64,000 nt of DNA from Flavobacterium chilense (lineage in GTDB: Bacteria; Bacteroidota; Bacteroidia; Flavobacteriales; Flavobacteriaceae), in assembly GCF_001602525.1 (NCBI RefSeq), contig NZ_LSYT01000001.1:310001-374000 (forward strand). Direction: 5' to 3'. This document shows, piece by piece, positions 1-64,000 of the stretch. The notes beneath the pieces were generated by a model. It saw only the letters and a list, made by a program, of their open reading frames with translations, was not told the DNA's origin and did no database searches. The first letter of the stretch is position 1. Each line of letters begins with the position of its first letter. The translations under genes were made by a program, and so were the position numbers.

Positions 1-369
1 AGCCTGTTTAGACCATTTCCAGACATCAAAACTATCTGTATGTTTGATAATTAGTCCGTCCTGAAAAGCAAACTGAGCCGAAATCCTATTGATTACTTTT
101 CTGTTGGTTTTACTAAAATTATAGGTAGCCACCCATTTTGCAGAACCTGTAAAATCGTCTGCTTTTATGTCTGAGAACTCAATTTTAATATTGCCTTTGC
201 TTTTTAAGATTAGCATTTCCCACATTTGAGAAACCTGTTCTTCCTTTAGCAAACCAAATGCCGGATCTACAAAATGAATTTTAGGATGGTAACATTCGCT
301 CATGGTTTTGGCATCAGCATTGGCAAAAGCGGTATAGAACTTTGTTATTAAAGCTTCGTTAGGATTCAT
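1..369 (-). CDS. NTF2-like / SnoaL-like protein (partial, C-terminus beyond window)
   Basis: The reading frame is open from an ATG at 367-369 to the left edge, 123 codons, so the C-terminus is missing. The N-terminus (MNPNEALITKFYTAFANADA) followed by SECYHPKIHFVDPAFG is typical of the small cone-shaped NTF2/SnoaL fold: a first helix, then a short segment ending in a buried Asp-Pro pair. Such proteins bind small hydrophobic ligands or catalyse isomerisation or hydrolysis, and the substrate cannot be read from sequence. There is no signal peptide, so it is probably cytoplasmic. The family assignment rests on pattern, not on catalytic residues. Confidence 0.7.
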   Translation of the reverse strand, partial: MNPNEALITKFYTAFANADAKTMSECYHPKIHFVDPAFGLLKEEQVSQMWEMLILKSKGNIKIEFSDIKADDFTGSAKWVATYNFSKTNRKVINRISAQFAFQDGLIIKHTDSFDVWKWSKQA

Positions 370-422
370 ATAATTGGAAAATTAGACTATAAATATAAGA
401 TTTATTATACTAAACTATATAT

Positions 423-947
423 TTATAAAGCAGTTATTGCAGCAGCTGTATCGAATGTTTTTTTTGATTTATCGAATGCCGTAGAAAAGTAAGTCATTTT
501 GTTCGAAGCGGTAAAATATCCGGTTTGATCTCCAAATGCATTTGAGTTTCCTGTAATGATAAATCGGATTCCTTTAATATCTGTTTTTTTAAGCTTTGCA
601 AATTCTGCAGGAGTAAAGTAATAATATGAAGAGGTTTTGCCGTCTGCTGTTTCTTTTACATTTTTATCCAGACAGGCAATGACATCGGCATTTGCCAAAT
701 CAACATAAAGTCCGCCGGAGATTCTGGTTTTATCGTTTGCAGTAGCAATGGTTATCTTTAAAATGCCGCCTTTATCTGTTTTGGCAATCTGAATATTTAC
801 TTCGCCGGTATAAACATATTTTTCACAGATAAAAGTATAATTCTGTGTTGCCGGAAATGGTTGTGAACCTTTTACAGTCATGGTTTCCTGAGCATTTGCA
901 AATATTGAAATAAACAGTAATAAAAGCAGTGGCATTTTTATTTTCAT
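423..947 (-). CDS. Secreted hypothetical protein
   Basis: A 174-residue protein with a clear Sec signal peptide (MKIKMPLLLLLFISIFANAQ, cleavage likely after ANAQ). The mature part of about 155 residues is rich in beta-prone segments and has no lipobox, so it is probably periplasmic or exported. I recognise no family. The start lies 11 bases after the stop of the lipoprotein gene read from 1434, so the two are probably co-transcribed, together with the peptidase and methyltransferase-like genes further upstream on the same strand. Confidence 0.75.
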   Translation of the reverse strand: MKIKMPLLLLLFISIFANAQETMTVKGSQPFPATQNYTFICEKYVYTGEVNIQIAKTDKGGILKITIATANDKTRISGGLYVDLANADVIACLDKNVKETADGKTSSYYYFTPAEFAKLKKTDIKGIRFIITGNSNAFGDQTGYFTASNKMTYFSTAFDKSKKTFDTAAAITAL

Positions 948-957
948 AAGTTTTACT

Positions 958-1434
958 TTATTGTTCAGTTAGTTTAGCATCAAATTTTTCATCCCAATCC
1001 ATTGATTTTATGGCAGAAATTAAATTGTTTTCATTCACAAAAATACGCAGTTCTTTATTGGCTACTTTTTTTGTGTACAAGGCATGATAACGGTAAATTA
1101 CTTCTTGTTTGGTTTTGTAGACCCCGTCTAATTTTAAATCTATAAAACTTCCGTAATACTGTCTAAATCTCTGACACGTCTTTGTTAATCTTTCTTCAGT
1201 TGTGTTTTCCATAACTGATGAAGTAACTTCTGTTTCATTAAAAGGTTTAAACTTTGATGTATTACAGGTTTCCAATACGCGTTTCCCCAATTCGTATGCT
1301 TTTCTCTGTTGATTGGCATTTACTTCGGCAGCGGAAACTTTTTTAATTTTTAAATCTTCAGTATCACGACTTATATTTTTCGATTTACATCCAATTAACA
1401 ACAACAAACATATAATCAATCCTGCTTTCTTCAT
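958..1434 (-). CDS. Putative lipoprotein
   Basis: A 158-residue protein with a type II signal peptide: a basic start (MKKAG), a hydrophobic stretch and the lipobox LIGC with Cys at residue 16, followed by KSKN. It should be lipid-anchored, and in Bacteroidetes usually to the outer membrane. The rest is mostly charged, with a mixed alpha/beta pattern reminiscent of small DUF3887/NTF2-like lipoproteins, but no diagnostic motif is visible. It lies 6 bases downstream of the M23-like peptidase gene and 10 bases upstream of the secreted-protein gene on the same strand, consistent with one operon. Confidence 0.72.
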   Translation of the reverse strand: MKKAGLIICLLLLIGCKSKNISRDTEDLKIKKVSAAEVNANQQRKAYELGKRVLETCNTSKFKPFNETEVTSSVMENTTEERLTKTCQRFRQYYGSFIDLKLDGVYKTKQEVIYRYHALYTKKVANKELRIFVNENNLISAIKSMDWDEKFDAKLTEQ

Positions 1435-1440
1435 AACTAT

Positions 1441-2118
1441 TTAAGTAATTTTTAATAATAAGTTGGGGTCAGGACAATTTTCGATATAAAAGTTCAGGTC
1501 GTTTGTATTGCAAACTCCGGGATAATCGCCAGAATAGGCTTGAATATTTTTTATGATTTGAAAATGCACATGTGGCGCATAATCTCCGTTGATTGCTGAA
1601 TCTCCTAAAGAACCAATCTTTTCACCTTTGTTAAAAAATGTCCCAACACTAAGGTTTTCTATACTTTCTAACGACAAATGTCCGTATAAAGTATAAAATT
1701 TTTCATTTTCGACTTCATGCTCTAAAATTATAGTTGGACCATAATCTCCTAATCCAATGTTATTTTTAAAGCTGTGTACTTTTCCGTCAAGCGGAGCTAA
1801 TACGGCTGTATTGGCTTTTGTCCACAAATCGAGACCTATATGAATATTGCGTTCCGGAATGGAATCGCTTTTAAAAATTGTGCTTCTCTGGTATAGCGTT
1901 CTGCCTTCGATATAACCGCCAAAAGCGACTTCGGCATCATTTTTTTTCAGATAGTCTGAAATAAATTGCTCGAACTGAGCAGCGTTTTCCGGTTTAAACG
2001 CAACTAATTCCTGATTGGTTACAGAAAGATCTAACGGAATGTATTTTGAGAAATCAATATTGGAATCTATTACTGTAGTAGGTGGTAAGGCTTTTAAAAT
2101 AGAGGCAAGAGGTTTCAT
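1441..2118 (-). CDS. M23-family (LytM-like) peptidase
   Basis: A 225-residue protein with a C-terminal LytM/M23 domain. The zinc-binding pattern is visible as H-x-G-x-D (IHIGLD, around residues 92-97), a central YGHL and the C-terminal HVHF (H-x-H) in the APHVHFQI segment. The family hydrolyses peptide cross-bridges in peptidoglycan. Unlike most relatives it has no signal peptide or membrane segment, so how it would reach the wall is unclear; it may act on another substrate or be exported non-classically. It sits 4 bases downstream of the methyltransferase-like gene and 6 bases upstream of a lipoprotein gene on the same strand. Confidence 0.82.
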   Translation of the reverse strand: MKPLASILKALPPTTVIDSNIDFSKYIPLDLSVTNQELVAFKPENAAQFEQFISDYLKKNDAEVAFGGYIEGRTLYQRSTIFKSDSIPERNIHIGLDLWTKANTAVLAPLDGKVHSFKNNIGLGDYGPTIILEHEVENEKFYTLYGHLSLESIENLSVGTFFNKGEKIGSLGDSAINGDYAPHVHFQIIKNIQAYSGDYPGVCNTNDLNFYIENCPDPNLLLKIT

Positions 2119-2122
2119 AAAA

Positions 2123-2788
2123 TTAGGCTACTTTTTCAATAATTATTAATTCATTGTGGTCTTCAACACGCGGAAGCATTTTTGAAGTATATAAGTTTGG
2201 ATTTATTTCAGTTATATAATTTCTGTTTCGAACATTATGGGCTTCATCTAAAATCATGGTATTAAAAAGAACAAATCCCTTATTCTTTAAAAGTGAACAA
2301 ATACGTTCGCTAAAAAAACGCTCAAATAAAAAGTTGGGCATTTTAATGTCTTCAAAAATATCTATTATGATTAAATTGTATTTGTCTTTGGTTTTTAAAA
2401 CAAATTCAAAAGCGTCATCAATTACAACTTCTAATTGTTTTATTTCATTGAGGTTAAAATATTCATTTGCGATTTTAATCATATCAGGATCAATTTCGAC
2501 ACCGGTTATTTTACCTTTATATTCGATTTCATCTACGAGTGTTTTGATAACGCTTCCACCGGCAACTCCCAGTAATAAAATATGATCCATTTTAAGAATA
2601 GCTTCATAACCAATATTTCGGAGTCCGTACCTTAAAATGCGTTGTAAACTTCCGTATGAATAATTTGTATTTTCAGAATCCAGAACCAACTCGCCATTAG
2701 CCCAGGTAACTTCGATCATTTTGCTTCTTTGTGATTTTTTTTTGAATATTTTTATTGGAATAATATAACTCAATAATTTTTGGATCAT
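2123..2788 (-). CDS. Spermidine synthase-like / SAM-dependent methyltransferase-fold protein
   Basis: A 221-residue protein with a Rossmann-type AdoMet-binding core: the glycine-rich loop LLLGVAGGSVIKTL (around residues 90-103), the acidic end of strand 2 (GVEIDPDMIKIA) and a DDAFEFV segment after it. This pattern matches the polyamine aminopropyltransferase (SpeE) superfamily and its fused-methyltransferase relatives. It is shorter than a classical SpeE (about 280 residues), and I cannot confirm the polyamine-binding residues. The true reaction could be aminopropyl transfer or methylation. It is the first gene of a minus-strand cluster with the M23-like peptidase. Confidence 0.7.
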   Translation of the reverse strand: MIQKLLSYIIPIKIFKKKSQRSKMIEVTWANGELVLDSENTNYSYGSLQRILRYGLRNIGYEAILKMDHILLLGVAGGSVIKTLVDEIEYKGKITGVEIDPDMIKIANEYFNLNEIKQLEVVIDDAFEFVLKTKDKYNLIIIDIFEDIKMPNFLFERFFSERICSLLKNKGFVLFNTMILDEAHNVRNRNYITEINPNLYTSKMLPRVEDHNELIIIEKVA

Positions 2789-2853
2789 TTTAAATGCTTT
2801 TACTCAAAAATACCACTTTAAATCTTTTATTTTGCAATTAAAAAATAATTTTA

Positions 2854-3405
2854 ATGAAAAAACAATTATACAAATTCATCTTTTTTAAGTTAATGGGCTG
2901 GAAAATAGTGGGGATAGAGAACGCTGAAGTGAAAAAATGTATATTGATGGTAATGCCACATACTAGTAACCATGATTTTTACATTGGATTGTTTACTCGT
3001 GGAATTTCAGGTTTACAGATGAATTGGGTGGGTAAGAAAGAATTGTTTAAGTTTCCTTTTGGATATTACTTTAAAAATGTTGGCGGTGAACCAATCGATC
3101 GTTCAGGCGGATTAAATAAGGTAGATTCTATTGCTGCCATTTTTGATCGAAAAGAAGTCTTTCGTTTGGCTGTTGCTCCTGAAGGAACCAGAAAAGGTGT
3201 TACAGAAATAAAAAGCGGTTTTTATTATATTGCACTTAAAGCAAATGTTCCTATTGTTCCTGTAGCTTTTGATTGGGGCAAAAAGGAAGTTAATTTAGGA
3301 AAGCCATTTTTTCCGACAGGAAATTACGAAGCTGATCTTGAAATTTTAAAACAACATTATAAAGGAGTCTTAGGGAAAATTCCTGAAAATGGACTTCAGT
3401 TCTAA
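2854..3405 (+). CDS. 1-acyl-sn-glycerol-3-phosphate acyltransferase family protein
   Basis: A 183-residue protein of the lysophospholipid acyltransferase (PlsC-like) family. The catalytic H-x4-D box is present as HTSNHD near residue 35, and the phosphate-binding box as APEGTRK near residue 110, followed by KSGFYYIAL and PIVPVAFDWG. These are the conserved blocks in their normal order. It is shorter than canonical PlsC, and the N-terminal membrane helix is poor, suggesting a peripheral membrane protein. Divergent from the methyltransferase-like gene across a 65-bp AT-rich gap. Confidence 0.88.
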   Translation: MKKQLYKFIFFKLMGWKIVGIENAEVKKCILMVMPHTSNHDFYIGLFTRGISGLQMNWVGKKELFKFPFGYYFKNVGGEPIDRSGGLNKVDSIAAIFDRKEVFRLAVAPEGTRKGVTEIKSGFYYIALKANVPIVPVAFDWGKKEVNLGKPFFPTGNYEADLEILKQHYKGVLGKIPENGLQF

Positions 3406-3488
3406 ATTTTCGATATTTTTTCAATTGCGTGAGAATCCCTTAAACGGAAATTATTTTTAAAAATTTTCAAATACGCGAAATTTTCAAA

Positions 3489-3965
3489 TCAGGGATTATA
3501 TACTTTAAATGTTCCGTTTTTATAAAAAAAGACAATTTTTTCAATTTGACTTTCATTAGAACTTAAATTTAAGTTTTTTACTTCAACAGTATTTTGAACA
3601 GTAGGTTTTATTTCTTCCTTATAATGCACCTCAGAAAATAAATCCCCAATTCTGTTTGTTTCAGTTTGCGAAACAGGAGGAGATGATTTTGTGAATTCTG
3701 TAATTGGTTCATTCGTTTTCCAAAGATCATCTTCCTCAATTTTTGGAAAATTTCCTTTTCCGTTTAAAAGCCAATACAAATCTACATCCGGAAAAACCTC
3801 CAGGATTTTCATGACAAAATCTAAACTGGGTTTATTTCTTCCGGACAAAAGGTGAGACATACTTGATCTTTGTACACCAATTTTATCAGCAAAAGCTGAG
3901 GCATTTAAGGTGTAATAATCCAATATAATCTCAAGTCGTTTTACAAAATCATCGATGTTTACCAT
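3489..3965 (-). CDS. XRE-family transcriptional regulator
   Basis: A 158-residue protein with an N-terminal Cro/CI-type helix-turn-helix of about 65 residues (NASAFADKIGVQRSSMSHLL, then SGRNKPSLDFVMKILEVFP). The polar linker and C-terminus are unrelated to known peptidase or ligand domains. It is transcribed divergently from the M14 carboxypeptidase gene. The shared intergenic region contains several GTTTAC-n4-GTAAAC-like palindromes overlapping both predicted -7 boxes. I infer that the protein binds them, represses itself and controls the peptidase gene. Confidence 0.88.
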   Translation of the reverse strand: MVNIDDFVKRLEIILDYYTLNASAFADKIGVQRSSMSHLLSGRNKPSLDFVMKILEVFPDVDLYWLLNGKGNFPKIEEDDLWKTNEPITEFTKSSPPVSQTETNRIGDLFSEVHYKEEIKPTVQNTVEVKNLNLSSNESQIEKIVFFYKNGTFKVYNP

Positions 3966-3991
3966 TGTAAATTCTTATTTCAAATTGCAGT

Positions 3992-4043
3992 GTTTACAAA
4001 TGTAACTAAAAGTATTCAATAAAGCAATTTTACAGTTGTAAAT
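3992..4043 (-). promoter_or_regulatory. Promoter and operator-like palindromes upstream of the XRE regulator
   Basis: On the minus strand, TACATTTG (4004 to 3997) fits the Bacteroidetes -7 box TAnnTTTG, with TTG at 4027-4025, 20 bases away. The -7 box is embedded in the palindrome GTTTACAAATGTAAC (3992-4006). A second related palindrome, TTTTACAGTTGTAAAT, lies at 4028-4043 over the -33 region. Transcription would begin near 3990, about 25 bases before the start codon. Confidence 0.6.
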
Positions 4044-4191
4044 CATGATCTAAACACTTTTAAGTATATACTATGACTTTATGTAACTTAATTTAACTAA
4101 TTGAAATATTGCTATTTGTGATTAAATATTTAAAGTAATAACAAATGTTAACTCTTACTATCTTAAATAAGCAATATAGATTCAAAAACCT

Positions 4192-4264
4192 GTTTACAAT
4201 TCTAAATTTTGTTATTTTTTAATTGTTTACAATTGTAAAAATAAAGATGTTTACTTTTGTAAAC
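4192..4264 (+). promoter_or_regulatory. Promoter and three operator-like palindromes upstream of the M14 peptidase
   Basis: Three copies of one palindrome are visible: an imperfect GTTTACAATTCTAAAT (4192-4207), GTTTACAATTGTAAA (4225-4239) and a perfect GTTTACTTTTGTAAAC (4249-4264). The last contains TACTTTTG (4252-4259), a match to the -7 box TAnnTTTG, 18 bases before the ATG at 4278. A TTG at 4233-4235 could serve as -33 with short spacing. A repressor bound here would cover the promoter. Confidence 0.6.
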
Positions 4265-4277
4265 TAAACAAAACACA

Positions 4278-5432
4278 ATGAATTTAGAAGAATTATTTGA
4301 GCAATACAAAGAGCAAACCATAGCAGGCCGTTATCTGACTTTAGACCACATTAAGCCTTTATTAGATAAATTAAATACGAATAATCAGGTACAGGTTATT
4401 GGGAAATCTGTTTTGAGTGAACCTATATATAGTTACCAAATTGGAACAGGAGAAACCCGAATTTATCTTTGGTCTCAAATGCACGGAAACGAAAGCACTA
4501 CAACAAAAGCATTATTTGATTTTATAAATGTGTTAAACGGTACATCTGAGTATGCTGAAAAAATGCTTAAAACCTTTACTTTTTATTGTATTCCAATACT
4601 TAATCCTGACGGAGCAAGACTTTATACCCGTGAAAATGCCAATAAAGTAGATTTGAATCGTGATTCTCAAAATTTAACCCAGCCTGAAAGTAATGTATTA
4701 AGGAATGTATTTGAAACATTTAAACCTCATTATTGCTTTAATCTTCATGATCAGCGTACTATTTTTGGTGCCAGTGATACCGGAAAACCTGCAACCGTTT
4801 CTTTTTTAGCACCTTCATATAATGATGAGCGTGAAATAAATGATAATCGTTTAAAAGCCATTAACCTTATTGCCGGAATCAATGATGAATTGCAAAAATA
4901 CATTCCGGGACAAGTGGGCAGATTTGATGATTCGTTCAATATAAACTGTATAGGAGATACTTTTCAGTTTTTAGGAGTTCCTACGATACTTTTTGAAGCA
5001 GGTCATTATCCTGACGATTACAAGCGTGAAATTACAAGAAAATACATATTTTTCTCACTATTTCAGAGCTTTAAACTCATCAGCGAAAACGATTTAGTTG
5101 ATAATAGAATTAGTGATTATTTGAATATTTCACAAAATAAAGTCGTTTTTTATGATTTTATGTATAAAAATATCAAAATAAATTATGATGGTATCGAAAT
5201 TATTACGAATTTTGTCGCACAATACAAAGAAGAATTGATTGAAAATGAGATTCATTTTAACGCTTACATAGTTGAAGTAGGCGAATTGGAAAATTATTTT
5301 GGACATTACGAATATGATGCAAAAGGAGCATTTTATTCAGATGATTCTTCTAATTTTCCGAAATTGAATCAAAAAGCAGATTTTTATTTAAATAAAAATG
5401 TTAAATTTGTTAACGGATTGATAAAAAGTTAA
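4278..5432 (+). CDS. M14-family zinc carboxypeptidase
   Basis: A 384-residue protein with the M14 metallocarboxypeptidase signature in order: HGNES (zinc His and Glu, about residue 72), NPDGA, DLNRDSQ (substrate-binding Asn-Arg), NLHDQR (third zinc ligand His) and FEAGHYP (candidate catalytic Glu). Family members remove C-terminal residues from peptides or process murein peptides. There is no signal peptide, so the enzyme is probably cytosolic. The last 130 residues form an extra domain of unknown role. The gene is controlled from the palindromic promoter region it shares with the divergent XRE gene. Confidence 0.85.
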   Translation: MNLEELFEQYKEQTIAGRYLTLDHIKPLLDKLNTNNQVQVIGKSVLSEPIYSYQIGTGETRIYLWSQMHGNESTTTKALFDFINVLNGTSEYAEKMLKTFTFYCIPILNPDGARLYTRENANKVDLNRDSQNLTQPESNVLRNVFETFKPHYCFNLHDQRTIFGASDTGKPATVSFLAPSYNDEREINDNRLKAINLIAGINDELQKYIPGQVGRFDDSFNINCIGDTFQFLGVPTILFEAGHYPDDYKREITRKYIFFSLFQSFKLISENDLVDNRISDYLNISQNKVVFYDFMYKNIKINYDGIEIITNFVAQYKEELIENEIHFNAYIVEVGELENYFGHYEYDAKGAFYSDDSSNFPKLNQKADFYLNKNVKFVNGLIKS

Positions 5433-5509
5433 TTTTTATGTGAATTTGTTGTTTTTTATATATATTTTTATACTTTGTAATAGCAATTAGTAATATTAAT
5501 TAAAGAATT

Positions 5510-5989
5510 ATGAGTAAATTTCGTTTAGATGAAGTAGATCACCAGATTTTAGATATGTTAATAGACAATACGAGAGTTCCGTTTACTGACATTGCAAAAA
5601 AACTATTGATATCTGCAGGTACAGTGCATGTTAGAGTAAAGAAAATGGAAGACGCAGGAATAATAATGGGTTCTTCATTGGCTTTAGATTATGATAAATT
5701 AGGGTACTCATTTATTGCATATGTGGGTGTTTTCCTTAATAATACGTCTCAAACTAAATTTGTATTAGAGCGAATCAATCAAATTCCATTCGTAACAGTA
5801 GCTTCTGTAACGACAGGAAAATTCAACATTTTTTGCAAAATTAGAGCAAAAGATACTAAACACGCAAAAGAAGTTATTTTCATGATCGATGATATCGATG
5901 GTGTTTACAGAACAGAAACTATGATTTCATTAGAAGAAAGTATAAACGATAAGAAGCGTTTGATGCATACTATTTTTAAAAATATGTAA
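5510..5989 (+). CDS. Lrp/AsnC-family transcriptional regulator
   Basis: A 159-residue protein of full Lrp/AsnC length. The N-terminal helix-turn-helix begins LDEVDHQILDMLIDNTRVPF and continues through FTDIAKKLLISAGTVHVRVKKME. The C-terminal ligand-binding RAM/AsnC domain follows from about residue 65 (YSFIAYVGVFL, VASVTTGKFNIFCKIRA). It probably senses an amino acid and acts as an oligomer. The gene has its own hairpin terminator and lies in front of PEP carboxylase, so a link to carbon/nitrogen balance is possible but unproven. Confidence 0.92.
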   Translation: MSKFRLDEVDHQILDMLIDNTRVPFTDIAKKLLISAGTVHVRVKKMEDAGIIMGSSLALDYDKLGYSFIAYVGVFLNNTSQTKFVLERINQIPFVTVASVTTGKFNIFCKIRAKDTKHAKEVIFMIDDIDGVYRTETMISLEESINDKKRLMHTIFKNM

Positions 5990-6016
5990 TATCTTCTTGA
6001 ATGCTATATTTAAAAT

Positions 6017-6047
6017 ATAACCTCAAGTTTATTCTTGGGGTTTTTTT
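6017..6047 (+). terminator. Rho-independent terminator after the Lrp-family gene
   Basis: The stem CCTCAAG pairs with CTTGGGG across a short TTTATT loop and is followed by seven to eight T residues. It lies 28 bases after the Lrp-family stop and before the PEP carboxylase start. Confidence 0.8.
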
Positions 6048-6080
6048 ATGACCTATTAACCAACCAACTATAACACAATT

Positions 6081-8666
6081 ATGTACACGTTGCCAAAAAT
6101 TGAACGTTTTAATCAGGACGTTCTCTCGAAATACCACATCTACAATAGTGTCTTTATAACATTGCCCTTTGATTCTATTGATAATACAGGAGTTTTATTG
6201 CCATTATTTACAGAAACTTGCGAAACAGGGTTTAAAAAACAGGAAACTCCAAAAGAAATTCTTGAGTTTTTCTCTAACAGATACCTTAATGATGCATCAG
6301 AAACAGAAAAAATCGATCTTATGTTTCGATTTATTCAATACATCGAACGTCAGATTGTATTATTTGACGCTATCGAAGATGCTGCTTTCCCTGAAGTAAA
6401 CAACATGGAAGGACGAGGATCCTTACGCGATATCAAAGAAAAATCAGATGCCAAGGAAAAAGACGATGAATTGATTGAATTTCTGGAAAATTTTAATGTG
6501 AGAACTGTTTTAACAGCGCATCCAACACAGTTTTATCCGGGACCGGTTTTAGGAATTATCAATGATTTGACTGACGCGATCCGCTCAAATGATTTATTAA
6601 AAATAAAACAGTTACTGGCACAGCTTGGAAAAACACCTTTTATCCAAAATGAAAAGCCAAATCCTTATGATGAAGCGGTTTCTTTAATCTGGTACTTAGA
6701 AAATGTTTTCTATGCTACTTCAGGAGAGATTGTTCATTATTTACAAAAAAATATCCTTCAGGGAAATGCTATTCAGAACCAGTTGATAAAACTTGGATTC
6801 TGGCCAGGAGGAGATCGTGACGGAAATCCATTCGTGACAACAGAGATTACTTTAAAAGTTGCAGATCGTTTAAGAACTTCTATTTTAAAGTGTTATTATG
6901 TTGAAATGAGAAACTTAAAAAGAAAGTTAACTTTCTCAGGAGTAGACACTTTAGTAGCTGAACTTGAACATAAACTTTATCGTTCTGTATTTTATTCTAA
7001 AGGTGAAATTTACATTACTTTAGAGGAATTACTCACTCAATTGAACCTGATAAGAGATATTATTATCGAAAAACATCAGTCTTTATATCTGGATGAACTT
7101 GAAGCATTTTTAGTAAAAATTAATCTATTCGGATTCCATTTTGCGACTTTAGATATTCGTCAAAATAGTAAAATCCATAATGCTGTATTTAAAGATGTTG
7201 TCAATCATTACCTAAATTCAGGCTCAAATATATTCCCTAAGAATTATTTTGATTTATCTGAAGATGAAAAACTGAATGTTTTATCTACAGTCAAAGGTGA
7301 TTTGAATCCTGCAGACTTTGAAGATGAAATTACAAGATCTACTTTAGAATCTGTTCAGGTTATTAAAACAATTCAGGAAGCTAATGGAGAGTCTGGAGCA
7401 AATCGTTATATCATTAGTAATAATGAAAGCGCTCTGAATGTAATGGAAACTTTTGCGATGATCCGATTAAACAATTGGGAAAATCCAACAGTGGATATTA
7501 TTCCGCTTTTTGAATCTGTTGATGATTTACAAAATGCACATCAGATTATGGAGCAATTGTATACCAATCCGGAATATTCAAAACATTTACAGGCAAGAGG
7601 AAATAAGCAAACCATCATGTTAGGTTTTTCTGATGGTACAAAAGATGGCGGTTATTTAATGGCGAACTGGAGTATTTATCAGGCTAAAATTGCTTTAACT
7701 GAAATTTCAAGAAAATATGGTATTAAAGCTATTTTCTTTGATGGACGTGGAGGACCTCCGGCACGTGGTGGTGGAAAAACACATAAATTTTACGCTTCTT
7801 TGGGACCGAAAATTGAGAACAACGAAATTCAGATTACGGTTCAGGGACAAACGATCAGCTCTAATTTCGGGACTTTAGATTCATGTCGTTATAATATCGA
7901 AAACTTATTAAGTGCCGGTGTAACAAATCAGGTTTTCAGTAAAGGAAAAAATGAACTGAGCAAAGACGAAACCGAAATTTTGACACAATTGGCTAATCTT
8001 GGATATGATAAATATTTAAGTTTTAAGAATCATCCAAAATTTATTCCGTACTTAGAAAAAATGAGTACGCTGAAATACTACTCTAAAACCAACATTGGTA
8101 GCCGTCCGTCAAAAAGAAGCAAATCTGAATCGTTAGATTTCGCTGATTTAAGAGCGATTCCTTTTGTAGGTTCATGGAGCCAGCTGAAACAAAACGTACC
8201 TGGATTTTTTGGAGTTGGATCTGCTTTGAAGCATTTTGAAGAAAGTGGTCAATGGGATAAAGTTCAGGATTTATATCACAACTCCCTTTTCTTTAAAACA
8301 CTTTTAGAAAATAGTATGATGTCATTGGCAAAATCATTTTTACCATTAACAGCTTACATGAGAAATGATCCTGAGTTTGGTGAATTCTGGCAAATTATCT
8401 TTGATGAATTCTCAGAAACGAAACGCCTTTTATTAAAAATAGCAGGTCATAAAACCCTGATGGAAAATTATCCCGATGGTATAGCATCGATTCAGGTAAG
8501 AGAACGTATTGTATTGCCATTGTTGACAATACAACAATATGCTTTATTAAAAATTAATGAATTAAATAAAGATGCCAGCGGTAATGAAGAACTTATAAAA
8601 GTTTACGAAAAAATCGTTACGAGATCTCTTTTTGGAAATACAAATGCAAGTAGAAACTCTGCTTAA
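6081..8666 (+). CDS. ppc: Phosphoenolpyruvate carboxylase
   Basis: An 861-residue protein with the PEPC landmarks in order: VLTAHPTQ with the catalytic His (about residue 146), GGDRDGNPF (about 250), FHFATLDIRQNS, the mobile segment GFSDGTKDGGYLMANW (about 515), and FFDGRGGPPARGGGKTHKFY (about 552). It makes oxaloacetate from PEP and bicarbonate to refill the TCA cycle. The C-terminus has no usual QNTG ending but reads LFGNTNASRNSA, a minor variation. The length is slightly below the E. coli enzyme, as usual in Bacteroidetes. The DinB gene follows 30 bases later. Confidence 0.97.
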   Translation: MYTLPKIERFNQDVLSKYHIYNSVFITLPFDSIDNTGVLLPLFTETCETGFKKQETPKEILEFFSNRYLNDASETEKIDLMFRFIQYIERQIVLFDAIEDAAFPEVNNMEGRGSLRDIKEKSDAKEKDDELIEFLENFNVRTVLTAHPTQFYPGPVLGIINDLTDAIRSNDLLKIKQLLAQLGKTPFIQNEKPNPYDEAVSLIWYLENVFYATSGEIVHYLQKNILQGNAIQNQLIKLGFWPGGDRDGNPFVTTEITLKVADRLRTSILKCYYVEMRNLKRKLTFSGVDTLVAELEHKLYRSVFYSKGEIYITLEELLTQLNLIRDIIIEKHQSLYLDELEAFLVKINLFGFHFATLDIRQNSKIHNAVFKDVVNHYLNSGSNIFPKNYFDLSEDEKLNVLSTVKGDLNPADFEDEITRSTLESVQVIKTIQEANGESGANRYIISNNESALNVMETFAMIRLNNWENPTVDIIPLFESVDDLQNAHQIMEQLYTNPEYSKHLQARGNKQTIMLGFSDGTKDGGYLMANWSIYQAKIALTEISRKYGIKAIFFDGRGGPPARGGGKTHKFYASLGPKIENNEIQITVQGQTISSNFGTLDSCRYNIENLLSAGVTNQVFSKGKNELSKDETEILTQLANLGYDKYLSFKNHPKFIPYLEKMSTLKYYSKTNIGSRPSKRSKSESLDFADLRAIPFVGSWSQLKQNVPGFFGVGSALKHFEESGQWDKVQDLYHNSLFFKTLLENSMMSLAKSFLPLTAYMRNDPEFGEFWQIIFDEFSETKRLLLKIAGHKTLMENYPDGIASIQVRERIVLPLLTIQQYALLKINELNKDASGNEELIKVYEKIVTRSLFGNTNASRNSA

Positions 8667-8696
8667 AAGTAATTTTTCATTATAATAAAATTAAAA

Positions 8697-9212
8697 ATGA
8701 GTACAACTATATTACCTGAAACAGAATATTCCGGCCCTTTTGCAAATTATATTCGCGAAGCCGGTGAGATTAATCTGACTGAAGAATTAGAAATTTCACT
8801 GCATGATTTTATCAGATTTGTCCAAAATATTCCATTGGATAAATTTGATTATCGTTATGCAGAAGGAAAATGGACAATTAAAGATATTATTCAGCATTTA
8901 ATCGACTGCGAGAGAGTTTTTGCTTATAGAGCGTTACGATTTTCCAGAAATGACAAAACAGCTTTGCCTGGTTTTGATGAAAATAATTATGTCGATAATA
9001 CGAATGCAGGAGGAAGAAGTATTCAGGAATTACTAACGGAACTTTCTGCTGTAAGACATTCAACTTTATTGTTTTATAAGAGCCTTTCTGAAGAACAGCT
9101 TAAGAGAACTGGAACTGCATCTACACATCAGCTTTCAGTTCGTGCTTTGGGTTTTGTGATTATTGGACATCAAAAACACCATCAAAAAGTTTTTGAAGAA
9201 AGATATTTGTAA
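8697..9212 (+). CDS. DinB-family protein
   Basis: A 171-residue four-helix-bundle DinB/YfiT-type protein. The three metal-binding histidines can be seen: one in IIQHLIDCERVFAYRALRF (about residue 65) and two in IGHQKHHQKVFEERYL near the end. The helix-1 motif KFDYRYAEGKWTIKDI is typical. Members are thiol-dependent metalloenzymes, and the substrate is unknown here. It lies directly downstream of ppc and may be co-transcribed, ending at a bidirectional terminator. Confidence 0.88.
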   Translation: MSTTILPETEYSGPFANYIREAGEINLTEELEISLHDFIRFVQNIPLDKFDYRYAEGKWTIKDIIQHLIDCERVFAYRALRFSRNDKTALPGFDENNYVDNTNAGGRSIQELLTELSAVRHSTLLFYKSLSEEQLKRTGTASTHQLSVRALGFVIIGHQKHHQKVFEERYL

Positions 9213-9226
9213 TCTTTCTCTTTTAT

Positions 9227-9263
9227 AAAAAAAATCCTGTGAATATACTTCACAGGATTTTTT
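9227..9263. terminator. Bidirectional terminator between dinB-like gene and recQ
   Basis: A long perfect stem, AAAATCCTGTGAA pairing with TTCACAGGATTTT around the loop TATAC. An A-run precedes it and a T-run follows, so it can end transcripts from both converging genes. Confidence 0.85.
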
Positions 9264-9271
9264 ATAAATAT

Positions 9272-11380
9272 TTATTTGTTTTTCTCTACAATAGCGAGAC
9301 CTAACCTGATTTTATTATAGGATAGTTTTTCTTCAAAATGATCGTAATACGGTTTTAATGCACTCGGATATTCTAATTCTACTTGTGCTTTATGAAGTTG
9401 CATTACTTCCTCTTCAGAAACAAACTGACTTAAATTGATGTCATTACCATCAATATACAATTTGGCCAAATGTGAAATAATAGTGGTAAGGCCAAGATTT
9501 CTGCGTTCTGCAATTTCCTCAACAGAGACTCCATTTTGAAATAATTCAAGAGTAGCCTTGTAAGTATTGCTTTCTTTCTTGACTTTTTTATTTTCTTTTT
9601 TTACTTTTTCATAATAAACAATGGCGTCTATAAACTCCTGACCGTATTTTTCCAGTTTTGCTTTACCAACACCATCAATAGCCAGAAATTCTTCATCACT
9701 CATTGGTCGTAAAGTTTCCATTTGCCTAAGTGCTGCATCACTAAAAATGACATAGGCAGGAACTTCTTCATCTTTTGCAATTTCATATCGCAATTTTCGA
9801 AGTATTTCAAAAAGAGAATTTTTAGCAGCTTTAGTTTTTGTTTCTTTGATTTCGTTTTTATCAATTACTTTTTTAACGACTGTAGTGAGTTTTACTTTTT
9901 CACCTTCAAATAATACTTTCCTGGCAAAAGGAGTAAGCAGAATTTTATTGTGTTGATGAAAAGCAATCTCGCAATATCCTAAATTTATTAATTGAATTAG
10001 ATATTGATTCCAATCGTACCATGAAATGTCAGCGCCAATTCCGTACGTTTTTAAGCTTTGATAATTTTTTTCGTAGATATACGCGTTTCTCGAGCCTCGC
10101 AAGAAATCGACAATTACGGCCAAAGGTTCAGATTCCTGCAATCGGCTAATGGCTGACAATGCTTTTTGCGCGAGAATCGTACCATCGAAAAAAGTTGGAG
10201 GATTTTTACAAATATCGCAATTACCGCAATTCTCTTTTACAAGTTCACCAAAGTAAGAAAGCAAAATTTTTCGTCGGCAACTCAAAGCATCCGCATATTG
10301 TTTCATCCTTTCCAGTTTCGCCAGCTGCACATCAGAGTTTAGTCCTTCAGAAGCAAATTTTTGTAATTGAATCACATCTGCATAACTTTCGAATAAAACC
10401 GTTTCTGCCGGTAATCCGTCCCGGCCTGCACGACCAATTTCCTGATAATAACCCTCAATGTTTTTAGGCAGGTTATAATGAATTACCCAGCGTACATTAG
10501 ATTTGTCGATTCCCATTCCAAAGGCAATTGTAGCACAAACGACCTGACAATCATCATTAATAAAATCGTCTTGTGTTTTAGCCCGAAGTTTATTTTCTAA
10601 ACCGGCATGATATGCTTTTGCCTTAACGCCATTTTTTTGAAGTTTGAGAGCCAGTTCTTCGGTTGTCTTTCTGCTTAAGCAATATATAATACCGGATTCA
10701 TTGGATCTGTCTTCAACAAAATCAATAATCTGCTTGACTCTGTCTAATGCCGGACGAACTTCTAAACTCAGATTTTTACGGTCAAATGAAGCAACAAAAG
10801 TTTTTGGATTTCTTAAGTTTAATTGTTTTGTAATATCTGTACGGGTTGCTTTATCAGCAGTTGCTGTTAAAGCAAGAACCGGAGTAGAAGGGAAGCGGTT
10901 TTTTAAATAGCCTAAATTGGTATAAGCCGGGCGAAAGTCGTGTCCCCAGGAAGAAATACAATGTGCTTCATCTATTGCAATCAAGCTGATTGTTAATTCA
11001 TTAAAAGCAACATCTAAATAGGATAAACTTTCGGGAGCAATATAAACCAGCTTAAAATGATTTGATTTTAAGTTATCAATATAAAATTGTTGTTCTTCGC
11101 TCGATTGGCTGCTATTAATATAACAAGCATTAATTCCGTTGGTTTTTAAACTGTCAACCTGATCTTTCATCAAAGCGATAAGCGGCGAAATAACAATTGT
11201 AATTCCTGGCAATACTAAAGCAGGTAATTGAAAACAAATGGATTTACCACCACCGGTTGGCATTATCGCCAGGGTATCCTGACCGGAAAGTATGGTGTTA
11301 ATAATGGTTTCCTGATTGGGTCTGAACTTTTCAAACCCAAAATTCTCTTTTAATTTGGCGTGTAAGATCTCTGAATTCAT
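9272..11380 (-). CDS. recQ: ATP-dependent DNA helicase RecQ
   Basis: A 702-residue RecQ helicase. Visible blocks are motif 0 (FGFEKFRPNQETII), Walker A (PTGGGKSICFQLPA), the DEAH box (IAIDEAHCISSWGHDFR), motif III (LALTATAD), motif IV-VI including GIGRAGRDG-type QEIGRAGRDG, the zinc-binding RQC region (CRRKILLSYFGE... CGNCDIC), and an HRDC domain (ALRQMETLRPMSDEEFLAID, about residue 545). A further C-terminal helical extension ends at 702. It unwinds DNA 3'-5' in recombination and repair. It is monocistronic between two terminators. Confidence 0.95.
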   Translation of the reverse strand: MNSEILHAKLKENFGFEKFRPNQETIINTILSGQDTLAIMPTGGGKSICFQLPALVLPGITIVISPLIALMKDQVDSLKTNGINACYINSSQSSEEQQFYIDNLKSNHFKLVYIAPESLSYLDVAFNELTISLIAIDEAHCISSWGHDFRPAYTNLGYLKNRFPSTPVLALTATADKATRTDITKQLNLRNPKTFVASFDRKNLSLEVRPALDRVKQIIDFVEDRSNESGIIYCLSRKTTEELALKLQKNGVKAKAYHAGLENKLRAKTQDDFINDDCQVVCATIAFGMGIDKSNVRWVIHYNLPKNIEGYYQEIGRAGRDGLPAETVLFESYADVIQLQKFASEGLNSDVQLAKLERMKQYADALSCRRKILLSYFGELVKENCGNCDICKNPPTFFDGTILAQKALSAISRLQESEPLAVIVDFLRGSRNAYIYEKNYQSLKTYGIGADISWYDWNQYLIQLINLGYCEIAFHQHNKILLTPFARKVLFEGEKVKLTTVVKKVIDKNEIKETKTKAAKNSLFEILRKLRYEIAKDEEVPAYVIFSDAALRQMETLRPMSDEEFLAIDGVGKAKLEKYGQEFIDAIVYYEKVKKENKKVKKESNTYKATLELFQNGVSVEEIAERRNLGLTTIISHLAKLYIDGNDINLSQFVSEEEVMQLHKAQVELEYPSALKPYYDHFEEKLSYNKIRLGLAIVEKNK

Positions 11381-11462
11381 AAGGCTTATATTTTTATAAC
11401 CATAAATATAATAAAAAGATTTAAATATAGTAATTTTCCTATATTTAAATCACGCTTTTAGT

Positions 11463-11495
11463 TCATAAAAAAAGGAACTCTATTAGAGTTCCTTT
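11463..11495 (-). terminator. Terminator after the acidic-protein gene
   Basis: On the minus strand AAAGGAACTCT pairs with AGAGTTCCTTT around a TTA-type loop and runs into seven T residues. It ends the speA / deoxyhypusine-synthase-like / acidic-protein operon before recQ. Confidence 0.8.
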
Positions 11496-11516
11496 GATTT
11501 ATTTTAAAGATATAAA

Positions 11517-11921
11517 TTAATCTTCGTCTTCATCATCTTCGTCGTCAGCGATATCATCTTTGTCTTCGTCATCATCGTCATCGTCTCCACCATCAGTATC
11601 AGGTTTATCTTGTGTATCGTCATCATCATCGTCATCGCTGTCATCTTCAAGATCAAGACCTTTTACTGGTTCGATTGTGTCAACATCAAGATCCATATCA
11701 TCATCTTCATCATAATTCTCAATTCTGTCAGCAAGTTTCGTACTGATTTTTACTAAATAAATAGTGTCCTCAGTGCGTACTTCAACAGCTTCTACTAATT
11801 CGTTTTTAGCATTTCTAAAACGGATAACATCCGAATCATCATAACCATCAGGAAATTTCTCCACTAAAAGGTTCAAAATTTCGTTGGTAAGTTTAGCGTA
11901 GTCTACTATAACTCTTTTCAT
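11517..11921 (-). CDS. Conserved hypothetical protein with acidic tail
   Basis: A 134-residue protein. The first 75 residues are ordered (MKRVIVDYAKLTNEILNLLV, then VRTEDTIYLVKISTKLADRI) and the last 60 are almost only Asp and Glu with a few Lys. The low-complexity DNA (GAT/GAC repeats read on the minus strand) reflects this tail, not a repeat array. Such proteins are widespread in Flavobacteria and are sometimes labelled DNA primase, which the sequence does not support. It follows the deoxyhypusine-synthase-like gene by 7 bases, so the two are one transcript. Confidence 0.8.
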   Translation of the reverse strand: MKRVIVDYAKLTNEILNLLVEKFPDGYDDSDVIRFRNAKNELVEAVEVRTEDTIYLVKISTKLADRIENYDEDDDMDLDVDTIEPVKGLDLEDDSDDDDDDDTQDKPDTDGGDDDDDDEDKDDIADDEDDEDED

Positions 11922-11928
11922 AAATATC

Positions 11929-12897
11929 TTATAAATCTAATAAATAAGCAAAAATTAACGGTGCAACGATCGTAGCATCCGACTCGATAATAAATTTAGG
12001 GGTTTTAATATCTAATTTTCCCCAAGTGATTTTCTCATTTGGAACAGCTCCTGAATAAGATCCGTAGCTTGTTGTAGAATCTGAAATCTGGCAGAAATAA
12101 CTCCAGAACGGTACATCATGCATTTCCATATCCTGGTATAACATTGGTACCACGCAAATTGGAAAATCTCCTGCAATACCACCACCAATTTGGAAAAATC
12201 CAATACCGTTAGCGCTATTTTTTGGATACCAGTCAGCAAGGAATGTCATGTATTCAATTCCTGATTTCATGGTAGAAGCTTTTAAGTCTCCTTTGATTAC
12301 GTATGATGCGAAGATATTTCCCATTGTACTGTCTTCCCAACCCGGAACAATAATAGGTAGATTTTTCTCAGCTGCTGCATACATCCAGCTATCTTTTAAA
12401 TCAATTTCGTAATATTCTTCTAAAACGCCGGATAACAACATTTTATACATGAATTCATGCGGAAAATAACGTTCTCCTTTATCATCTGCGTCTTTCCAGA
12501 TTTTATAAATGTGTTTTTGTAAACGACGGAATGCCTCGTGCTCAGGAATACAAGTGTCTGTAACACGGTTTAATCCTCTTTCAAGCAAAGCCCATTCGTC
12601 TTCCGGTGTCAAATCACGATAGTTAGGCACTCTTTCGTAGTGTGAATGTGCCACTAAATTCATGATGTCTTCTTCTAGATTGGCTCCAGTACATGAAATA
12701 ATTTGTACTTTATCTTGTCTAATTATTTCGGCAAAAATTTTACCAATTTCTGCTGTACTCATAGCGCCAGCCATACTTACCATCATTTTAGCACCATTTG
12801 CTAATTGTTGTTCATATGCTTTTGCAGCGTCAACTAAAGAAGCAGAGTTAAAGTGTAAATAATGTTTTTCAATAAACTGACTGATTGGTCCTTTCAT
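11929..12897 (-). CDS. Deoxyhypusine synthase-family protein
   Basis: A 322-residue protein of the deoxyhypusine synthase fold. The NAD-binding region includes MVSMAGAMSTAEIG and SCTGANLEEDIMN, and the active-site area has GDFPICVVPML and a final YGSYSGAVPNEKITWGKL block. True deoxyhypusine synthase modifies eukaryotic/archaeal IF5A, which bacteria lack, so bacterial members are thought to act in polyamine chemistry such as homospermidine formation or hydrolysis. Its position directly downstream of arginine decarboxylase supports a polyamine role. Confidence 0.88.
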   Translation of the reverse strand: MKGPISQFIEKHYLHFNSASLVDAAKAYEQQLANGAKMMVSMAGAMSTAEIGKIFAEIIRQDKVQIISCTGANLEEDIMNLVAHSHYERVPNYRDLTPEDEWALLERGLNRVTDTCIPEHEAFRRLQKHIYKIWKDADDKGERYFPHEFMYKMLLSGVLEEYYEIDLKDSWMYAAAEKNLPIIVPGWEDSTMGNIFASYVIKGDLKASTMKSGIEYMTFLADWYPKNSANGIGFFQIGGGIAGDFPICVVPMLYQDMEMHDVPFWSYFCQISDSTTSYGSYSGAVPNEKITWGKLDIKTPKFIIESDATIVAPLIFAYLLDL

Positions 12898-13003
12898 TTG
12901 TTTTTGTTTTTTTATTTTTTTTTGAATTAAAAGTTTAACCTTTTAGATGGTACTGCAAATTAATAATTTTATAGATATTAACTTTTATTTTGCAGGTTTT
13001 TTT

Positions 13004-14407
13004 TTATACTTTTTTTTTGTATCCTAAAATTTTCAGCACATCATCAGATGTCTGTTGTTCTGAGAAAACCTCAGTGGCTAAGATTCCGTTTTCGTCACGA
13101 TCGATCAGGATATGCTTAGGCTGCGGAATAAGGCAGTGGTGTAATCCACCATAACCTCCAATAGTCTCCTGATACGCACCAGTATTAAAGAAACCAATAT
13201 ATAAAGGCTTTTCTTTGTTGTATTTAGGCAAATAAATGGCGTTCATATTTTGCTCTGAGTTATAATAGTCATCACTATCACAGGTCAAACCTCCTAATAA
13301 AACCCGCTCATATGTATCATTCCAACGGTTTACTGCCAGCATGATAAAACGCTTATTGATAGCCCATGTATCCGGTAAAGTGGTAATGAATGAAGAATCA
13401 ATCATATTCCATTTTTCTCTGTCATTTTGTTGTTTTTGATACAAAATCTGATAGATTGCCCCACCGCTTTCACCTACTGTAAAAGAACCAAATTCTGTAA
13501 AGATGTTTGGAACATCAACTTCGGCTTCATCACATGCTATTTTAATCTGATTGATAATTTCATCAATCATATATTGATAATCATATTCGAATGCAAGAGA
13601 GTTTTTAATTGGAAATCCTCCACCAATATTTAAACCGTCAAGGGTAGGACATTCTTTTTTTAGCGCAATATATACTTTGATACATTTTACCAACTCATTC
13701 CAGTAATATGACGTATCATTGATTCCGGTGTTAATGAAAAAGTGAAGCATTTTAAGCTCTAACTTATCATTTTCCTGAATTTGTTTTTTGTAAAACGATA
13801 CGATGTTTTTATATCCAATACCTAATCTTGAAGTATAAAACTCAAATTTAGGTTCTTCTTCAGCTGCAATACGAATTCCGATTTTGAATTTCCCTTTAAT
13901 TTCAGCCTGAAGCAGATCAAGTTCCTCGTAATTATCAATAATCGGAATAGTATTTTTATGTCCGTTATTGATTAATCTTGCAATATTTGTGATGTATTCG
14001 TCTCTCTTAAAACCATTACAAATAACATAAGTACTTTTATTGATTTTACCATTTTCAAGCAAATTCTCTACAATATTAACATCAAAAGCTGATGATGTTT
14101 CTATATGAATGTTATTCTTGAAAGCTTCATTCATAATATATTCAAAATGAGAGCTTTTTGTGCAATAACAATAGTAATATTTTGCTTCGTATTTGTTTTT
14201 TTCCATCGATTTTCTGAACCAGGCTTTAGCCTTATTGATGTTTTCAGAAATCTGAGGTAAATAGGTGAATTTTAAAGGCGTACCGTATTGTTCAACCAAT
14301 TTCATCAAATCGATATTGTGAAATTGAAGATTGTCTTTGTTTAATTTAAATTCCTCTTGTGGAAAATAGTAAGTTTGATTAATTAGATCAGAATATTTTG
14401 TATTCAT
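13004..14407 (-). CDS. speA: Biosynthetic arginine decarboxylase (PLP fold type III)
   Basis: A 467-residue group IV decarboxylase. It begins near the pyridoxal lysine region (LKFTYLPQISENINKAKAWF, then YYYCYCTKSSHFEYI), continues through the barrel (HIETSSAFDVNIVENLL, KFKIGIRIAAEEE), the glycine loop GLNIGGGFPIKNSL, and ends with GLTCDSDDYY and the substrate block YIGFFNTGAYQETIGGYGG. It makes agmatine from arginine. It is shorter than E. coli SpeA (658) and of the type common in Bacteroidetes. The deoxyhypusine-synthase-like gene follows in the same transcript. Confidence 0.85.
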   Translation of the reverse strand: MNTKYSDLINQTYYFPQEEFKLNKDNLQFHNIDLMKLVEQYGTPLKFTYLPQISENINKAKAWFRKSMEKNKYEAKYYYCYCTKSSHFEYIMNEAFKNNIHIETSSAFDVNIVENLLENGKINKSTYVICNGFKRDEYITNIARLINNGHKNTIPIIDNYEELDLLQAEIKGKFKIGIRIAAEEEPKFEFYTSRLGIGYKNIVSFYKKQIQENDKLELKMLHFFINTGINDTSYYWNELVKCIKVYIALKKECPTLDGLNIGGGFPIKNSLAFEYDYQYMIDEIINQIKIACDEAEVDVPNIFTEFGSFTVGESGGAIYQILYQKQQNDREKWNMIDSSFITTLPDTWAINKRFIMLAVNRWNDTYERVLLGGLTCDSDDYYNSEQNMNAIYLPKYNKEKPLYIGFFNTGAYQETIGGYGGLHHCLIPQPKHILIDRDENGILATEVFSEQQTSDDVLKILGYKKKV

Positions 14408-14466
14408 TTATTTGTCAATAGTTAAGATGTAATTTTTAATTTAGTGAATGTTGCTAAATCTAAAAT

Positions 14467-14646
14467 TCAAACCCTAATATTTGCAAATACAATTTGCAGT
14501 TTTTCATGTTCTGCTTTTGAGCACAAAAAAACATCAAAACAAAACGGACTTTTACTATTATAAAAACGATCCAATATTCTTAGTAAAGAACTATTGAGGC
14601 GGTTTCTGTAAGAGTTAAAATGTCTTTGTTTATTGTTTGTTTTCAT
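14467..14646 (-). CDS. Possible 59-residue leader ORF upstream of speA
   Basis: A short frame (starts MKTNNKQRHF, ends LQIVFANIRV) lies between a promoter at about 14655 and speA. It has a plausible, lysine- and arginine-rich composition, but no second in-frame ATG. Its ATG coincides with the predicted transcription start, so it would have to be read as a leaderless message. It could be a real small gene, part of a regulatory leader for arginine decarboxylase, or chance. Confidence 0.3.
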   Translation of the reverse strand: MKTNNKQRHFNSYRNRLNSSLLRILDRFYNSKSPFCFDVFLCSKAEHEKLQIVFANIRV

Positions 14647-14651
14647 CGTGG

Positions 14652-14683
14652 CAAATGTAAAAAATAATATATACCTAAAGCAA
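14652..14683 (-). promoter_or_regulatory. Promoter for the speA operon (long leader)
   Basis: On the minus strand TTG (14683-14681), 21 bases, then TACATTTG (14659-14652), a match to the Bacteroidetes consensus. Initiation would be near 14645, giving speA a leader of about 238 bases. Confidence 0.55.
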
Positions 14684-14703
14684 AGCTTTTTATTAAAAAA
14701 AGT

Positions 14704-15771
14704 TTAAGATTTATAATCTTGAAATGCGTCTAGAATTAATTTATTTTCAACGGATTGGTTAATTTTTATTTTTCCGATTCCTTCAATCAAAGCAAATTGA
14801 ATTAATCCGTATTCATTTTTTTTGTCATGAATAAGCAATTCGAGGATCGGATCAATGTCTGCTTCTTCAATTTTCACATCCTCATAAATGCTTTTAATTG
14901 CCGTTTTGATTTCGGCATATTCTTCTGCTGAAATTAGATTTTTATGCAATGAGATATAACTTTCCAAAATCATCCCTATCGCAATCGCTTCGCCATGTAA
15001 CAACGTTTTTTTAGCTTCACTTTCCAAAAAGTAACCTTCGATAGCATGACCTAAAGTATGTCCGAAATTCAATGCTTTTCGGATGTTTTTTTCTGTTGGA
15101 TCCTGTATAACGATATCGTTCTTAATTTCAACTGAGCGATAGATTAATTCATCAAGGGCATTATAGTCAATAGCTGCTAAATCTAAAAATTGTTTCCAGT
15201 AGGCTGCATCATATATTAGACCATGTTTTAGCATTTCAGCCAAACCGGAACGCATTTCGCTTTGAGGCAATGTTTCGAGATATTGTGTGTCTATTAATAC
15301 CATTTGAGGTACATTAATTACACCAATCTGGTTTTTAAGATTTCCTAAGTCAACTCCTGTTTTTCCTCCAACAGAAGCATCTACCATAGATAATAAAGTA
15401 GTAGGAATATTGATAAAATCAACTCCGCGCTTGAAAGTTGAGGCAACAAATCCGCCAAGATCCGTTACAACACCACCGCCAAGATTAATAACAAGTGATT
15501 TTCTGTCAGCACCAAGTTCAGTCAGTACTTTCCAGATTTCAATACAAGTATCTATATTTTTATTGATTTCGCCGGCTTCAAATTCAATTATCTCTATGGC
15601 TAAATCTGTTTCAAGTAACGGTAAAAATTTTGGAAGACAATACTCATTCGTTTCATTATCAACTATAATAAACAAATTAGAGTATTTGTTTTCTTTTAAA
15701 TGATTATTTAGGGCTTCGTATGCCTTTTGGTTAAAATGCACCAGATAATTATTAGCTTGAATAGATTGCAT
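14704..15771 (-). CDS. aroB: 3-dehydroquinate synthase
   Basis: A 355-residue protein if read from the ATG at 15771 (MQSIQANNYLVHFNQ); an upstream ATG at 15807 adds 12 residues that fit the family poorly. NAD- and zinc-binding blocks are visible: NLGGGVVTDLGGFVASTFKRG, TTLLSMVDASVGGKTGVD, LAEMLKHGLI (a zinc Glu), RKALNFGHTLGHAIEG and LHGEAIAIGM. It makes 3-dehydroquinate from DAHP in the shikimate pathway. No neighbouring aro genes are present. Confidence 0.95.
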   Translation of the reverse strand: MQSIQANNYLVHFNQKAYEALNNHLKENKYSNLFIIVDNETNEYCLPKFLPLLETDLAIEIIEFEAGEINKNIDTCIEIWKVLTELGADRKSLVINLGGGVVTDLGGFVASTFKRGVDFINIPTTLLSMVDASVGGKTGVDLGNLKNQIGVINVPQMVLIDTQYLETLPQSEMRSGLAEMLKHGLIYDAAYWKQFLDLAAIDYNALDELIYRSVEIKNDIVIQDPTEKNIRKALNFGHTLGHAIEGYFLESEAKKTLLHGEAIAIGMILESYISLHKNLISAEEYAEIKTAIKSIYEDVKIEEADIDPILELLIHDKKNEYGLIQFALIEGIGKIKINQSVENKLILDAFQDYKS

Positions 15772-16015
15772 ATTTCTGTAGTTAATTGAAAGCGCAAAAT
15801 AAGGCATTTTTAGCTAAATAATATTCAAAATTTAACTCAAATTTGTTTTAAAACGAATGATTCTAATTAAGGTTTACGCTATTTTTTTTATTTTTTGAGA
15901 ATCTGAAATTTAAAAAACAGGAAAGTCTTACTTATTATCATAATTGTTCTAACAATGTTATTAACGATATTGAAAAATTTGATATGTTTTAGTAAATAAT
16001 ATTCAAAACACTCTC

Positions 16016-16023
16016 TATCTTTG
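16016..16023 (+). promoter_or_regulatory. -7 box of the proline dehydrogenase promoter
   Basis: TATCTTTG fits TAnnTTTG and lies 17 bases before the start codon at 16041. No good TTG is found at the -33 position, so the promoter may need an activator. Confidence 0.5.
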
Positions 16024-16040
16024 CACAAAAACTAAACTTA

Positions 16041-17210
16041 ATGGAAAAAATATTCGATAACACTCAGGTTGCATTTTCGTTAAAAAGCGACACGGAACTT
16101 GACAGAGCCTATTTTCTTTTTAAAATGATTGACAGCGAGCCTTTGGTACGTATTGGAACTGCTGTTACTAATTTTGCTATTAAAGCACATCTTCCGGTTG
16201 AAGGATTGATTCGTGCAACAGTTTTTGACCATTTTTGTGGCGGTGTAAACGAAAATGACTGTCTTAGTGTTGTAGATAAAATGTTTACAAAAGGTGTTTC
16301 ATCTGTATTGGATTATTCTGTTGAAGGAAAAGAAGAGGAAGAGCAGTTTGATGCGGCATTAGAAATGACTTTAAGAACAGTTGATTTTGCCAAAGAACGC
16401 CTTGCAATTCCTTTTGCTGTATTTAAACCAACTGGTTTAGGACGTTTTGAATTGTATGAAAAATTAGGTGAGAAACAAACTTTAAATCCAACTGAACAAG
16501 CAGAATGGGATAGAGTAGTAGCGCGTTTTGACAAAATATGCAGTGAAGCACACAAAAAAGATGTTGCATTACTGATTGATGGTGAAGAAAGCTGGATGCA
16601 GGATGCTGCTGATGATCTGGTTACAGATATGATGCGTAAATACAATAAAGAAAAAGCGATTGTTTTTAATACGTTACAAATGTATAGATGGGATCGTCTG
16701 GATTATTTGAAAAAATTACATGAAGTGGCCAAAAATGAAGGTTTCTATATTGGAATGAAACTGGTTCGTGGTGCTTATATGGAAAAAGAAAATAAAAGAG
16801 CAGAAGAAAAAGGATATCCTTCTCCAATTTGCGCCTCAAAAGAAGCGACAGATATAAACTATGATAATGCTGTACATTATATGTTAGATCATATCGAAAA
16901 GATGGCCATTTTTGCAGGAACTCATAATGAATTGAGCTCTTATAAATTAATGGAAATGATGGCAGAGCGAGGAATGGCTAAAAATGACAACAGAATCTGG
17001 TTTGGACAACTATACGGAATGAGCGATAATATTAGTTACAATCTGGCTGAAAACGGTTATAATGTTGCTAAATATTTACCTTTTGGTCCCGTAAAAGATG
17101 TTATGCCATACTTAATTCGTCGTGCGGAAGAAAATACTTCTGTAGCCGGGCAAACAAGCCGCGAATTGTCTATGATTAAAGCAGAACGTAAACGCAGAAA
17201 AGGAAAATAA
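16041..17210 (+). CDS. Proline dehydrogenase family protein
   Basis: A 389-residue flavoenzyme of the PRODH barrel family. Typical blocks are FAVFKPTGLGRF, LLIDGEESWMQDAADDL, NTLQMYRWDRLDYLK, GMKLVRGAYMEKEN, IFAGTHNEL, FGQLYGMSDNISYNLA, and the C-terminal PYLIRRAEENTSVAGQTSRE carrying the conserved Arg pair. It oxidises proline to pyrroline-5-carboxylate and passes electrons to quinone. It is a stand-alone short PRODH, not fused to the dehydrogenase domain as in PutA. The gene is monocistronic, with its own -7 box and a strong terminator. Confidence 0.93.
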   Translation: MEKIFDNTQVAFSLKSDTELDRAYFLFKMIDSEPLVRIGTAVTNFAIKAHLPVEGLIRATVFDHFCGGVNENDCLSVVDKMFTKGVSSVLDYSVEGKEEEEQFDAALEMTLRTVDFAKERLAIPFAVFKPTGLGRFELYEKLGEKQTLNPTEQAEWDRVVARFDKICSEAHKKDVALLIDGEESWMQDAADDLVTDMMRKYNKEKAIVFNTLQMYRWDRLDYLKKLHEVAKNEGFYIGMKLVRGAYMEKENKRAEEKGYPSPICASKEATDINYDNAVHYMLDHIEKMAIFAGTHNELSSYKLMEMMAERGMAKNDNRIWFGQLYGMSDNISYNLAENGYNVAKYLPFGPVKDVMPYLIRRAEENTSVAGQTSRELSMIKAERKRRKGK

Positions 17211-17230
17211 TTTTCAGTTTATCACATATA

Positions 17231-17267
17231 AAAAAACTCCAATGAAATTCATTGGAGTTTTTTTTAT
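17231..17267. terminator. Bidirectional terminator between prolyl dehydrogenase and porin genes
   Basis: AAAACTCCAATGA pairs with TCATTGGAGTTTT around a three- to four-base loop, with A- and T-runs on either side. It serves both converging genes. Confidence 0.85.
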
Positions 17268-17281
17268 GCTTTTATATTTGT

Positions 17282-18598
17282 TTAGAAAGATACCTGACAC
17301 TGTAAAACAATCATTCCTAAACGATCTGACTGAGTGTATTTAGGATTTAGTGCGGTTTTGTCGAAAATAGCCCTGTTTTGATAATTTAAGCTAAATTTTG
17401 GTCCAAAAGTTCCTGTAGTGTAATAATTCGCTCCAATTTCGTACATCGTCATTGGTGTATTTAGTGCTTCTAAATCTGCAATTTGTGTGGCTAAATAAGG
17501 CTGAAAACGTCCTTTCTTGGATGGATTTTCTGAATTTTTAAACAGATAACCAACCTGGGCATAATAGATATTTCCTGTTCCAACACCAATAAATCCGCTT
17601 CCTGAGCCATTTAATAGTGCAGGATCTGCAATTGCAGGATTAGGAATAGAGATGAACTGTGTGTAGTTTTTACCATATTGCGCATTATTGTAAGCCGCAT
17701 ACGCCGTAATAGCTGAACCGTTATTTCCTATAGGACTATCATAAAAAACATCCAGTCCTAAAACTTTCATATCATCATGATGCACTAAACCTGAACCATC
17801 AGTATCTAAACGCCACATTGCATTTGCCTGTGTCATATAACCAAGACCAAGATTAAAAACTTTTTTTGTACCTAAATAAGTCCCTCTGTTGTATGCTTCA
17901 AGATTTTGTTCTTTTTCTAAAAAATGATAGGTTAAGATTCCTGAAAATTGTGCTCTTGGCGTTTCAGGACTTACAGTAGAATTAAACCCAATATTGTTGT
18001 TTGTATTTCTGTAAGGATTGGTAACTGCAACTCTATAGCTTAAATCTCCCAGATATCCCTTGGCATAAATACTTAAATTACGATTGCCAAAAGTAGAAGA
18101 TATATTGGCAATTTGCTGGTACATAGGAGTGTCTAAACTCAATTGTGTTGCTGAACTGTTTGATGAATAACGAGTAGTTCCGGATCCCCAGCTTGTTAAA
18201 CCGCCTCCAATATGAAGCTTATCACTAAAATGATATTCTCCTAATGCATCCATAACGGAAAGTGGTGCATTTGAAGGTCCGTTATTTTGTGTAAAATTGA
18301 TATTATTCTGACCAAGCTGAAGGTGGAAAAAGATATTGTCTGTCAGCATTCCCATTGCCTGCAGACGCAAACGCCTAATTACAACATCATAAGCATCATT
18401 TACTTCTGTTGTACCTATTTTACTTCCCGGATTCAGTTCTGTATATCTGCCCCAAATCTGAAGATTCATACCAAATTTGATATATTTTGAACCATCAGGA
18501 GAGATGTTGACTACATTAAAAGGTTTTTCCTGTGAAAGAACACTAATCGTGTTCATTATAATAAACAATAAAATTAAAACGATTCTAAGATGTGGCAT
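17282..18598 (-). CDS. Outer-membrane porin
   Basis: A 438-residue protein with a signal peptide (MPHLRIVLILLFIIMNTISV, cleaved after LSQ) and many alternating beta strands. The mature start GSKYIKFGMNLQIWGRYTEL and VVIRRLRLQAMGMLTDNIFF resemble the phosphate-selective porin (OprP/OprO) fold. The protein ends in a C-terminal Phe (IVLQCQVSF), the usual beta-barrel assembly signal. The substrate is unknown. It lies 36 bases downstream of the ABC exporter on the same strand, so co-transcription is possible. Confidence 0.82.
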   Translation of the reverse strand: MPHLRIVLILLFIIMNTISVLSQEKPFNVVNISPDGSKYIKFGMNLQIWGRYTELNPGSKIGTTEVNDAYDVVIRRLRLQAMGMLTDNIFFHLQLGQNNINFTQNNGPSNAPLSVMDALGEYHFSDKLHIGGGLTSWGSGTTRYSSNSSATQLSLDTPMYQQIANISSTFGNRNLSIYAKGYLGDLSYRVAVTNPYRNTNNNIGFNSTVSPETPRAQFSGILTYHFLEKEQNLEAYNRGTYLGTKKVFNLGLGYMTQANAMWRLDTDGSGLVHHDDMKVLGLDVFYDSPIGNNGSAITAYAAYNNAQYGKNYTQFISIPNPAIADPALLNGSGSGFIGVGTGNIYYAQVGYLFKNSENPSKKGRFQPYLATQIADLEALNTPMTMYEIGANYYTTGTFGPKFSLNYQNRAIFDKTALNPKYTQSDRLGMIVLQCQVSF

Positions 18599-18634
18599 TT
18601 TTGTTTTTAAATTAGTTAGTTATTTTCGCTTTAT

Positions 18635-20422
18635 TTAAGAATTACTAAATTGAAGGTTACTCAGGTTTTTGTACATACCATTCTCAAGATTTATCAATTC
18701 CTGGTGTGTTCCTTCTTCAGTTATTTTTCCGTTATCTAAAACTAAAATTTTGTCAGCATTTCTAATGGTCGAAAGTCGGTGTGCAATAATAATACTTGTT
18801 CTTCCTTCCATTAAAACTTCTAACGCTTCCTGAACTAATTTTTCGCTTTCACTATCTAATGATGAAGTGGCTTCATCTAAAATTAAAATACTTGGGTTTT
18901 TAAGCAATGCTCTCGCAATGGCAATACGCTGACGTTGACCTCCTGATAATTTTACTCCTCGTTCTCCCACCAATGTTTCGAATTTCTCCGGGAAACCTTC
19001 AATAAAATTAAGTGCATTTGCCTGTTTAGCAGCCAGCATAATTTCTTCGTTGGTTGCATCTGGTTTTCCGTATGCAATGTTTTCTTTTATTGTTCCTCCA
19101 AATAGAATTACGTCTTGCGGAACGATACTCATGTTTCCACGAAGGTTTTCAAGATCGTAATCGTAAATGTTTTTTCCATCCACAGTAATTTCTCCTGAAG
19201 TAATATCGTAGAAACGTAATAATAAAGATGAAATGGTAGATTTTCCGGCTCCACTTGGCCCTACAATGGCTATTTTTTGACCAAATTCTGCAGTGAAGTT
19301 AACATCTTTTAGTACCTGAATTTCTTTTCTTGAAGGATAACTAAAAGCAACATTCTGAAAAGAAACATTACCTTTTATTTTTTCTAATGGTGTAGTCGTT
19401 TGTGCAGCGCTAATTTTTTCCGGAGTTTCTTCCAGTAATTCAAAAACTCTCTCAGTAGCTCCAATTGCTTTTTGAATTTGTGCATATAATTCGGCAATTC
19501 CTCCAAATGAAGCTCCAACAAAAGTAGAGTACAATACAAATGAAATTAACTGTCCCACGCTCATTTCGCCGGCAATACTTAAACGTACACCATACCAAAC
19601 TACAGCAACGATAGCTCCAAACAAACAGAAAATAATAAATGATGCAAAATAACCTCTGTATTTACCGCCTTTAATAGCCAGTTTTACAACTTCGCTTATT
19701 TTTCCTTTATAGCGTGCAATTTCATACCATTCGTTTGCAAAAGCTTTCACAATACTAATTCCCTGCATGGTTTCTTCGACAATAACCTGACTTTCGGCTA
19801 CCTGATCCTGAACTTGTTTAGAATATTTTCTAATAAAACGTCCAAAAATCACAGCAGCAACAGCAACTAACGGTACAACTGCCAGCATCAATAAGGTTAA
19901 TTTCAGGCTTTCTGTTGCTAATAAGATCACTCCACCAATAATAAGTATAAATTGACGCAAAAACTCTGCTATTGTCGAAGTTAAAGTATCCTGAATCTGG
20001 GTAATATCAGCACTAATACGGCTGTTTAATTCTCCAACTCTTTTTTGGGAGAAAAATGTCATAGGCAATTTCACCAAATTGGTGTACAATGATAAACGAA
20101 GGTTTGCCAGTGTATTTTCAGTAAAATTCACAAAAAGTGATAATCTGAAAAAGGAACAAAAAGATTGTAAAAATAAAATCACAATCAGACCCAATGCAAT
20201 TTGATTGGCCTGATCACTGTTTTTGTTCTTTACACAGTCAATCAGCATTCCCATTAATTTAGGAAAGGCGAGGGCAGTGGCTCCAGTAAGTAAGAGAAAA
20301 ACTAAACCAACATAAAATTTCCATTGGTGTTTTCCAGCGTATTTAAATATTATAGTTGCTTTATTAAGGGAAGTAGCGGTAATTTTTGATTTTGGTAAAT
20401 CATTTTCTTTAAATCTTGCCAT
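18635..20422 (-). CDS. ABC exporter, fused permease-ATPase
   Basis: A 595-residue half-transporter read from the ATG at 20422. Six membrane segments lie between about residues 30 and 310, then a nucleotide-binding domain with Walker A GPSGAGKST, Q-loop SIVPQDVILF, signature KLSGGQRQRIAIARALL, Walker B ILILDEATSSLD and the H-loop AHRLSTI. It resembles MsbA-type lipid or drug exporters and should work as a homodimer. A TTG start 12 bases upstream was rejected because it lies only 4 bases from the predicted transcription start. Confidence 0.92.
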   Translation of the reverse strand: MARFKENDLPKSKITATSLNKATIIFKYAGKHQWKFYVGLVFLLLTGATALAFPKLMGMLIDCVKNKNSDQANQIALGLIVILFLQSFCSFFRLSLFVNFTENTLANLRLSLYTNLVKLPMTFFSQKRVGELNSRISADITQIQDTLTSTIAEFLRQFILIIGGVILLATESLKLTLLMLAVVPLVAVAAVIFGRFIRKYSKQVQDQVAESQVIVEETMQGISIVKAFANEWYEIARYKGKISEVVKLAIKGGKYRGYFASFIIFCLFGAIVAVVWYGVRLSIAGEMSVGQLISFVLYSTFVGASFGGIAELYAQIQKAIGATERVFELLEETPEKISAAQTTTPLEKIKGNVSFQNVAFSYPSRKEIQVLKDVNFTAEFGQKIAIVGPSGAGKSTISSLLLRFYDITSGEITVDGKNIYDYDLENLRGNMSIVPQDVILFGGTIKENIAYGKPDATNEEIMLAAKQANALNFIEGFPEKFETLVGERGVKLSGGQRQRIAIARALLKNPSILILDEATSSLDSESEKLVQEALEVLMEGRTSIIIAHRLSTIRNADKILVLDNGKITEEGTHQELINLENGMYKNLSNLQFSNS

Positions 20423-20444
20423 TTGAGTATACAATTAAGGTATG

Positions 20445-20474
20445 CAAATGTATGATTATAGCCAGTGAATACAA
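20445..20474 (-). promoter_or_regulatory. Promoter of the ABC exporter gene
   Basis: On the minus strand TTG (20474-20472), 19 bases, then TACATTTG (20452-20445), a perfect Bacteroidetes-type promoter. It places the transcript start near 20438. Confidence 0.65.
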
Positions 20475-20620
20475 AGCGATATTAAGAATTAGACATTCCG
20501 TTTTCGTTTTTTAACGAAATAATAAGAAAACAGTAAAAAATATTTCATTTTTAAGAAGCTGAAAAATAGCTTAGTACTAAAAAAGCTAAAAAAAAGTTTC
20601 ATTTTTTTTTAAATTTATAG

Positions 20621-20650
20621 TTGTAAATACAAAATCTAGCTGTAGATTTG
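20621..20650 (+). promoter_or_regulatory. Promoter of tRNA-Val
   Basis: TTG (20621-20623), 19 bases, TAGATTTG (20643-20650), an exact match to the consensus. Transcription would start near 20657, about 30 bases before the mature tRNA. Confidence 0.65.
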
Positions 20651-20687
20651 CACTCGCAATCAGAAACGATAGCAACCTAGTAAAATA

Positions 20688-20762
20688 GGGCGATTAGCTC
20701 AGCTGGTTCAGAGCACCTCGTTTACACCGAGGGGGTCGGGGGTTCGAACCCCTCATCGCCCA
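20688..20762 (+). tRNA. tRNA-Val (anticodon UAC)
   Basis: A complete cloverleaf: acceptor GGGCGAT pairs with ATCGCCC, the D stem is GCTC/GAGC, the anticodon stem CCTCG/CGAGG carries loop TTTACAC with anticodon TAC, and the T arm is GGGGGTTCGAACCCC. ACCA follows, so the CCA end (20763-20765) is encoded. The integrase gene starts 270 bases downstream in the same direction, making the tRNA 3' half the likely attachment site of the mobile element. Confidence 0.95.
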
Positions 20763-20806
20763 CCACTTATTTTAGGAATGATATTATAAAGTTCCACAAT
20801 CTTACT

Positions 20807-20842
20807 AAAAACCTGCAAATTTCGGATTTGCAGGTTTTTTTA
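20807..20842 (+). terminator. Terminator after tRNA-Val
   Basis: AACCTGCAAAT pairs with ATTTGCAGGTT around TTCGG, followed by a T-run. It separates the tRNA transcript from the integrase region. Confidence 0.85.
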
Positions 20843-20887
20843 TTTATATCTGTTTCCTCCAAAATTTTCAAAAACGCTCAAAATTAC

Positions 20888-20931
20888 ATGGCATTTTTAT
20901 GGCACTTTTAAATTTTAAAAAAATGTGCCAC
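20888..20931. repeat. Short repeats between tRNA-Val and the integrase (possible arm sites)
   Basis: ATGGCATTTT (20888) and ATGGCACTTT (20899) are direct repeats 11 bases apart, and AAATGTGCCAC (20921-20931) is an inverted copy of the same TGGCAC core. Similar clusters beside element ends serve as arm-type integrase sites in other systems. That role is inferred here. Confidence 0.4.
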
Positions 20932-21032
20932 AAAACAATAATTAAAATATTGATAATCAACATGTAAACTACGTTAACGACTTGATTTTAAGACGCTATA
21001 GCTCGACATTTACTCATTTAAATTGTTGAATT

Positions 21033-22376
21033 ATGATAGAAAGTAGTTTTGGATTAACCTTCTTTTTGAAGGTCCCACGAAAAAAAAGCAATCTTAGGTA
21101 TATTTACTTAAGAATTATCGTTGATGGAATTCCCAAGGAAACTTCTACAAAACGTAGATGGGATATGAACAGATGGGATCAAAAAGCTGAAAGAGCTATA
21201 GGTTCAAAAGAAGACGCCAGGATCATTAATTTTTTTCTTGATGCAATTGAAACTAAGATCAACAAGTACAGAAATGATTTGCTTTATGCAGAACACCCTA
21301 TTACCTCTCAAAAAATAATAGACTTTGTTATGGGACGACTAGCACCAAAAGTAAAAGTGCTTGAAGAATTCCTTAACCATAACAACGAATTACGTGCCCT
21401 CGTGGATGTGGGAGAATATGCTATTGGAACACATGAACGTTTTGAGATATCCAAAAAGCATATAAAAGAATTTCTCTTGTTCAAATTCAACTTGGAAGAC
21501 ATGGAATTCCGAGACTTGAATTATGAATTTATAAAAGATTATGAGTTTTATCTTAAGACAGTAAAAAGTTGTAATAACAATACTGCATTAAAGTACATTA
21601 CAAATTTCAGGAAAATTGTGAGACGGGCAATTGATAAAGAAATCATTAAGGAGGACCCTTTCAAAAAATTCAAAGGGAAAAAGACAAAAACCAAGAAAAA
21701 ACCACTCACAGGAATAGAATTGAATAAGATTGAGAATCATACTTTTTCTACTCCAAGATTGACTGTTATACGTGATGTATTTATATTCCAATGTTACACT
21801 GGCCTAGCTTACATTGATGCGTTTCAACTTAAGAAGGAAGATATCAAGATAGGCATTGATGGCGAATACTGGATTATGTCTGACCGTCAAAAAACAGAAT
21901 CAGCAACAAATATTCCATTACTACCCAAAGCTCTTGAAATTATAGAAAAATACAAAAATCATCCTCTTTGTCTTAGCAGAGGAACTGTCCTTCCAGTAAA
22001 ATCAAACCAAAAAATGAATGCTTACCTAAAAGAAATTGCTGATTTATGTGGATTGAATGTTATTTTAAATACACACAAAGCCAGAAGGACTTTTGGCAGT
22101 ACAGTTACACTTGCTAATGACGTACCGATTCACATTGTAAAAGAAATGCTAGGGCATCAATCGGTACAACAAACGGAAGAATATGCAATAACTGAGCAGC
22201 AGACAGTTGGTCGACAGATGATTGAATTGAGAAATAAACTAAATAAAAAAGCAGCATTCGACTCTGAGGATAGTCTATTATTTACTTTAAAGAAACTTGA
22301 AAATGACATTTTAGATTTAAAGAAAAAAATAGCCATAAAAACAGAAAAAATGGTTGATAAAATTTCTTTTAAATAA
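21033..22376 (+). CDS. Tyrosine recombinase / integrase of the conjugative element
   Basis: A 447-residue CTnDOT-type integrase. It has an N-terminal arm-binding domain (KKSNLRYIYLRIIVDGIPKE), a SAM-like core-binding domain (about residues 110-215) and a catalytic domain. Catalytic residues seen are the Lys in SDRQKTESATNIPL, H-x-x-R in NTHKARRTFGST, the His of EMLGHQSV and the Tyr of QQTEEYAI. The first catalytic Arg is missing: the motif reads CYTGLAYIDAFQL with Ala where Arg is usual. IntDOT is known for the same gap. It integrates and excises the element at tRNA-Val. Confidence 0.93.
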   Translation: MIESSFGLTFFLKVPRKKSNLRYIYLRIIVDGIPKETSTKRRWDMNRWDQKAERAIGSKEDARIINFFLDAIETKINKYRNDLLYAEHPITSQKIIDFVMGRLAPKVKVLEEFLNHNNELRALVDVGEYAIGTHERFEISKKHIKEFLLFKFNLEDMEFRDLNYEFIKDYEFYLKTVKSCNNNTALKYITNFRKIVRRAIDKEIIKEDPFKKFKGKKTKTKKKPLTGIELNKIENHTFSTPRLTVIRDVFIFQCYTGLAYIDAFQLKKEDIKIGIDGEYWIMSDRQKTESATNIPLLPKALEIIEKYKNHPLCLSRGTVLPVKSNQKMNAYLKEIADLCGLNVILNTHKARRTFGSTVTLANDVPIHIVKEMLGHQSVQQTEEYAITEQQTVGRQMIELRNKLNKKAAFDSEDSLLFTLKKLENDILDLKKKIAIKTEKMVDKISFK

Positions 22377-22578
22377 TTTGAAGTTACCAGCTTTCGAAAA
22401 TAAACCTGAAAACACCAACCTGACATTTGTTGTTGAACGATTAAATCATACTTATTCCTATACTTTGTTAATAACAATTTCTTGTTTTACGGTTTTCCTC
22501 ATATTACTTGCGTTTGCTTTTTTGTATTATTGTAAGAATATAATTATTTCAAAAATAAACAGAGTTGTCTACAAATAA
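22354..22578 (+). CDS. Possible small membrane protein overlapping the integrase end
   Basis: A 74-residue frame overlapping the last 23 bases of the integrase gene. It has one convincing hydrophobic segment (SYTLLITISCFTVFLILLAF) and a basic C-terminus, but its only possible start is TTG. It may be a translationally coupled membrane peptide or a chance frame. Confidence 0.25.
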   Translation: MIKFLLNNLKLPAFENKPENTNLTFVVERLNHTYSYTLLITISCFTVFLILLAFAFLYYCKNIIISKINRVVYK

Positions 22579-22700
22579 GCACGCCATAATAAGATACCAA
22601 ACTTTGGATAAAGGTTTCCATAATTTAGAAAAGAATTATAAACATCCTATTTTGAACACGATTAGTATTAAGAATTGTTAATATACATAGAAACTTTAAT

Positions 22701-25700
22701 ATGTTAGATAGAAACATCCGTATAAATAAGGTTTTAAGGGAACTAAATATTTCTCTTGAAAGAGGTGTCGCTTTTTTAAAAGAGAATGGAATTTTTATTG
22801 AAAGTAATCCAAATTCTAAGATTAATCAAATTGAGCATGAGATTTTAGTGCAGCAATTCTCTTTGAAAAAGAGAATTGCTGATCCTATAATATCTGAATG
22901 TAATTATCTGAATATCAATAATGAAAAAGCATCATTTACTTCTAAAGTTATCATAACTAATCAAAAATTAAAAGAAATTAAAAGTAATGTAAACCTTTTT
23001 ACACAAGGTAGCATTGTAAAGTGTACAATATCAAAAATTATAGTACCGTCTCAAATCATAATTGAATATATAGATGGCTATATAGGAAGACTTTCGTTAA
23101 TTGATATTTCTTGGTCCCTTCCTCAAAGTGAACAGGCATTTAAAAAGTATAAAGTTGGAGACACTATCGAATGTGTTGTTTTTGAGGTTAATGAAGCCAA
23201 TAAGCAAGTCATTTTAACTCAAAAGCATCTCGTTGAACCGATTAATCAAACGGTCAAGTGGGAAAGGTTAGAACGAGGACAAGAGTATGATGTAGAAATA
23301 ATTCAAAATTTAAATAATACCTATATAGTTCAAACCAAAAATAAATTATTTGGAATTGTTAGAAAGTCGCTACTTAATAACCAAACTGAAAATTTAAGAT
23401 TAAAAATTAATAGTAAATTTGAAGATTCAAGTTTAATCGATTTTATTCCATCACATCAAGAAAATGATGATGAAGATTTAGTAGAAGATTTAGTAGAAGA
23501 CCGTTTAAATTTTATTGAAGAAGATTTACAATCATTTTCTAAATTCAAAAGATCTGTTCTTGGCAAAAATGCTTCGGATAAACAAATTCAAAAATTAAAA
23601 AAAGGATTTGAATTAGACACTAACCTTTTTAGTAAAGACATTGATACTGGTGTGGTATTGTACTTGCAGTTTATACTTAATAGTTCCCCTTTTGAAACTG
23701 ATTTAAAGCAAAAAGCAATACCTTTTTATTTAAATCAAATAGAACATAATATTGAAAATGAAAAAGCTGTCCTTGAAATAGTCTCAAATAAAAAATATTG
23801 GATAAACATTAATAAACGTAAAGAAGAAAATAAAAAAAATAATAAAGAAATTATTGAAATACTTGATTTTTCAATTTATAATGAAGAAATCAATTTTTAT
23901 GGATTTATCGAAATACTTAAGGATAAAAAAAATGTAAAATTTGGGATAACAAATTTTAGTGTAGGCCAAAATTTAGGTTTTGCTTCAAGAACAAAAAAAA
24001 ACAGTACTAAAAATGGTTCATTTCTTTTTAATAATAAATTAAAAGTTATTAGTCCATTAACTCCTTTACCATTTGATAATTCTCAAAAAGAATTTCTTGA
24101 TTATTGTTTATTAAAACTAGAATGTTTTGAAATAGTTAATGAATTAAAAAAGGAAACTGGTGAAATATTAAAACAAGAAGGTAGAACTTTAGAAATAATT
24201 GATAAGTTTTTAGAGTATCAAATTAGTTTATTAGCTAATGATGCAGAAAATAATGTTTTTGTTGAAAATTTTGATAAGATAAACAGTAATTTCATAGGTA
24301 TTTCTGTTAAACTTCCAAGGGAAATTGGAGATAAATTAGAATTAGAAGAAGGTAGTGTAATAAATGTTAAACAGTATGATAAAGAAAAACTATCCAAATT
24401 GTCTGATGGTTTTATTTCGATACAAGAAGATAATTACATATTAAACTTCTACAAAGATATAAACCTCGAATTGTTACAAAATGGATTTTACCTTGATAAG
24501 AGAGTTTCTACAAAACAATTTGATATCCAAAGGGAAATAATAAAAGATTTTTTAGAAAAAAAAATCAAAATAGATCATATTGAAAATTTATTGGTCAATC
24601 CATCAACAGTTAAATTTCCTATTTTAAAAAATATAAAATTTAATAATGAAGATTTAATAAGGACAGAAATTGAACAACCTGATAATACTCAGGTTAGAGC
24701 AGTTAAAAAAGCTGTTGGAAATAAAAATGTTTTTTTAGTTCAAGGACCTCCAGGAACAGGTAAAACGACTGTGATTGCTGAAATTATAGAGCAGTTAACT
24801 GCTATTGGAGAAAAGATATTAGTTTCAGGTCAAAACCATGTTGCAGTAGATAATGTACTTGAAAAAATTGCTAAAAACCCAAACCTAAATCTTTTACGTG
24901 TTGGAAACCCTGAACGTATTAATAAAGATTTATTGAGATATTGCTACGAGAATCTTGTTAAAGAGTACAGGGAAGATTATAAATTGTTCATTAGAAATCA
25001 AAAAAAGCTAGCTGAACTATTTTTAGATTTTGTAAAAAAAAATGTAGATACTAAAATTAGATTGAAGGTTTATAATGAGAAAGTAAACGAAGTAATAAAA
25101 GAGTATCGTTTCTTACAACAAACTTTTAAAGATAAACACCATATTCTTAGAGATAATTTAATTGGTTTGTCCATTAAGGAGCTTTTCGAAACAATTCAAG
25201 CTTTAGTTAAATGGGATGAATCGTTTAGTAATGAAAGTGAAATTTTATTACAACCAATTATTTATAATTCCGTTGATGTCGTTTTTGCGACATGCATTGG
25301 TATCAAAGGGGATAAAGTTTTTAAAGAAAGTAATTTTAAATTTGATACCGTAATAATCGATGAAGCTGGAAAAGCTAATATAGCAGAAACTTTAGTCGCA
25401 ATTGAATTAGGTAAAAAAGTAATTTTAGTGGGTGACCAAATGCAGCTACCACCTTATATGGATAGTTCATTAATTGATAAAGAGGACCCTAAAAGTTTTC
25501 CTAATTCTGTTTATGGTCATGGATTTACTGAAAATGAAATTATACATGCTTTAAAAACATCTTTTTTTGAGTTTTTAATTAAAAGAATAGATGATAGTAA
25601 ATTCCCTTCAGAAAATAAGGAAATGCTTAATTATCAACATAGAATGCATCCAAATATTGGTAATTTCGTTTCAGAATCTTTTTATGGTTCTAAAGTGTTA

Positions 25701-26861
25701 ATGGGTAGTAGAACTCATTTAAATAAAATTGAATTACCTGCCCCTTTTGATAAAGAGGTCATCTTTTTTGATACTTCTAATTCAAAAAATCCTTATGAAC
25801 AAAAAGAAGATAATTCAATAAAGAATGATACTGAAGCAGAATTTATAGCCGAATTCATTTTACCTAAGCTTTTAGACAGCAATATTAATACTGAAAATAT
25901 TGCAGTAATTGCTCCATATAAGTTTCAGGTGGCAAATATTAAAAAATATTTAAATAAATCAACTTCATGTCAAAATAAAAATATTGACGTTTCAACCTTA
26001 GATTCATTTCAAGGTAAAGAATATGATATTATTATTTTTAGTTTCACAAGGTCAACAAATCATTCTATAGTAAGAGCTATTAATGGTAAGAAAAAATACA
26101 GCAAAGTAGGTTTTTTGGATGATGCAAGAAGGTTAAATGTAGCTTTTAGTAGAGCGAAAAAAAAATTGATTTTAGTCGGAAATGAAAAAACTTTAACTGA
26201 TCCCCGTTCTCATTTTGACTTAATTTTTAAGTACACAAATTTATTTGCAAAATTAGTACAGCTTAGCAAAAATGACAAAATAGGAAATTTTATAAATATA
26301 GCGGATTATCATAGTGTAACAACTCCATTTGAAAAATTATTAGATAAGTATAAAAAAGATGATGAAGTAAATGCCAATTTTAAAACTATTGGAGTATCAA
26401 ATGGTAAAAAATTTGGAGCTTTTTTTTATGTTGATGGCTATGAGTGTTTATTGCCAATTTCTTTTATGTCAGAACAATTTAAGAATGGATTAGAAAAATT
26501 AAATATTGGGGATGAATTAAAGTTAGTAATCTCAAGTTTTGATAAAAAAAGCGAACGGGTTACTTTAGGTTTTCCTAAAAGGAATTTAAGAAAAAATACT
26601 ATTATAAAGGAATCCTTTGCAGATAAAAAGAAAAGACTGTGGAATGTTAATAATAAAAATCTATTTATTGGAAATAAAATGCCTGCAAAAATTATTTCTC
26701 AAAAACATTTCGGTTTTTTTGTTCAATTTGAGAATGGATTTGAAGGGTTATTGCATAATAGTCAAATTCCTGAAAATATAATTATTCAATTAAACCAAAC
26801 CATTGAAGTTGAAATATCTGAAATTAATGAAGATAAAATGCAAATTAAATTAAAAATATAG
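22701..26861 (+). CDS. S1-domain / UPF1-like superfamily 1 helicase
   Basis: A 1386-residue protein, first of five coupled genes. An N-terminal segment of about 55 residues resembles the IF2-N fold (IRINKVLRELNISLERGVAF). An S1 RNA-binding domain follows (about 95-172). The SF1B helicase core shows Walker A GPPGTGKTT (682-690), DEAG (887-890), GDQMQLPP (911-918), YQHRMHP (978-984), DSFQGKEYD (from 1101) and RRLNVAFSRAKK (1143-1154). Two more S1 domains close the protein (about 1230-1300 and 1320-1386). UPF1/SMUBP2-type enzymes move on RNA or single-stranded DNA, and the S1 domains suggest RNA. Its role with the CARF proteins downstream is inferred. Confidence 0.85.
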   Translation: MLDRNIRINKVLRELNISLERGVAFLKENGIFIESNPNSKINQIEHEILVQQFSLKKRIADPIISECNYLNINNEKASFTSKVIITNQKLKEIKSNVNLFTQGSIVKCTISKIIVPSQIIIEYIDGYIGRLSLIDISWSLPQSEQAFKKYKVGDTIECVVFEVNEANKQVILTQKHLVEPINQTVKWERLERGQEYDVEIIQNLNNTYIVQTKNKLFGIVRKSLLNNQTENLRLKINSKFEDSSLIDFIPSHQENDDEDLVEDLVEDRLNFIEEDLQSFSKFKRSVLGKNASDKQIQKLKKGFELDTNLFSKDIDTGVVLYLQFILNSSPFETDLKQKAIPFYLNQIEHNIENEKAVLEIVSNKKYWININKRKEENKKNNKEIIEILDFSIYNEEINFYGFIEILKDKKNVKFGITNFSVGQNLGFASRTKKNSTKNGSFLFNNKLKVISPLTPLPFDNSQKEFLDYCLLKLECFEIVNELKKETGEILKQEGRTLEIIDKFLEYQISLLANDAENNVFVENFDKINSNFIGISVKLPREIGDKLELEEGSVINVKQYDKEKLSKLSDGFISIQEDNYILNFYKDINLELLQNGFYLDKRVSTKQFDIQREIIKDFLEKKIKIDHIENLLVNPSTVKFPILKNIKFNNEDLIRTEIEQPDNTQVRAVKKAVGNKNVFLVQGPPGTGKTTVIAEIIEQLTAIGEKILVSGQNHVAVDNVLEKIAKNPNLNLLRVGNPERINKDLLRYCYENLVKEYREDYKLFIRNQKKLAELFLDFVKKNVDTKIRLKVYNEKVNEVIKEYRFLQQTFKDKHHILRDNLIGLSIKELFETIQALVKWDESFSNESEILLQPIIYNSVDVVFATCIGIKGDKVFKESNFKFDTVIIDEAGKANIAETLVAIELGKKVILVGDQMQLPPYMDSSLIDKEDPKSFPNSVYGHGFTENEIIHALKTSFFEFLIKRIDDSKFPSENKEMLNYQHRMHPNIGNFVSESFYGSKVLMGSRTHLNKIELPAPFDKEVIFFDTSNSKNPYEQKEDNSIKNDTEAEFIAEFILPKLLDSNINTENIAVIAPYKFQVANIKKYLNKSTSCQNKNIDVSTLDSFQGKEYDIIIFSFTRSTNHSIVRAINGKKKYSKVGFLDDARRLNVAFSRAKKKLILVGNEKTLTDPRSHFDLIFKYTNLFAKLVQLSKNDKIGNFINIADYHSVTTPFEKLLDKYKKDDEVNANFKTIGVSNGKKFGAFFYVDGYECLLPISFMSEQFKNGLEKLNIGDELKLVISSFDKKSERVTLGFPKRNLRKNTIIKESFADKKKRLWNVNNKNLFIGNKMPAKIISQKHFGFFVQFENGFEGLLHNSQIPENIIIQLNQTIEVEISEINEDKMQIKLKI

Positions 26862-26862
26862 C

Positions 26863-28221
26863 ATGGGATTATTCAGTATAGATTTTGAAAAATTATATGA
26901 AGATTTATCTTCAAGAGATGAACAAATATTGGGTATGTTTTGCATCCAATATCCCATTTATTGTATTCATTCAAGTATATTAGACAGTACAAAGGATCCT
27001 TTGGATAGTCTAGATAAAGTAATTATAGATTTTTTTATAGCGAAACCTGATTATTCGATTCAACAGGTAGGTGCTTTATTAGGATCTTCAAAATCTCTTG
27101 TAGAATTCAGAATTAATAAATTAATTTATGACGGTCATTTAATGGCAAAAAATAATGGTTATTTTTTAAGTGAAGAAGGTATTGATGTTTTTATAAATAA
27201 AATCTTAATTCGACAACATAAAAAGTCGTATGATTTTTATGTAGATGGAATTACTTTAAAACCACTTCCAAAAGTGTTTTATACGTTTTATAATTCAAAG
27301 TATGTTAATGAAAGTGATTCTTATTCATATACAAATTCTTTTGGAAGTACAAAAACTATTAAGACATTTGGTCCAGATATAGTTCATACTCCACTATCAA
27401 AATCTTTGATTATTGAAGAAATAAAAAATATTGATTTTCATAATAGAGAGGATATGAAAATTCCATTAGGATTAATTGATATTGAAGATTTATCATTCTC
27501 AAAGTTATCATTCAATTGTATAGTTAATATAACCAAAAAAGATGGTTTACTAAAGAAAGAACTATTAGATGGATATCCTTTTTATTTGTTATCCGATAAT
27601 AATTCATATTATGAGGCTGCTCGAAAAAATATAATTTCTTTTGAAAATAACATTAAAGATAAAGTAAGAGACCTTCAATTTAAGATTATAATTCCAAGAC
27701 AAAGGGAAGGTAATAATGTAAATTCTAAACCTATACTAATATCTAATTGGCAAGAAATAGATAGATATAAAAACAGTGAAAATAAATGTTTTTCTTTTAG
27801 TACTGAAGATTTATTAAAAGTAATAGAAGGTGTGTTTAACATTAAAAATGCAAGCCTAGAGAATATTGTAAATGATGATTCTGAAATTAGTATTGATATA
27901 AATAGTGAGATGCTTTTAAACTCACCTAATAGAAGAAAATTAATTTCTAATATTATAAGAAAGAGGGATTATGAGTTTGGAAAAAGCGACAACAATGTAT
28001 TTATTTTGTATATATATTATAAAACTACAGATGTATTTGTTAATAAAGTAGTGAAGTTAAAGAATGTTTTGGATAATTACAAAACTCATCAAATGGATAT
28101 GGTTGCTTTTAAAAATAAACATCCTGAGTATAAATATGATTTAAAGAAATGTTTAGTTGCAGCAGGAGAATATGATTTATTAGAAAAACTGGATATTAAA
28201 CAATTTATGATAGAGATTTAG
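26863..28221 (+). CDS. Winged-helix protein of unknown function (CARF operon)
   Basis: A 452-residue protein starting one base after the helicase stop. Residues about 55-95 form a winged helix (DYSIQQVGALLGSSKSLVEF, then RINKLIYDGHLMAKNNGYFL). The remaining 350 residues show alternating beta and helix without a motif I know, and no membrane segment. As the second of five coupled genes it may be an adaptor or DNA-binding regulator of the system. No function can be assigned from sequence. Confidence 0.7.
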   Translation: MGLFSIDFEKLYEDLSSRDEQILGMFCIQYPIYCIHSSILDSTKDPLDSLDKVIIDFFIAKPDYSIQQVGALLGSSKSLVEFRINKLIYDGHLMAKNNGYFLSEEGIDVFINKILIRQHKKSYDFYVDGITLKPLPKVFYTFYNSKYVNESDSYSYTNSFGSTKTIKTFGPDIVHTPLSKSLIIEEIKNIDFHNREDMKIPLGLIDIEDLSFSKLSFNCIVNITKKDGLLKKELLDGYPFYLLSDNNSYYEAARKNIISFENNIKDKVRDLQFKIIIPRQREGNNVNSKPILISNWQEIDRYKNSENKCFSFSTEDLLKVIEGVFNIKNASLENIVNDDSEISIDINSEMLLNSPNRRKLISNIIRKRDYEFGKSDNNVFILYIYYKTTDVFVNKVVKLKNVLDNYKTHQMDMVAFKNKHPEYKYDLKKCLVAAGEYDLLEKLDIKQFMIEI

Positions 28222-28223
28222 TT

Positions 28224-29669
28224 ATGATAATAGAAATTAAACATACGGACAACCTTGAGACAGGTGCATTTATAATTAATAAAAATGCAAAAGCATATAG
28301 TGTTTATCAAGAAAATGAATTAATTTATCTAACTCAAAATAGTAATTTAAGACTAAAAGAGGAAATAATAAATATTATTCAATCAAGCAAAGTTGTACTT
28401 AAGATTTGCAGTTTTATAGTAACCGATAAAGAAATTTTTGATTTAATTCTTGATAAAGCACAAAATTCAAACATCTCTATCTTTATCTTAACTCAACTCG
28501 ATAGCTCTAAACTTGAAAATTTTGAATCACTAAGTGAGTATCTAACTGAAGAGGAGTTAAACACCAAAACTTCCAATCAGCATTTGTCGAATATAAAAAT
28601 GTTATATGATAATGGTGTTCATGTTAGAGCTTCTGAATCAGCTCATGCTAAGTTTATTATTACAGATAGAGTTAAAGGGTTTATTACAAGTGCTAATTTA
28701 ACCACGCCTTCCTTAAATGAAAACACAGAATCGGGTGTGTATATAGATGAGAAAAGTAGTCAAGAATTAGATAAACTATTTGATTTGATTTACTTAAAAG
28801 GAACGAATTATACTAAATTTATAAGTACTTCTAAAAAGAATAAAATGATGGTAGTTAATACCGATATTGACTACACATTTGATAATTTACCAAGATCTAT
28901 TGATTCAAATTTAAGATTTACGTATTTAAATATAACTACTAATCTTTTAGATGAAATCATTAATATTATTAACAAGGCAAATGAGTACATATACTTATCG
29001 ACATATAGCATAGTTGGATTAGAGAATATTCAAAAACTCATAAATACAATTGATAATGCTATTATTAGAGGTGTTAAGGTTTCTATATTTTGTAGAGGTA
29101 TGAATTATAGAAATGACCATTTGCTTGCAACAGAAAAATTAGTTAAAATTGGTTGTAATGTTTTTGGTAATTATGACAATCATTCAAAGGGACTTATTTC
29201 AGAAAATGAAGGGTTAATTTTTACAGCAAACATTGATGGTAATCACGGTTTAATTAATGGCTTTGAAGTTGGATATAAGTTGAATGAAAAACAAAGAGTA
29301 GAATTTTTAGAATTTCATAAGCACTTAATCCAAAACAGTAATTATATATATAAAATCAGACCACAAAGAATAGAATTAATAAAGGCATATATTGTTTACG
29401 AAAAGTATAAAAAAATGGAACCCCCTCAAATTCCTTCTGACCTTTGTATAAAAGCAAAATTAGATCTAAATATTGAAAAAGATGATTTCCTAAAGCTACC
29501 AATATTTTATAGTATATCAGGAAAAAATACCCACTTAACAGTTGGTAAGTTTACCTATGATTCTGTTTTTGAGGGTAATACTTTTTCAATAAAGAAAAAA
29601 CTAAAATACCAATTTAATAGAGAAAAATACCTTCTTAAATTCTTTAATTTAATATTAGAAATAGAATAA
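28224..29669 (+). CDS. Phospholipase D-fold protein with two HKD motifs
   Basis: A 481-residue PLD-superfamily protein. The first HKD motif is complete (H141, K143, D148 in AHAKFIITD, followed by GFITSANLT). The second is H321, K323 and Glu at 328 in HSKGLISEN, followed by GLIFTANID, so the Asp is replaced by Glu. Two motifs in one chain fit a monomeric catalytic pair. In defence islands such proteins are usually nucleases (as DrmC in DISARM), not lipases. It starts 2 bases after the winged-helix gene, and its stop overlaps the next start (TAATG). Confidence 0.82.
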   Translation: MIIEIKHTDNLETGAFIINKNAKAYSVYQENELIYLTQNSNLRLKEEIINIIQSSKVVLKICSFIVTDKEIFDLILDKAQNSNISIFILTQLDSSKLENFESLSEYLTEEELNTKTSNQHLSNIKMLYDNGVHVRASESAHAKFIITDRVKGFITSANLTTPSLNENTESGVYIDEKSSQELDKLFDLIYLKGTNYTKFISTSKKNKMMVVNTDIDYTFDNLPRSIDSNLRFTYLNITTNLLDEIINIINKANEYIYLSTYSIVGLENIQKLINTIDNAIIRGVKVSIFCRGMNYRNDHLLATEKLVKIGCNVFGNYDNHSKGLISENEGLIFTANIDGNHGLINGFEVGYKLNEKQRVEFLEFHKHLIQNSNYIYKIRPQRIELIKAYIVYEKYKKMEPPQIPSDLCIKAKLDLNIEKDDFLKLPIFYSISGKNTHLTVGKFTYDSVFEGNTFSIKKKLKYQFNREKYLLKFFNLILEIE

Positions 29670-30247
29670 TGAAAAAGCAAATACCTTATTTAGACGAGTG
29701 GCTTGAACTTGCCAATTCAGGTAATTTTAATAAAGCTCAAGAAATTTATTATGAAAACCTTTTTGAATCAGTTATAGATAATTTTATAAGCAATTATAAA
29801 GATATTATTCCGTCAGGTGGAGTATTGTTCTCCATTTTAGGATTTTCTCCAGAACCAATTATATTAACTGCAAAAGCATTGGAACCTGAAAGACATATCA
29901 TTTTCACAACCAATAATAAAAGTGATGGTAATGATTACTTAGAAAAATTTCTAGAATCAAAATATGAAATGATTTATATAGAAGATGAAAATTTTAATAC
30001 AATCTATAAAGCTTTAAAAGAAAGTTTGATTTTGAATCCAAATTCAAATATGACACTAGATATAACCGGAGGGAAAAAATCAATGGTAGCAGCAGTCAGT
30101 ATATTTGGAAAAGATTATGGTTGTAAAATTGTTTATGTAGATTTTAAAGAATATCTAAAAGAATTAAGAAAACCAATGCCAGGTTCTGAAATTTTAAATA
30201 TTGTATATGATCCTTTAGCTAATCAACCAGAAATATTTCTTTTATGA
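29669..30247 (+). CDS. Stand-alone CARF-like protein
   Basis: A 192-residue protein. The N-terminal 45 residues are helical, then a Rossmann-like sensor begins with GVLFSILGFSPEPIILTAKA (51-70), with the Gly-x-x-Pro-Glu-Pro turn typical of CARF domains, and contains DITGGKKSMVAAVSIF (131-146), the ligand-binding Thr-Gly-Gly-x-Lys-x-Met motif, followed by KIVYVDF. CARF domains bind cyclic oligoadenylates made by type III CRISPR complexes. No effector domain is attached, so it may be a sensor subunit or ring nuclease. It overlaps the next gene by ATGA. Confidence 0.72.
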   Translation: MKKQIPYLDEWLELANSGNFNKAQEIYYENLFESVIDNFISNYKDIIPSGGVLFSILGFSPEPIILTAKALEPERHIIFTTNNKSDGNDYLEKFLESKYEMIYIEDENFNTIYKALKESLILNPNSNMTLDITGGKKSMVAAVSIFGKDYGCKIVYVDFKEYLKELRKPMPGSEILNIVYDPLANQPEIFLL

Positions 30248-31356
30248 AACATCAAATCGTATTGGTTGGAGGTCAGTTGTTGCCTATATATATTGGGATT
30301 AAAGAATTTAGTCCTGAAAAAATTCATTTCTTAGTTTCAAAAGAATCAGTTGAAAGCCTTCATAATCTGAAACCTATGATTAAGAGAATCTCTCAAAGTG
30401 AATATAGATGTAATGCCTTTGATTTCTATGAAATAAAAGCAATATTTGAGAAAATAATTCTAAAAATCAGTCCAGAAGACACTGTAACATTTAACTTAAC
30501 CGGAGGTACTAAAATAATGGTACTCGCTTGTCAAGCTATTATACACGAAAAAGGATTAAGTGGATTTTATATAAATCAAGATGATTCGTATCTAGTACTT
30601 CCTTCGTATGAAAGAAGAAACATAATTTCTGAATTAACAGTAAAAGAGTTCTTTGATATTAATGGGCATAGTACTTATAATTTCAAAAAAATGAGTGATT
30701 TTACAAAAGAGGATATTAAAACATCCGAAAAAATTAAAATTTTCGCAAATAATACTTCTAGATATAAATTGATAATTGGTTTTTTTAGAAAAAAATTTTT
30801 TGATAAAAATTTGGCGTTACCTCTAAATGGTTTTGAATCAATTAATAATAACCTTAAGGTTACTTGGAATCAAACTTCAATAAGCATAGAATCAAATAAT
30901 AAAAACATCTTAACAATAAACTCAAAATTAGCTCACGAGTTGCTATTTAAAGCTGTCTGGTGGGAACTTTTAGTAGCAAATGAAATTAGTATTTCAAACA
31001 AATACAAAGAGGTATTATTGAGCTTTGAACTTACTTTTAAATCAAATAAACAAGTTGCTAAAAATGAAATTGATATTTTAATTAATACTGGAAAAAAATT
31101 AATTTTCATTGAATGTAAATCTGGACTTGTTAAACAAGAAGATATAAATAAAATGAAAATCGTTAAACAAACGTATGGTGGTGTAATATCTAAATCTATT
31201 CTAGTTTCTCGCGAATTACCAAATCCATCAATAAGAGAAAAGTGCAAAGAGTTAGATATTGAATTGTTCTTCTCATTTGCATTAAAGCAAGAAGTAAATC
31301 CATTAAATAAATTATCGAAAGTAATTAATGATTTTGAACGTAAAGCATCAATTTAA
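30244..31356 (+). CDS. CARF-PD-(D/E)XK nuclease related to Card1/Can2 (DUF1887-like)
   Basis: A 370-residue protein with an N-terminal CARF-like sensor (start MKHQIVLVGGQLLPIYIGI; NLTGGTKIMVLACQAI at 84-99). The C-terminal nuclease domain shows AVWWELLVA (Glu 241), NEIDILI (Asp 277) and FIECKSG (Glu 290, Lys 292), the E...D...ExK layout of PD-(D/E)XK enzymes. Card1 and Can2 have this architecture and degrade nucleic acids when cyclic tetra-adenylate binds. Here no CRISPR-Cas locus is in the window, so the signal source is unknown. It is the last gene of the five-gene operon. Confidence 0.78.
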   Translation: MKHQIVLVGGQLLPIYIGIKEFSPEKIHFLVSKESVESLHNLKPMIKRISQSEYRCNAFDFYEIKAIFEKIILKISPEDTVTFNLTGGTKIMVLACQAIIHEKGLSGFYINQDDSYLVLPSYERRNIISELTVKEFFDINGHSTYNFKKMSDFTKEDIKTSEKIKIFANNTSRYKLIIGFFRKKFFDKNLALPLNGFESINNNLKVTWNQTSISIESNNKNILTINSKLAHELLFKAVWWELLVANEISISNKYKEVLLSFELTFKSNKQVAKNEIDILINTGKKLIFIECKSGLVKQEDINKMKIVKQTYGGVISKSILVSRELPNPSIREKCKELDIELFFSFALKQEVNPLNKLSKVINDFERKASI

Positions 31357-31436
31357 TTTGTTACTTTCATAAATAACAACAAATTTTTATAGTAGATCTA
31401 TTAACTTAAAATATATACAATTATAATTGTATATCA

Positions 31437-31562
31437 TAGCATTTGGTACCTTGGCGATACAGAAGATTAAGGAAGCCTTATTTTTTGTTTAAACACTTTT
31501 TTTAAAATTTGCAATCAACTGCCAATTAAGCTTAAACCCGCCATAGTATAGCAAATCTCGCT
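31437..31562 (-). repeat. attC-like palindromic repeat 1 (degenerate)
   Basis: It shares with the other repeats of this region the blocks TTGGCGATACAG, GATTAAGGAAGCC, GCCAATTAAGC and CGCCATA. The outer arms are poorly preserved. It lies past the end of the CARF operon. Confidence 0.4.
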
Positions 31563-31616
31563 TATTTTAATAAATAAAGTTTCAAGTAAAAATACCTGAT
31601 TTTTTAGAAAAGATTA

Positions 31617-31733
31617 TCAATATATGATCCTGATATCAATTTTCATGATACTTTTATATTTCAATAAAATCTGTAGTGATGTGCTTGATGCACTTAAATT
31701 CAGCCATATTACCAAACTACAATTATAACTTAT
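31617..31733 (-). repeat. Partial attC-like repeat after the DUF6602 gene
   Basis: The stretch CAGCCATATTACCAAACTAC near 31704-31723 matches the same end of the intact repeat at 35284-35412. The rest of the 250-base gap around it holds no convincing frame. Confidence 0.35.
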
Positions 31734-31736
31734 TTT

Positions 31737-32513
31737 TTATAGGCAAACTGTTCTGTTCCTTTTGATCTCTTTCGTTCCTTCTATTGGAAAGTCCATAAAA
31801 TATCTGTCACTCAAATCAGCAGTTGTGGTCATATGAATAAGGTTTGAAATAAAATACGAATGAGATAATCCGTCTAACTTATAAACATTATAGAAATTGG
31901 AGTCGCAATTTGCTTGAATTGGTGGATATAACCCTTCACTTCTCAACCAATGACGTATAAATATGTTACCACCTAATGAAAAATGATTAATTATTCCTCC
32001 TGAAAGCCTTAATGATTCATCAATAATATTTGAATTGATTCCTCCTTGATAATCAAAAGAAATAAGACCTCTAAATATTCGATTGTTATCTGTTCTTGAC
32101 AAAGTTGGGAATCTAACAATTGAGCTGAAATTTTCCACAACTTTATACAATCCATTTTTATGTGTTCGATTTGACGATACTTTTGATTTAACTTCGATTA
32201 ATGCTTTAACGCTATTTTGTGTAACAATTACAAAGTCTCCTTCAGTAAATATTGTAGGTTGCGTATTGTCATAAATTAATATATCAATCTGTTTCGAAAC
32301 AGTATTTTCAGTATGAGAAATTTGATTCAGAACAAATCCTGTTCCAACAGATAAATTATTTGGTAATCTACTTCTTAAAATAGCTTTAAGTTTTTCTTCT
32401 TTATATCTTCCGTCTTCTCCCCAATTAGCTTCTCCAATTAAATTTCTTACTCGATTTTTTATTGTGTCAAGTTCACGATTAATCGAGAGTTGATATTCTA
32501 ATGTGTTAATCAT
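31737..32513 (-). CDS. DUF6602-like protein (putative nuclease)
   Basis: A 258-residue protein from the ATG at 32513 (MINTLEYQLSINRELDTIKN); an upstream ATG at 32561 would overlap the repeat. The region GEDGRYKEEKLKAILRSRLP, LSVGTGFVLNQI, KQIDILIYDN and VKALIEVKSK matches the DUF6602 family. Its D...E-x-K spacing resembles a PD-(D/E)XK catalytic core, so DNA cleavage is possible. The C-terminal third has no recognised motif. It is the last unit of the cassette-like array. Confidence 0.72.
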   Translation of the reverse strand: MINTLEYQLSINRELDTIKNRVRNLIGEANWGEDGRYKEEKLKAILRSRLPNNLSVGTGFVLNQISHTENTVSKQIDILIYDNTQPTIFTEGDFVIVTQNSVKALIEVKSKVSSNRTHKNGLYKVVENFSSIVRFPTLSRTDNNRIFRGLISFDYQGGINSNIIDESLRLSGGIINHFSLGGNIFIRHWLRSEGLYPPIQANCDSNFYNVYKLDGLSHSYFISNLIHMTTTADLSDRYFMDFPIEGTKEIKRNRTVCL

Positions 32514-32560
32514 ATATTTTTTATTTAAAGAGTAAGTCTTTTTTGTTTCAAAATGAGGCA

Positions 32561-32684
32561 TAACTTATTGGCGATACAAGATGTTTGCAAGTTATGAAAC
32601 TGAGTGTTTTCGGCTAAACGTAAACGTGATAAAAAACGTTAATTCTACTAACTTCCCCAAATATCTTGTAAAGACCGTTAGACG
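32561..32684 (-). repeat. attC-like palindromic repeat 2
   Basis: Inner arms ACAAGATGTTTG (32576-32587) and CAAATATCTTGT (near 32658-32669) pair with one mismatch. Read on the minus strand, the element starts GTCTAAC, an exact RYYYAAC core, and ends GTTATGC, a core variant known from integrons. The TAA stop of the split gene (32678-32680) lies in the first core. Confidence 0.6.
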
Positions 32685-33475
32685 CTGTACATTGGTATGC
32701 AAATTTTATTTTGTATTAAATACTCAAAAGTTAATAAATCGTATTTGTATGGTTTTTCAATTCTTTCTATTACGATTGCATATGTTTTTTCTATGTTGTG
32801 TGGATTAAATTCATCGGAATTTAATGATTTAAATACTTCTTTTAATTCATCAGCTTCAATTAAATTACGGACGATAATGTAAATATTTTTATCTTGATTA
32901 AAACGCATATCACCGCAATTTTTGTTACTAACTCTTATAATTTCATCATTTTTCCAAATTGGGAAATAATCCCCTTTTGAAAATTCAAAACAATTTCTCC
33001 ATCTCCATTCCCTTTCATGTGTCCAATCATTTTTATACGAAAAATCAGTCAACATATACCTCTATTGTTCTTCATCGGGTAGATGTGGTGTGAACCATTC
33101 TCCGTTTTCAGAATTTGTTTCGTCATTATTTCCGCGGGTTAGTCCGTAAATTACATTTCGGGCTCCATTTTTAAACATAAAATCTTTAGAAATAGCAATT
33201 CCATATAAATCAATTTTTTCAATATCGTTTCTATTTTGAACATATGTTAAGAAACTAAACAAAGGCATTTCTGTAAAACAAACAGCTGGATATTTTCCGA
33301 AAATTGTTCTTTTGGTGTTTCTAACAGACCAGCCTGCATTTAATTTTCCACTTTTGATGATTTTTTTTAAGTTTTGAAATGCGGTACTATCATCGTTTTT
33401 TCTTGTGAAATGAATTAGATAATACGACATGTCGAATCTATTTTCATATATTTTTTGTAATAACTCTAGGCTCAT
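32678..33475 (-). pseudogene. Hypothetical protein gene interrupted by one in-frame amber codon
   Basis: Two frames in the same phase, 137 codons (33475-33062) and the continuation to 32678, are separated only by TAG at 33062-33064. After it the frame reads on (arg-tyr-met, then LTDFSYKNDWTHEREWRWRN), so a single substitution, perhaps from CAG, ended a protein of about 265 residues. Conserved-looking blocks are YYLIHFTRKNDDSTAF, KYPAVCFTEMPLFSF and GARNVIYGLTRG; the layout resembles families found with abortive-infection loci, but I cannot name it. It may be a pseudogene, a readthrough gene or a sequencing error. Confidence 0.6.
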
Positions 33476-33490
33476 TTTTTGTTTTATATC

Positions 33491-33628
33491 AGCTAACGTT
33501 TCGCGCTACACGCAGACTGGGATTAAAAACGCGTAATCTTTCTGTTAAATATTAATTTTTCAAATACAAACCATTTTCCAAATTGAGCTAAATGCCCAGC
33601 TTTTTTGTGGAGTTTGTATCAGAAGTCT
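33491..33628 (-). repeat. attC-like palindromic repeat 3
   Basis: It starts CTAACGTTTCGCGCTACACG and holds the shared central blocks AAATACAAACCATTTTCCAAATT and AAATGCCCAGC in shorter form. On the minus strand it ends AACGTTAGCT, and the ATG of the next gene follows about 23 bases later. Confidence 0.55.
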
Positions 33629-33635
33629 CTTTTAA

Positions 33636-34625
33636 TTAAATACCAATTAAATCATATATTTCCTGAGCTTTATGTCGAGTCAATTCTGGATAATTATCAC
33701 TTATTTTTTCAATTTCATCCATATATTTAATTATGTTTTCTTCATTTTCCTTTAGTAATAATAAATAATCAAACTCCGTATCTTTATGCTTACGCATCTC
33801 GTTTAATAGTAATAGATAACGATTCTCAATCATATTAAAATATTCTTCGTTAATTGTTATATTTTCCTGTACAATATTTAAAATCTGCTCAATGCAGAAA
33901 CGTGTTCTTATAATTGGGTGAGGATAGGCGCTTTCTTTGAAATATATTCTCTCAAACTTATTTGCAAACTCAATAAATATATTTGAAATTATCAAAGCGT
34001 AAAGCGTTACCAAATTAAAGAGAATTGATAAATTTAGTTTAATCTTATTTTCTTCCAGATATTGAAGAATTAAAATACTCCCTACAGATACTCCAAATAA
34101 ATCTGCATCAATTTCGTATACATGATTTTTTTCTAAATAAGGTGATTCATAATGACTTGATTCGTTAAATTCTGAACAATTTTCTCCTTTAGAAGTCGAA
34201 TTAAATTGTATTATGTGACCTAATTCATGAAAAAAAAGATAACTCATAGTCAAATAGATAAATAATTCAAGAAGTATATCCTCTTCAATTGGAAAGCCTG
34301 AAGCTTTTGTGAAGTTTTCTTTTAAAAAAATTGATATTGAATCTTTAATTATTGGTTCTAAATCATTGATGATTGAGTGATTTAGCATTATTATGTTAAC
34401 ATCTTTAAATGTCCAAGCTTTAGCGTTAAAATTTATGTTAAATCTAAAACTAAAATGAGTTTTAAATTCAAACTTTGAATTTATATTATCTATTGCTTCG
34501 CTGATATAATCAAAAGTTTTTAAAGCAAAATCTTCATTATCGAATAATGAAAATTCATCTACTGAGATTAAATCAGTTTCTGGAAAATACTTTTGAATTA
34601 AAGTTAAATGTTCTGTGTTGTTCAT
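33636..34625 (-). CDS. HExxH putative zinc metallopeptidase
   Basis: A 329-residue protein with the gluzincin-type motif FFHELGHIIQF (His-Glu-x-x-His near residue 134) and a downstream acidic helix YEIDADLFGVSVG that supplies the likely third ligand. There is no signal peptide; hydrophobic stretches after residue 180 (SILFNLVTLYALIISNIFIE) could be a buried helix or one membrane segment. Similar domains occur in cassette and defence genes next to toxins. The substrate is unknown. Confidence 0.65.
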   Translation of the reverse strand: MNNTEHLTLIQKYFPETDLISVDEFSLFDNEDFALKTFDYISEAIDNINSKFEFKTHFSFRFNINFNAKAWTFKDVNIIMLNHSIINDLEPIIKDSISIFLKENFTKASGFPIEEDILLELFIYLTMSYLFFHELGHIIQFNSTSKGENCSEFNESSHYESPYLEKNHVYEIDADLFGVSVGSILILQYLEENKIKLNLSILFNLVTLYALIISNIFIEFANKFERIYFKESAYPHPIIRTRFCIEQILNIVQENITINEEYFNMIENRYLLLLNEMRKHKDTEFDYLLLLKENEENIIKYMDEIEKISDNYPELTRHKAQEIYDLIGI

Positions 34626-34635
34626 TGAAATTTAT

Positions 34636-34773
34636 GATAACGTTTTGGTACGACAGCGGGTTTCGTACTAAATTAAGTACTATTTTTCGGATTTACCAAA
34701 TCATCCTAAATACAAAACCAACTTTCCATTAAGTCAAATGCCCAAATCCGTTGTAGTCGCTCAGCGGTTCGGC
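34636..34773 (-). repeat. attC-like palindromic repeat 4
   Basis: Left arm TTTTGGTACGACAGCGGGTTT, right arm AAATCCGTTGTAGTCGCTC, with shared centre CCAAATCATCCTAAATACAA. On the minus strand it ends AACGTTATCA, about 17 bases before the ATG of the HExxH gene. Confidence 0.6.
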
Positions 34774-34840
34774 ATTTTATTACTATCATTTTTTAAGAAC
34801 TCTTTTCTTGTTTGAAAATCTAATGACAACATAATAAAAT

Positions 34841-35233
34841 TTAATTTATTGGTAGAACAATTCTGTCTTTGGGCTCAGCTGACCATTGAACTTGCCATAC
34901 ACGTCCATCAATTTGGTCAAGCAAAATGAAATTATATATGTTTGTTGTCGGATAAAGAAAAAATCTTCCATTCTTCTCATCTTCTTTTGTAACTCGGGTT
35001 ATCAAGGATATCGGAGTTTCAAACTCATTACCTTTTGCAGACCATTGAACTTGCCACATTTGTCCATTTTTTGTATTCACTTTAATAAATGTATACATAT
35101 TTTTTGTTGCGAATAGCCTATACCCAACATCACTATCTGTAGAAATATTTTGAGTTGGTGTGTCAGATGTACTTTGTGCAAAAGCAAAAATTGTCGTTAA
35201 AGTAATAATTGTTACAAAGAATAATTTTCTCAT
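34841..35233 (-). CDS. Secreted two-repeat protein
   Basis: A 130-residue protein read from the ATG at 35233, which gives a proper signal peptide (MRKLFFVTIITLTTIFAFAQ); the longer frame to 35326 runs into the neighbouring repeat. The mature part has two copies of a motif of about 45 residues: RLFATKNMYTFIKVNTKNGQ then MWQVQWSAKG, and RFFLYPTTNIYNFILLDQID then VWQVQWSAEP. Each would make a small beta unit with the conserved WQVQWSA strand. The function is unknown; it is probably periplasmic. Confidence 0.65.
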   Translation of the reverse strand: MRKLFFVTIITLTTIFAFAQSTSDTPTQNISTDSDVGYRLFATKNMYTFIKVNTKNGQMWQVQWSAKGNEFETPISLITRVTKEDEKNGRFFLYPTTNIYNFILLDQIDGRVWQVQWSAEPKDRIVLPIN

Positions 35234-35283
35234 TTGTTTCAGTGTTTTAATTGTCTTTATATCTGTCGAATTTTTTATGCTGA

Positions 35284-35412
35284 CCGCTAACGTTTGGTCG
35301 CTTGATGTGACGATTAAGGAAGCCAAATCTTTCGGTTAATGACTAATTTCCCAAGTACAAAACCATCTTCAAATTAAGCCAAATCTCGCCATATTGCCAA
35401 ACGACGGTTAGC
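35284..35412 (-). repeat. attC-like palindromic repeat 5
   Basis: The clearest copy. Outer arms GCTAACGTTTGG (35286-35297) and CCAAACGACGGTTAGC (35397-35412) pair with a four-base bulge, as in attC sites. The TAA stop of the protease gene (35408-35410) lies inside the right arm. Confidence 0.65.
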
Positions 35413-36202
35413 AGTAGTCATTTTCGTCTGTCATTAATGTTGCATCAATTCCAACTTTAAAATCCGCTAAAGCAATACCATAAATTTTAGTTGCTCCTTC
35501 ATATCCGTGTGTTATAAGCGAAACAAGGTTTCCATCTGTATCCATAATAGGTGCACCGCTCGTTCCTTTAAAATCAGCGTTGTCTTGTATTGGATTTAAA
35601 AGTTCGAATTCATAATAATTCTTAATTTGTTGTATAAATTTTAGTCCACTATAAAAAGTTTGTTGAGTTTCAAGTATGTCGCCTTTCGGTGTATCTTTGA
35701 AAAATAGTGGCTTTATACGTCCAAAAAAACCATATTCCTTTTCAACTGAAGGTTTTTCTGTTAAATCTGTTTTGATTAAAAGTTTTTTGCTCTTTTTAAG
35801 ATTAAATTTTTCGAATTCAATTTCAATTTGAATGAAGTTTGCTTTGTGCATAAGTGTTGCATAACTAATGTCAATTTGACCAAAATCAATTTCTTCTATT
35901 CTATCAGGTTCGCTTTTAAGTTTCTCAATTTGCTCTTCATATTTTGTTATATCAAACTGTTCAAGATAATTCATTGCTCCGACAGAATAAAGTGGTGTTT
36001 GTCCATTAATTGTAGGTTGTTCTGTTACAATACAAGTAGCAGCTTCAATATCTGTTACGTGGGCAGCTGTTAATAAAATTTCTTTGTCTTTATAGTCAAT
36101 GATACAACCTGAACCAATTCCTTGTGGTAACAGAGAATCGGGGTCAGTCATTACAATATGAATTGTCGAACGAATAATTGTTTCAATATGTTTTTTTTCC
36201 AT
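35408..36202 (-). CDS. Trypsin-like serine protease domain protein
   Basis: A 264-residue protein with chymotrypsin-fold blocks: GSGCIIDYKDKEILLTAAHV (catalytic His of AAH near residue 48), an acidic candidate Asp in IDFGQIDISYA, and FKGTSGAPIMDTDGNL with the catalytic Ser in GTSGAP. No signal peptide is seen, so it acts in the cytoplasm, as do trypsin-like partners of several bacterial defence modules. The gene is a single-gene unit between two palindromes. Confidence 0.75.
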   Translation of the reverse strand: MEKKHIETIIRSTIHIVMTDPDSLLPQGIGSGCIIDYKDKEILLTAAHVTDIEAATCIVTEQPTINGQTPLYSVGAMNYLEQFDITKYEEQIEKLKSEPDRIEEIDFGQIDISYATLMHKANFIQIEIEFEKFNLKKSKKLLIKTDLTEKPSVEKEYGFFGRIKPLFFKDTPKGDILETQQTFYSGLKFIQQIKNYYEFELLNPIQDNADFKGTSGAPIMDTDGNLVSLITHGYEGATKIYGIALADFKVGIDATLMTDENDYC

Positions 36203-36223
36203 AACGTCTTTTTTTTATAATAA

Positions 36224-36362
36224 CCGCTAACATTCTCGCGATACAGCGGGTTTGGGACTAAATTATGCCCATTATTCGTATTTGCCAAATCATCACAAAT
36301 ACAAAACCATTTTTAAATTAAGCCAATTGCCCAAAACGCTTGTAGAGTGTGTTGTGCGACGT
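36224..36362 (-). repeat. attC-like palindromic repeat 6
   Basis: It starts CCGCTAACATTCTCGCGATA and carries GCGGGTTTGGG, which pairs with GCCCAAAACGC. On the minus strand it ends AATGTTAGCGG, about 30 bases before the protease ATG. Confidence 0.6.
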
Positions 36363-36365
36363 TTT

Positions 36366-38465
36366 TTACGTTAAACTATTTTCAAGTTCGGCTACTCTTT
36401 CGGGAGTTAAGTCTAATCTTGTAGCAAATCTATTTAAAGTCCTTCTTTCTTTTTCAGTTATTTCTCCATCATTTAAAAATTCTTTATATTCTTCAATATA
36501 TTCTTTTTCGTTTTCTGAATATGTAGTTGATGCTAAAAATTGATTTTCTAAATAATCAGCTTTTTCATCAGAAATTTTTAATTTGTCTTTCAATCTATTT
36601 AAAACTCTTCTTTCTTTTTCATCAATTATTCCATCATCTTCAAACATGAATTTCACTTCTTCTAAATATTCTTTTTCGTAATTACTTAAAGATGTAGAAT
36701 CGTTATCAATTGCTTTGAAATGTAATTGCTCAATGTTATTTTCTAATAAATTCTCTATTGATTCAAACTCAATCTCTATTTGCCATTCTATTGTTTCGCT
36801 TTGACTAAAATTATGCTCAACTAACCTATTAATCTCTACTTCCGCACCAATATAGAAATTTTCAAATGCTACTTTTACTCTCGACTTTTCATTATCACTA
36901 ATTGAATAAGAATTTTTTGAACTCATAAAATCATGATGATGTAATATATTTCCATTTATTCGTTGTTGGTATAGCCTATGCCAAGAAGTTTCGTGTGGAT
37001 ACCATAATAAATTTTTTGGAATATATGGTTTTTTAATAGGATTGAATTTTTGAGTTCTGGTTCTTCTAGAACCTGAAACTTCATTTGAATCTGTATTATT
37101 ACTCAAATCCATAGATCCATCAGCTTTAATTTTCATTGCGGATATTTTAGCGTCTATGTTTTTTGAGGAATTATATGAACTTGTCAATTCGTTTTCCTTT
37201 ACAACTCTAATAGTCATTGATTTAGCACCTAAACACTGAATAAAATAAGAGAATTCTTCAAATCTATCATTAAATAAAGATTCTTCGAAAGTAGAAAAAG
37301 GCAAATAAGATTCCTTAATATATGGATGAGCTATATAAACTTCTTGTATTTTAGGATGACTAATTGGGAATTTTATGTTCTCTGGTAAATTAGATTTTTT
37401 CAATGTCATTAAGTCGGATGATAAACTCGGCTTTATTTCTTGATTTATCAACAAAATTTTTCTTTCATCATACTTCAAATTCAAAAAAGAATCTTTATAT
37501 AAAGAATAAGTCTTTTCTAATTCATCAAATATAATATGTTGTAGTTCATCGTCGTCTGAATAATTTAAAGCTATTTGGTAATCTTGTAAAGCTCCATATA
37601 AATCGTTTAAACCATTTCTTAAATCCGCTCTCGCTCCATATATCAACGTATATTGATATCGAAGTTCATCAGAATATTCAAAATCAACCATTTTTTGATT
37701 TAAGATTTTCAATGCTTCTTTTTGATTTCCTAATTCTTGAAGTGAATAACTATTCCAATATAAAATAGTGTAAAAATGAGCTAAAGAATGCATCTTTAAT
37801 TCATCATAGTTGTAAATATTAATAAAACTTTTTATTAGTTCTAAACAATGTTTATGATTCACATCTGTTTGTTCATACGCATCACAGATTTCTTTCCACA
37901 ATTCATCAAAAAGATTATCGTTTTCATCAATAAGAATATTAATTTTTTCTTTGATAGTTAATATCATTTCGATTATAAGATTTCCGTTTTGGTCTCCATC
38001 TTCCATGAAGTAACCAAAAAGTTCAGTAGGAACTTCTAAAAAATCATTGTTGTTTTTATTGTAAATTTTAATAAAATATTCTTTTTCTTGAGTGTCTTTA
38101 TCGACATTATACCACAAGTCTATGTCATCAATATTATCCCAAGAAATATATTCTAAAAAATCTGGTTTTTTGTCCCAACCTGTAGTTTCTATTATTTTTC
38201 TAAAATGAATTCCATCTTCTAATATTAGTACACTATAAATATAATTTCTTGCTGAAGTAAAGAAATCTCCTTCTGTGGAAAATTCAACTTTGTAGCAATA
38301 AAGAATTTCAGTGTCTTTTGTTATGTCGTAAAGGCGTCTAATTTTATTTAAATGATTAGTTGTAAATGAATCTGATCCACTTCCATCATTCACAAAATAA
38401 CATTCTCCATCATGGTTGACACGATTATTTATCTCTGCTATTATTATTTCTCTATTTGTCTTCAT
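36366..38465 (-). CDS. Large TPR-like protein with duplicated C-terminal helical domain
   Basis: A 699-residue protein without signal peptide. The N-terminal 170 residues are beta-rich (YCYKVEFSTEGDFF, YIYSVLILEDGIHF). Residues about 200-340 look like TPR helices (SYSLQELGNQKEALKILNQK, YGARADLRNGLNDLYGALQD). A short polar linker contains SGSRRTRTQKFNP. The C-terminus has two related units of about 50 residues: SNYEKEYLEEVKFMFEDDGI with ERRVLNRLKDKL, and SENEKEYIEEYKEFLNDGEI with ERRTLNRFATRL. Such helical repeats resemble TerB-type modules. It follows the zinc-ribbon gene by 19 bases, so the two form one unit. Confidence 0.68.
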   Translation of the reverse strand: MKTNREIIIAEINNRVNHDGECYFVNDGSGSDSFTTNHLNKIRRLYDITKDTEILYCYKVEFSTEGDFFTSARNYIYSVLILEDGIHFRKIIETTGWDKKPDFLEYISWDNIDDIDLWYNVDKDTQEKEYFIKIYNKNNNDFLEVPTELFGYFMEDGDQNGNLIIEMILTIKEKINILIDENDNLFDELWKEICDAYEQTDVNHKHCLELIKSFINIYNYDELKMHSLAHFYTILYWNSYSLQELGNQKEALKILNQKMVDFEYSDELRYQYTLIYGARADLRNGLNDLYGALQDYQIALNYSDDDELQHIIFDELEKTYSLYKDSFLNLKYDERKILLINQEIKPSLSSDLMTLKKSNLPENIKFPISHPKIQEVYIAHPYIKESYLPFSTFEESLFNDRFEEFSYFIQCLGAKSMTIRVVKENELTSSYNSSKNIDAKISAMKIKADGSMDLSNNTDSNEVSGSRRTRTQKFNPIKKPYIPKNLLWYPHETSWHRLYQQRINGNILHHHDFMSSKNSYSISDNEKSRVKVAFENFYIGAEVEINRLVEHNFSQSETIEWQIEIEFESIENLLENNIEQLHFKAIDNDSTSLSNYEKEYLEEVKFMFEDDGIIDEKERRVLNRLKDKLKISDEKADYLENQFLASTTYSENEKEYIEEYKEFLNDGEITEKERRTLNRFATRLDLTPERVAELENSLT

Positions 38466-38484
38466 GAATTTTAATCATTTTTTT

Positions 38485-38730
38485 CTACAATGTTGGCGCA
38501 TGTTTTCCCTTATTAGTCCCATTTGGATGTCGATGACAAGAATTTCCTGTTAGACTTGAGATAGTTGAAGATGAAGTACCGCAATATTTACAGCTATATT
38601 GAGATTTTTCGCTTCCTTCATAAAGTTTATGTTTTCCGTTTCCAAGTGGATGGCGATGACATGAATTTGCAGTTAAACTCGAAATACTTGAACTTTTAGT
38701 TCCGCAATATTCACAATAACAGTTTGGCAT
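38485..38730 (-). CDS. Small protein with two tandem zinc-ribbon-like repeats
   Basis: An 81-residue protein made of two nearly identical units: CEYCGTKSSSISSLTANSCH followed by RHPLGNGKH, and CKYCGTSSSTISSLTGNSCH followed by RHPNGTNKGKH. Each has Cys-x2-Cys, a third Cys, and paired His residues, so each should bind a zinc ion. Such units are common in Bacteroidetes proteins of unknown role. It is encoded directly upstream of the 699-residue protein and may work with it. Confidence 0.72.
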   Translation of the reverse strand: MPNCYCEYCGTKSSSISSLTANSCHRHPLGNGKHKLYEGSEKSQYSCKYCGTSSSTISSLTGNSCHRHPNGTNKGKHAPTL

Positions 38731-38901
38731 TTTTTATTTTTTTAGTTGAATTTTATTTTTTTTGGAGATTTCGTTTTTCACAAAATGTCGCATAACTTAC
38801 TTATATGTGTGACAAATAGAAGAAAAATTGGAGTACGAATGTATAAATAAATTTTTACAAATATTCAAACACCCTTTTAATTTATTGTAAGTTTTGTATA
38901 C

Positions 38902-39015
38902 TCAAATTGGTGCGTATTTCGTTGTTTTGCTGCTGTCATCACTTGATAGTTTCTGTATATGCCGTAAATAAATGGCACTTTCAAACAGGTGCGTCGCATA
39001 ACTGTGAATCCTTTG
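38902..39015 (-). pseudogene. Decayed tyrosine-recombinase C-terminus, copy 1
   Basis: One minus-strand frame reads [20 protein letters not shown] then KLSSDDSSKTTKYAPI and a stop. This follows the tyrosine-recombinase pattern [26 protein letters not shown], but the LGH of the catalytic His is SSD, no tyrosine motif follows, and the N-terminal domain is gone. It is more divergent than copy 2. Confidence 0.7.
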
Positions 39016-39170
39016 ACAAGTTTCGGATAAAATAAAGTCATTTGCCTATTTCGGGTTTGTATTGACATTTATTGTTGTTTTTTAGCTCATTCTGCAATTG
39101 GGGGATCCTATCCCTTTATCCAGAAGACAAATTATCTTTTAGTGATTTTCGACATATTACAAACGCAATT

Positions 39171-39374
39171 TTATAGTTTTATTAGTAAATCAATTTTACT
39201 TCTATAACAAGGATGATAAGATGGCACATATCTTATATATCCCATTTCTTACAATTGCTTAAAATACTTGTGGTATGCGGGTAAAGTATGGATATGTGAT
39301 AACGCCATAATTCTGCTTCTGCTAACATTTATAGTTTTTCTGTCCTTGACGATATCCTAAATACAGAATAGTGC
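39171..39374 (-). pseudogene. Truncated, frameshifted copy of the 98-residue winged-helix gene
   Basis: It matches the 3' two thirds of the intact gene at 42952-43248, beginning within TATTCTGTATTTAGGATATC. A small deletion after GACAGAAAAA shifts the frame into a TAG stop, and the 5' end is missing where copy 1 of the large repeat ends. Confidence 0.72.
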
Positions 39375-39406
39375 CATATAGTCAAACGGCGGTTGGGTGC
39401 CGTTAT
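39352..39406 (-). repeat. Half attC-like repeat 7
   Basis: Only one half of the repeat is present (CTAAATACAGAATAGTG, AGTCAAACGGCGGTTGGG). The TAA stop of the 281-residue gene at 39403-39405 again lies in a CGTTA core. Confidence 0.45.
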
Positions 39407-40248
39407 TTTTTTCCAATTATATATATTCCTTTCCAATTTTTCGGAAACTCCATTTCTTTCCATACCGTTTCAAATTTGTCGATACCCCAAAAGTCATCTA
39501 TTACGTAAAAAACGGCATAAAATATTTCATAATTCGTGTCGCCTGTATAACCTTTTGTATCTGCTACAACTTGGTCTATTTGAGCTTTTAATTTTGTTTT
39601 GGTGTCTGCATATTTATATTCAACAGCTGTGTGGATTTCAGGTATAAGTATGTCTGGGTTGTAGTTTTTAAATGATTTAAAAAAACCTGATGTTGGTTCA
39701 AGTGCAGAAGGAAAAACAGATTTAACAACGAACTTAGCCGCATTATAAACCTGTGGCTCACTTGTCGGTTTTACATTTGTTTCATTGATAATTACTTGTG
39801 TGTTACGTAATATACGTTCAAGATAAGTAACTCCTGTTTGTTTAAGTAATTTGTCGATGTAACTTTGTTGGCTGAATTCAAATGGACTTAAAAAATGCCA
39901 AAGTTTGCTTACTGTTTTACTATACATTTCACCAGAACCATTATCTAAACCTTTATCAAACAAATCTTCCCTTTTATCTGTAAATAATGTTGCAAATTCG
40001 GTTTTAAAGTCAGCTAAATATTCTTTAAGATTTGATGTTTCTAAATATGCGATGATTAGTTTATAAACAGTTTTTGCTTTGTGTTCAAAGTTGCCTTCAA
40101 GTTCCATCTCTTTATAAATATAGTTTTCTTCCTGCTTAGCTTCGTCTGAGGAATATTCTTCCATAAAGGATAATTCAGAAAAGTCGCTACTCATACTCCA
40201 TAAGGTTTCGACAATTTTGCTTTCTCTATATTTTTGTTCGTTCATCAT
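39403..40248 (-). CDS. PD-(D/E)XK nuclease-like protein
   Basis: A 281-residue protein. The N-terminal 190 residues are helical and acidic. The C-terminal part holds YNPDILIPEIHTAVEYKYAD, with Asp, a later Glu and Tyr-Lys spaced as in PD-(D/E)XK enzymes, then LKAQIDQVVADTKGYTGDTN, a helix and final strands. It resembles Mrr- or restriction-like endonucleases that act without a partner methylase. No methyltransferase is nearby. Confidence 0.6.
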   Translation of the reverse strand: MMNEQKYRESKIVETLWSMSSDFSELSFMEEYSSDEAKQEENYIYKEMELEGNFEHKAKTVYKLIIAYLETSNLKEYLADFKTEFATLFTDKREDLFDKGLDNGSGEMYSKTVSKLWHFLSPFEFSQQSYIDKLLKQTGVTYLERILRNTQVIINETNVKPTSEPQVYNAAKFVVKSVFPSALEPTSGFFKSFKNYNPDILIPEIHTAVEYKYADTKTKLKAQIDQVVADTKGYTGDTNYEIFYAVFYVIDDFWGIDKFETVWKEMEFPKNWKGIYIIGKK

Positions 40249-40298
40249 TAGTCTTTTGATAATTGTTTTTGTCTACTCCGATGTAACTCAATAATAGC

Positions 40299-40410
40299 AC
40301 CTAACGTCAGGCTGTGAAAAAAACTAAAATTGACCTCTTGAGAATTTCATATTTGATATTTTTCTCAGGTAGCCCTCCAGATACTCTCTAAATTTAAAGA
40401 GTTTTTTTTA
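40299..40410 (-). repeat. attC-like repeat 8 (second type)
   Basis: It begins ACCTAACGTCAGGCTGTGAA and ends in a stem ACTCTCTAAATTTAAAGAGT with a T-run. On the minus strand its end is GTTAGGT, an exact GTTRRRY core. It is nearly identical to repeat 9 on the other side of the glycosylase gene. Confidence 0.6.
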
Positions 40411-40465
40411 TTTAGTTCTACTTTAATCGATTCATTTTTTTAAGTTTCTACTATTCAAACATCAC

Positions 40466-41098
40466 TTATACAACTTCAATTTTCTGTTGTCTTTTCACAT
40501 TTGATAATCGTATTTTCTGTGAATTAATAGTTCCTATTTCTATAAGCAACTCTTTTGAAGAATTTATTTTTAAATCTCTTTTATATATGTCCCACTCATC
40601 GAAGAAATGATTATAAGAAGGATGATTAAAAACTAAAATATTTTCCTTTTTATCAGTAAATTCATTTATCGCTTTCCAAAAACTATCAAAAAGTAAATTT
40701 GTTCCAATTTTACTTTTGCCAAAAATCAAAATCGGAATATCATAGTCATTTGCAATTCTTGAAATTTCTTTTGCGCAATGAATTTGAATATTATCAAAAA
40801 AATCTATTCCAATTTCTCTTCTAATAGTTTGTAATTCTTCAGTTTTAATAGTGTGAATAAACGTTTTGTTAAAAACAGCACATTCAATGTCAAAATCATT
40901 TATTAATTCATTTATCCTGAAGTGCTTTCTTAATTTCTGTCCTGATGTACCGATGAAAAATTTGTTTTCCTTATATTCAGTTTTCCCTGGATTATCGCCT
41001 ACAATAATATATTTCAATTTTGGCAATTCGTAATCTTGCTCATTAAAACAATATTTCACGTTAAATTCGTCAAGTTTATCAGTAAATTTTGTTGTCAT
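40466..41098 (-). CDS. Uracil-DNA glycosylase-family protein
   Basis: A 210-residue protein from the ATG at 41098 (MTTKFTDKLDEFNVKYCFNE); an upstream ATG at 41131 lies in the repeat. The UDG-superfamily pocket is visible as YIIVGDNPGKTEYKENKFFI with GTSGQKLRKHF, and the second motif as VFNHPSYNHFF. The first motif resembles G-x-x-PG-x-x-E of family 4/5 and MUG-like enzymes. It should excise uracil or a damaged base. It may counter uracil-containing phage DNA, which is inference only. Confidence 0.78.
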   Translation of the reverse strand: MTTKFTDKLDEFNVKYCFNEQDYELPKLKYIIVGDNPGKTEYKENKFFIGTSGQKLRKHFRINELINDFDIECAVFNKTFIHTIKTEELQTIRREIGIDFFDNIQIHCAKEISRIANDYDIPILIFGKSKIGTNLLFDSFWKAINEFTDKKENILVFNHPSYNHFFDEWDIYKRDLKINSSKELLIEIGTINSQKIRLSNVKRQQKIEVV

Positions 41099-41121
41099 TT
41101 TTCGGTTTTTTGGTAAAATGT

Positions 41122-41238
41122 CACTCAACATCAGTCTGTGAAGAAACTAAAATTGATCTCTTGAGAATTTCATATTTGAGATTTTTCTCATGTAGCCCTC
41201 CGAATACTCTCTAAATTTAAAGAGGTTTTTCACAGCAT
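41122..41238 (-). repeat. attC-like repeat 9 (second type)
   Basis: Outer arms CTGTGAAGAAACT and AGGTTTTTCACAG pair, and inner blocks match repeat 8 almost base for base (CTCTTGAGAATTTCATATTT, ACTCTCTAAATTTAAAGAG). On the minus strand it ends GTTGAGT, an exact GTTRRRY core. Confidence 0.6.
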
Positions 41239-41370
41239 TACGTCTTGGTACAACAGAGGGTTTGGAACTATATTAAGTCCTATTTTCGGGTTAGCCAAAT
41301 CATCCCAAATACAAAACAAACTTTCCATTAAGCCAATTAACCAAATCTGTTGTAGCTGTTGGCTGTAGTG
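41236..41370 (-). repeat. attC-like palindromic repeat 10
   Basis: Arms TTGGTACAACAGAGGGTTTGG and CCAAATCTGTTGTAGCTG are complementary apart from bulges; the centre CCAAATCATCCCAAATACAA is shared with repeats 4 and 6. It abuts repeat 9. Confidence 0.6.
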
Positions 41371-41375
41371 TTTCT

Positions 41376-41819
41376 TTAATAATTTTTAGTTGTATATGTA
41401 AACTTACTTTCAGATTTTCCAATTTTTTGGTTTAATTCAAAAGTTTTAATAACTATTTCTTTTGGCAATCTTAAGCTTTCTAATAATTCAATAAGTTCTT
41501 GTTTTTCATTTCCAAGATTCCCCAATGATTCCCCATTTATATTTTCACCCAATAACCAACAATTTACACCATGATTATCAATTTTAGCAGAAAATTCAAG
41601 TGGAATATTGCAAGTTAATAAACAATTTAATTCTATTTTTTCGTGGTCATCTAAATCAAATCCTCTACTTAAACAACTTAAAAGTAAACTTGGTCTATTC
41701 AGCAAGTCATCAATAAACTTCTCTGTATTAGTTACTTTTATTGATTTTATTGCTTTTCTAAAACTATAAATATTAAACATTATTAATTCGTCTATATCTT
41801 TTTTTATATTTAGTTTCAT
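41376..41819 (-). CDS. Hypothetical protein in cassette
   Basis: A 147-residue protein, start MKLNIKKDIDELIMFNIYSF, mainly helical and charged, without signal peptide or membrane segment. I see no known domain. The gene is a single unit bounded by attC-like repeats 10 and 11, 6 bases after the end of the former. Confidence 0.55.
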   Translation of the reverse strand: MKLNIKKDIDELIMFNIYSFRKAIKSIKVTNTEKFIDDLLNRPSLLLSCLSRGFDLDDHEKIELNCLLTCNIPLEFSAKIDNHGVNCWLLGENINGESLGNLGNEKQELIELLESLRLPKEIVIKTFELNQKIGKSESKFTYTTKNY

Positions 41820-41855
41820 TTTATTCGTTTTTTAAGTTTCGGCGGCAACATTACT

Positions 41856-41990
41856 GCCAATGTTCTGCTACTAAAGCGGGTTTGTGAATAAATTAAGCTT
41901 ATTATTCGGATTTGCCAAATCTCCCAATGCAAAACCAACTTCCCATTAAGCCAATTGCCCAAATCCGCTACAGCATTTACTTTCAGTGTC
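41856..41990 (-). repeat. attC-like palindromic repeat 11
   Basis: Arms TGCTACTAAAGCGGGTTTG and CAAATCCGCTACAGCA pair with few mismatches around the shared centre TTTGCCAAATCTCCCAATGC. It separates the 147-residue gene from the lipoprotein gene. Confidence 0.6.
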
Positions 41991-41993
41991 TTG

Positions 41994-42500
41994 TCAATTT
42001 AGGTCAATAACATCATCTATTTTGAAGTGACCGTTTTCTTTTATAATTTTAATTTCTCTGATGTATTTCACTTTATAACCGTCATCTGAAATAGTAGTTT
42101 TAAATACTAAACAATTTTCAGTCTTGTTTTTAAAATCACATTTTGTAACAGTCGGATTTATCCAGTCTTGACCCGAAATGAGGAAACCTGAATGAAAACC
42201 GGCAAGTTTTGTATCATAATGATTTTTCCATTTTTTTTCAAAATACTTTTCAATTAGATTTCCATCTACGTCAAACTCGATATTCATAGCGTCTGATTTA
42301 TATTCTGCATAACGTTTTGTAGTTATTGATGCCATTTCTGAATTATCATTTTTAAAATATGTTTCAATCGATTCAATAAGCCATTTTTTAGCGGACTTAA
42401 CTTCTGTTATTCTTTTTTCTTTATTTTCCGTATTTTTTTGTTCATGAGAATTGCAGGAAAAAAAAACGACCAGAACTAGATATTTTAGGATTTGTTTCAT
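41994..42500 (-). CDS. Putative lipoprotein in cassette
   Basis: A 168-residue protein read from the ATG at 42500 (MKQILKYLVLVVFFSCNSHE), which gives a clean lipobox FFSC with Cys at residue 16; the longer frame to 42524 adds eight residues. The mature protein has an NTF2-like rhythm (KKWLIESIETYFKNDNSEMA, YVKYIREIKIIKENGHFKI) and may be an immunity-like or surface protein. The function is unknown. It is the first unit of the array, directly below repeat copy 2. Confidence 0.6.
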   Translation of the reverse strand: MKQILKYLVLVVFFSCNSHEQKNTENKEKRITEVKSAKKWLIESIETYFKNDNSEMASITTKRYAEYKSDAMNIEFDVDGNLIEKYFEKKWKNHYDTKLAGFHSGFLISGQDWINPTVTKCDFKNKTENCLVFKTTISDDGYKVKYIREIKIIKENGHFKIDDVIDLN

Positions 42501-42532
42501 TTTAGAGGTTTCGTGATTCGACATTACAGGTT

Positions 42533-43157
42533 ACTTACTTATATGTGTGATAGAATCACACAAAGTCATCTCATAGGGTTAGATATGTGTGAAAAATGCA
42601 CGAAAAATGGGGATACGAATGTATAAATAAATTTTTACAAATATTCAAACGCACTTTTAATTTATTGTAAGTTTTTTTATATTTAAATTGGTGGGTATTT
42701 CGTTGTTTTGCTGCTGTTATCACTTAATAGTTCTTGTATATACCGTAAATCAGTTCCGCTTTCAAGCAGGTGCGTCGCATAACTGTGAATCCTTTTACAA
42801 GTTTCGGATAAAATAAAGTCATTTGCCTATTTCGGGTTTTCATGGACATTTACTGTTGCTTTTTTAGCTCCTTTTGCAACTGGGGATCCTGTCCCTTTAT
42901 CCGGAACACAAATTATCTTTTAGTAATTTTGGACATATTACAAACGCAATTTTATAGTTTTATCAGTAAATCAATTTTACTTCTATAACCAGGATGATAA
43001 GATGGTACATATCTGATATATCCCATTTCTTGCAATTGCTTAAAATACTTGTGATATGTGGGTAAAGTATGGATATGTGATAACGCCATAATTTTGCTTC
43101 TGCTAACACTTATAGATTTTTTTTGTCCTTGACGATATCCTAAATACAGAATAGCAC
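42533..43157. repeat. Large direct repeat, copy 2
   Basis: About 625 bp matching 38795-39374. It is continuous with the intact backbone gene at 42952-43248, so this is probably the original locus and copy 1 the derived one. Recombination between the copies would remove about 3.7 kb with four cassette genes. Confidence 0.85.
42683..42796 (-). pseudogene. Decayed tyrosine-recombinase C-terminus, copy 2
   Basis: The minus-strand frame reads [20 protein letters not shown] then [17 protein letters not shown] and a stop. This is an almost textbook Xer/IntI-type C-terminal segment (H-x-x-AT-x-L, D-L-R-x-I-Q-E-L-L, S-S-x-T-T), but the LGH box has become LSD and the frame breaks before the nucleophile. 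A shifted frame beyond continues IKSAFEYL, like the usual end of such proteins. It lies just upstream of the first cassette gene. Confidence 0.75.
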
Positions 43158-43248
43158 TCAATAGGGCAAAATGCCAGACATTCAGTCTGCTGTCATTCTC
43201 AATGACAGTCAAATAATCCAATAATTCTCCTAAGTCCATGATTTTCAT
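42952..43248 (-). CDS. Small winged-helix-like protein
   Basis: A 98-residue protein with a helical N-terminus (GELLDYLTVIENDSRLNVWH) and a probable winged helix from residue 45 (SVSRSKIMALSHIHTLPTYH, then FKQLQEMGYIRYVP). Its start overlaps the stop of the next upstream gene by ATGA, so both are translated together. It is probably a DNA-binding accessory protein of the element. Its 3' part lies in the large direct repeat and is duplicated as a pseudogene at 39171-39374. Confidence 0.7.
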   Translation of the reverse strand: MKIMDLGELLDYLTVIENDSRLNVWHFALLSAILYLGYRQGQKKSISVSRSKIMALSHIHTLPTYHKYFKQLQEMGYIRYVPSYHPGYRSKIDLLIKL

Positions 43249-43517
43249 TCTTCGCCAAACAGCTTTCTTAGGTCGGTCTTATTATAATAATAGGAACCCA
43301 ATACTTTCTTAAACCTTACTTTTCCTGTCACTCTCAAATTTTGCAGTGAGCCCGCAGACATATCCATCAATTTTCTTACCACCCGGCTTTTGAGCCATTC
43401 AGGATCCAAAGATTCTTTCTCACTCGTTTGACTTTCGTCTATTATCTTACGAATATCATTTAACAGAAGCAATCCAAATTGCCTCAAGTCATCCTTTGTT
43501 ACACTATCATTCATCAT
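43245..43517 (-). CDS. Helix-turn-helix / excisionase-like DNA-binding protein
   Basis: A 90-residue protein. The C-terminal half (KLMDMSAGSLQNLRVTGKVR, then FKKVLGSYYYNKTDLRKLF) is a MerR/excisionase-type helix-turn-helix, as found in many small conjugative-element regulators. It is translationally coupled to the 98-residue gene. It could control excision or transfer, but this is inferred from family and position. Confidence 0.75.
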   Translation of the reverse strand: MMNDSVTKDDLRQFGLLLLNDIRKIIDESQTSEKESLDPEWLKSRVVRKLMDMSAGSLQNLRVTGKVRFKKVLGSYYYNKTDLRKLFGEE

Positions 43518-43943
43518 CTGCCTCTTTTTTAATCTGATTATTAGAATTTAAAAGTACATCAGAACTTACCACAACTTCCAGCAGTGTCTTTTCATGGAAC
43601 TATTTGTCCGGCTGAGTCACCTGCACCAGTGTTTTGTTATTGATGTATTGATGCGCAGAATAAAAATAGAAACCACATACCAGAACACTTTCCAATACGA
43701 AAAAGGATAAAAAGGCAGCTAAGGTATTATGGACACCAGCCGCATCCCCCGCCAAAAGACTACGGCATAAACGGTTTCCTCCCCTAAAGGGTACCCCTCC
43801 AATTATTCCGTTTCCTTTTGGCCTTCCGCAATGTCCATACCTTTTTGTTGCTTTCTTTTTTTCCGTTTTTTCTTTTGGATAAATATTTTTTGAGGCAGGC
43901 GGATGAAGAAAAAAAAGACTGTAGAACACTAAAAAAAACGATT
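43518..43943. other. Intergenic region between HTH gene and ssb
   Basis: About 425 bases between divergent genes. Short frames cover it on both strands; the longest on the minus strand (43600-43929) contains one hydrophobic stretch (LAAFLSFFVLESVLVCGFYF) but has an unlikely N-terminus. I see no RNA gene or repeat. Promoters for both divergent genes must lie here. Confidence 0.4.
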
Positions 43944-44321
43944 ATGAACATTATTGGAAGAGTGACATCAGATGCGCAGGTACGCAACGTGTCAAACAGT
44001 AAACAGGTAGTGAATTTCTCAGTAGCCATCAACGACAGCTACCGAAACAAAGCGGGCGAACAAGTAGAGCTGACAACGTATTTTGACTGCGCTTACTGGA
44101 TTAGCTCCAAGGTTGCCAAGATACTCACTAAGGGTTCCCTTGTGGAACTCACAGGCAGGGTAAGTGCACGGGCGTGGACAGGCAGTAACGGAGAAGCACG
44201 GGCAGGACTTAATTTCAACACCTCACAGATCAAACTGCACGGGGGCGGTAAAAAATCGGAAACGGCACAGGCTACCACGTCAACAAGTAATGACAAGCCG
44301 GAGAACGACCTCCCTTTTTAA
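43944..44321 (+). CDS. ssb: Single-stranded DNA-binding protein
   Basis: A 125-residue protein from the ATG at 43944 (MNIIGRVTSDAQVRNVSNSK); the frame is open further upstream, but that part lacks SSB features. The OB fold shows NFSVAINDSYRNKAG, TTYFDCAYW and VELTGRVSARAW. The tail ends in the acidic DLPF, the conserved protein-interaction tip of SSB. It is a mobile-element SSB that coats transferred single strands. The DUF932 gene follows 43 bases later. Confidence 0.92.
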   Translation: MNIIGRVTSDAQVRNVSNSKQVVNFSVAINDSYRNKAGEQVELTTYFDCAYWISSKVAKILTKGSLVELTGRVSARAWTGSNGEARAGLNFNTSQIKLHGGGKKSETAQATTSTSNDKPENDLPF

Positions 44322-44364
44322 TCAAGAAGTATTCAATCAATTATCAATTTTAAATCATTTTATC

Positions 44365-45438
44365 ATGGCACATAATATCAATTTCAACAGCACAACAGGA
44401 CGTTATTCATTTTTTAGCGTAAAAGAAAAAGCGTGGCACGGTTTGGGGCAAATTGTTTCAGAGTACCCAACAAGCGAGCAGGCAATCAAACACGCAGGAT
44501 TGGATTATGAAGTTACTAAAAGCCCGCTATACACTAAAGGTTCGGGCATTATACAAACTTCTGACAGTATTGAGATAGGCAACAACGAATTGGAAGTACC
44601 CAACTATTTTGCCAATATCCGTACCGATAACAATGCAGTATTAGGCGTGGTAGGCAAAGACTATCATATCGTGCAGAACCGTGAAGCCTTCAATTTTTTC
44701 GATGCCATTGTAGGCGGTGACGAGGGAATTCTCTATGAAACCGCAGGAGCATTAGGCAATGGAGAACGCATATTTATAACAGCCAAACTGCCCGATTATA
44801 TCCGTGTAGGCAATGGAGATGATGTAACAGAGCGTTACATTTTCCTTACCACTTCGCATGATGGCAGTGGAAGCATCACAGCTGCATTTACACCTATCCG
44901 AATTGTCTGTCAAAACACCCTTAATGCTTCACTACGTTCGATGACCAATGTAGTTCGCATCAAACATACTTCGGGGGCAAAACAGCGTATCGAGAATGCC
45001 CACAAGATTATGGGCTTGGCAAACACACTCAGCAGTCAATTAGAGGGCATTTTTAATGAGTGGGCAAAGGTAAAGGTAACAGACCGAGAGATAAGAAAGC
45101 TTATTGAATTGGCACTCTGCCCGAACAAGGAAACCCTTGACCTAATCCGAAAAGGTGCGGAAGATGAAATTTCTACCGTGTTCAAAAATACCGTTGATGA
45201 TGCTTTTTCCTATGCGATGATAAGCGAAACACAGCAGATGGAGACCACAAAAGGTACTTTATTTGGTGCATACAACGCTGTGACTGGCTACTATCAGAAT
45301 GTACGCAGTTACAAAAATAATGAAGCCAAACTACAGAGTATTGTATTGGGGGGTACGGCACAGTTAAAGTCCCAAAAGGCTTTTGAACTATGTACCTCAT
45401 TTGCAACGGATGGAGCTGAAATCCTGCATCTAAATTAA
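44365..45438 (+). CDS. DUF932 domain-containing protein
   Basis: A 357-residue protein from the ATG at 44365 (MAHNINFNSTTGRYSFFSVK). The blocks AWHGLGQIVSEYPTSEQAIK, LGVVGKDYHIVQNREAFNFF and PIRIVCQNTLNASLR are typical of the DUF932 (phage/plasmid-like protein) family found on many plasmids and conjugative elements. The biochemical role is unknown; association with replication or single-stranded DNA is suggested by its steady place beside ssb. Confidence 0.88.
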   Translation: MAHNINFNSTTGRYSFFSVKEKAWHGLGQIVSEYPTSEQAIKHAGLDYEVTKSPLYTKGSGIIQTSDSIEIGNNELEVPNYFANIRTDNNAVLGVVGKDYHIVQNREAFNFFDAIVGGDEGILYETAGALGNGERIFITAKLPDYIRVGNGDDVTERYIFLTTSHDGSGSITAAFTPIRIVCQNTLNASLRSMTNVVRIKHTSGAKQRIENAHKIMGLANTLSSQLEGIFNEWAKVKVTDREIRKLIELALCPNKETLDLIRKGAEDEISTVFKNTVDDAFSYAMISETQQMETTKGTLFGAYNAVTGYYQNVRSYKNNEAKLQSIVLGGTAQLKSQKAFELCTSFATDGAEILHLN

Positions 45439-45491
45439 AATAACCACAAGGCTACTGCCTTAAATGGTGGTAGCCTATAAAAACAACAGCT

Positions 45492-45887
45492 ATGAATATA
45501 GGAATTATAACATACAAAAATTACGAGGAACGCCTACTGTTAAATTGGAATTTTAACTTATTAGAACTGTTCAGTATTATATTGAATGACAAAGATTTTG
45601 TACGCTTTGAAATTTTTGACAGAAACAATAATCTATTACTGTCTACACACTATCCCCATGTAGAGCACAAGGGAGTATATATCAAGGTGGTCAAAGTAGA
45701 AAAAGAAAAAGAAATTACGGGAATTACCTATGATGCATTCAGAACACCATCAACTATCCGCAGGATAAAGGTGCGTTGGAACGTAAACGGTGCAAAGTTC
45801 AGAATCAAGAAAAGAGCCCTTGAATATGTTTATTGGGAAAACAGAAAGGCAGGATTAAAAATTGAGTCATTCGTTGACCGCAGATAG
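45492..45887 (+). CDS. Hypothetical protein of the element backbone
   Basis: A 131-residue protein (start MNIGIITYKNYEERLLLNWN), rich in beta strands and basic residues, without signal peptide. I recognise no family. It lies between the DUF932 gene and PRTRC-E and shares their direction and base composition, so it belongs to the backbone, not the cargo. Confidence 0.6.
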   Translation: MNIGIITYKNYEERLLLNWNFNLLELFSIILNDKDFVRFEIFDRNNNLLLSTHYPHVEHKGVYIKVVKVEKEKEITGITYDAFRTPSTIRRIKVRWNVNGAKFRIKKRALEYVYWENRKAGLKIESFVDRR

Positions 45888-45928
45888 TCTTAAAAAATGA
45901 TTAAACAACACTTTAAAATCTTACAAGG

Positions 45929-46558
45929 ATGAACACAAATTTTTTCAATCAGATAGCACAGTTGAATTTTACAGGTAATCTACAACTGACAATAGCAAAG
46001 GGGACAGAAAATAAAATTATAGTATCGATAATGCTCCAAAATGATGGGTGCGCAGATACTGCAAAGAATATCATACCGCCCCTTAATCTTCGGGGAACAG
46101 CCGAAGAACTTGACAACGGTTTTTTTGAGAAGATAACCACGCCTATACAGACTGCTTCAGGCTTGATGGTAGACATGGAAGGCTTTATGAAGCAAGTGGA
46201 AGAAGCCAAAAAGCAATCCGCAATGGAGAAAGAAAAACAAGACAGGCCTAAGAAAGAACAGGAAGCCAAAGACAAGAAGTTTAAGGACGCAATGGCAAAG
46301 GCGGACGAACTTGAAAAAGAAGGCAGATTCCGTGAAGCATGGATGAAAGTTCCCGAGATGGCAGAGTTTCCCGACAAGGCTGATGAGATACGCAGACGTA
46401 AAACAGCATTGTCTGACAAGTTTTCTGCACCGAGCCTTTTCGGGGGAATGGAAGAAGCAAAACCCGAACCGTCTATAGAGGGACTGTATCCCGATTACTC
46501 AGCAAAGGAAACAGAACAGGAAATGGAATTGGAAAACGAGAACCAGCAGGAGTATTAA
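45929..46558 (+). CDS. PRTRC system protein E
   Basis: A 209-residue protein. The N-terminal 80 residues (FFNQIAQLNFTGNLQLTIAK, IPPLNLRGTAEELDNGFFEK) match PRTRC protein E. A charged coiled coil follows (about 85-130, KQVEEAKKQSAMEKEKQD), then an acidic tail. It is the first gene of the ParB-related, ThiF-related cassette of plasmids and conjugative elements. The function is not known. Confidence 0.82.
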   Translation: MNTNFFNQIAQLNFTGNLQLTIAKGTENKIIVSIMLQNDGCADTAKNIIPPLNLRGTAEELDNGFFEKITTPIQTASGLMVDMEGFMKQVEEAKKQSAMEKEKQDRPKKEQEAKDKKFKDAMAKADELEKEGRFREAWMKVPEMAEFPDKADEIRRRKTALSDKFSAPSLFGGMEEAKPEPSIEGLYPDYSAKETEQEMELENENQQEY

Positions 46559-46575
46559 CACCAAAATCAGAAACT

Positions 46576-46794
46576 ATGTTATTAGCAACGCAATTAGAAC
46601 GAGTGTTTATAATCAGAGACAAAGGACAGGACATCAGACTGACAGACCCCGAACCACGTTGGAACTTGGAAGCCGTAATGAATTTTTACGCCAGTACGTA
46701 CCCGATTTTGACAACGGCAAAAGTATCTGCACCGCAGATAAAAGACGAAGCCATAGAGTACAAATTTGAAAGTGTAATGGGTACGAAAGGTTAA
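46576..46794 (+). CDS. PRTRC system protein C
   Basis: A 72-residue protein (MLLATQLERVFIIRDKGQDI, then LTDPEPRWNLEAVMNFYAST). The size, position and LxDP-x-P-x-W-x-x-E pattern identify PRTRC-C. It has been proposed to have a beta-grasp, ubiquitin-like fold and to be a partner of the ThiF-like protein encoded downstream. It starts 17 bases after PRTRC-E. Confidence 0.82.
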   Translation: MLLATQLERVFIIRDKGQDIRLTDPEPRWNLEAVMNFYASTYPILTTAKVSAPQIKDEAIEYKFESVMGTKG

Positions 46795-46819
46795 ACAAAA
46801 AATAGTAAAACGATGAATT

Positions 46820-46996
46820 ATGCAACACAACATCATATCGGGAGTTATCAGACTACCCAAGCAGAAACGACAACAGCAGTTGCACCGACAGCTCAGCGGG
46901 TTCGCCAATTGGATGCAGAGACCCAAAGATGCAAACGAGGTGCGCAAAGACAAACAGAAATCCGTACCGACAGCCATGTTGCCAATGGTTTTCTAA
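46820..46996 (+). CDS. Possible 58-residue protein after PRTRC-C
   Basis: A basic frame (MQHNIISGVIRLPKQKRQQQ ... VPTAMLPMVF) between PRTRC-C and the long unknown gene. It overlaps, in another frame, the 5' extension of that gene. Its composition looks more natural than the overlapping Thr/Gln/Arg-rich extension, so I favour it, though no homologue is known to me. Confidence 0.4.
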   Translation: MQHNIISGVIRLPKQKRQQQLHRQLSGFANWMQRPKDANEVRKDKQKSVPTAMLPMVF

Positions 46997-47022
46997 AGTG
47001 TAGTTTTCTGCCCAAACTGAAA

Positions 47023-47988
47023 ATGGAGCAATCTGTACGAGCTTGTAAGAAAACGGCAAAAATGCAGAGGGATTTTTACAAGTCCCTTTGCAAACTTGCA
47101 AAGCATTACGATATTGAACCAATGCAGACACAGGTTTACAGTTATCCCTATAATTTGGCTTTGGCGATGTGGGATATGGAAACCAAATTAAAACGTACCC
47201 ATACCAATTGGGATGGTTTTAAATTGGTACAGGACAGCAAAAAAACCTTCTTTATAAGTGAGGAGCGATACAATACAAGAACCACCCTGTATTTTATTCC
47301 CATAGTTCCGCTCTTTAAAATGCTCCACGACCCAAAGCGGAAAAAGACAGCACAGTTATTTATTTCGGTTTGCAGTTATCTGTACCATATAGCCGATATT
47401 CCGTATTACAGGCAGGAAAATACCTATTTGTACAGTATTTATGAAATGATGGAAGACTGGTTAGAACAAGACGATGAAACGGACGAAACCGAAAGCTGTA
47501 AAAGTGAGTTAAGGCAAGCCGAACAGGTTGGCGATATGATAGAACAGAAACTATTCAACCGTATCAATTTACTGCTTTTTGAACAACGTTTAAAAAACTT
47601 CAAAAGCCCTGATGCCTTTGACCAGGAATGCAGGGAGATGGCGTGCAATGTCTTTGCGCTTTTTACGGAATATCCCACAGCAGGCATTTTTCGAAACGCT
47701 CCCATTTCCGAAGAAGATCCCGATAATGATGACTTTGATAATGAAACCATCGCAATGGAAAAGTACATCTCCTTTATAGCCGATACCAAAGGCTGGCTCT
47801 ATGAAAGCCTTTGCGAGAGTATCAACAATGAATTTAATGAGTACGGAACAATGGAAGAACCCATCATTAGCAAATCCTTTGATGGAAGTCAAGTAACATT
47901 GGGAAGCCTTGATTTTGAGAACCGCCTGTTTGCGCTATTGAATGATTTATGCGGTTTACTATATGAATATAAAACTGAATCAAAATGA
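47023..47988 (+). CDS. Long hypothetical protein of the PRTRC cassette
   Basis: A 321-residue protein from the ATG at 47023 (MEQSVRACKKTAKMQRDFYK). The frame is open up to 46813 and could give 391 residues, but the extension looks non-coding. The protein is helical and acidic, with IPIVPLFKMLHDPKRKKTAQ and SFIADTKGWLYESLCESINN. It occupies the place of protein F in other PRTRC cassettes, but I cannot show homology. The start of PRTRC-B overlaps its end by four bases. Confidence 0.65.
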   Translation: MEQSVRACKKTAKMQRDFYKSLCKLAKHYDIEPMQTQVYSYPYNLALAMWDMETKLKRTHTNWDGFKLVQDSKKTFFISEERYNTRTTLYFIPIVPLFKMLHDPKRKKTAQLFISVCSYLYHIADIPYYRQENTYLYSIYEMMEDWLEQDDETDETESCKSELRQAEQVGDMIEQKLFNRINLLLFEQRLKNFKSPDAFDQECREMACNVFALFTEYPTAGIFRNAPISEEDPDNDDFDNETIAMEKYISFIADTKGWLYESLCESINNEFNEYGTMEEPIISKSFDGSQVTLGSLDFENRLFALLNDLCGLLYEYKTESK

Positions 47989-48710
47989 ACTATTTAAACG
48001 ATATAACCGAGAATTTCGGAACATTATACCACCCGAAATCCGCATTGGTCTTTTATGAAACCAAAGCAATGCAAAGTGATATGTATGTAGAACATTTTGA
48101 CATGGACAAATACGGAAATCCGATAAATGCACACCCATTAACGGTAAAGGAAGCCAGTGTATTAGCGAAGGCTTTGCATACAGATGAAGAAAAAAGCATC
48201 GCTTTTTTAAAGCCAAAGGGAATCTTGCCGACAAGCATTCTGCATATCAACCCGAGCGAAAAAGGCACGGTGATTTGGTACACCAAAGCACAACAAAGGC
48301 AGATGTATTTTGTTAATGGTTTGGGCATTGCTAACGGCAAGGCTCAAGTACCTCCAATGGTCTGGTCTGCCAATAAAAATAGCCTTTCTGTTTTTGCTTT
48401 GCTTAGCCAGAGAAGACCCACAGAAAAAACGCCATTGCATTATGCACCTTTTTTCAACATCTATGAAAACGGCAGTGTGTGTATGGGAACGGTAAATATT
48501 GATATTCAAAATTCGGCTTCAGTAGAGGAATTTATCTGCGCTTGGGAAAGTTATTTTTTCAACAGCTATTTCAGTCATTTATTGGGAAACTACAATCCGA
48601 TAAATGGAAATTGTGTAAACCTGTGGCAAGACCTAATTGATACAGATAGATCCTTTCCGAAAGAAGTATTAAAACCCAATAACAGCACACTTAAAAATCT
48701 ACTGAGATGA
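47985..48710 (+). CDS. PRTRC system protein B
   Basis: A 241-residue protein. Family blocks are PKSALVFYETKAMQSDMYVE, AKALHTDEEKSIAFLKPKGI, GTVIWYTKAQQRQMYFVNGL and a C-terminal region with FFNSYFSHLL. PRTRC-B has been proposed to have an E2-like fold in a ubiquitin-like conjugation set, though no catalytic Cys is obvious to me. It overlaps its neighbours on both sides by four bases, so translation is coupled. Confidence 0.8.
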   Translation: MNYLNDITENFGTLYHPKSALVFYETKAMQSDMYVEHFDMDKYGNPINAHPLTVKEASVLAKALHTDEEKSIAFLKPKGILPTSILHINPSEKGTVIWYTKAQQRQMYFVNGLGIANGKAQVPPMVWSANKNSLSVFALLSQRRPTEKTPLHYAPFFNIYENGSVCMGTVNIDIQNSASVEEFICAWESYFFNSYFSHLLGNYNPINGNCVNLWQDLIDTDRSFPKEVLKPNNSTLKNLLR

Positions 48711-49513
48711 ACACCGAAAAAACAAAAGTCCATTTTATGGACAACTATTTGATTAATCCTACCAATCCGATAAGCGTAAACCTTATCGGAGCAGGCGGTA
48801 CAGGCTCAAAAGTATTAACCGCCCTAATGGAAATGAACCACAGCTTAATTGAACTCGGACACGCAGGTCTGCAAGTCCGCCTTTGGGATGATGATAGTAT
48901 CACGAGTGCCAATTTAGGCAGACAGCGTTTTGCGCAGAGCGAAACAGGATTGTACAAATCCGTTTCTTTAATCAATCGTGCAAACCGCTGGTCAGGGACA
49001 AATTGGAAAGCCGAAACGGTAAAATTTGAAAAAGACAAATTTGGCAGACTGCCTGAAAATGCAAAGGCAATTATTACTATTACTTGTGTGGACAACGTGC
49101 AGGCAAGGTTTGGGGTGGCTGAAATTCTGAAAGATATGACTGCCTGCAGAAATTACAGCGATACGCCAAAGTATTGGCTTGACTTCGGCAACAGCCAGCA
49201 CACAGGGCAGGTACTGCTTTCTACTGTAACAGAGATAAAGCAGCCCAGTTCAGAGAAGTACCAAACGGTGGCAAGCCTGCCAATGGTTACCGATGAATTT
49301 GCAGAACTGCTACAACAGTCCGAAGAACAGGACGATACGCCAAGCTGTAGTTTGTCCGAAGCATTGGAAAAACAGGATTTGTTCATTAACTCCTCTTTGG
49401 CGCAGATGGGATGCTCATTGCTTTGGGGTTTGTTTCGCAACGGAGTGACCCAGTACAGGGGCTTTTTTCTTAACCTCAAGGATTTTCGCTCACAGCCCAT
49501 AAAAATAGCCTGA
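48707..49513 (+). CDS. PRTRC system ThiF-family (E1-like) protein
   Basis: A 268-residue ThiF/E1-like nucleotide-binding protein. The glycine-rich loop is VNLIGAGGTGSKVLTALMEM (about residue 26), the ribose-binding acidic end is RLWDDDSITSANLGRQRFAQ, and ITCVDNVQARFGV follows. These residues adenylate the C-terminus of ubiquitin-like proteins in relatives. The last gene of the PRTRC operon, followed by a strong terminator. Confidence 0.88.
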   Translation: MNTEKTKVHFMDNYLINPTNPISVNLIGAGGTGSKVLTALMEMNHSLIELGHAGLQVRLWDDDSITSANLGRQRFAQSETGLYKSVSLINRANRWSGTNWKAETVKFEKDKFGRLPENAKAIITITCVDNVQARFGVAEILKDMTACRNYSDTPKYWLDFGNSQHTGQVLLSTVTEIKQPSSEKYQTVASLPMVTDEFAELLQQSEEQDDTPSCSLSEALEKQDLFINSSLAQMGCSLLWGLFRNGVTQYRGFFLNLKDFRSQPIKIA

Positions 49514-49529
49514 AAACCAATTTTCGGCG

Positions 49530-49572
49530 GCAAAAAGACAGACCCTTCCGATGGTCGGGACAGTCTTTTTGC
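49530..49572 (+). terminator. Terminator of the PRTRC operon
   Basis: A perfect ten-base stem GCAAAAAGAC / GTCTTTTTGC, extended by CCC/GGG inside, sits 17 bases after the ThiF stop. Its A-run and T-run would let it work in both directions. Confidence 0.75.
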
Positions 49573-49692
49573 ATAAAATAGGGACATCCACATTGGTAAA
49601 ATGTACCTTTCCGTAGTCCTTCTATTGACATTTTACCAAAGCGGTTGTGTGTGTTTTGTTAGGGACACACATCCCTAAAAATACATTTTTGA

Positions 49693-49730
49693 CTTCTTTT
49701 CTTTCCACATTAGCGGTCAAAGAAAAGAAG
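49693..49730. repeat. Inverted repeat (12-bp perfect stem)
   Basis: CTTCTTTTCTTT (49693-49704) and AAAGAAAAGAAG (49719-49730) enclose a 14-base loop holding TAGCGG. It is not followed by a T-run, so a terminator role for the plus strand is unlikely. A protein site or RNA structure is possible. The surrounding 260-base gap holds no convincing gene. Confidence 0.45.
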
Positions 49731-49775
49731 CAAAAGAAGACCGCAATTTAGGACAGCTTTTATAAATTGTTGCCA

Positions 49776-50330
49776 CTATTTAATTGGTACTGTTTTCCAA
49801 ACAGAAAAGCCTTTAAAAAGATGTTCAATGTTTTCAAACTCAATAAATGCGATCAGTTCATTTTTACACTTTCCTTTAAATCCCCTTAAACACTGAAAAT
49901 CCCTGAGTGGGATAACAGCAAGTTCTCCTATGGTACTGATCCCTAAAGACTCGATTATATTATACATTCTCTTACTAAAAGGAAAGTGGCTGTCATACAG
50001 CAATTTATTCAGGTCAGTGTCAGGTGTAATTCTTCTTTTTTTAATCCGCCCTGTCTCATATTCAAAATCATGTTTTAGCTGCTCTAATTTTTCCTTATAG
50101 AAATCTATATCAGCAAGTACCTCAGTAACACTTTTCACTTTTTCAAATGTTCTTTCGTACATCCTGCGGACGCTCTCGCCATTGATCCCGTAATTATCTC
50201 CTACTTCGGTAAGAGTCTTTTTTTCTATCAAAAGCTTTTGGAGTATATCGTGTTCCTTTTCAGAAAGTACTTTTTTGGATATTTCGATATAAAATCTATT
50301 AGTGCGGTCTATCAGCGGGTTAGTTAACAT
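49776..50330 (-). CDS. Sigma region 4-like / RNA polymerase alpha CTD-like regulator
   Basis: A 184-residue protein. Residues 20-70 form a sigma-70 region 4-type helix-turn-helix (LSEKEHDILQKLLIEKKTLT, EVGDNYGINGESVRRMYERT). Residues about 125-165 (SKRMYNIIESLGISTIGELA, VIPLRDFQCLRGFKGKCKNE) resemble the helix-hairpin-helix of the alpha C-terminal domain. The combination suggests a protein that touches both promoter DNA and RNA polymerase. Its neighbour is a receiver-only response regulator. It is a candidate regulator of transfer. Confidence 0.7.
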   Translation of the reverse strand: MLTNPLIDRTNRFYIEISKKVLSEKEHDILQKLLIEKKTLTEVGDNYGINGESVRRMYERTFEKVKSVTEVLADIDFYKEKLEQLKHDFEYETGRIKKRRITPDTDLNKLLYDSHFPFSKRMYNIIESLGISTIGELAVIPLRDFQCLRGFKGKCKNELIAFIEFENIEHLFKGFSVWKTVPIK

Positions 50331-50408
50331 TATTGGTAAGATTATAATTAAGTGCCGTCACAATTACATATAGTGCCGAACATTATATTTACAAAGAGTA
50401 ATTCTGTA

Positions 50409-50861
50409 TTAGTGCAAATTACTGTTTTCTGCTAAATAGCTTACGGCAGTTTGACTTATTGTCTCACTAAAATAATATTCCCCTTGATGAAGTTTGATTA
50501 CAGCTGTTTTAAGTTTTTCAGCAGCGGATCCTTTAAGTACATATCCCTTGACTCCCAAACTAAGCATTTCCCTTATACTTCTCTTATTGTCAAGACTGCT
50601 GAAGACCAATATCTTGATTCCGGGGTATCTCTCTGCCAATTCCTTAGCAGTCTGGTAGCCATCCATAACAGGCATGTTAATATCCAAAATACAAATGTCC
50701 GGCAGTACCTCCAGCATCTGCAGACTCTCTATAGCCAGCTGACCATTGGCAGCTTCAAGCACCACTTTAAAATTACTGTACTGTAAAAAATTTTGAAGGG
50801 ATACCCTAAGCCCTGAATGGTCCTCAATTATACTAATAGTAATCTGTTTTTCTTTTTCCAT
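50409..50861 (-). CDS. Receiver-domain response regulator without output domain
   Basis: A 150-residue REC domain of NarL/FixJ type. The acidic pocket is in IIEDHSG, the phospho-acceptor Asp in CILDINMPVMDGYQ (about residue 59), the Thr/Ser in ILVFSSLDN and the Lys in GYVLKGSAAE. It ends at SETISQTAVSYLAENSNLH, where NarL-type proteins would begin the LuxR helix-turn-helix, which is absent. It may act through a partner such as the regulator encoded 78 bases downstream. No histidine kinase lies in the window. Confidence 0.82.
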   Translation of the reverse strand: MEKEKQITISIIEDHSGLRVSLQNFLQYSNFKVVLEAANGQLAIESLQMLEVLPDICILDINMPVMDGYQTAKELAERYPGIKILVFSSLDNKRSIREMLSLGVKGYVLKGSAAEKLKTAVIKLHQGEYYFSETISQTAVSYLAENSNLH

Positions 50862-51383
50862 TATTCCTTTTTAATGTTGAACAAATTATAGAAAATAATG
50901 ACTGATAATTTGTCATTATAAGACGTTGATCCTGTAGTAGTGATTAAAAACTTTATTAATACCTCATAGCAAAAAATAAAAGAGCACTACAAATTACCTG
51001 CCGATAACGCAAATATGTCCCTTAAGTTTAGGCGGCATGAGTACCATTATAAAAAACATGGCGCAGACCACTACACTTTCCGGAACTGAGGTACTGGTAT
51101 ACCCGACCACGAATAAGCGAGCGCCCACGCCAATGGCATGAGCGTCCTTACTTATTTGTCTCGCAGTCTTTAAAAATTACCAGTTTTCAGTTACCGAGTC
51201 CTAAGCAAAAACACTATAAGAGTTTTTCTATATTTTGGGCAAATATAGTAACGTTTGTCCAGTAATCCAATGTTTATATTTCCGAACACCAGAACAGACT
51301 GCAAATAAAACAACCCGGAGATCGGATCCGGACTGTTCTTAAAATATGAAATTTTACTGCTGGCATAAACCAGCACGTTACTG
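50862..51383. other. Gap between response regulator and traQ with one open frame
   Basis: About 520 bases. A minus-strand frame free of stops runs from 51176 to 50997 and reads plausibly as protein (DAHAIGVGARLFVVGYTSTS, then AMFFIMVLMPPKLKGHIC), but has no ATG near its start. It may be the remnant of a membrane protein gene. No RNA gene or repeat is seen. Confidence 0.3.
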
Positions 51384-51824
51384 CTAATCGCTGCTGTTAA
51401 ATTCAAAACTCAACTGTTTTTCATTTCCAAAATTATCCGAAATCCATACTTCAAAGGATTGGGAAACCGTAGAGTTTGAAGTATAATACAACCTGAATTG
51501 CCCTGCTGGTATCCCATATAAATCATTGGGCTGGTAAGGTGGTTCATTGTAATACTGCAACGTACCCTGACCGTCAAATTGAAAGTAGCGAATGAAATAC
51601 TCAGTATTAATAAAATTACCTGTCCGCTCAATTGTTAACCTTATTTCTACGGTATTTCCATTTACAATTTCTTTAGGTACTGGCATCACCTTTACCTCAA
51701 AAGGGAAGTCATTCTGTATTTCCAGTTCGTCCTTATTACAGGACAAGAATATAACAGTGCTTATCAGGACTGTAAGCCATAGCGGCAGTAATCCTATTCT
51801 GAACTTATTAAAAAATGCTGTCAT
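51384..51824 (-). CDS. traQ: Conjugative transposon protein TraQ (DUF3872)
   Basis: A 146-residue protein with an N-terminal hydrophobic segment (LLPLWLTVLISTVIFLSC) ending at a Cys that may be a lipobox. The mature blocks FPFEVKVMPVPKEIVNGNTV and QPNDLYGIPAGQFRLYYTSN match the DUF3872/TraQ family. It is the last gene of the transfer operon and probably sits in the periplasm or outer membrane. Its exact role is unknown. Confidence 0.82.
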   Translation of the reverse strand: MTAFFNKFRIGLLPLWLTVLISTVIFLSCNKDELEIQNDFPFEVKVMPVPKEIVNGNTVEIRLTIERTGNFINTEYFIRYFQFDGQGTLQYYNEPPYQPNDLYGIPAGQFRLYYTSNSTVSQSFEVWISDNFGNEKQLSFEFNSSD

Positions 51825-51834
51825 CGTTTTTGTT

Positions 51835-52395
51835 TTAAAAATTAAACCTTAATCCCACACCTGCCGATGGTCGGAACTGTTCCAGATCCGTACCCCATAG
51901 GACTTTTGTTCTGCCTTGAAGGATTATCACTAATTGGTCAGACAGGTAGGTTTCTATAGTCAAACGCCCACCAGCTCCGTATATGAAATTATCCTCGCTT
52001 AGTATTTTAGCCCCATCATATAATAAATCACCGCCTCGGCTGATACTTTCGTAGCCTGCTATACCTGTTATAGCTGCATTAAGGGTAACGTTCTTGAGGG
52101 CATCACCAAGGAGGAACAAACTATAACCACCCTCAGCGGCGTAGGTTTCCTGAGGTATGCGGAGGTCTTTATAGTCGTAGTGTTGGCGTGAATATTCCAA
52201 TGCCAAAATCTGATAATTGCCGTTTTTTCCGTTAACGGTCATTCCAATATTGATGAAGTAATCATTGCCGATTTTATCATCGGACAAAATTCCGACATTT
52301 ACCTCCAGTCCTTTTTGTTTAGACAGCATTCTTTGTGCCTTTGCCATTGTGATGCTTATCAAAACGAGTATCACGGTATAGATATATTTTTTCAT
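51835..52395 (-). CDS. traO: Conjugative transposon protein TraO
   Basis: A 186-residue protein with a signal peptide (MKKYIYTVILVLISITMAKA). The mature part is a series of beta strands with an outer-membrane character (QILALEYSRQHYDYKDLRIP, GAGGRLTIETYLSDQLVIIL) and ends in a C-terminal Phe, as outer-membrane beta-barrels do. The order after traN and before traQ matches Bacteroidetes elements. Probably part of the outer-membrane end of the transfer channel. Confidence 0.85.
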   Translation of the reverse strand: MKKYIYTVILVLISITMAKAQRMLSKQKGLEVNVGILSDDKIGNDYFINIGMTVNGKNGNYQILALEYSRQHYDYKDLRIPQETYAAEGGYSLFLLGDALKNVTLNAAITGIAGYESISRGGDLLYDGAKILSEDNFIYGAGGRLTIETYLSDQLVIILQGRTKVLWGTDLEQFRPSAGVGLRFNF

Positions 52396-52420
52396 TTTAT
52401 ATTTTTGTTTATATGGATTA

Positions 52421-53320
52421 CTAAAACTTCAGATGCATATCATTAATCAGTCGTGCTCTTATCAAATCCGAATTTTCCACCTGAAGTACCTGATGCCTGC
52501 CGCCGTTTTTCTCAAAAATTTCGATCTGCAGTACCTTGTCATCGGCAATGGTAAACTGGTCTAAAAGGAATACATTTTGCTCAGTTGATTTTCCGCTAAT
52601 TGCGTCTAATGGCTTGTAAATGCGTAACGGTATCATTGGGCGTTCCTGCACTACGGTACGCTTGGCTACCTTTTTATCGACAACTTTGAAATTGACAAAG
52701 TCGATCTGAAACGGCACATTAGTGCGGTTTCCGAGTTCCGTATGAAAGTAGTATTTACCGTTGTGGATGTAAATTCCTTTCAGTATAAATTGGATCCCAA
52801 AGCTTTTAGCCCCAATATGCTTTACGATACGCTTGTCGTTTTTGTAAATGGTTTCCAAAAGCAAACCCGCCAATGACGGAGAATTGCTGCCCAATTCTTC
52901 AAAAAGCACATCGTTTCCGTTGGCTTTATCCAACGTTTTCTGCATGGTTAGCAGGTCATAACTTATTGCTTCCGGGAAGGAACTGTAATGCACATTGAAG
53001 CTGTAAAACCGTCCGTCATTGGTAATGACCGAAAAGTTCGTTTCGGGTTCAAATTCCCTTACCGATGCTTTTACACGCAATACGTTTTCTGCATCATCCG
53101 CTTTTCCGGCAATCAGGTACTCACTACCCAAGTCTACATAGCGGATGGCAGTCGGGAAAATCAAATGTGAAGTTTTATCATAGGTAACTTCCATTTTATA
53201 AGGTTCTATCTTGCCCAATGCAAGCGGAGTTTTAGATTTTGCACTATCCTGCGCAAAAGAGTTTACGGTCAGGCCAATGGTCAGGGCTAATGTCCCTAAG
53301 TTTTTAAAAAGATTTTTCAT
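52421..53320 (-). CDS. traN: Conjugative transposon protein TraN (VirB9-like)
   Basis: A 299-residue protein with a signal peptide (MKNLFKNLGTLALTIGLTVN, cleaved after SFAQ). Blocks such as YDKTSHLIFPTAIRYVDLGS, NVLRVKASVREFEPETNFSV and GIQFILKGIYIHNGKYYFHT are characteristic of TraN (DUF4138). It is thought to be the VirB9-type core-complex component that reaches the outer membrane. It lies 24 bases downstream of traM. Confidence 0.9.
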   Translation of the reverse strand: MKNLFKNLGTLALTIGLTVNSFAQDSAKSKTPLALGKIEPYKMEVTYDKTSHLIFPTAIRYVDLGSEYLIAGKADDAENVLRVKASVREFEPETNFSVITNDGRFYSFNVHYSSFPEAISYDLLTMQKTLDKANGNDVLFEELGSNSPSLAGLLLETIYKNDKRIVKHIGAKSFGIQFILKGIYIHNGKYYFHTELGNRTNVPFQIDFVNFKVVDKKVAKRTVVQERPMIPLRIYKPLDAISGKSTEQNVFLLDQFTIADDKVLQIEIFEKNGGRHQVLQVENSDLIRARLINDMHLKF

Positions 53321-53344
53321 TGTTTTATTTATTTGAATTCAACA

Positions 53345-54670
53345 TTATTGCTTGGAAACAAGGTAGACCTGATGTCCTGCCTTTAGCGTAACTTTTGGTG
53401 TGCGAACCTTTTTGGCGAAATAACCTGAAATACCCTGTACCACACCACGGCTTAGGTCAGCGGCAACCTGCTGTCCGGCAGATTGGGTAAGCATCAGGCT
53501 TGTTCCTGACTGCTGGCTCATATTGCCGGCCATTTCTGTAAGGGCATTCATTTCAGGAGAGTACGGAACATGCAAGCCCTGCTGTCCGTCCAGATCGTAA
53601 ATGGTAATCTCAACGGGAATGATATTGCCATCCAATTCAACAGAGGTTACTTTTAGCTGTAAACGACCATTTTGGTATTTAGCATTTGCTGTCACAATAG
53701 TCCCTTTTGGAATAGTATGGCTGGGCGTTTGGGCAGTTTCAAGCAGACGTAATCGAACTCCTGTCTCGCCAATAACTGTTTGCGTTTCGTCTACGCAGGC
53801 TTTTATACTGTTTTTGGGCTGTACCAATTGCTGGGTAGAACCTGCTGTATAAAATCCTCTGTTTCTTGTTTCGCTCCAATTGGCTAAAAAAGTACTGTCT
53901 GAAGGCTCACGGTATAAGGCCGATACAATATTTTTTTTGGCTGAAGTGAACGTTACAAAATCTTCTTTTTGCGTGGAGATCTTTGGAGATGCAGCTGCAT
54001 CCTTGGCAGGCACAACTTCCGGTGAATTGGCACCTGTCGGAAGATACTTCGCCGCCATCTGATAGGACTTTTCCATCAATTCCAATTGGTCGTCTACGGT
54101 TGCTGTTTTAGGCATATCCTTTTCTGCCAGCTGTTCTTTCAAATCGTCCAATTGCCTGCGGAGCTCCATCGTTTCACGATTGTCATCCTGATAAAAAGAA
54201 CCTAATGCAGCTTGTGCGCTCCGGTAGCTGTTAACTGTCGGATTGCTGTCTTCACCAGATTTTTTGCTATCATAGTTCTCCTTCTCATCAATCGACTGAT
54301 CTGTTGTATCTTCTGTGCTATCGGTATTCCAATAATCAGAAAGTGTTGTCATTACACTGCGTTTTTCAGCTTCCTTCTGTTCTAGCATTTCCTGTTCATA
54401 AGCCTTTTGCTTATCTGCCTGCATTCCAGCGTCGGTAGCCTCGGGAACCGCATCGTTAATACCGATGTTCTCAATTTCCTTCTTGTCTTCTGACGGTTTA
54501 AAGATGAGGTACATACAACCAACAAAAACAATACCCATCAAGCAAAATATTAATGGCTTTTTCAATTTATCGGCTTTATTCTGCGCACTGTCTTGCAGTA
54601 CCTCAGCGGTTGCCGCCGGGTTTCCTTCCGTAACCCGAACAACCGTCTTTTTGTTCTCATTTTCTTTCAT
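53345..54670 (-). CDS. traM: Conjugative transposon protein TraM (VirB10-like)
   Basis: A 441-residue protein. One membrane segment near residue 40 (LIFCLMGIVFVGCMYLIF) is followed by a long charged linker with coiled-coil potential (about 95-200, RRQLDDLKEQLAEKDMPKTA). The C-terminal beta domain carries VRLRLLETAQTPSHTIPKGT, with IVTANAKYQNGRLQLKVTSV and VYLVSK. The layout is that of VirB10/TrbI proteins, which span the periplasm and couple both membranes. Its start overlaps the end of traL by 14 bases. Confidence 0.9.
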   Translation of the reverse strand: MKENENKKTVVRVTEGNPAATAEVLQDSAQNKADKLKKPLIFCLMGIVFVGCMYLIFKPSEDKKEIENIGINDAVPEATDAGMQADKQKAYEQEMLEQKEAEKRSVMTTLSDYWNTDSTEDTTDQSIDEKENYDSKKSGEDSNPTVNSYRSAQAALGSFYQDDNRETMELRRQLDDLKEQLAEKDMPKTATVDDQLELMEKSYQMAAKYLPTGANSPEVVPAKDAAASPKISTQKEDFVTFTSAKKNIVSALYREPSDSTFLANWSETRNRGFYTAGSTQQLVQPKNSIKACVDETQTVIGETGVRLRLLETAQTPSHTIPKGTIVTANAKYQNGRLQLKVTSVELDGNIIPVEITIYDLDGQQGLHVPYSPEMNALTEMAGNMSQQSGTSLMLTQSAGQQVAADLSRGVVQGISGYFAKKVRTPKVTLKAGHQVYLVSKQ

Positions 54671-54953
54671 AAATCCTATTTTTTAAAATTGTTGATAATG
54701 TGTCCTGCAAGACTGCAGGAATTTCTTTCTTTTTCAGGACAGGGTTTTCAATATGCCCAATGACCATATTGTTATCTGGCTTTGCGGCATCATACCATAC
54801 TTTAAATAGTACTCCTATTGTGAGAATTAGGTAAGCGGCGAAAAAGTACATCATGTATTTATGCTGTATCCTAATGGGCAATGCCCGCCATCGTTCATCC
54901 AGCCTATAAAACCATTTGTCCATATTTGCTCTTAATTTTTTCATGCTTCTCAA
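54657..54953 (-). CDS. traL: Conjugative transposon protein TraL (DUF3989)
   Basis: A 98-residue protein with one membrane segment (YMMYFFAAYLILTIGVLFKVW, about residues 33-52) and a short cytosolic N-terminus containing RLDERWRALP. The size and position between traK and traM identify TraL. It may be a small inner-membrane subunit of the secretion channel. Its 3' end overlaps traM. Confidence 0.8.
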   Translation of the reverse strand: MRSMKKLRANMDKWFYRLDERWRALPIRIQHKYMMYFFAAYLILTIGVLFKVWYDAAKPDNNMVIGHIENPVLKKKEIPAVLQDTLSTILKNRIYERK

Positions 54954-54964
54954 TTTTTAAGCTG

Positions 54965-55396
54965 TTACATTCTAAATCCTCTTTTTGGGGAAGAAAGCTG
55001 TATATTAAGTTTTTCGGACACTTGGTCAATAGCTTCTTCCAGTGTAGGAACTAACCTCATTGTAAGATTTGTCAGTTCAGATTTTTTCAGTGAATGTCCA
55101 TACTGGTCTGTTCTTTCAATATTCATTTTTTCTACATCGAAAAGACCGTCTTCATGCTTTACCCAGATATAACACTCAACCTTTGGCTTATCCTCACCAT
55201 TCCATTGCAGGTAAGTTTTCAGCATAAGGATGTTGTGTAGTCTTGGTTTATCCATTCCTTTATCACAAGCTTCCAAAAACCTGTTGATGCTGTCTTTTAT
55301 TTTGTCTCCATAGGCGGCTTGTGTTTGGAAGTAGCCATCGTAACCCTTATCGATTAGGGCTTTTGTGAATGTGTCTAAATCGAGTAATTGTTTCAT
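54965..55396 (-). CDS. Unknown protein inserted between traK and traL
   Basis: A 143-residue soluble protein (MKQLLDLDTFTKALIDKGYD, then RLHNILMLKTYLQWNGEDKP), helical with one beta segment (VECYIWVKHEDGLFDVEKMN). No signal peptide or membrane helix. Classical CTnDOT-type operons have traK directly followed by traL, so this is an extra gene. It is in the same direction, with 11-base gaps on both sides. Function unknown. Confidence 0.65.
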   Translation of the reverse strand: MKQLLDLDTFTKALIDKGYDGYFQTQAAYGDKIKDSINRFLEACDKGMDKPRLHNILMLKTYLQWNGEDKPKVECYIWVKHEDGLFDVEKMNIERTDQYGHSLKKSELTNLTMRLVPTLEEAIDQVSEKLNIQLSSPKRGFRM

Positions 55397-55407
55397 AATC
55401 TTGATTT

Positions 55408-56031
55408 TTAGCGTTCAATGATCTCTATATCCTTGTTTTCTAGTACTGCAAACTTTTCAATATTAAAACCTTGCGGATTGTTATCTGAACGAACGGAGTT
55501 TACGAGATAACAGGAACTAATAAGGCTGCGTTTTGTCACATTGCTCGAACGGATGATAAACTGTTTGGCATAGGTACGGGCGGTGTAGGGATAGGTCTCG
55601 AAGTTGCAGGACACACTATCTATTTCGATGCGCTGCTGCACATTACCCGATATAATACGGTTGTAATACCCTTTTTCCGAAAGGTCCTTATAATAATCAA
55701 AGGCACTTTTATCAGCAAGATTGAAAGCCCTTTTCATATTGCTTTCAATGGCATTTTTGTCGGGGGCGAGCGTAAAAAACAGTTCGTGAAAACGTCTGAC
55801 GTGTTCCCGTGCTTCTACCGGACGGTTGATCGATGCATCCTGCGCGAGTGCCAGCATGAGTGATTTACCATTGTCCAGTACATAGATTTTCTGCCGTTGC
55901 TGTTCTGCAAAACGGTAGGAATGCCATACGGCATATCCTGCGACACCTGCACAGAGCACGGCAAACACAATGGCATACAAGCGTATCTGGCTGAAACTAT
56001 TTTCGATATTTCTTAGCGTTTTAAATTCCAT
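55408..56031 (-). CDS. traK: Conjugative transposon protein TraK (VirB8-like)
   Basis: A 207-residue protein with one membrane segment (about 17-35, LYAIVFAVLCAGVAGYAVW) and a periplasmic domain. The start MEFKTLRNIENSFSQIRLYA and the region REHVRRFHELFFTLAPDKNA are typical. TraK proteins have a VirB8-like NTF2 fold and help assemble the channel at the inner membrane. It lies 22 bases after traJ. Confidence 0.9.
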   Translation of the reverse strand: MEFKTLRNIENSFSQIRLYAIVFAVLCAGVAGYAVWHSYRFAEQQRQKIYVLDNGKSLMLALAQDASINRPVEAREHVRRFHELFFTLAPDKNAIESNMKRAFNLADKSAFDYYKDLSEKGYYNRIISGNVQQRIEIDSVSCNFETYPYTARTYAKQFIIRSSNVTKRSLISSCYLVNSVRSDNNPQGFNIEKFAVLENKDIEIIER

Positions 56032-56053
56032 TTTCTTCTGTGATTAATTATTT

Positions 56054-57049
56054 TTATTTGTTTATCAGCCTGCCACCGATATTACCTACTGCGGAACCCG
56101 TTCCGGCTCCGGCAATATTTCCGGTTTTCATCGCCGTTTGGTTAACATTACGTGCAAAGTTGTTTGCTCCTCCTGCCTGAATAATCCAGCCTGTTACCGT
56201 CGGAATGGTGAAGTAGCCCACAATACCTATAATCATAAAGATTATATAAACGGTGTTTGAAGTATCAGGGATGAATGTCGGATCGGCAAGCATTTCAATG
56301 TCCCTCTCAATAATCAGGGATTGTATTTTAGCTAGCATCGAGCTGAACAAATCTGCTACCGGAAGCCATAAATACACACTAACGTATCGGGAAAGCCACT
56401 GTGTGAGTGTGGACTGAAATCCGTCCCAGACTGATATGGCAAAGGCTATTGGTCCGAGTATGGAAAGGACAATCAGAAAAAAGGTCCGAATAGTGTCAAT
56501 GACAAGTGCCGCGGCCTGAAAGAGTATTTCCAGCAGATTGCGAAACCATTCCTTTATGGCTTTCTCTATCTTATAAGCTTCTCTGTCCATATACATTCCT
56601 GCCATTGTGCCTACATCGGCGGGCGACCAACCCAATTCATCGAGTTTTTTGTCAAACTCTTCATTCGACACCATATAAGCAGTTTCCGGATTACGGATCA
56701 TTGCTTCGTGGTCGAGCTGGTCTTTTTTTGACTGTAACTCGTTCAGGTCAAGTACCTGATCTTCGAGGATGGAGTGGGTTCCTGTAACCACAGGGCTTAA
56801 GACCGAATTGATACTTCCCAATACCATTGTCGGGAAAAACATAATACACAGTCCTAGGGCAAATGGACGCAGGAGCGGAAACACATCGATTGGTTCGGCC
56901 CGGCTGAGAGCCTGCCAAACCTTTAGTGCCACATAGAATAAAGCACCCAGCCCGGCAAGGCCTTTGGCCACTGCCGCCATATCGGCGGACAGCGGGAGCA
57001 TCTCATCATACAAGGAGCGAAGGACATGGTGAAGGTTATTAAATTCCAT
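56054..57049 (-). CDS. traJ: Conjugative transposon protein TraJ
   Basis: A 331-residue polytopic membrane protein with about six to seven hydrophobic segments (for example GLAGLGALFYVALKVW, FALGLCIMFFPTMVLG, TFFLIVLSILGPIAFAISVW, IIFMIIGIVGYFTIPTVTGW). The C-terminal Gly-rich end (AGTGSAVGNIGGRL) is typical. It is regarded as the VirB6-like inner-membrane component. It starts 3 bases after the traI stop on the same strand. Confidence 0.9.
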   Translation of the reverse strand: MEFNNLHHVLRSLYDEMLPLSADMAAVAKGLAGLGALFYVALKVWQALSRAEPIDVFPLLRPFALGLCIMFFPTMVLGSINSVLSPVVTGTHSILEDQVLDLNELQSKKDQLDHEAMIRNPETAYMVSNEEFDKKLDELGWSPADVGTMAGMYMDREAYKIEKAIKEWFRNLLEILFQAAALVIDTIRTFFLIVLSILGPIAFAISVWDGFQSTLTQWLSRYVSVYLWLPVADLFSSMLAKIQSLIIERDIEMLADPTFIPDTSNTVYIIFMIIGIVGYFTIPTVTGWIIQAGGANNFARNVNQTAMKTGNIAGAGTGSAVGNIGGRLINK

Positions 57050-57052
57050 GGC

Positions 57053-57685
57053 TTACCAATATTTTTGATTTGAAGTTCCATAGAGTTCAAGCACTCTTTT
57101 GGTATTGTTCTGCTTCTTTGCCCTTAGAATGCTTACCGAAATATTCTTATTGGTATAGTAGCGCACAAGGCTGTGGTATTCTTTGACTTCTTTGTACACA
57201 CGATCAATAATATCCATACGCTCTTTGTCATTCAGGGACAGACTGGAGGAATTTACAATCTGTTTGAGTTCTTTCAGCAGCTCGGTACTCTCACCCAGAA
57301 GAGCCGAATAGCCATTAGCAATAGCTGCCAATTCCTGGGCAGAAAAATTGGGGTCATTCATCATTTTGCCAAAATTCTTTACATACATTTCCGATACATC
57401 ACCTACCAGCAGTACAGTCTGCTGTACTTTGCGTGCATCTTTAACCAGATTGTTTACCGACTGGAGTTTGTCGTAGTATTCCTTGCCCTGTTTGTACACT
57501 TTTTCTACTTCCTTGAAATTTTTTACGACATTGGACACCGTGTTAGAGGTCTGCACTATCTCATTAGCGCTGTTGAGAATACCCGAGGCCAGATTGGCCG
57601 GATCGGTTACTACAAATTGTGCTTTTACGGACGGTGCAACGGCAAGGATAAGCGCCGTATACACCATAAACAGTATTTTTTTCAT
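57053..57685 (-). CDS. traI: Conjugative transposon protein TraI (DUF4141)
   Basis: A 210-residue exported protein with a signal peptide (MKKILFMVYTALILAVAPSV, cleaved after KAQ). The mature part is almost wholly helical (VVTDPANLASGILNSANEIV, EVEKVYKQGKEYYDKLQSVN), resembling VirB5-like pilus-tip proteins. The family DUF4141 is always found after traG in these operons, as here, 25 bases downstream. No TraH-like gene lies between. Confidence 0.85.
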   Translation of the reverse strand: MKKILFMVYTALILAVAPSVKAQFVVTDPANLASGILNSANEIVQTSNTVSNVVKNFKEVEKVYKQGKEYYDKLQSVNNLVKDARKVQQTVLLVGDVSEMYVKNFGKMMNDPNFSAQELAAIANGYSALLGESTELLKELKQIVNSSSLSLNDKERMDIIDRVYKEVKEYHSLVRYYTNKNISVSILRAKKQNNTKRVLELYGTSNQKYW

Positions 57686-57710
57686 TGTTCTTCGATTTTT
57701 AAATTAGTAA

Positions 57711-60218
57711 TCATTGTTGATTTTCTTTCGCGCGTCGCCTCATTGCGATGTGCTTGATGGCCAGTTCTACATTGCCGTCCAGTTCTGCTGCAAGCTGCGT
57801 CACTTCCAGTTTTTCGGTTTCTTCGGTGGTGTAGGCGAGATATTCCTCACCGGAAACTTCTGTAGCATAAACCGCAGAGTGTGTTCCGCCAAGTCCAATC
57901 CATACTTCCTTGTAGAACCGTGAGGGATCGTTGTTCATATTGATGGAAAGTACCTGCGCTTTTTCCTTATCGGTCAGACCAAGCATTGCTTGTATATCAT
58001 CAAACTTGTTCATATACTTGCGCTGGTCAAGCAGGATTTTACAGTCACTATTATTGATGATACTTTCTTTTACAATGGGCGATTGGATGATGTCATCCAC
58101 TTCCTGCGTGACTACGATAGCTTCCCCAAAAAATTTACGGACAGTCTTGAAAAGATACTTTATGTAATTTGCCATTCCTTCCTTGGCGATGGCTTTCCAA
58201 GCCTCTTCAATCAGTATCAACTTACGGATACCTTTGAGCCTTCTCATCTTATTGATAAAGACTTCCATAATAATGATGGTCACGATTGGAAAGAGGATTT
58301 TATGATCTTTAATGGCATCGATCTCAAAAACGATGAATCGCTTGGAAAGCAGGTCTAACTGCTTATCGGAATTGAGTAGGTAGTCGTATTCACCTCCTTT
58401 GTAGTAGGGCTCCAAAACATTAAGGAAATTGGCAATATCAAAGTCTTTTTCCCTTACCTGTTTTCCTTCCAGCACCTTGCGGTAATCACCCTGAACATAT
58501 TCGTAAAATCCATTGAATGAAGGATATGCCTCATTGTGCTTGATGCGTTCGATATAGCCGCTTACCGCATTAGACAATGCCACTTCTTCAGATCTTGTAG
58601 GCGGCTCATCATCACGTTTCCAGAGTGTCAGTATCAAAGTCTTGACACTTTCACGCTTCTCAATGTCGAACACACCATCATCGGTATAGAAAGGATTAAA
58701 AGCAATAGGATTGTCTTCCGTATAAGTAAAATACACGCCGTCTTCGCCTTTGGTTTTTCCTTTGATGAGTTCACACAATCCCTGATAGGAATTGCCGGTA
58801 TCAACCAGCAGTACGTGTGCGCCCTGCTCGTAATATTGTCTTACCATATGGTTAGTGAAAAAAGATTTACCGCTTCCCGATGGACCTAGTATAAATTTGT
58901 TCCGGTTTGTAATAATCCCACGCTTCATCGGCAAATCAGAAATATCCAGATGGATGGGTTTGCCTGTGAGCCTGTCAGCCATCTTGATACCGAACGGTGA
59001 TGGTGAATTGTGGTAATTCGTTTCTTCCGTAAAGAAGCACAAAGCAGGTTCTATGAAGGTGTAAAAACTTTCCTCGCTTGGAAAATCTCCGGCATTGCCC
59101 GGCATTCCTGCCCAATACAGCGTAGCGGTATCGGTCGTATTGTGTCGTGGCTTGCATTCCATTAGCGCCAGTGCACTCCCTGTATCATTTTTTAGCTGTT
59201 TGAGTTCCCCCGGATCATCCGACCATGCCATAATGTTGAAGTGTGCCCTGATGGAAGAAAGACCAAATGAATGTGCTTCGTTCAGGTATTTTTCTATCCA
59301 CTCTTTGTTGATCTGGTTGGCACGGCTGTAACGAGCCAAAGAGTGCATATTTCTAGCGGATTTTTCAAACTTCTGAAGGCTCTCTTCGCTGTTATCCAAA
59401 AACAGGTATTGATTGTAAATGTGATTGCAATTCAGCAAGAGTCCAACAGGTGCAGCAAATGACAAACGGCAATCGCTTCGGTCGGTAGAAAGTTTTTCAT
59501 AACGGGTATCTGCCGAAACGGTTCCGGGCAGGTCATCTGTATCGGACAAGGTATGCAGGCACAGCCTTTTGTTTCCGATACGAACCTCTTCAGCGCCCAG
59601 TACAATATCCTGCATCGGTGTCGCGGCTTCCCTCGAAAGCGTTAGGTATTGTTCCAGTAATCCCTGTTTTCCTTCTTCGCCTACAATGTCTTCTTCACTA
59701 AGGCGGTTCAGTCTGATAAGTCCGCTGTCGTTAATGATACGCTCAAACTGTGAGACGGCTTCCATAAAACGATGAATCGCTTCCCTGTCCCTGATTTCCT
59801 TTGGTATGAGCGAACCTTTGCATAGCGAAGAGAAATTGCTCTGCATACGCATCCTTTCCTTGGTGGTCTTAGTCAGGAACAGGTAGCAGTAATGATTCAG
59901 GAACGGACGCTCATTAAAATGACGCTGATAGGATTTCGCCAAAAAACTTTGGTCATCCTGTGTCATATCAGGTGCGTAGTTTTCCTTGATATACCAATCC
60001 TGTTTGTGGATTACCGTAAAGTCTGGCAAAGTCTTGATAGCCTTATGCCAGGCGGAATGAATGGCTTCATATTCCGCAGATGCAACTGTAAAGAGCTCCG
60101 GCAAACGCACTTCAAAACAGGCCGTGATATCCGCATCCTTTGACAGGATGCAATTGTTCTCTACTGCCAAGAGTGGAAATTTACTTTCCAGCGTTGTTGT
60201 CTTTGCTGTGTTTCTCAT
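57711..60218 (-). CDS. traG: Conjugative transposon ATPase TraG (VirB4-like)
   Basis: An 835-residue protein. The N-terminal half (CFEVRLPELFTVASAEYEAI, YAPDMTQDDQSF) is the family-specific domain. The ATPase half has Walker A KFILGPSGSGKSFFTNHMVR (about residue 445), a fingerprint VLLVDTGNSYQGLCELI, and Walker B KLILIEEAWKAI (about 675), followed by FLFKTVRKFFGEAIVVTQEV. VirB4-type ATPases power assembly and substrate movement. It overlaps traF by four bases. Confidence 0.95.
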   Translation of the reverse strand: MRNTAKTTTLESKFPLLAVENNCILSKDADITACFEVRLPELFTVASAEYEAIHSAWHKAIKTLPDFTVIHKQDWYIKENYAPDMTQDDQSFLAKSYQRHFNERPFLNHYCYLFLTKTTKERMRMQSNFSSLCKGSLIPKEIRDREAIHRFMEAVSQFERIINDSGLIRLNRLSEEDIVGEEGKQGLLEQYLTLSREAATPMQDIVLGAEEVRIGNKRLCLHTLSDTDDLPGTVSADTRYEKLSTDRSDCRLSFAAPVGLLLNCNHIYNQYLFLDNSEESLQKFEKSARNMHSLARYSRANQINKEWIEKYLNEAHSFGLSSIRAHFNIMAWSDDPGELKQLKNDTGSALALMECKPRHNTTDTATLYWAGMPGNAGDFPSEESFYTFIEPALCFFTEETNYHNSPSPFGIKMADRLTGKPIHLDISDLPMKRGIITNRNKFILGPSGSGKSFFTNHMVRQYYEQGAHVLLVDTGNSYQGLCELIKGKTKGEDGVYFTYTEDNPIAFNPFYTDDGVFDIEKRESVKTLILTLWKRDDEPPTRSEEVALSNAVSGYIERIKHNEAYPSFNGFYEYVQGDYRKVLEGKQVREKDFDIANFLNVLEPYYKGGEYDYLLNSDKQLDLLSKRFIVFEIDAIKDHKILFPIVTIIIMEVFINKMRRLKGIRKLILIEEAWKAIAKEGMANYIKYLFKTVRKFFGEAIVVTQEVDDIIQSPIVKESIINNSDCKILLDQRKYMNKFDDIQAMLGLTDKEKAQVLSINMNNDPSRFYKEVWIGLGGTHSAVYATEVSGEEYLAYTTEETEKLEVTQLAAELDGNVELAIKHIAMRRRAKENQQ

Positions 60219-60547
60219 AAGGCATCAGGTTTAGAAGTGATTCTTAGATAGCGATGTACAGGCTTGCGGCAAATGATGTAGCGGGGATGTCTTTTTTTCG
60301 CGCCCACTTTCATGAGTCCGTGTTCTCCATACTTTTTGTTCAGGGAAAAGGTCTGCCATACGATTAGTGAAGAACCGCCAGCTCCCAGAAACAAACAGAT
60401 ATAAGAATTGACCCCAGCCATGTAAAGTATCATGACCAGGATAAGTGTCCCTAGAAGTCCGCCTGCGAAGATGAACAGGTATTGTGCTTTCAAACCTTTA
60501 AACTCGACCGTTCTTCCGATGCCTTTGTTGATATTGTAATTGTTCAT
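60215..60547 (-). CDS. traF: Conjugative transposon protein TraF (DUF4133)
   Basis: A 110-residue protein with two membrane segments (AQYLFIFAGGLLGTLILVMIL and VNSYICLFLGAGGSSLIVWQ) and a basic C-terminus (VGAKKRHPRYIICRKPVHRY). DUF4133 is the VirB3-like protein of this system and goes with TraG, with which it overlaps by four bases. The N-terminal NYNINKGIGRTVEFKGLKAQ is a strong family mark. Confidence 0.9.
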   Translation of the reverse strand: MNNYNINKGIGRTVEFKGLKAQYLFIFAGGLLGTLILVMILYMAGVNSYICLFLGAGGSSLIVWQTFSLNKKYGEHGLMKVGAKKRHPRYIICRKPVHRYLRITSKPDAL

Positions 60548-60556
60548 ATATCAGTT

Positions 60557-60862
60557 TTAAAGGAAGAAGGAACGCAAGATGGTAGCCGCTACGATCAGGA
60601 AGATACAGGCCCCAAACCAGCTTGCAGCGGTTTTGCTCGTATCGGGATCTCCGCTGCTGAATTTGTTGTACACTTTTACACCGCCGATAAGACCGACTAC
60701 AGCCCCGATGGCATAGATAAGCTGTGTGGCGGGGTCGAAATAAGAAGTTACCATTTGGGTTGCTTCGTTGATGCCCGCCGTACCATTTCCCTGGGCAAGT
60801 GCTCCGAAACCTGCCAGCATTACCACTGCTGTCGGCAGGATTTTTTTTCTTTGTTTTTTCAT
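60557..60862 (-). CDS. traE: Conjugative transposon protein TraE (DUF4134)
   Basis: A 101-residue protein with a signal-peptide-like start (ILPTAVVMLAGFGALAQG) and two further hydrophobic segments (LIYAIGAVVGLIGGVKVYNK and WFGACIFLIVAATILRSFFL). This is the VirB2-like pilin pattern of DUF4134. The overlapping longer frame in another phase (60498-60887) is a shadow. It is first in a transcript that starts in the preceding gap. Confidence 0.9.
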   Translation of the reverse strand: MKKQRKKILPTAVVMLAGFGALAQGNGTAGINEATQMVTSYFDPATQLIYAIGAVVGLIGGVKVYNKFSSGDPDTSKTAASWFGACIFLIVAATILRSFFL

Positions 60863-60891
60863 GATTAAACCGAGTTAAATTTCTCATTTAT

Positions 60892-60990
60892 ACCTGCGCC
60901 TTGCAGGTTATCGGGACAAATATCTTATGGAAATCAAGTCGTTGTAACAAATTGGCAGTCAGTGGAATTACTTGGCTATCAGTGGCATTA
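60892..60990 (-). promoter_or_regulatory. Promoter region of traE with direct repeats
   Basis: On the minus strand GATATTTG (60924-60917) is close to the -7 consensus. A hairpin ACCTGC/GCAGGT (60892-60908) lies in the leader. Upstream are two copies of TCAGTGG(A/C)ATTA (60959-60970 and 60979-60990) spaced by about two helical turns, a likely site for a regulator. Confidence 0.45.
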
Positions 60991-61010
60991 TTTTGAGTGT
61001 TTGAGCATAA

Positions 61011-61042
61011 AAAAAACGTCAAACATTTTATGTTTGACGTTT
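61011..61042 (-). terminator. Terminator between the traA-traD block and traE
   Basis: Read on the minus strand, AAACGTCAAACA pairs with TGTTTGACGTTT around TAAAA and runs into eight T residues. It shows that traE onward is a separate transcript. Confidence 0.8.
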
Positions 61043-61062
61043 GAAAGTTTGGAATTACAGAA

Positions 61063-61881
61063 TTATATTCTTCGGCCTTTATTTGTTTTGGCTGGATTAG
61101 ATGTTTTTTTCTCAGTAGCTTTTTCCTGCTTCTTTTCTGCTTTTAGATTGCTTTTAATCAGATCAACAAGAAAAGTGTTTTTCCAAGGAATATTCTTTGC
61201 CGCAAACTGCAATTTTAAACCGTGCCGTACCAGACCGTGCCTAATCTCAAATCCATATTTTCTGTTCCAGCCAATTCTGTCGAGTAATCTTTCAGAGGGA
61301 AATCTGACTGCGATTAAATCTTTAGGAAGTTCTTTTATATTTAGGTAATCAGGTTCCTGAAATTCGTGTGTCTTGGGATTATAAGGAATGGTGTAGGTCC
61401 TTTTTTCTAAATCGTAGTATGTTTCTATATCCGAGAATACAATACCATTGGAAAGGAAATCGTCTTTTGGACGAAGCTTATCCATTCTAATATCAACATA
61501 AAAGGTATGTCCGGCGATATCCACAGTAGGTAGCATTCCTTTGTTTACCCGCAGATCAAAAGCCTGCTGATCTACCATAAGGCCAAAATCTGATTTATCC
61601 ATTATCTCGTTCACAGGATAGTTGTATTTATTCGCCATGCCGATTGGATCTAGAATAATAAATTCAGGAATCCTGACCATTGTGCTTTCATTGTGAAACA
61701 TCCCTGGAAGGTTTTTATTCTTAAGGTTGTATTCAAAAGTATAGCCATCGCCGACATCACGCATATCTTCAAACGGTATAACATTTTTATGATTGGCCTT
61801 TTCAATAAGCTCAAGTTTGTTTACATCTACTATAAAGTCGGTACCTTCAATAGTAATAACCGGCAGTTCTCTTTCCATCAT
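61063..61881 (-). CDS. Conjugative-element protein of unknown function
   Basis: A 272-residue soluble protein. The first 150 residues contain beta-rich repeats (LPVITIEGTDFIVDVNKLEL; LPTVDIAGHTFYVDIRMDKL), two copies of one motif, and PEFIILDPIGMANKYNY. The C-terminus is basic (EKKQEKATEKKTSNPAKTNK, ending GRRI). I cannot assign a function, but such proteins occur in Bacteroidetes transfer regions. It is the last gene before an internal terminator. Confidence 0.65.
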   Translation of the reverse strand: MMERELPVITIEGTDFIVDVNKLELIEKANHKNVIPFEDMRDVGDGYTFEYNLKNKNLPGMFHNESTMVRIPEFIILDPIGMANKYNYPVNEIMDKSDFGLMVDQQAFDLRVNKGMLPTVDIAGHTFYVDIRMDKLRPKDDFLSNGIVFSDIETYYDLEKRTYTIPYNPKTHEFQEPDYLNIKELPKDLIAVRFPSERLLDRIGWNRKYGFEIRHGLVRHGLKLQFAAKNIPWKNTFLVDLIKSNLKAEKKQEKATEKKTSNPAKTNKGRRI

Positions 61882-61922
61882 ATACTTTATTTTTCGTTAT
61901 AAAATAAAGGGGACTTATCTTT

Positions 61923-62558
61923 TCAGACAAAGTCCCCGATATCAAATTCACTTAAATCATTTTTCCGCAAAGTAGAAGAACCAAAATCAGTTTCAGAAAA
62001 AAGGCTGCTGTCCAATAGCTCGGCTATTTTTCGGGAAGCGTCCTCCATAGAATTCTCCAGCAGGATAAATAATTCGGTTCCCTGTATTTTCTGGACTATG
62101 AGCGCCGCTGTTTCCTTTTGGGACGGCTCCAATTTTTCCTTTTGCAGCAGCATCCCCACGGAGCTTAGTTCTTCAAAGGTAACCCCTTGAGCAAAACCGT
62201 TATTTCCACTGGATATTCTATACCTGTTCCATTCTTCTTCTTCTTCCTCCAAATCAGGCATATTTCCAAAAACGTCATCTAGTTCTTCTTGCGGAATTTG
62301 AATACCAACGTTTTCATTTTCGTTACATTCAATCTCAAAATTATAGCGATTTATCTCTTGTTCCTGTATTTGGCTTTCATTGGTAGTATTTGGCACTGAA
62401 AGGCTTCTTAAGGGCTTGGGTTGCCCCATAATATCGGGCAGGTTCGGATTGACTTTTGCCTGAGACGACTTTTGCTTTGTCTTTTTCTTGATAAGAACTT
62501 TATCCTTTACCAGCAGGACAATAATTATCAACAGGCATATTACAATAATTGTTTCCAT
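61923..62558 (-). CDS. Conjugative transposon protein, TraD-like
   Basis: A 211-residue protein with one N-terminal membrane anchor (METIIVICLLIIIVLLVKDK) and a cytosolic, acidic domain (EELDDVFGNMPDLEEEEEEW, then GVTFEELSSVGMLLQKEKLE). The position after the two DUF3408 genes and the anchor-plus-acidic layout match TraD (DUF4122) of CTnDOT-type elements. The assignment is by context more than by motif. Confidence 0.65.
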   Translation of the reverse strand: METIIVICLLIIIVLLVKDKVLIKKKTKQKSSQAKVNPNLPDIMGQPKPLRSLSVPNTTNESQIQEQEINRYNFEIECNENENVGIQIPQEELDDVFGNMPDLEEEEEEWNRYRISSGNNGFAQGVTFEELSSVGMLLQKEKLEPSQKETAALIVQKIQGTELFILLENSMEDASRKIAELLDSSLFSETDFGSSTLRKNDLSEFDIGDFV

Positions 62559-62560
62559 AA

Positions 62561-62827
62561 TTAAAGAATTGGTTTGTTGCGTTCATTGAAATAAGCTGTG
62601 ATTTCTTCCCCAAATTCCCTGAAGTGATGTTCCATAATGTTGTCAATATAGGAATAGAGCGTAATTTTTTCTTCCCGTGACAATTGAACAATGCGCAGCA
62701 GACGCTCATGGTACTCAGGACGCAGATATACAACTTTTCCGCTTCGTCCTGAGGGAAAGCGATTGATCATAAACAATTTTTGAAATTGTTCTTTACCTGT
62801 CTCTTGGATTTTAATTTTTATCTTCAT
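62561..62827 (-). CDS. DUF3408 protein (second copy)
   Basis: An 88-residue protein from the ATG at 62827 (MKIKIKIQETGKEQFQKLFM); the frame is open further upstream into the neighbouring gene. The DUF3408 block reads GRSGKVVYLRPEYHERLLRI, VQLSREEKITLYSYIDNIME, HHFREFGEEITAYFNERNKP. It is clearly a paralogue of the protein encoded just upstream. DUF3408 proteins are probably ribbon-helix-helix-like DNA-binding factors (TraB/TraC). Confidence 0.8.
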   Translation of the reverse strand: MKIKIKIQETGKEQFQKLFMINRFPSGRSGKVVYLRPEYHERLLRIVQLSREEKITLYSYIDNIMEHHFREFGEEITAYFNERNKPIL

Positions 62828-62834
62828 GGCTAGT

Positions 62835-63251
62835 TTATAAAATAGGTTTGTATTTCTCATTAAAACTTTTTGTAATCTGTTCTCCAAATTCCTGAAAATG
62901 ATATTCCAGTACATTATTCAGATAGGCATAAATCGCGAGCTTGTCCTCACCGATAACCTGAACGATCCGCGATAATTTTTCATGAAAATCAGGTTGTATA
63001 TAGACCGTTTTGCCATCTCGCGCATTGGTATGAGTCTTCTTAAAAAAAATGGCTTCATAATCGGCATCGGTTCCTCGTTTCATTCTTGTGCGCTCCTTTA
63101 TCAAAGACTTTTCCTGCAGCAGCTCTGGTGAAGTTTTGTGTTCTTCCAGCGGAGGGGTTAATCCTTCCTTTTTAACGCCATCTGCCATTATATCCATCAT
63201 AAGCGCCTCGTCGATCTCTGGCGTGATTTTTTTCTTGTTATCTTTTTCCAT
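62835..63251 (-). CDS. DUF3408 protein (first copy)
   Basis: A 138-residue protein read from the ATG at 63251 (MEKDNKKKITPEIDEALMMD). After a polar 80-residue leader comes the same DUF3408 domain as in the next gene (ARDGKTVYIQPDFHEKLSRI, VQVIGEDKLAIYAYLNNVLE, YHFQEFGEQITKSFNEKYKP). Tandem paralogues at this place correspond to TraB and TraC of other elements. The frame overlaps the end of traA. Confidence 0.8.
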   Translation of the reverse strand: MEKDNKKKITPEIDEALMMDIMADGVKKEGLTPPLEEHKTSPELLQEKSLIKERTRMKRGTDADYEAIFFKKTHTNARDGKTVYIQPDFHEKLSRIVQVIGEDKLAIYAYLNNVLEYHFQEFGEQITKSFNEKYKPIL

Positions 63252-63255
63252 AGCA

Positions 63256-64000
63256 TTATAATTGAACAATGTTTAAAAATTCTTCCATAAACTGATCTAA
63301 CCGGCAGGCCTTCATCAAGTGTTTGTCAGGAGGCATTAAAGTGGAGCGGAAAACAGACTTTGCATCGAGTTCGCTTTCTTTTCGAAAACGGGTGCTGTTC
63401 ATGATGCTGCACTGCATAAGGCTAAATCCCAAATCATCGATAAGTTTGTTATAGATATCATATAAAGGGGAGCGTTCCCTGCCATCTACCTGATTCCAGA
63501 AAAGATTAACACTTTTAATGGACGTTTCACCTTTTTTCATAATGATATCCCGCATCAACTGTGTAAAAACAAGGGTGCTTTCCATCACAAAACGATCAGC
63601 AGTAATTGGGGTAAAAATGTGATGCATCCCTGCCAGGGCATTCAAAATGCCAGGTGTATTTACCGTACCGGGAAGATCAAAAAAAATCACGTCTATTGGA
63701 ACTTTTGAGGATTCTAAAAAATCATTTGCTGCCTCCAAAACGCCTTCGGCTTTATGCTGGATAATTGGATAGGCTCTTTTGTTAATCGTGGTAAACTGCG
63801 TATAGGCTATTCTTTTTAAAACCTCATTTTCCATGACCATTGCCAAGTCCCGGGCTTTCATTTTCATTAAGCTGAGTTGTGGAAAATCGGCATCGAATAC
63901 TGCAACATTGTAACCTAAACGATAATGAAGCGTGCTGGCAGCAAGTGTTGTAAAAGTACTTTTCCCTACGCCTCCCTTTTGAGAAGAAAAGGCGATAAAT
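63256..64000 (-). CDS. traA: ParA-family ATPase TraA (partial, N-terminus beyond window)
   Basis: The frame is open from the right edge to 63256, at least 248 codons. Near the edge it reads FIAFSSQKGGVGKSTFTTLA, a deviant Walker A, then VAVFDADFPQLSLM, the family Asp. Further on come IDVIFFDLPGTVNTPGILNA (Walker B/switch) and FTPITADRFVMESTLVFTQL. It belongs to the ParA/Soj type that starts the transfer operon in CTnDOT-like elements. A few N-terminal residues lie outside the window. Confidence 0.9.
   Translation of the reverse strand, partial: FIAFSSQKGGVGKSTFTTLAASTLHYRLGYNVAVFDADFPQLSLMKMKARDLAMVMENEVLKRIAYTQFTTINKRAYPIIQHKAEGVLEAANDFLESSKVPIDVIFFDLPGTVNTPGILNALAGMHHIFTPITADRFVMESTLVFTQLMRDIIMKKGETSIKSVNLFWNQVDGRERSPLYDIYNKLIDDLGFSLMQCSIMNSTRFRKESELDAKSVFRSTLMPPDKHLMKACRLDQFMEEFLNIVQL

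Follow-up and report, generated by a model that had tools for sequence, protein, structure and literature searches.

We provide evidence that the window (the whole 64,000-nucleotide stretch of Flavobacterium chilense DNA analysed here) holds two damaged copies of what is very probably the decayed 3' end of an integron integrase gene, still joined to its attI. Judged from sequence comparison, the window would thus be the relic of a different kind of integron, in which the integrase lacks the I2 helix and is co-directional with the cassettes.

Integrase relics, attI and cassettes in the window

Both relics lie on the minus strand, in the setting of a Bacteroidota mobile element, and sequence comparison with intact relatives identifies them as the 3' end of a tyrosine-recombinase gene. 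They belong to a duplication of ~570 bp (four blocks at 89-94% identity), which is longer than previously described. The features of the two heads, all on the minus strand, are:

42583-43154 (-): copy A of the duplicated head, with the 3' part of ORF98, the integrase relic and most of the attI relic; direct repeat with 38803-39371
42635-42790 (-): integrase relic A, last ~50 codons to the stop; LGH box lost, frameshift, in-frame stops
42527-42600 (-): attI-like relic A, TCACACATAT / TGTGTGA / TCACACATATAAGTAAGTAACC, with mutated core (GTAACC); compared by eye with the attI of relatives
38803-39371 (-): copy B of the duplicated head; direct repeat with 42583-43154
38855-39009 (-): integrase relic B, with the lesions of relic A plus further ones
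38787-38815 (-): attI-like relic B, core ..CACACATATAAGTAA / GTTATGCGAC; accessory boxes lost
39372-39402 (-): truncated attC reduced to its left arm and joined to copy B; its R'' GCACCCAAC (39392-39400) fits the cassette start GTTAGGTGC (40297-40305) at 8/9 positions, by eye

Relic A reads as a 37-aa stretch followed by a broken frame up to ..KNLQ*IKSAFEYL*, and relic B reads the same with more damage; LSD and SSD stand in place of the LGH box. A 1-nt deletion after CAAC and a cut just before HSYATH are common to both, which indicates that decay preceded the duplication. In comparison with five intact genes, DNA homology continues past the stop codon into the 3' flank, and a run of cassette ORFs follows each copy in the same direction. 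An earlier sequence-only reading had described two minus-strand C-terminal recombinase remnants without LGH box, each just upstream of a co-directional cassette run, and this is confirmed; its proposal that the duplication came after decay is supported.

The integrase gene in the mobile element would have been truncated and broken first. Its 3' end would then have been duplicated together with attI; the simplest course is a tandem duplication of ~3.8 kb whose join falls within the attC of cassette 39403-40248. The cassettes behind the two attI may later have diverged because some were lost or because an integrase supplied in trans inserted others. For the duplication step only, it is conceivable, though rather doubtful, that the second copy is instead a second integron head (or a relic on a cassette-like unit) inserted into an attC, given that copy B begins within the left arm of an attC and is followed by other cassettes than copy A. 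Nonetheless, the common lesions and ~90% identity of the copies point to a single local ancestor, a tandem join would yield an identical junction, and a search of the F. chilense genome, in which 40 of 79 candidates were scored, gave 2 matches and no third copy of the head.

The attC of the window, scored with covariance model R1 (the first six are in the model by construction), are:

41855-41986 (-): attC, 113.6 bits
41235-41365 (-): attC, 111.8 bits
36225-36358 (-): attC of the first cassette after attI-B, 121.7 bits
35285-35414 (-): attC, 97.0 bits
34635-34767 (-): attC, 106.1 bits
33491-33622 (-): attC, 87.2 bits
32558-32684 (-): divergent attC outside the model, 42.7 bits, E 1.3e-6; also found by the pairing scan
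31439-31564 (-): weak attC outside the model, 28.9 bits, E 0.0011

With eight attC and an integrase present as relics only, the window qualifies as a CALIN, a cluster of at least two attC with no working integrase in the vicinity. The core of attI-B is complementary to R'' of the next attC, GTCGCACAAC (36351-36360), at 9 of 10 bases (by eye). The pairing scan is insensitive here, recovering 2 of the 8 window attC at the same threshold and giving 2 chance hits in 1-30000. Rfam yields nothing up to E 1 on 31000-44000. Two 90-nt elements within the array (40318-40407 and 41141-41230) resemble inserted repeats. The cassettes comprise:

41994-42524 (-): ORF, 176 aa, unknown
41376-41819 (-): ORF, 147 aa, unknown
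40466-41131 (-): ORF with weak uracil-DNA-glycosylase similarity (PF03167 7.6e-5, under cut-off)
39403-40248 (-): ORF with weak DpnII/MboI REase similarity (PF18742 1.3e-4, under cut-off)
36366-38730 (-): first cassette after attI-B, ORFs 38485-38730 (81 aa) and 36366-38465 (699 aa)
35408-36202 (-): ORF, weakly LmuA-like (PADLOC 3.2e-7)
34841-35326 (-): ORF, 161 aa, with DNA of 75% similarity on contig C18 of the F. chilense genome
33636-34625 (-): ORF, 329 aa; 93% identical ORF in genome G102
32678-33475 (-): cassette with two ORFs, 33062-33475 and 32678-33055
31737-32561 (-): ORF, DUF6602 / PD-DExK (NucC-like; PF20247 3.5e-18, PADLOC 3.3e-20)

For most of these products Pfam, NCBIfam and PADLOC give little information.

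Intact relatives and the I2 helix

The 37-aa stretch of the relic matches 95 of 100 genomes (F. chilense included); most of these matches are weak and concern other recombinases. Over 30 residues, the best intact relatives share 87-90% identity with it (best E 3e-13); they lie in frames of 313-386 aa and, as set out below, stand beside similar repeats. Relatives of the 347-aa integrase occur in several Bacteroidia families, and an intact I2-less integrase gene is located ~80 kb from the relics of the window.

The I2 helix, an insert of ~40 residues by which IntI is defined, is missing from the 347-aa integrases. Class A integrases have 56-59 residues between (K/R)DR and HxLRHS, against 100 in IntI, and in an alignment with 2A3V 59 chain residues lie opposite 15 of the query integrase. 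The IntI model TIGR02249 scores four relatives at 199-211 bits, in two pieces (cut-off 265). An AlphaFold model has no helix at 253-270, a low-confidence stretch; the model is of medium quality (pLDDT 75, pTM 0.46), which explains its poor database superpositions. The extra IntI helix, for which a search had been advised, is therefore absent from the closest intact relatives by alignment, gap lengths, family model and structure model, and the enzyme is not an IntI in the strict sense. That the relic itself was I2-less is suggested by these 87-90% identical relatives, as its last ~50 codons alone survive. The nearest family model is that of archaeal XerA (NF040815), with 230.8, 224.3, 220.7 and 218.3 bits for four relatives (curated cut-off 220), and the XerA structures 5hxy and 4a8e are among the best.

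Arrays beside the intact genes and alternative readings

As far as can be read from the DNA, the arrays behave as integrons in four tests: attC form, attI position, cassette logic and cassette movement. The attC sites are ~120 nt long, with inverted R''/L''/L'/R' arms and canonical boxes. Their arms covary: in 61 cells both sides are changed, against a shuffle value of 22.8, and none of 500 shuffles reaches the observed count. The attI core is GTTRRRY-like, typically follows the integrase stop at a distance of ~100 nt and is complementary to the first cassette: of 12 scorable loci out of 17 (best core per 100-nt stretch), 9 reach 6 of 6 and one 5 of 6. The two failures are L065 (3/6) and L067 (0/6); in L067 the printed sequence places the real attI outside the stretch searched. 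The most complete case, G148, combines an intact integrase, attI GTTAGGAG and 19 attC in one direction.

Cassette starts complement the next attC at 5.50 of 6 positions (56 adjacent pairs) versus 2.32 (324 other pairs), with pairs obtained from 16 of the 23 arrays given. Two additional arrays, whose boxes were set at the model positions, have 14/17 and 12/13 pairs at 6 of 6. Badly placed boxes in L252 and L253 gave means of 2.7 and 3.8 (p 0.019 and 0.012) and were set aside; model-placed boxes give nearly perfect values. The window obeys the same rules (pairs read by eye). Movement is suggested by a cassette common to the window and G102, another species, found in a search of 150 genus genomes: similarity begins at the GTT core, with 80% in the upstream attC, 95% from R' and 93% in the ORF, while its own attC differs from that of the window (69%). 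Among the class A arrays in hand, sharing amounts to three partial BLASTN matches (70-79%).

The search for an intact gene beside similar repeats was successful: downstream of the integrase gene, attC-like sites occur in 16 of 20 regions around the best relatives (profile plus pairing scan). The pairing scan is blind to direction, and the claim of co-direction is restricted to the nine regions found by sequence profile, all of which agree. Of 80 named loci, 35 were scanned as class A and 32 as others (13 unscanned). Over 54 loci the pairing scan finds 129 sites in 306 kb downstream versus 21 in 454 kb upstream; read on the opposite strand, the nearly palindromic attC pattern gives 175 and 31. 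Two controls were used, the flank upstream of the class A genes and Markov shuffles, the latter giving 0.33 sites per 10 kb (120 kb, same threshold, slightly wider length limit). Around the 32 other, distant loci, hits are scattered on both sides (e.g. 6 and 13 for L146). Integrases of viral contigs (42 of 80 scanned, including some that nearly duplicate one another) were dropped as negative controls: they show 291 sites in 351 kb upstream versus 47 in 408 kb downstream, hence bear arrays on the other side, and were reassigned as class B. These I2-less class B integrases and the F. chilense gene at C1:432203 each adjoin their own arrays. Model R1 finds sites in 12 of 16 further loci given and missed one of two attC in the second integron of the F. 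chilense genome.

In the genus this attC family is present in 50 of 61 genomes. Its association with the gene is moderate (median 7 attC in 33 genomes with the gene versus 2.5 in 28 without, p 0.007): 20 of the 28 have at least one attC, and 3 of the 33 have none.

It might be argued that the arrays are ordinary CALINs of a classical IntI that was lost or acts in trans, the XerA-like gene being a passenger near attI. We consider this unlikely, even though the attC boxes are canonical, I2 is held indispensable (PMC7790495) and other classes of the phylum often carry a true IntI (over cut-off in 83 of 223 genomes). When up to seven candidates per genome were scored, none of the 18 sampled genomes of the genus had an IntI over the cut-off and a single one of the 73 from the class did, despite the wide occurrence of attC in the genus. 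Moreover, the first cassette matches an attI that in most cases is found ~100 nt beyond the stop codon of the I2-less gene, and both class B and the C1:432203 gene have arrays of their own.

Far less probable still is that an unrelated Xer or phage integrase decayed beside the cassettes by accident. Tyrosine recombinases are plentiful (17 matches in the F. chilense genome) and XerA is the nearest family model, yet copy B ends in an attI that fits the first cassette at 9/10 bases (by eye), and intact loci repeat the order gene, attI, cassettes. The sequence-only reading had seen in the remnants a possible last trace of the array-building integrase, which the relatives heading the same repeats and the attI matches support; these matches are hard to square with its alternative of an unrelated Xer relic. 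A reading of the repeats as a REP/MITE family without any role in recombination has next to no probability: the two 90-nt elements do resemble inserted repeats, but complementarity between cassette start and attC end has no reason to exist in such a family and, for the 120-nt sites, argues against this reading.

On the preferred reading of a decayed integron integrase, the intact relatives encode a 347-aa XerA/IntI-like tyrosine recombinase transcribed towards the cassettes. The enzyme would recombine the attI ~100 nt past its stop with the attC of circular cassettes, and new cassettes would thereby enter beside the integrase. Without I2, attC recognition would have to use other surfaces, or the second strand exchange may not be blocked likewise.

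Relation to known systems and significance

The arrays resemble classical integrons in the attI beside the integrase, the RYYYAAC / GTTRRRY-like attC boxes with paired L boxes, the cassette start complementing R'' of its own attC and the one-way arrays; they differ in an integrase without I2 insert and with an extra ~70-aa N-terminal part. Archaeal XerA acts in dif resolution and is not known to have cassettes, whereas the enzyme here, for which it gives the best family model and some of the best structures, has the extra N-terminal part and linked attC arrays. The integrase of Treponema integrons is presumably a true IntI, unlike this enzyme. In the chromosomal integrons of Treponema the integrase is likewise transcribed towards the cassettes (PMC3607928), so that the parallel in orientation drawn earlier is correct. 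For the 'integron-like' tyrosine recombinase subgroup, the relevant excerpt of PMC8138268 reports no cassette arrays. Like a CALIN, the window has attC arrays without an adjoining working integrase, but it keeps, twice, a recognisable dead integrase end with attI.

IntI with its I2 helix serves to define integrons and to search for them. This helix is held to enable a tyrosine recombinase to act on single-stranded attC hairpins (PMC7790495; PMC9668308), and IntI is said to need it for capturing cassettes (PMC7790495). Either this requirement fails for the present arrays, or the cassettes were captured by a different enzyme. A 2022 survey names one complete Bacteroidetes integron, in Salinibacter ruber (PMC9024848).

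We think it likely that Bacteroidia and related viral and plasmid elements run a large integron class that never acquired I2 or lost it and that captures cassettes via folded attC. If so, I2 would be dispensable for cassette capture as such, IntI-based surveys would have overlooked an I2-less class, and decayed heads like those of the window would be leftovers of such integrons. A group with complete attI, attC and cassette anatomy makes the I2 requirement directly testable, and its integrases may show in living form what a pre-I2 stage could have looked like, or else represent a second solution. Through the I2-less arrays, Bacteroidia would gain an added integron reservoir.

Decayed and duplicated integrase gene

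The two minus-strand recombinase stretches named by the sequence-only reading are present where it placed them, and both have lost the LGH box, as it had said. They belong to two directly duplicated segments (spacing 3781):

Copy A: 42583-43154, minus strand, direct duplication with copy B
Copy B: 38803-39371, minus strand, direct duplication with copy A

Read in the minus direction, each copy has, ahead of the relic, the 3' part of an ORF of 98 aa (42952-43248); only at copy A is this ORF complete. Homology of the relics to five intact genes includes the stop codon and 3' flank; past its intact stretch the frame of copy A is broken, yet it reaches the end typical of the family. The earlier proposal of duplication after decay is borne out by the lesions common to both copies (loss of the LGH box, a 1-nt deletion and a 5' cut right before HSYATH), which argue that the integrase gene was already dead when duplicated. 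The start of copy B falls within the left attC arm of cassette 39403-40248, the place where a tandem duplication of 43154-39372 would have its join. A search of the 5.9-Mb genome, scoring 40 of 79 candidates, gave no third copy of the duplicated head. The cassettes following attI-A and attI-B (the attI-like sites of the two copies) are different, so cassettes have been lost or gained since the duplication, whether in trans or by plain deletion.

Relatives of the integrase

Queried with 37 aa of the relic, 95 of 100 genomes had matches; the weak ones are mostly other recombinases. With a threshold of 35 bits, set by us, 33 of the 61 genus genomes (own genome included) have a member of the gene family, whether intact or broken. 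Of the matches in other genomes, the best 20 loci were fetched and searched with a profile built from six repeats of the window plus a single contig C6 repeat. The gene beside similar repeats, for which a search had been proposed from sequence alone, was seen at 16 of the 20 loci: at 9 the profile places the same repeats on the gene's downstream side, pointing the same way as the gene, and 16 is reached once a direction-blind pairing scan is added. Among the remaining loci, L049, L050 and L056 have contigs that reach 2.9, 1.1 and 0.9 kb past the gene, and L064, with a broken gene frame, fell outside the pairing scan. A broken gene also lies beside an array at L067 (a 91-aa frame followed by four profile matches), and several further frames matched by the query are short or stop-bearing.

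Class A integrases (related to the relic, transcribed towards their cassettes and without I2, the helix insert defining IntI) are mostly 347 aa long, with about 70 aa ahead of the SAM-like domain. Four of these proteins score 218-231 bits with the NCBIfam XerA model (cut-off 220) and 199-211 bits, in two pieces, with the integron-integrase model (cut-off 265). The extra IntI helix is absent from the closest intact relatives: alignment to the Vibrio IntI structure 2A3V sets 59 of its residues opposite 15 of the query; in rows that the motif search could resolve, the (K/R)DR to HxLRHS spacing measures 56-59 residues for class A, 51-55 for class B (an I2-less group in IMG/VR contigs) and 100 for three IntI-insert rows (L133, L139, L146); and residues 253-270 of the AlphaFold model, a low-confidence stretch, contain no helix. 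The best Foldseek matches of this model are XerA and 2A3V. The IntI insert is visible by sequence in L136 and L147. In a tree of 87 rows (quick method, SH-aLRT only) support is 100 for a clade of the five IntI, 97 for one of all 19 class B rows and 99 for one that unites 20 of the 37 class A rows, namely those close to the relic; the rest of class A is spread over several positions.

IntI itself scored above the cut-off in 84 of 296 sampled genomes of the phylum (1 of 73 within the class, 83 of 223 outside it; at most seven candidates scored per genome), and in none of 18 genus genomes, own included (at most seven scored each). PMC2426708 and PMC8618304 list Bacteroidetes/Bacteroidota among integron-bearing phyla, which speaks against a phylum untouched by integrons; among the open-access matches listed, no title or abstract dealt with integrases lacking I2 beside attC arrays in this phylum.

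Sites of about 120 nt lie downstream at loci including Algoriphagus, Cyclobacterium, Algibacter, Seonamhaeicola and Winogradskyella. In Chryseobacterium sp. SNU WT5, plasmid NZ_CP041688.1 has the gene together with an attI core; the scan placed seven sites downstream of the gene and none upstream. Also downstream of this integrase are several sites, about 138 nt long and starting TTTTCCCAAC, the first near attI; these are perhaps ORF-less cassettes. Plasmid NZ_CP094530.1 of C. oryzae has the gene and attI core with only three poor sites. In class B the integrase points away from dense arrays. Dense attC arrays divergent from I2-less integrases were observed in five contigs called viral (L172, L195, L206, L154, L167), many of their sites measuring 75-86 and 120-125 nt. 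PMC9892861 reports, with IntegronFinder and HattCI, 3 complete integrons, one In0 and 17 CALINs in 10,705 phage genomes.

Recombination sites and cassette order

The aligned repeats have the boxes of integron attC sites (..YAAC left, GTTR right, paired L arms), mostly with 118-125 nt from box to box. In the alignment (three odd rows left out or re-cut, the C6 copy left out), the outer arms pair in 80.9% of cells (shuffles 70.9%, slid controls 30-40%), and both sides changed in 61 cells, where shuffles give 22.8 and 0 of 500 reach as many. With a covariance model, eight attC are detected in the window: six had gone into building the model, and the other two are new (E 1e-6 and 1e-3). Outside the window the model detects one at C1:436546-436678. 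An attC of the same family on contig C6 (G000:C6:13550-13685) is likewise a match of this model. With no more than 33 candidates scored per genome, attC sites occur in at least 54 of 100 relatives; 50 of these belong to the 61 genomes of the genus.

The first bases of an integron cassette are the former end of its own attC; they are therefore expected to pair with the R'' flank of the attC that closes the cassette on its far side, and not with those of others. In class A (23 arrays given, pairs from 16), 56 adjacent pairs of cassette start and attC had a mean of 5.50 of 6 complementary positions, against 2.49 for own-site pairs (85) and 2.32 for other pairs (324; p 2e-27). For class B, 122 adjacent pairs reached 4.83 against 2.69 for other pairs (1040). 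Adjacent pairs were perfect in 14 of 17 cases in a 19-site array (G148) and in 12 of 13 in a 14-site array (G030). The arrays thus obey the cassette rule. By eye, two window pairs are 8/9 complementary (GTTAGGTGC at 40297-40305 versus GCACCCAAC of a truncated attC) and 7/8 complementary (GTTAGCGG versus CTGCTAAC).

An attI with a core like ATATAYAMRA|GTTR stands between the integrase and the first cassette, 80-124 nt past the integrase stop (mostly near 100 where placed). Its flank was compared with the first scanned attC at 17 loci, five being unscorable, by taking the best core within a 100-nt stretch: 9 of the 12 scored loci gave 6 of 6, one gave 5 and two failed. In L067, scored as a failure, the stretch searched lay too far downstream, and ACAAGTTGTGCGTT complements R'' AACGCACAAC. 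In the window, attI-B GTTATGCGAC is 9/10 complementary to R'' GTCGCACAAC by eye, and attI-A, mutated, fits more poorly (about 5/7 by eye). About 40-100 nt past the stop, many class A attI were seen by eye to hold a several-base motif three times (direct, inverted, direct) around TACCCAAA..TTTGGGTA; it varies between loci and agrees within a locus. The inner boxes are gone from window copy B, L058 and L067.

Probable cassette movement and the second integron

An ORF in genome G102 is 93% identical to window 33636-34625. Along the match, the upstream attC is 80% identical, the stretch between R' and the start codon 95%, the ORF itself 93% and the ORF's own attC 69%. Capture would predict the rise at R'; it would not account for the differing 3' attC.

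The genome has a second, small integron; it and the window array are set among these features:

tRNA-Val: window 20688-20765; integrase gene next (region 20688-22376)
25-nt copy of the tRNA-Val end: C1:450351-450375, ahead of another tRNA-Val at C1:450601 (region C1:450351-450684)
Second small integron: G000:C1:432203-436675 (L018 8204-12676); intact I2-less integrase, attI, two attC

The roughly 120 kb between the copies of the tRNA-Val end look like one or two integrative elements carrying the array; they contain a PRTRC protein gene, the window array and the second integron. Window 22701-31356 is a possible defence island. An AAA helicase-like protein with an S1 domain was seen in 22701-31356, a weak DrmC-like protein (below cut-off) at 28224-29669 and a Card1-like CARF nuclease at 30244-31356. 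Two 90-nt repeats (40318-40407 and 41141-41230) are 92% alike, have TGTGAA..TTCACA near their ends and stand immediately 5' of two cassette ORFs; they are either ORF-less cassettes or small inserted elements.

In the second integron the integrase points away from two attC-bounded cassettes, with PAS, response-regulator and GAF-like proteins recognized by eye. Its attI is GTTATAGCC (L018 9211), and the flanks of its two attC match. The integrase, intact and I2-less (279 or 301 aa, depending on the start), could act in trans.
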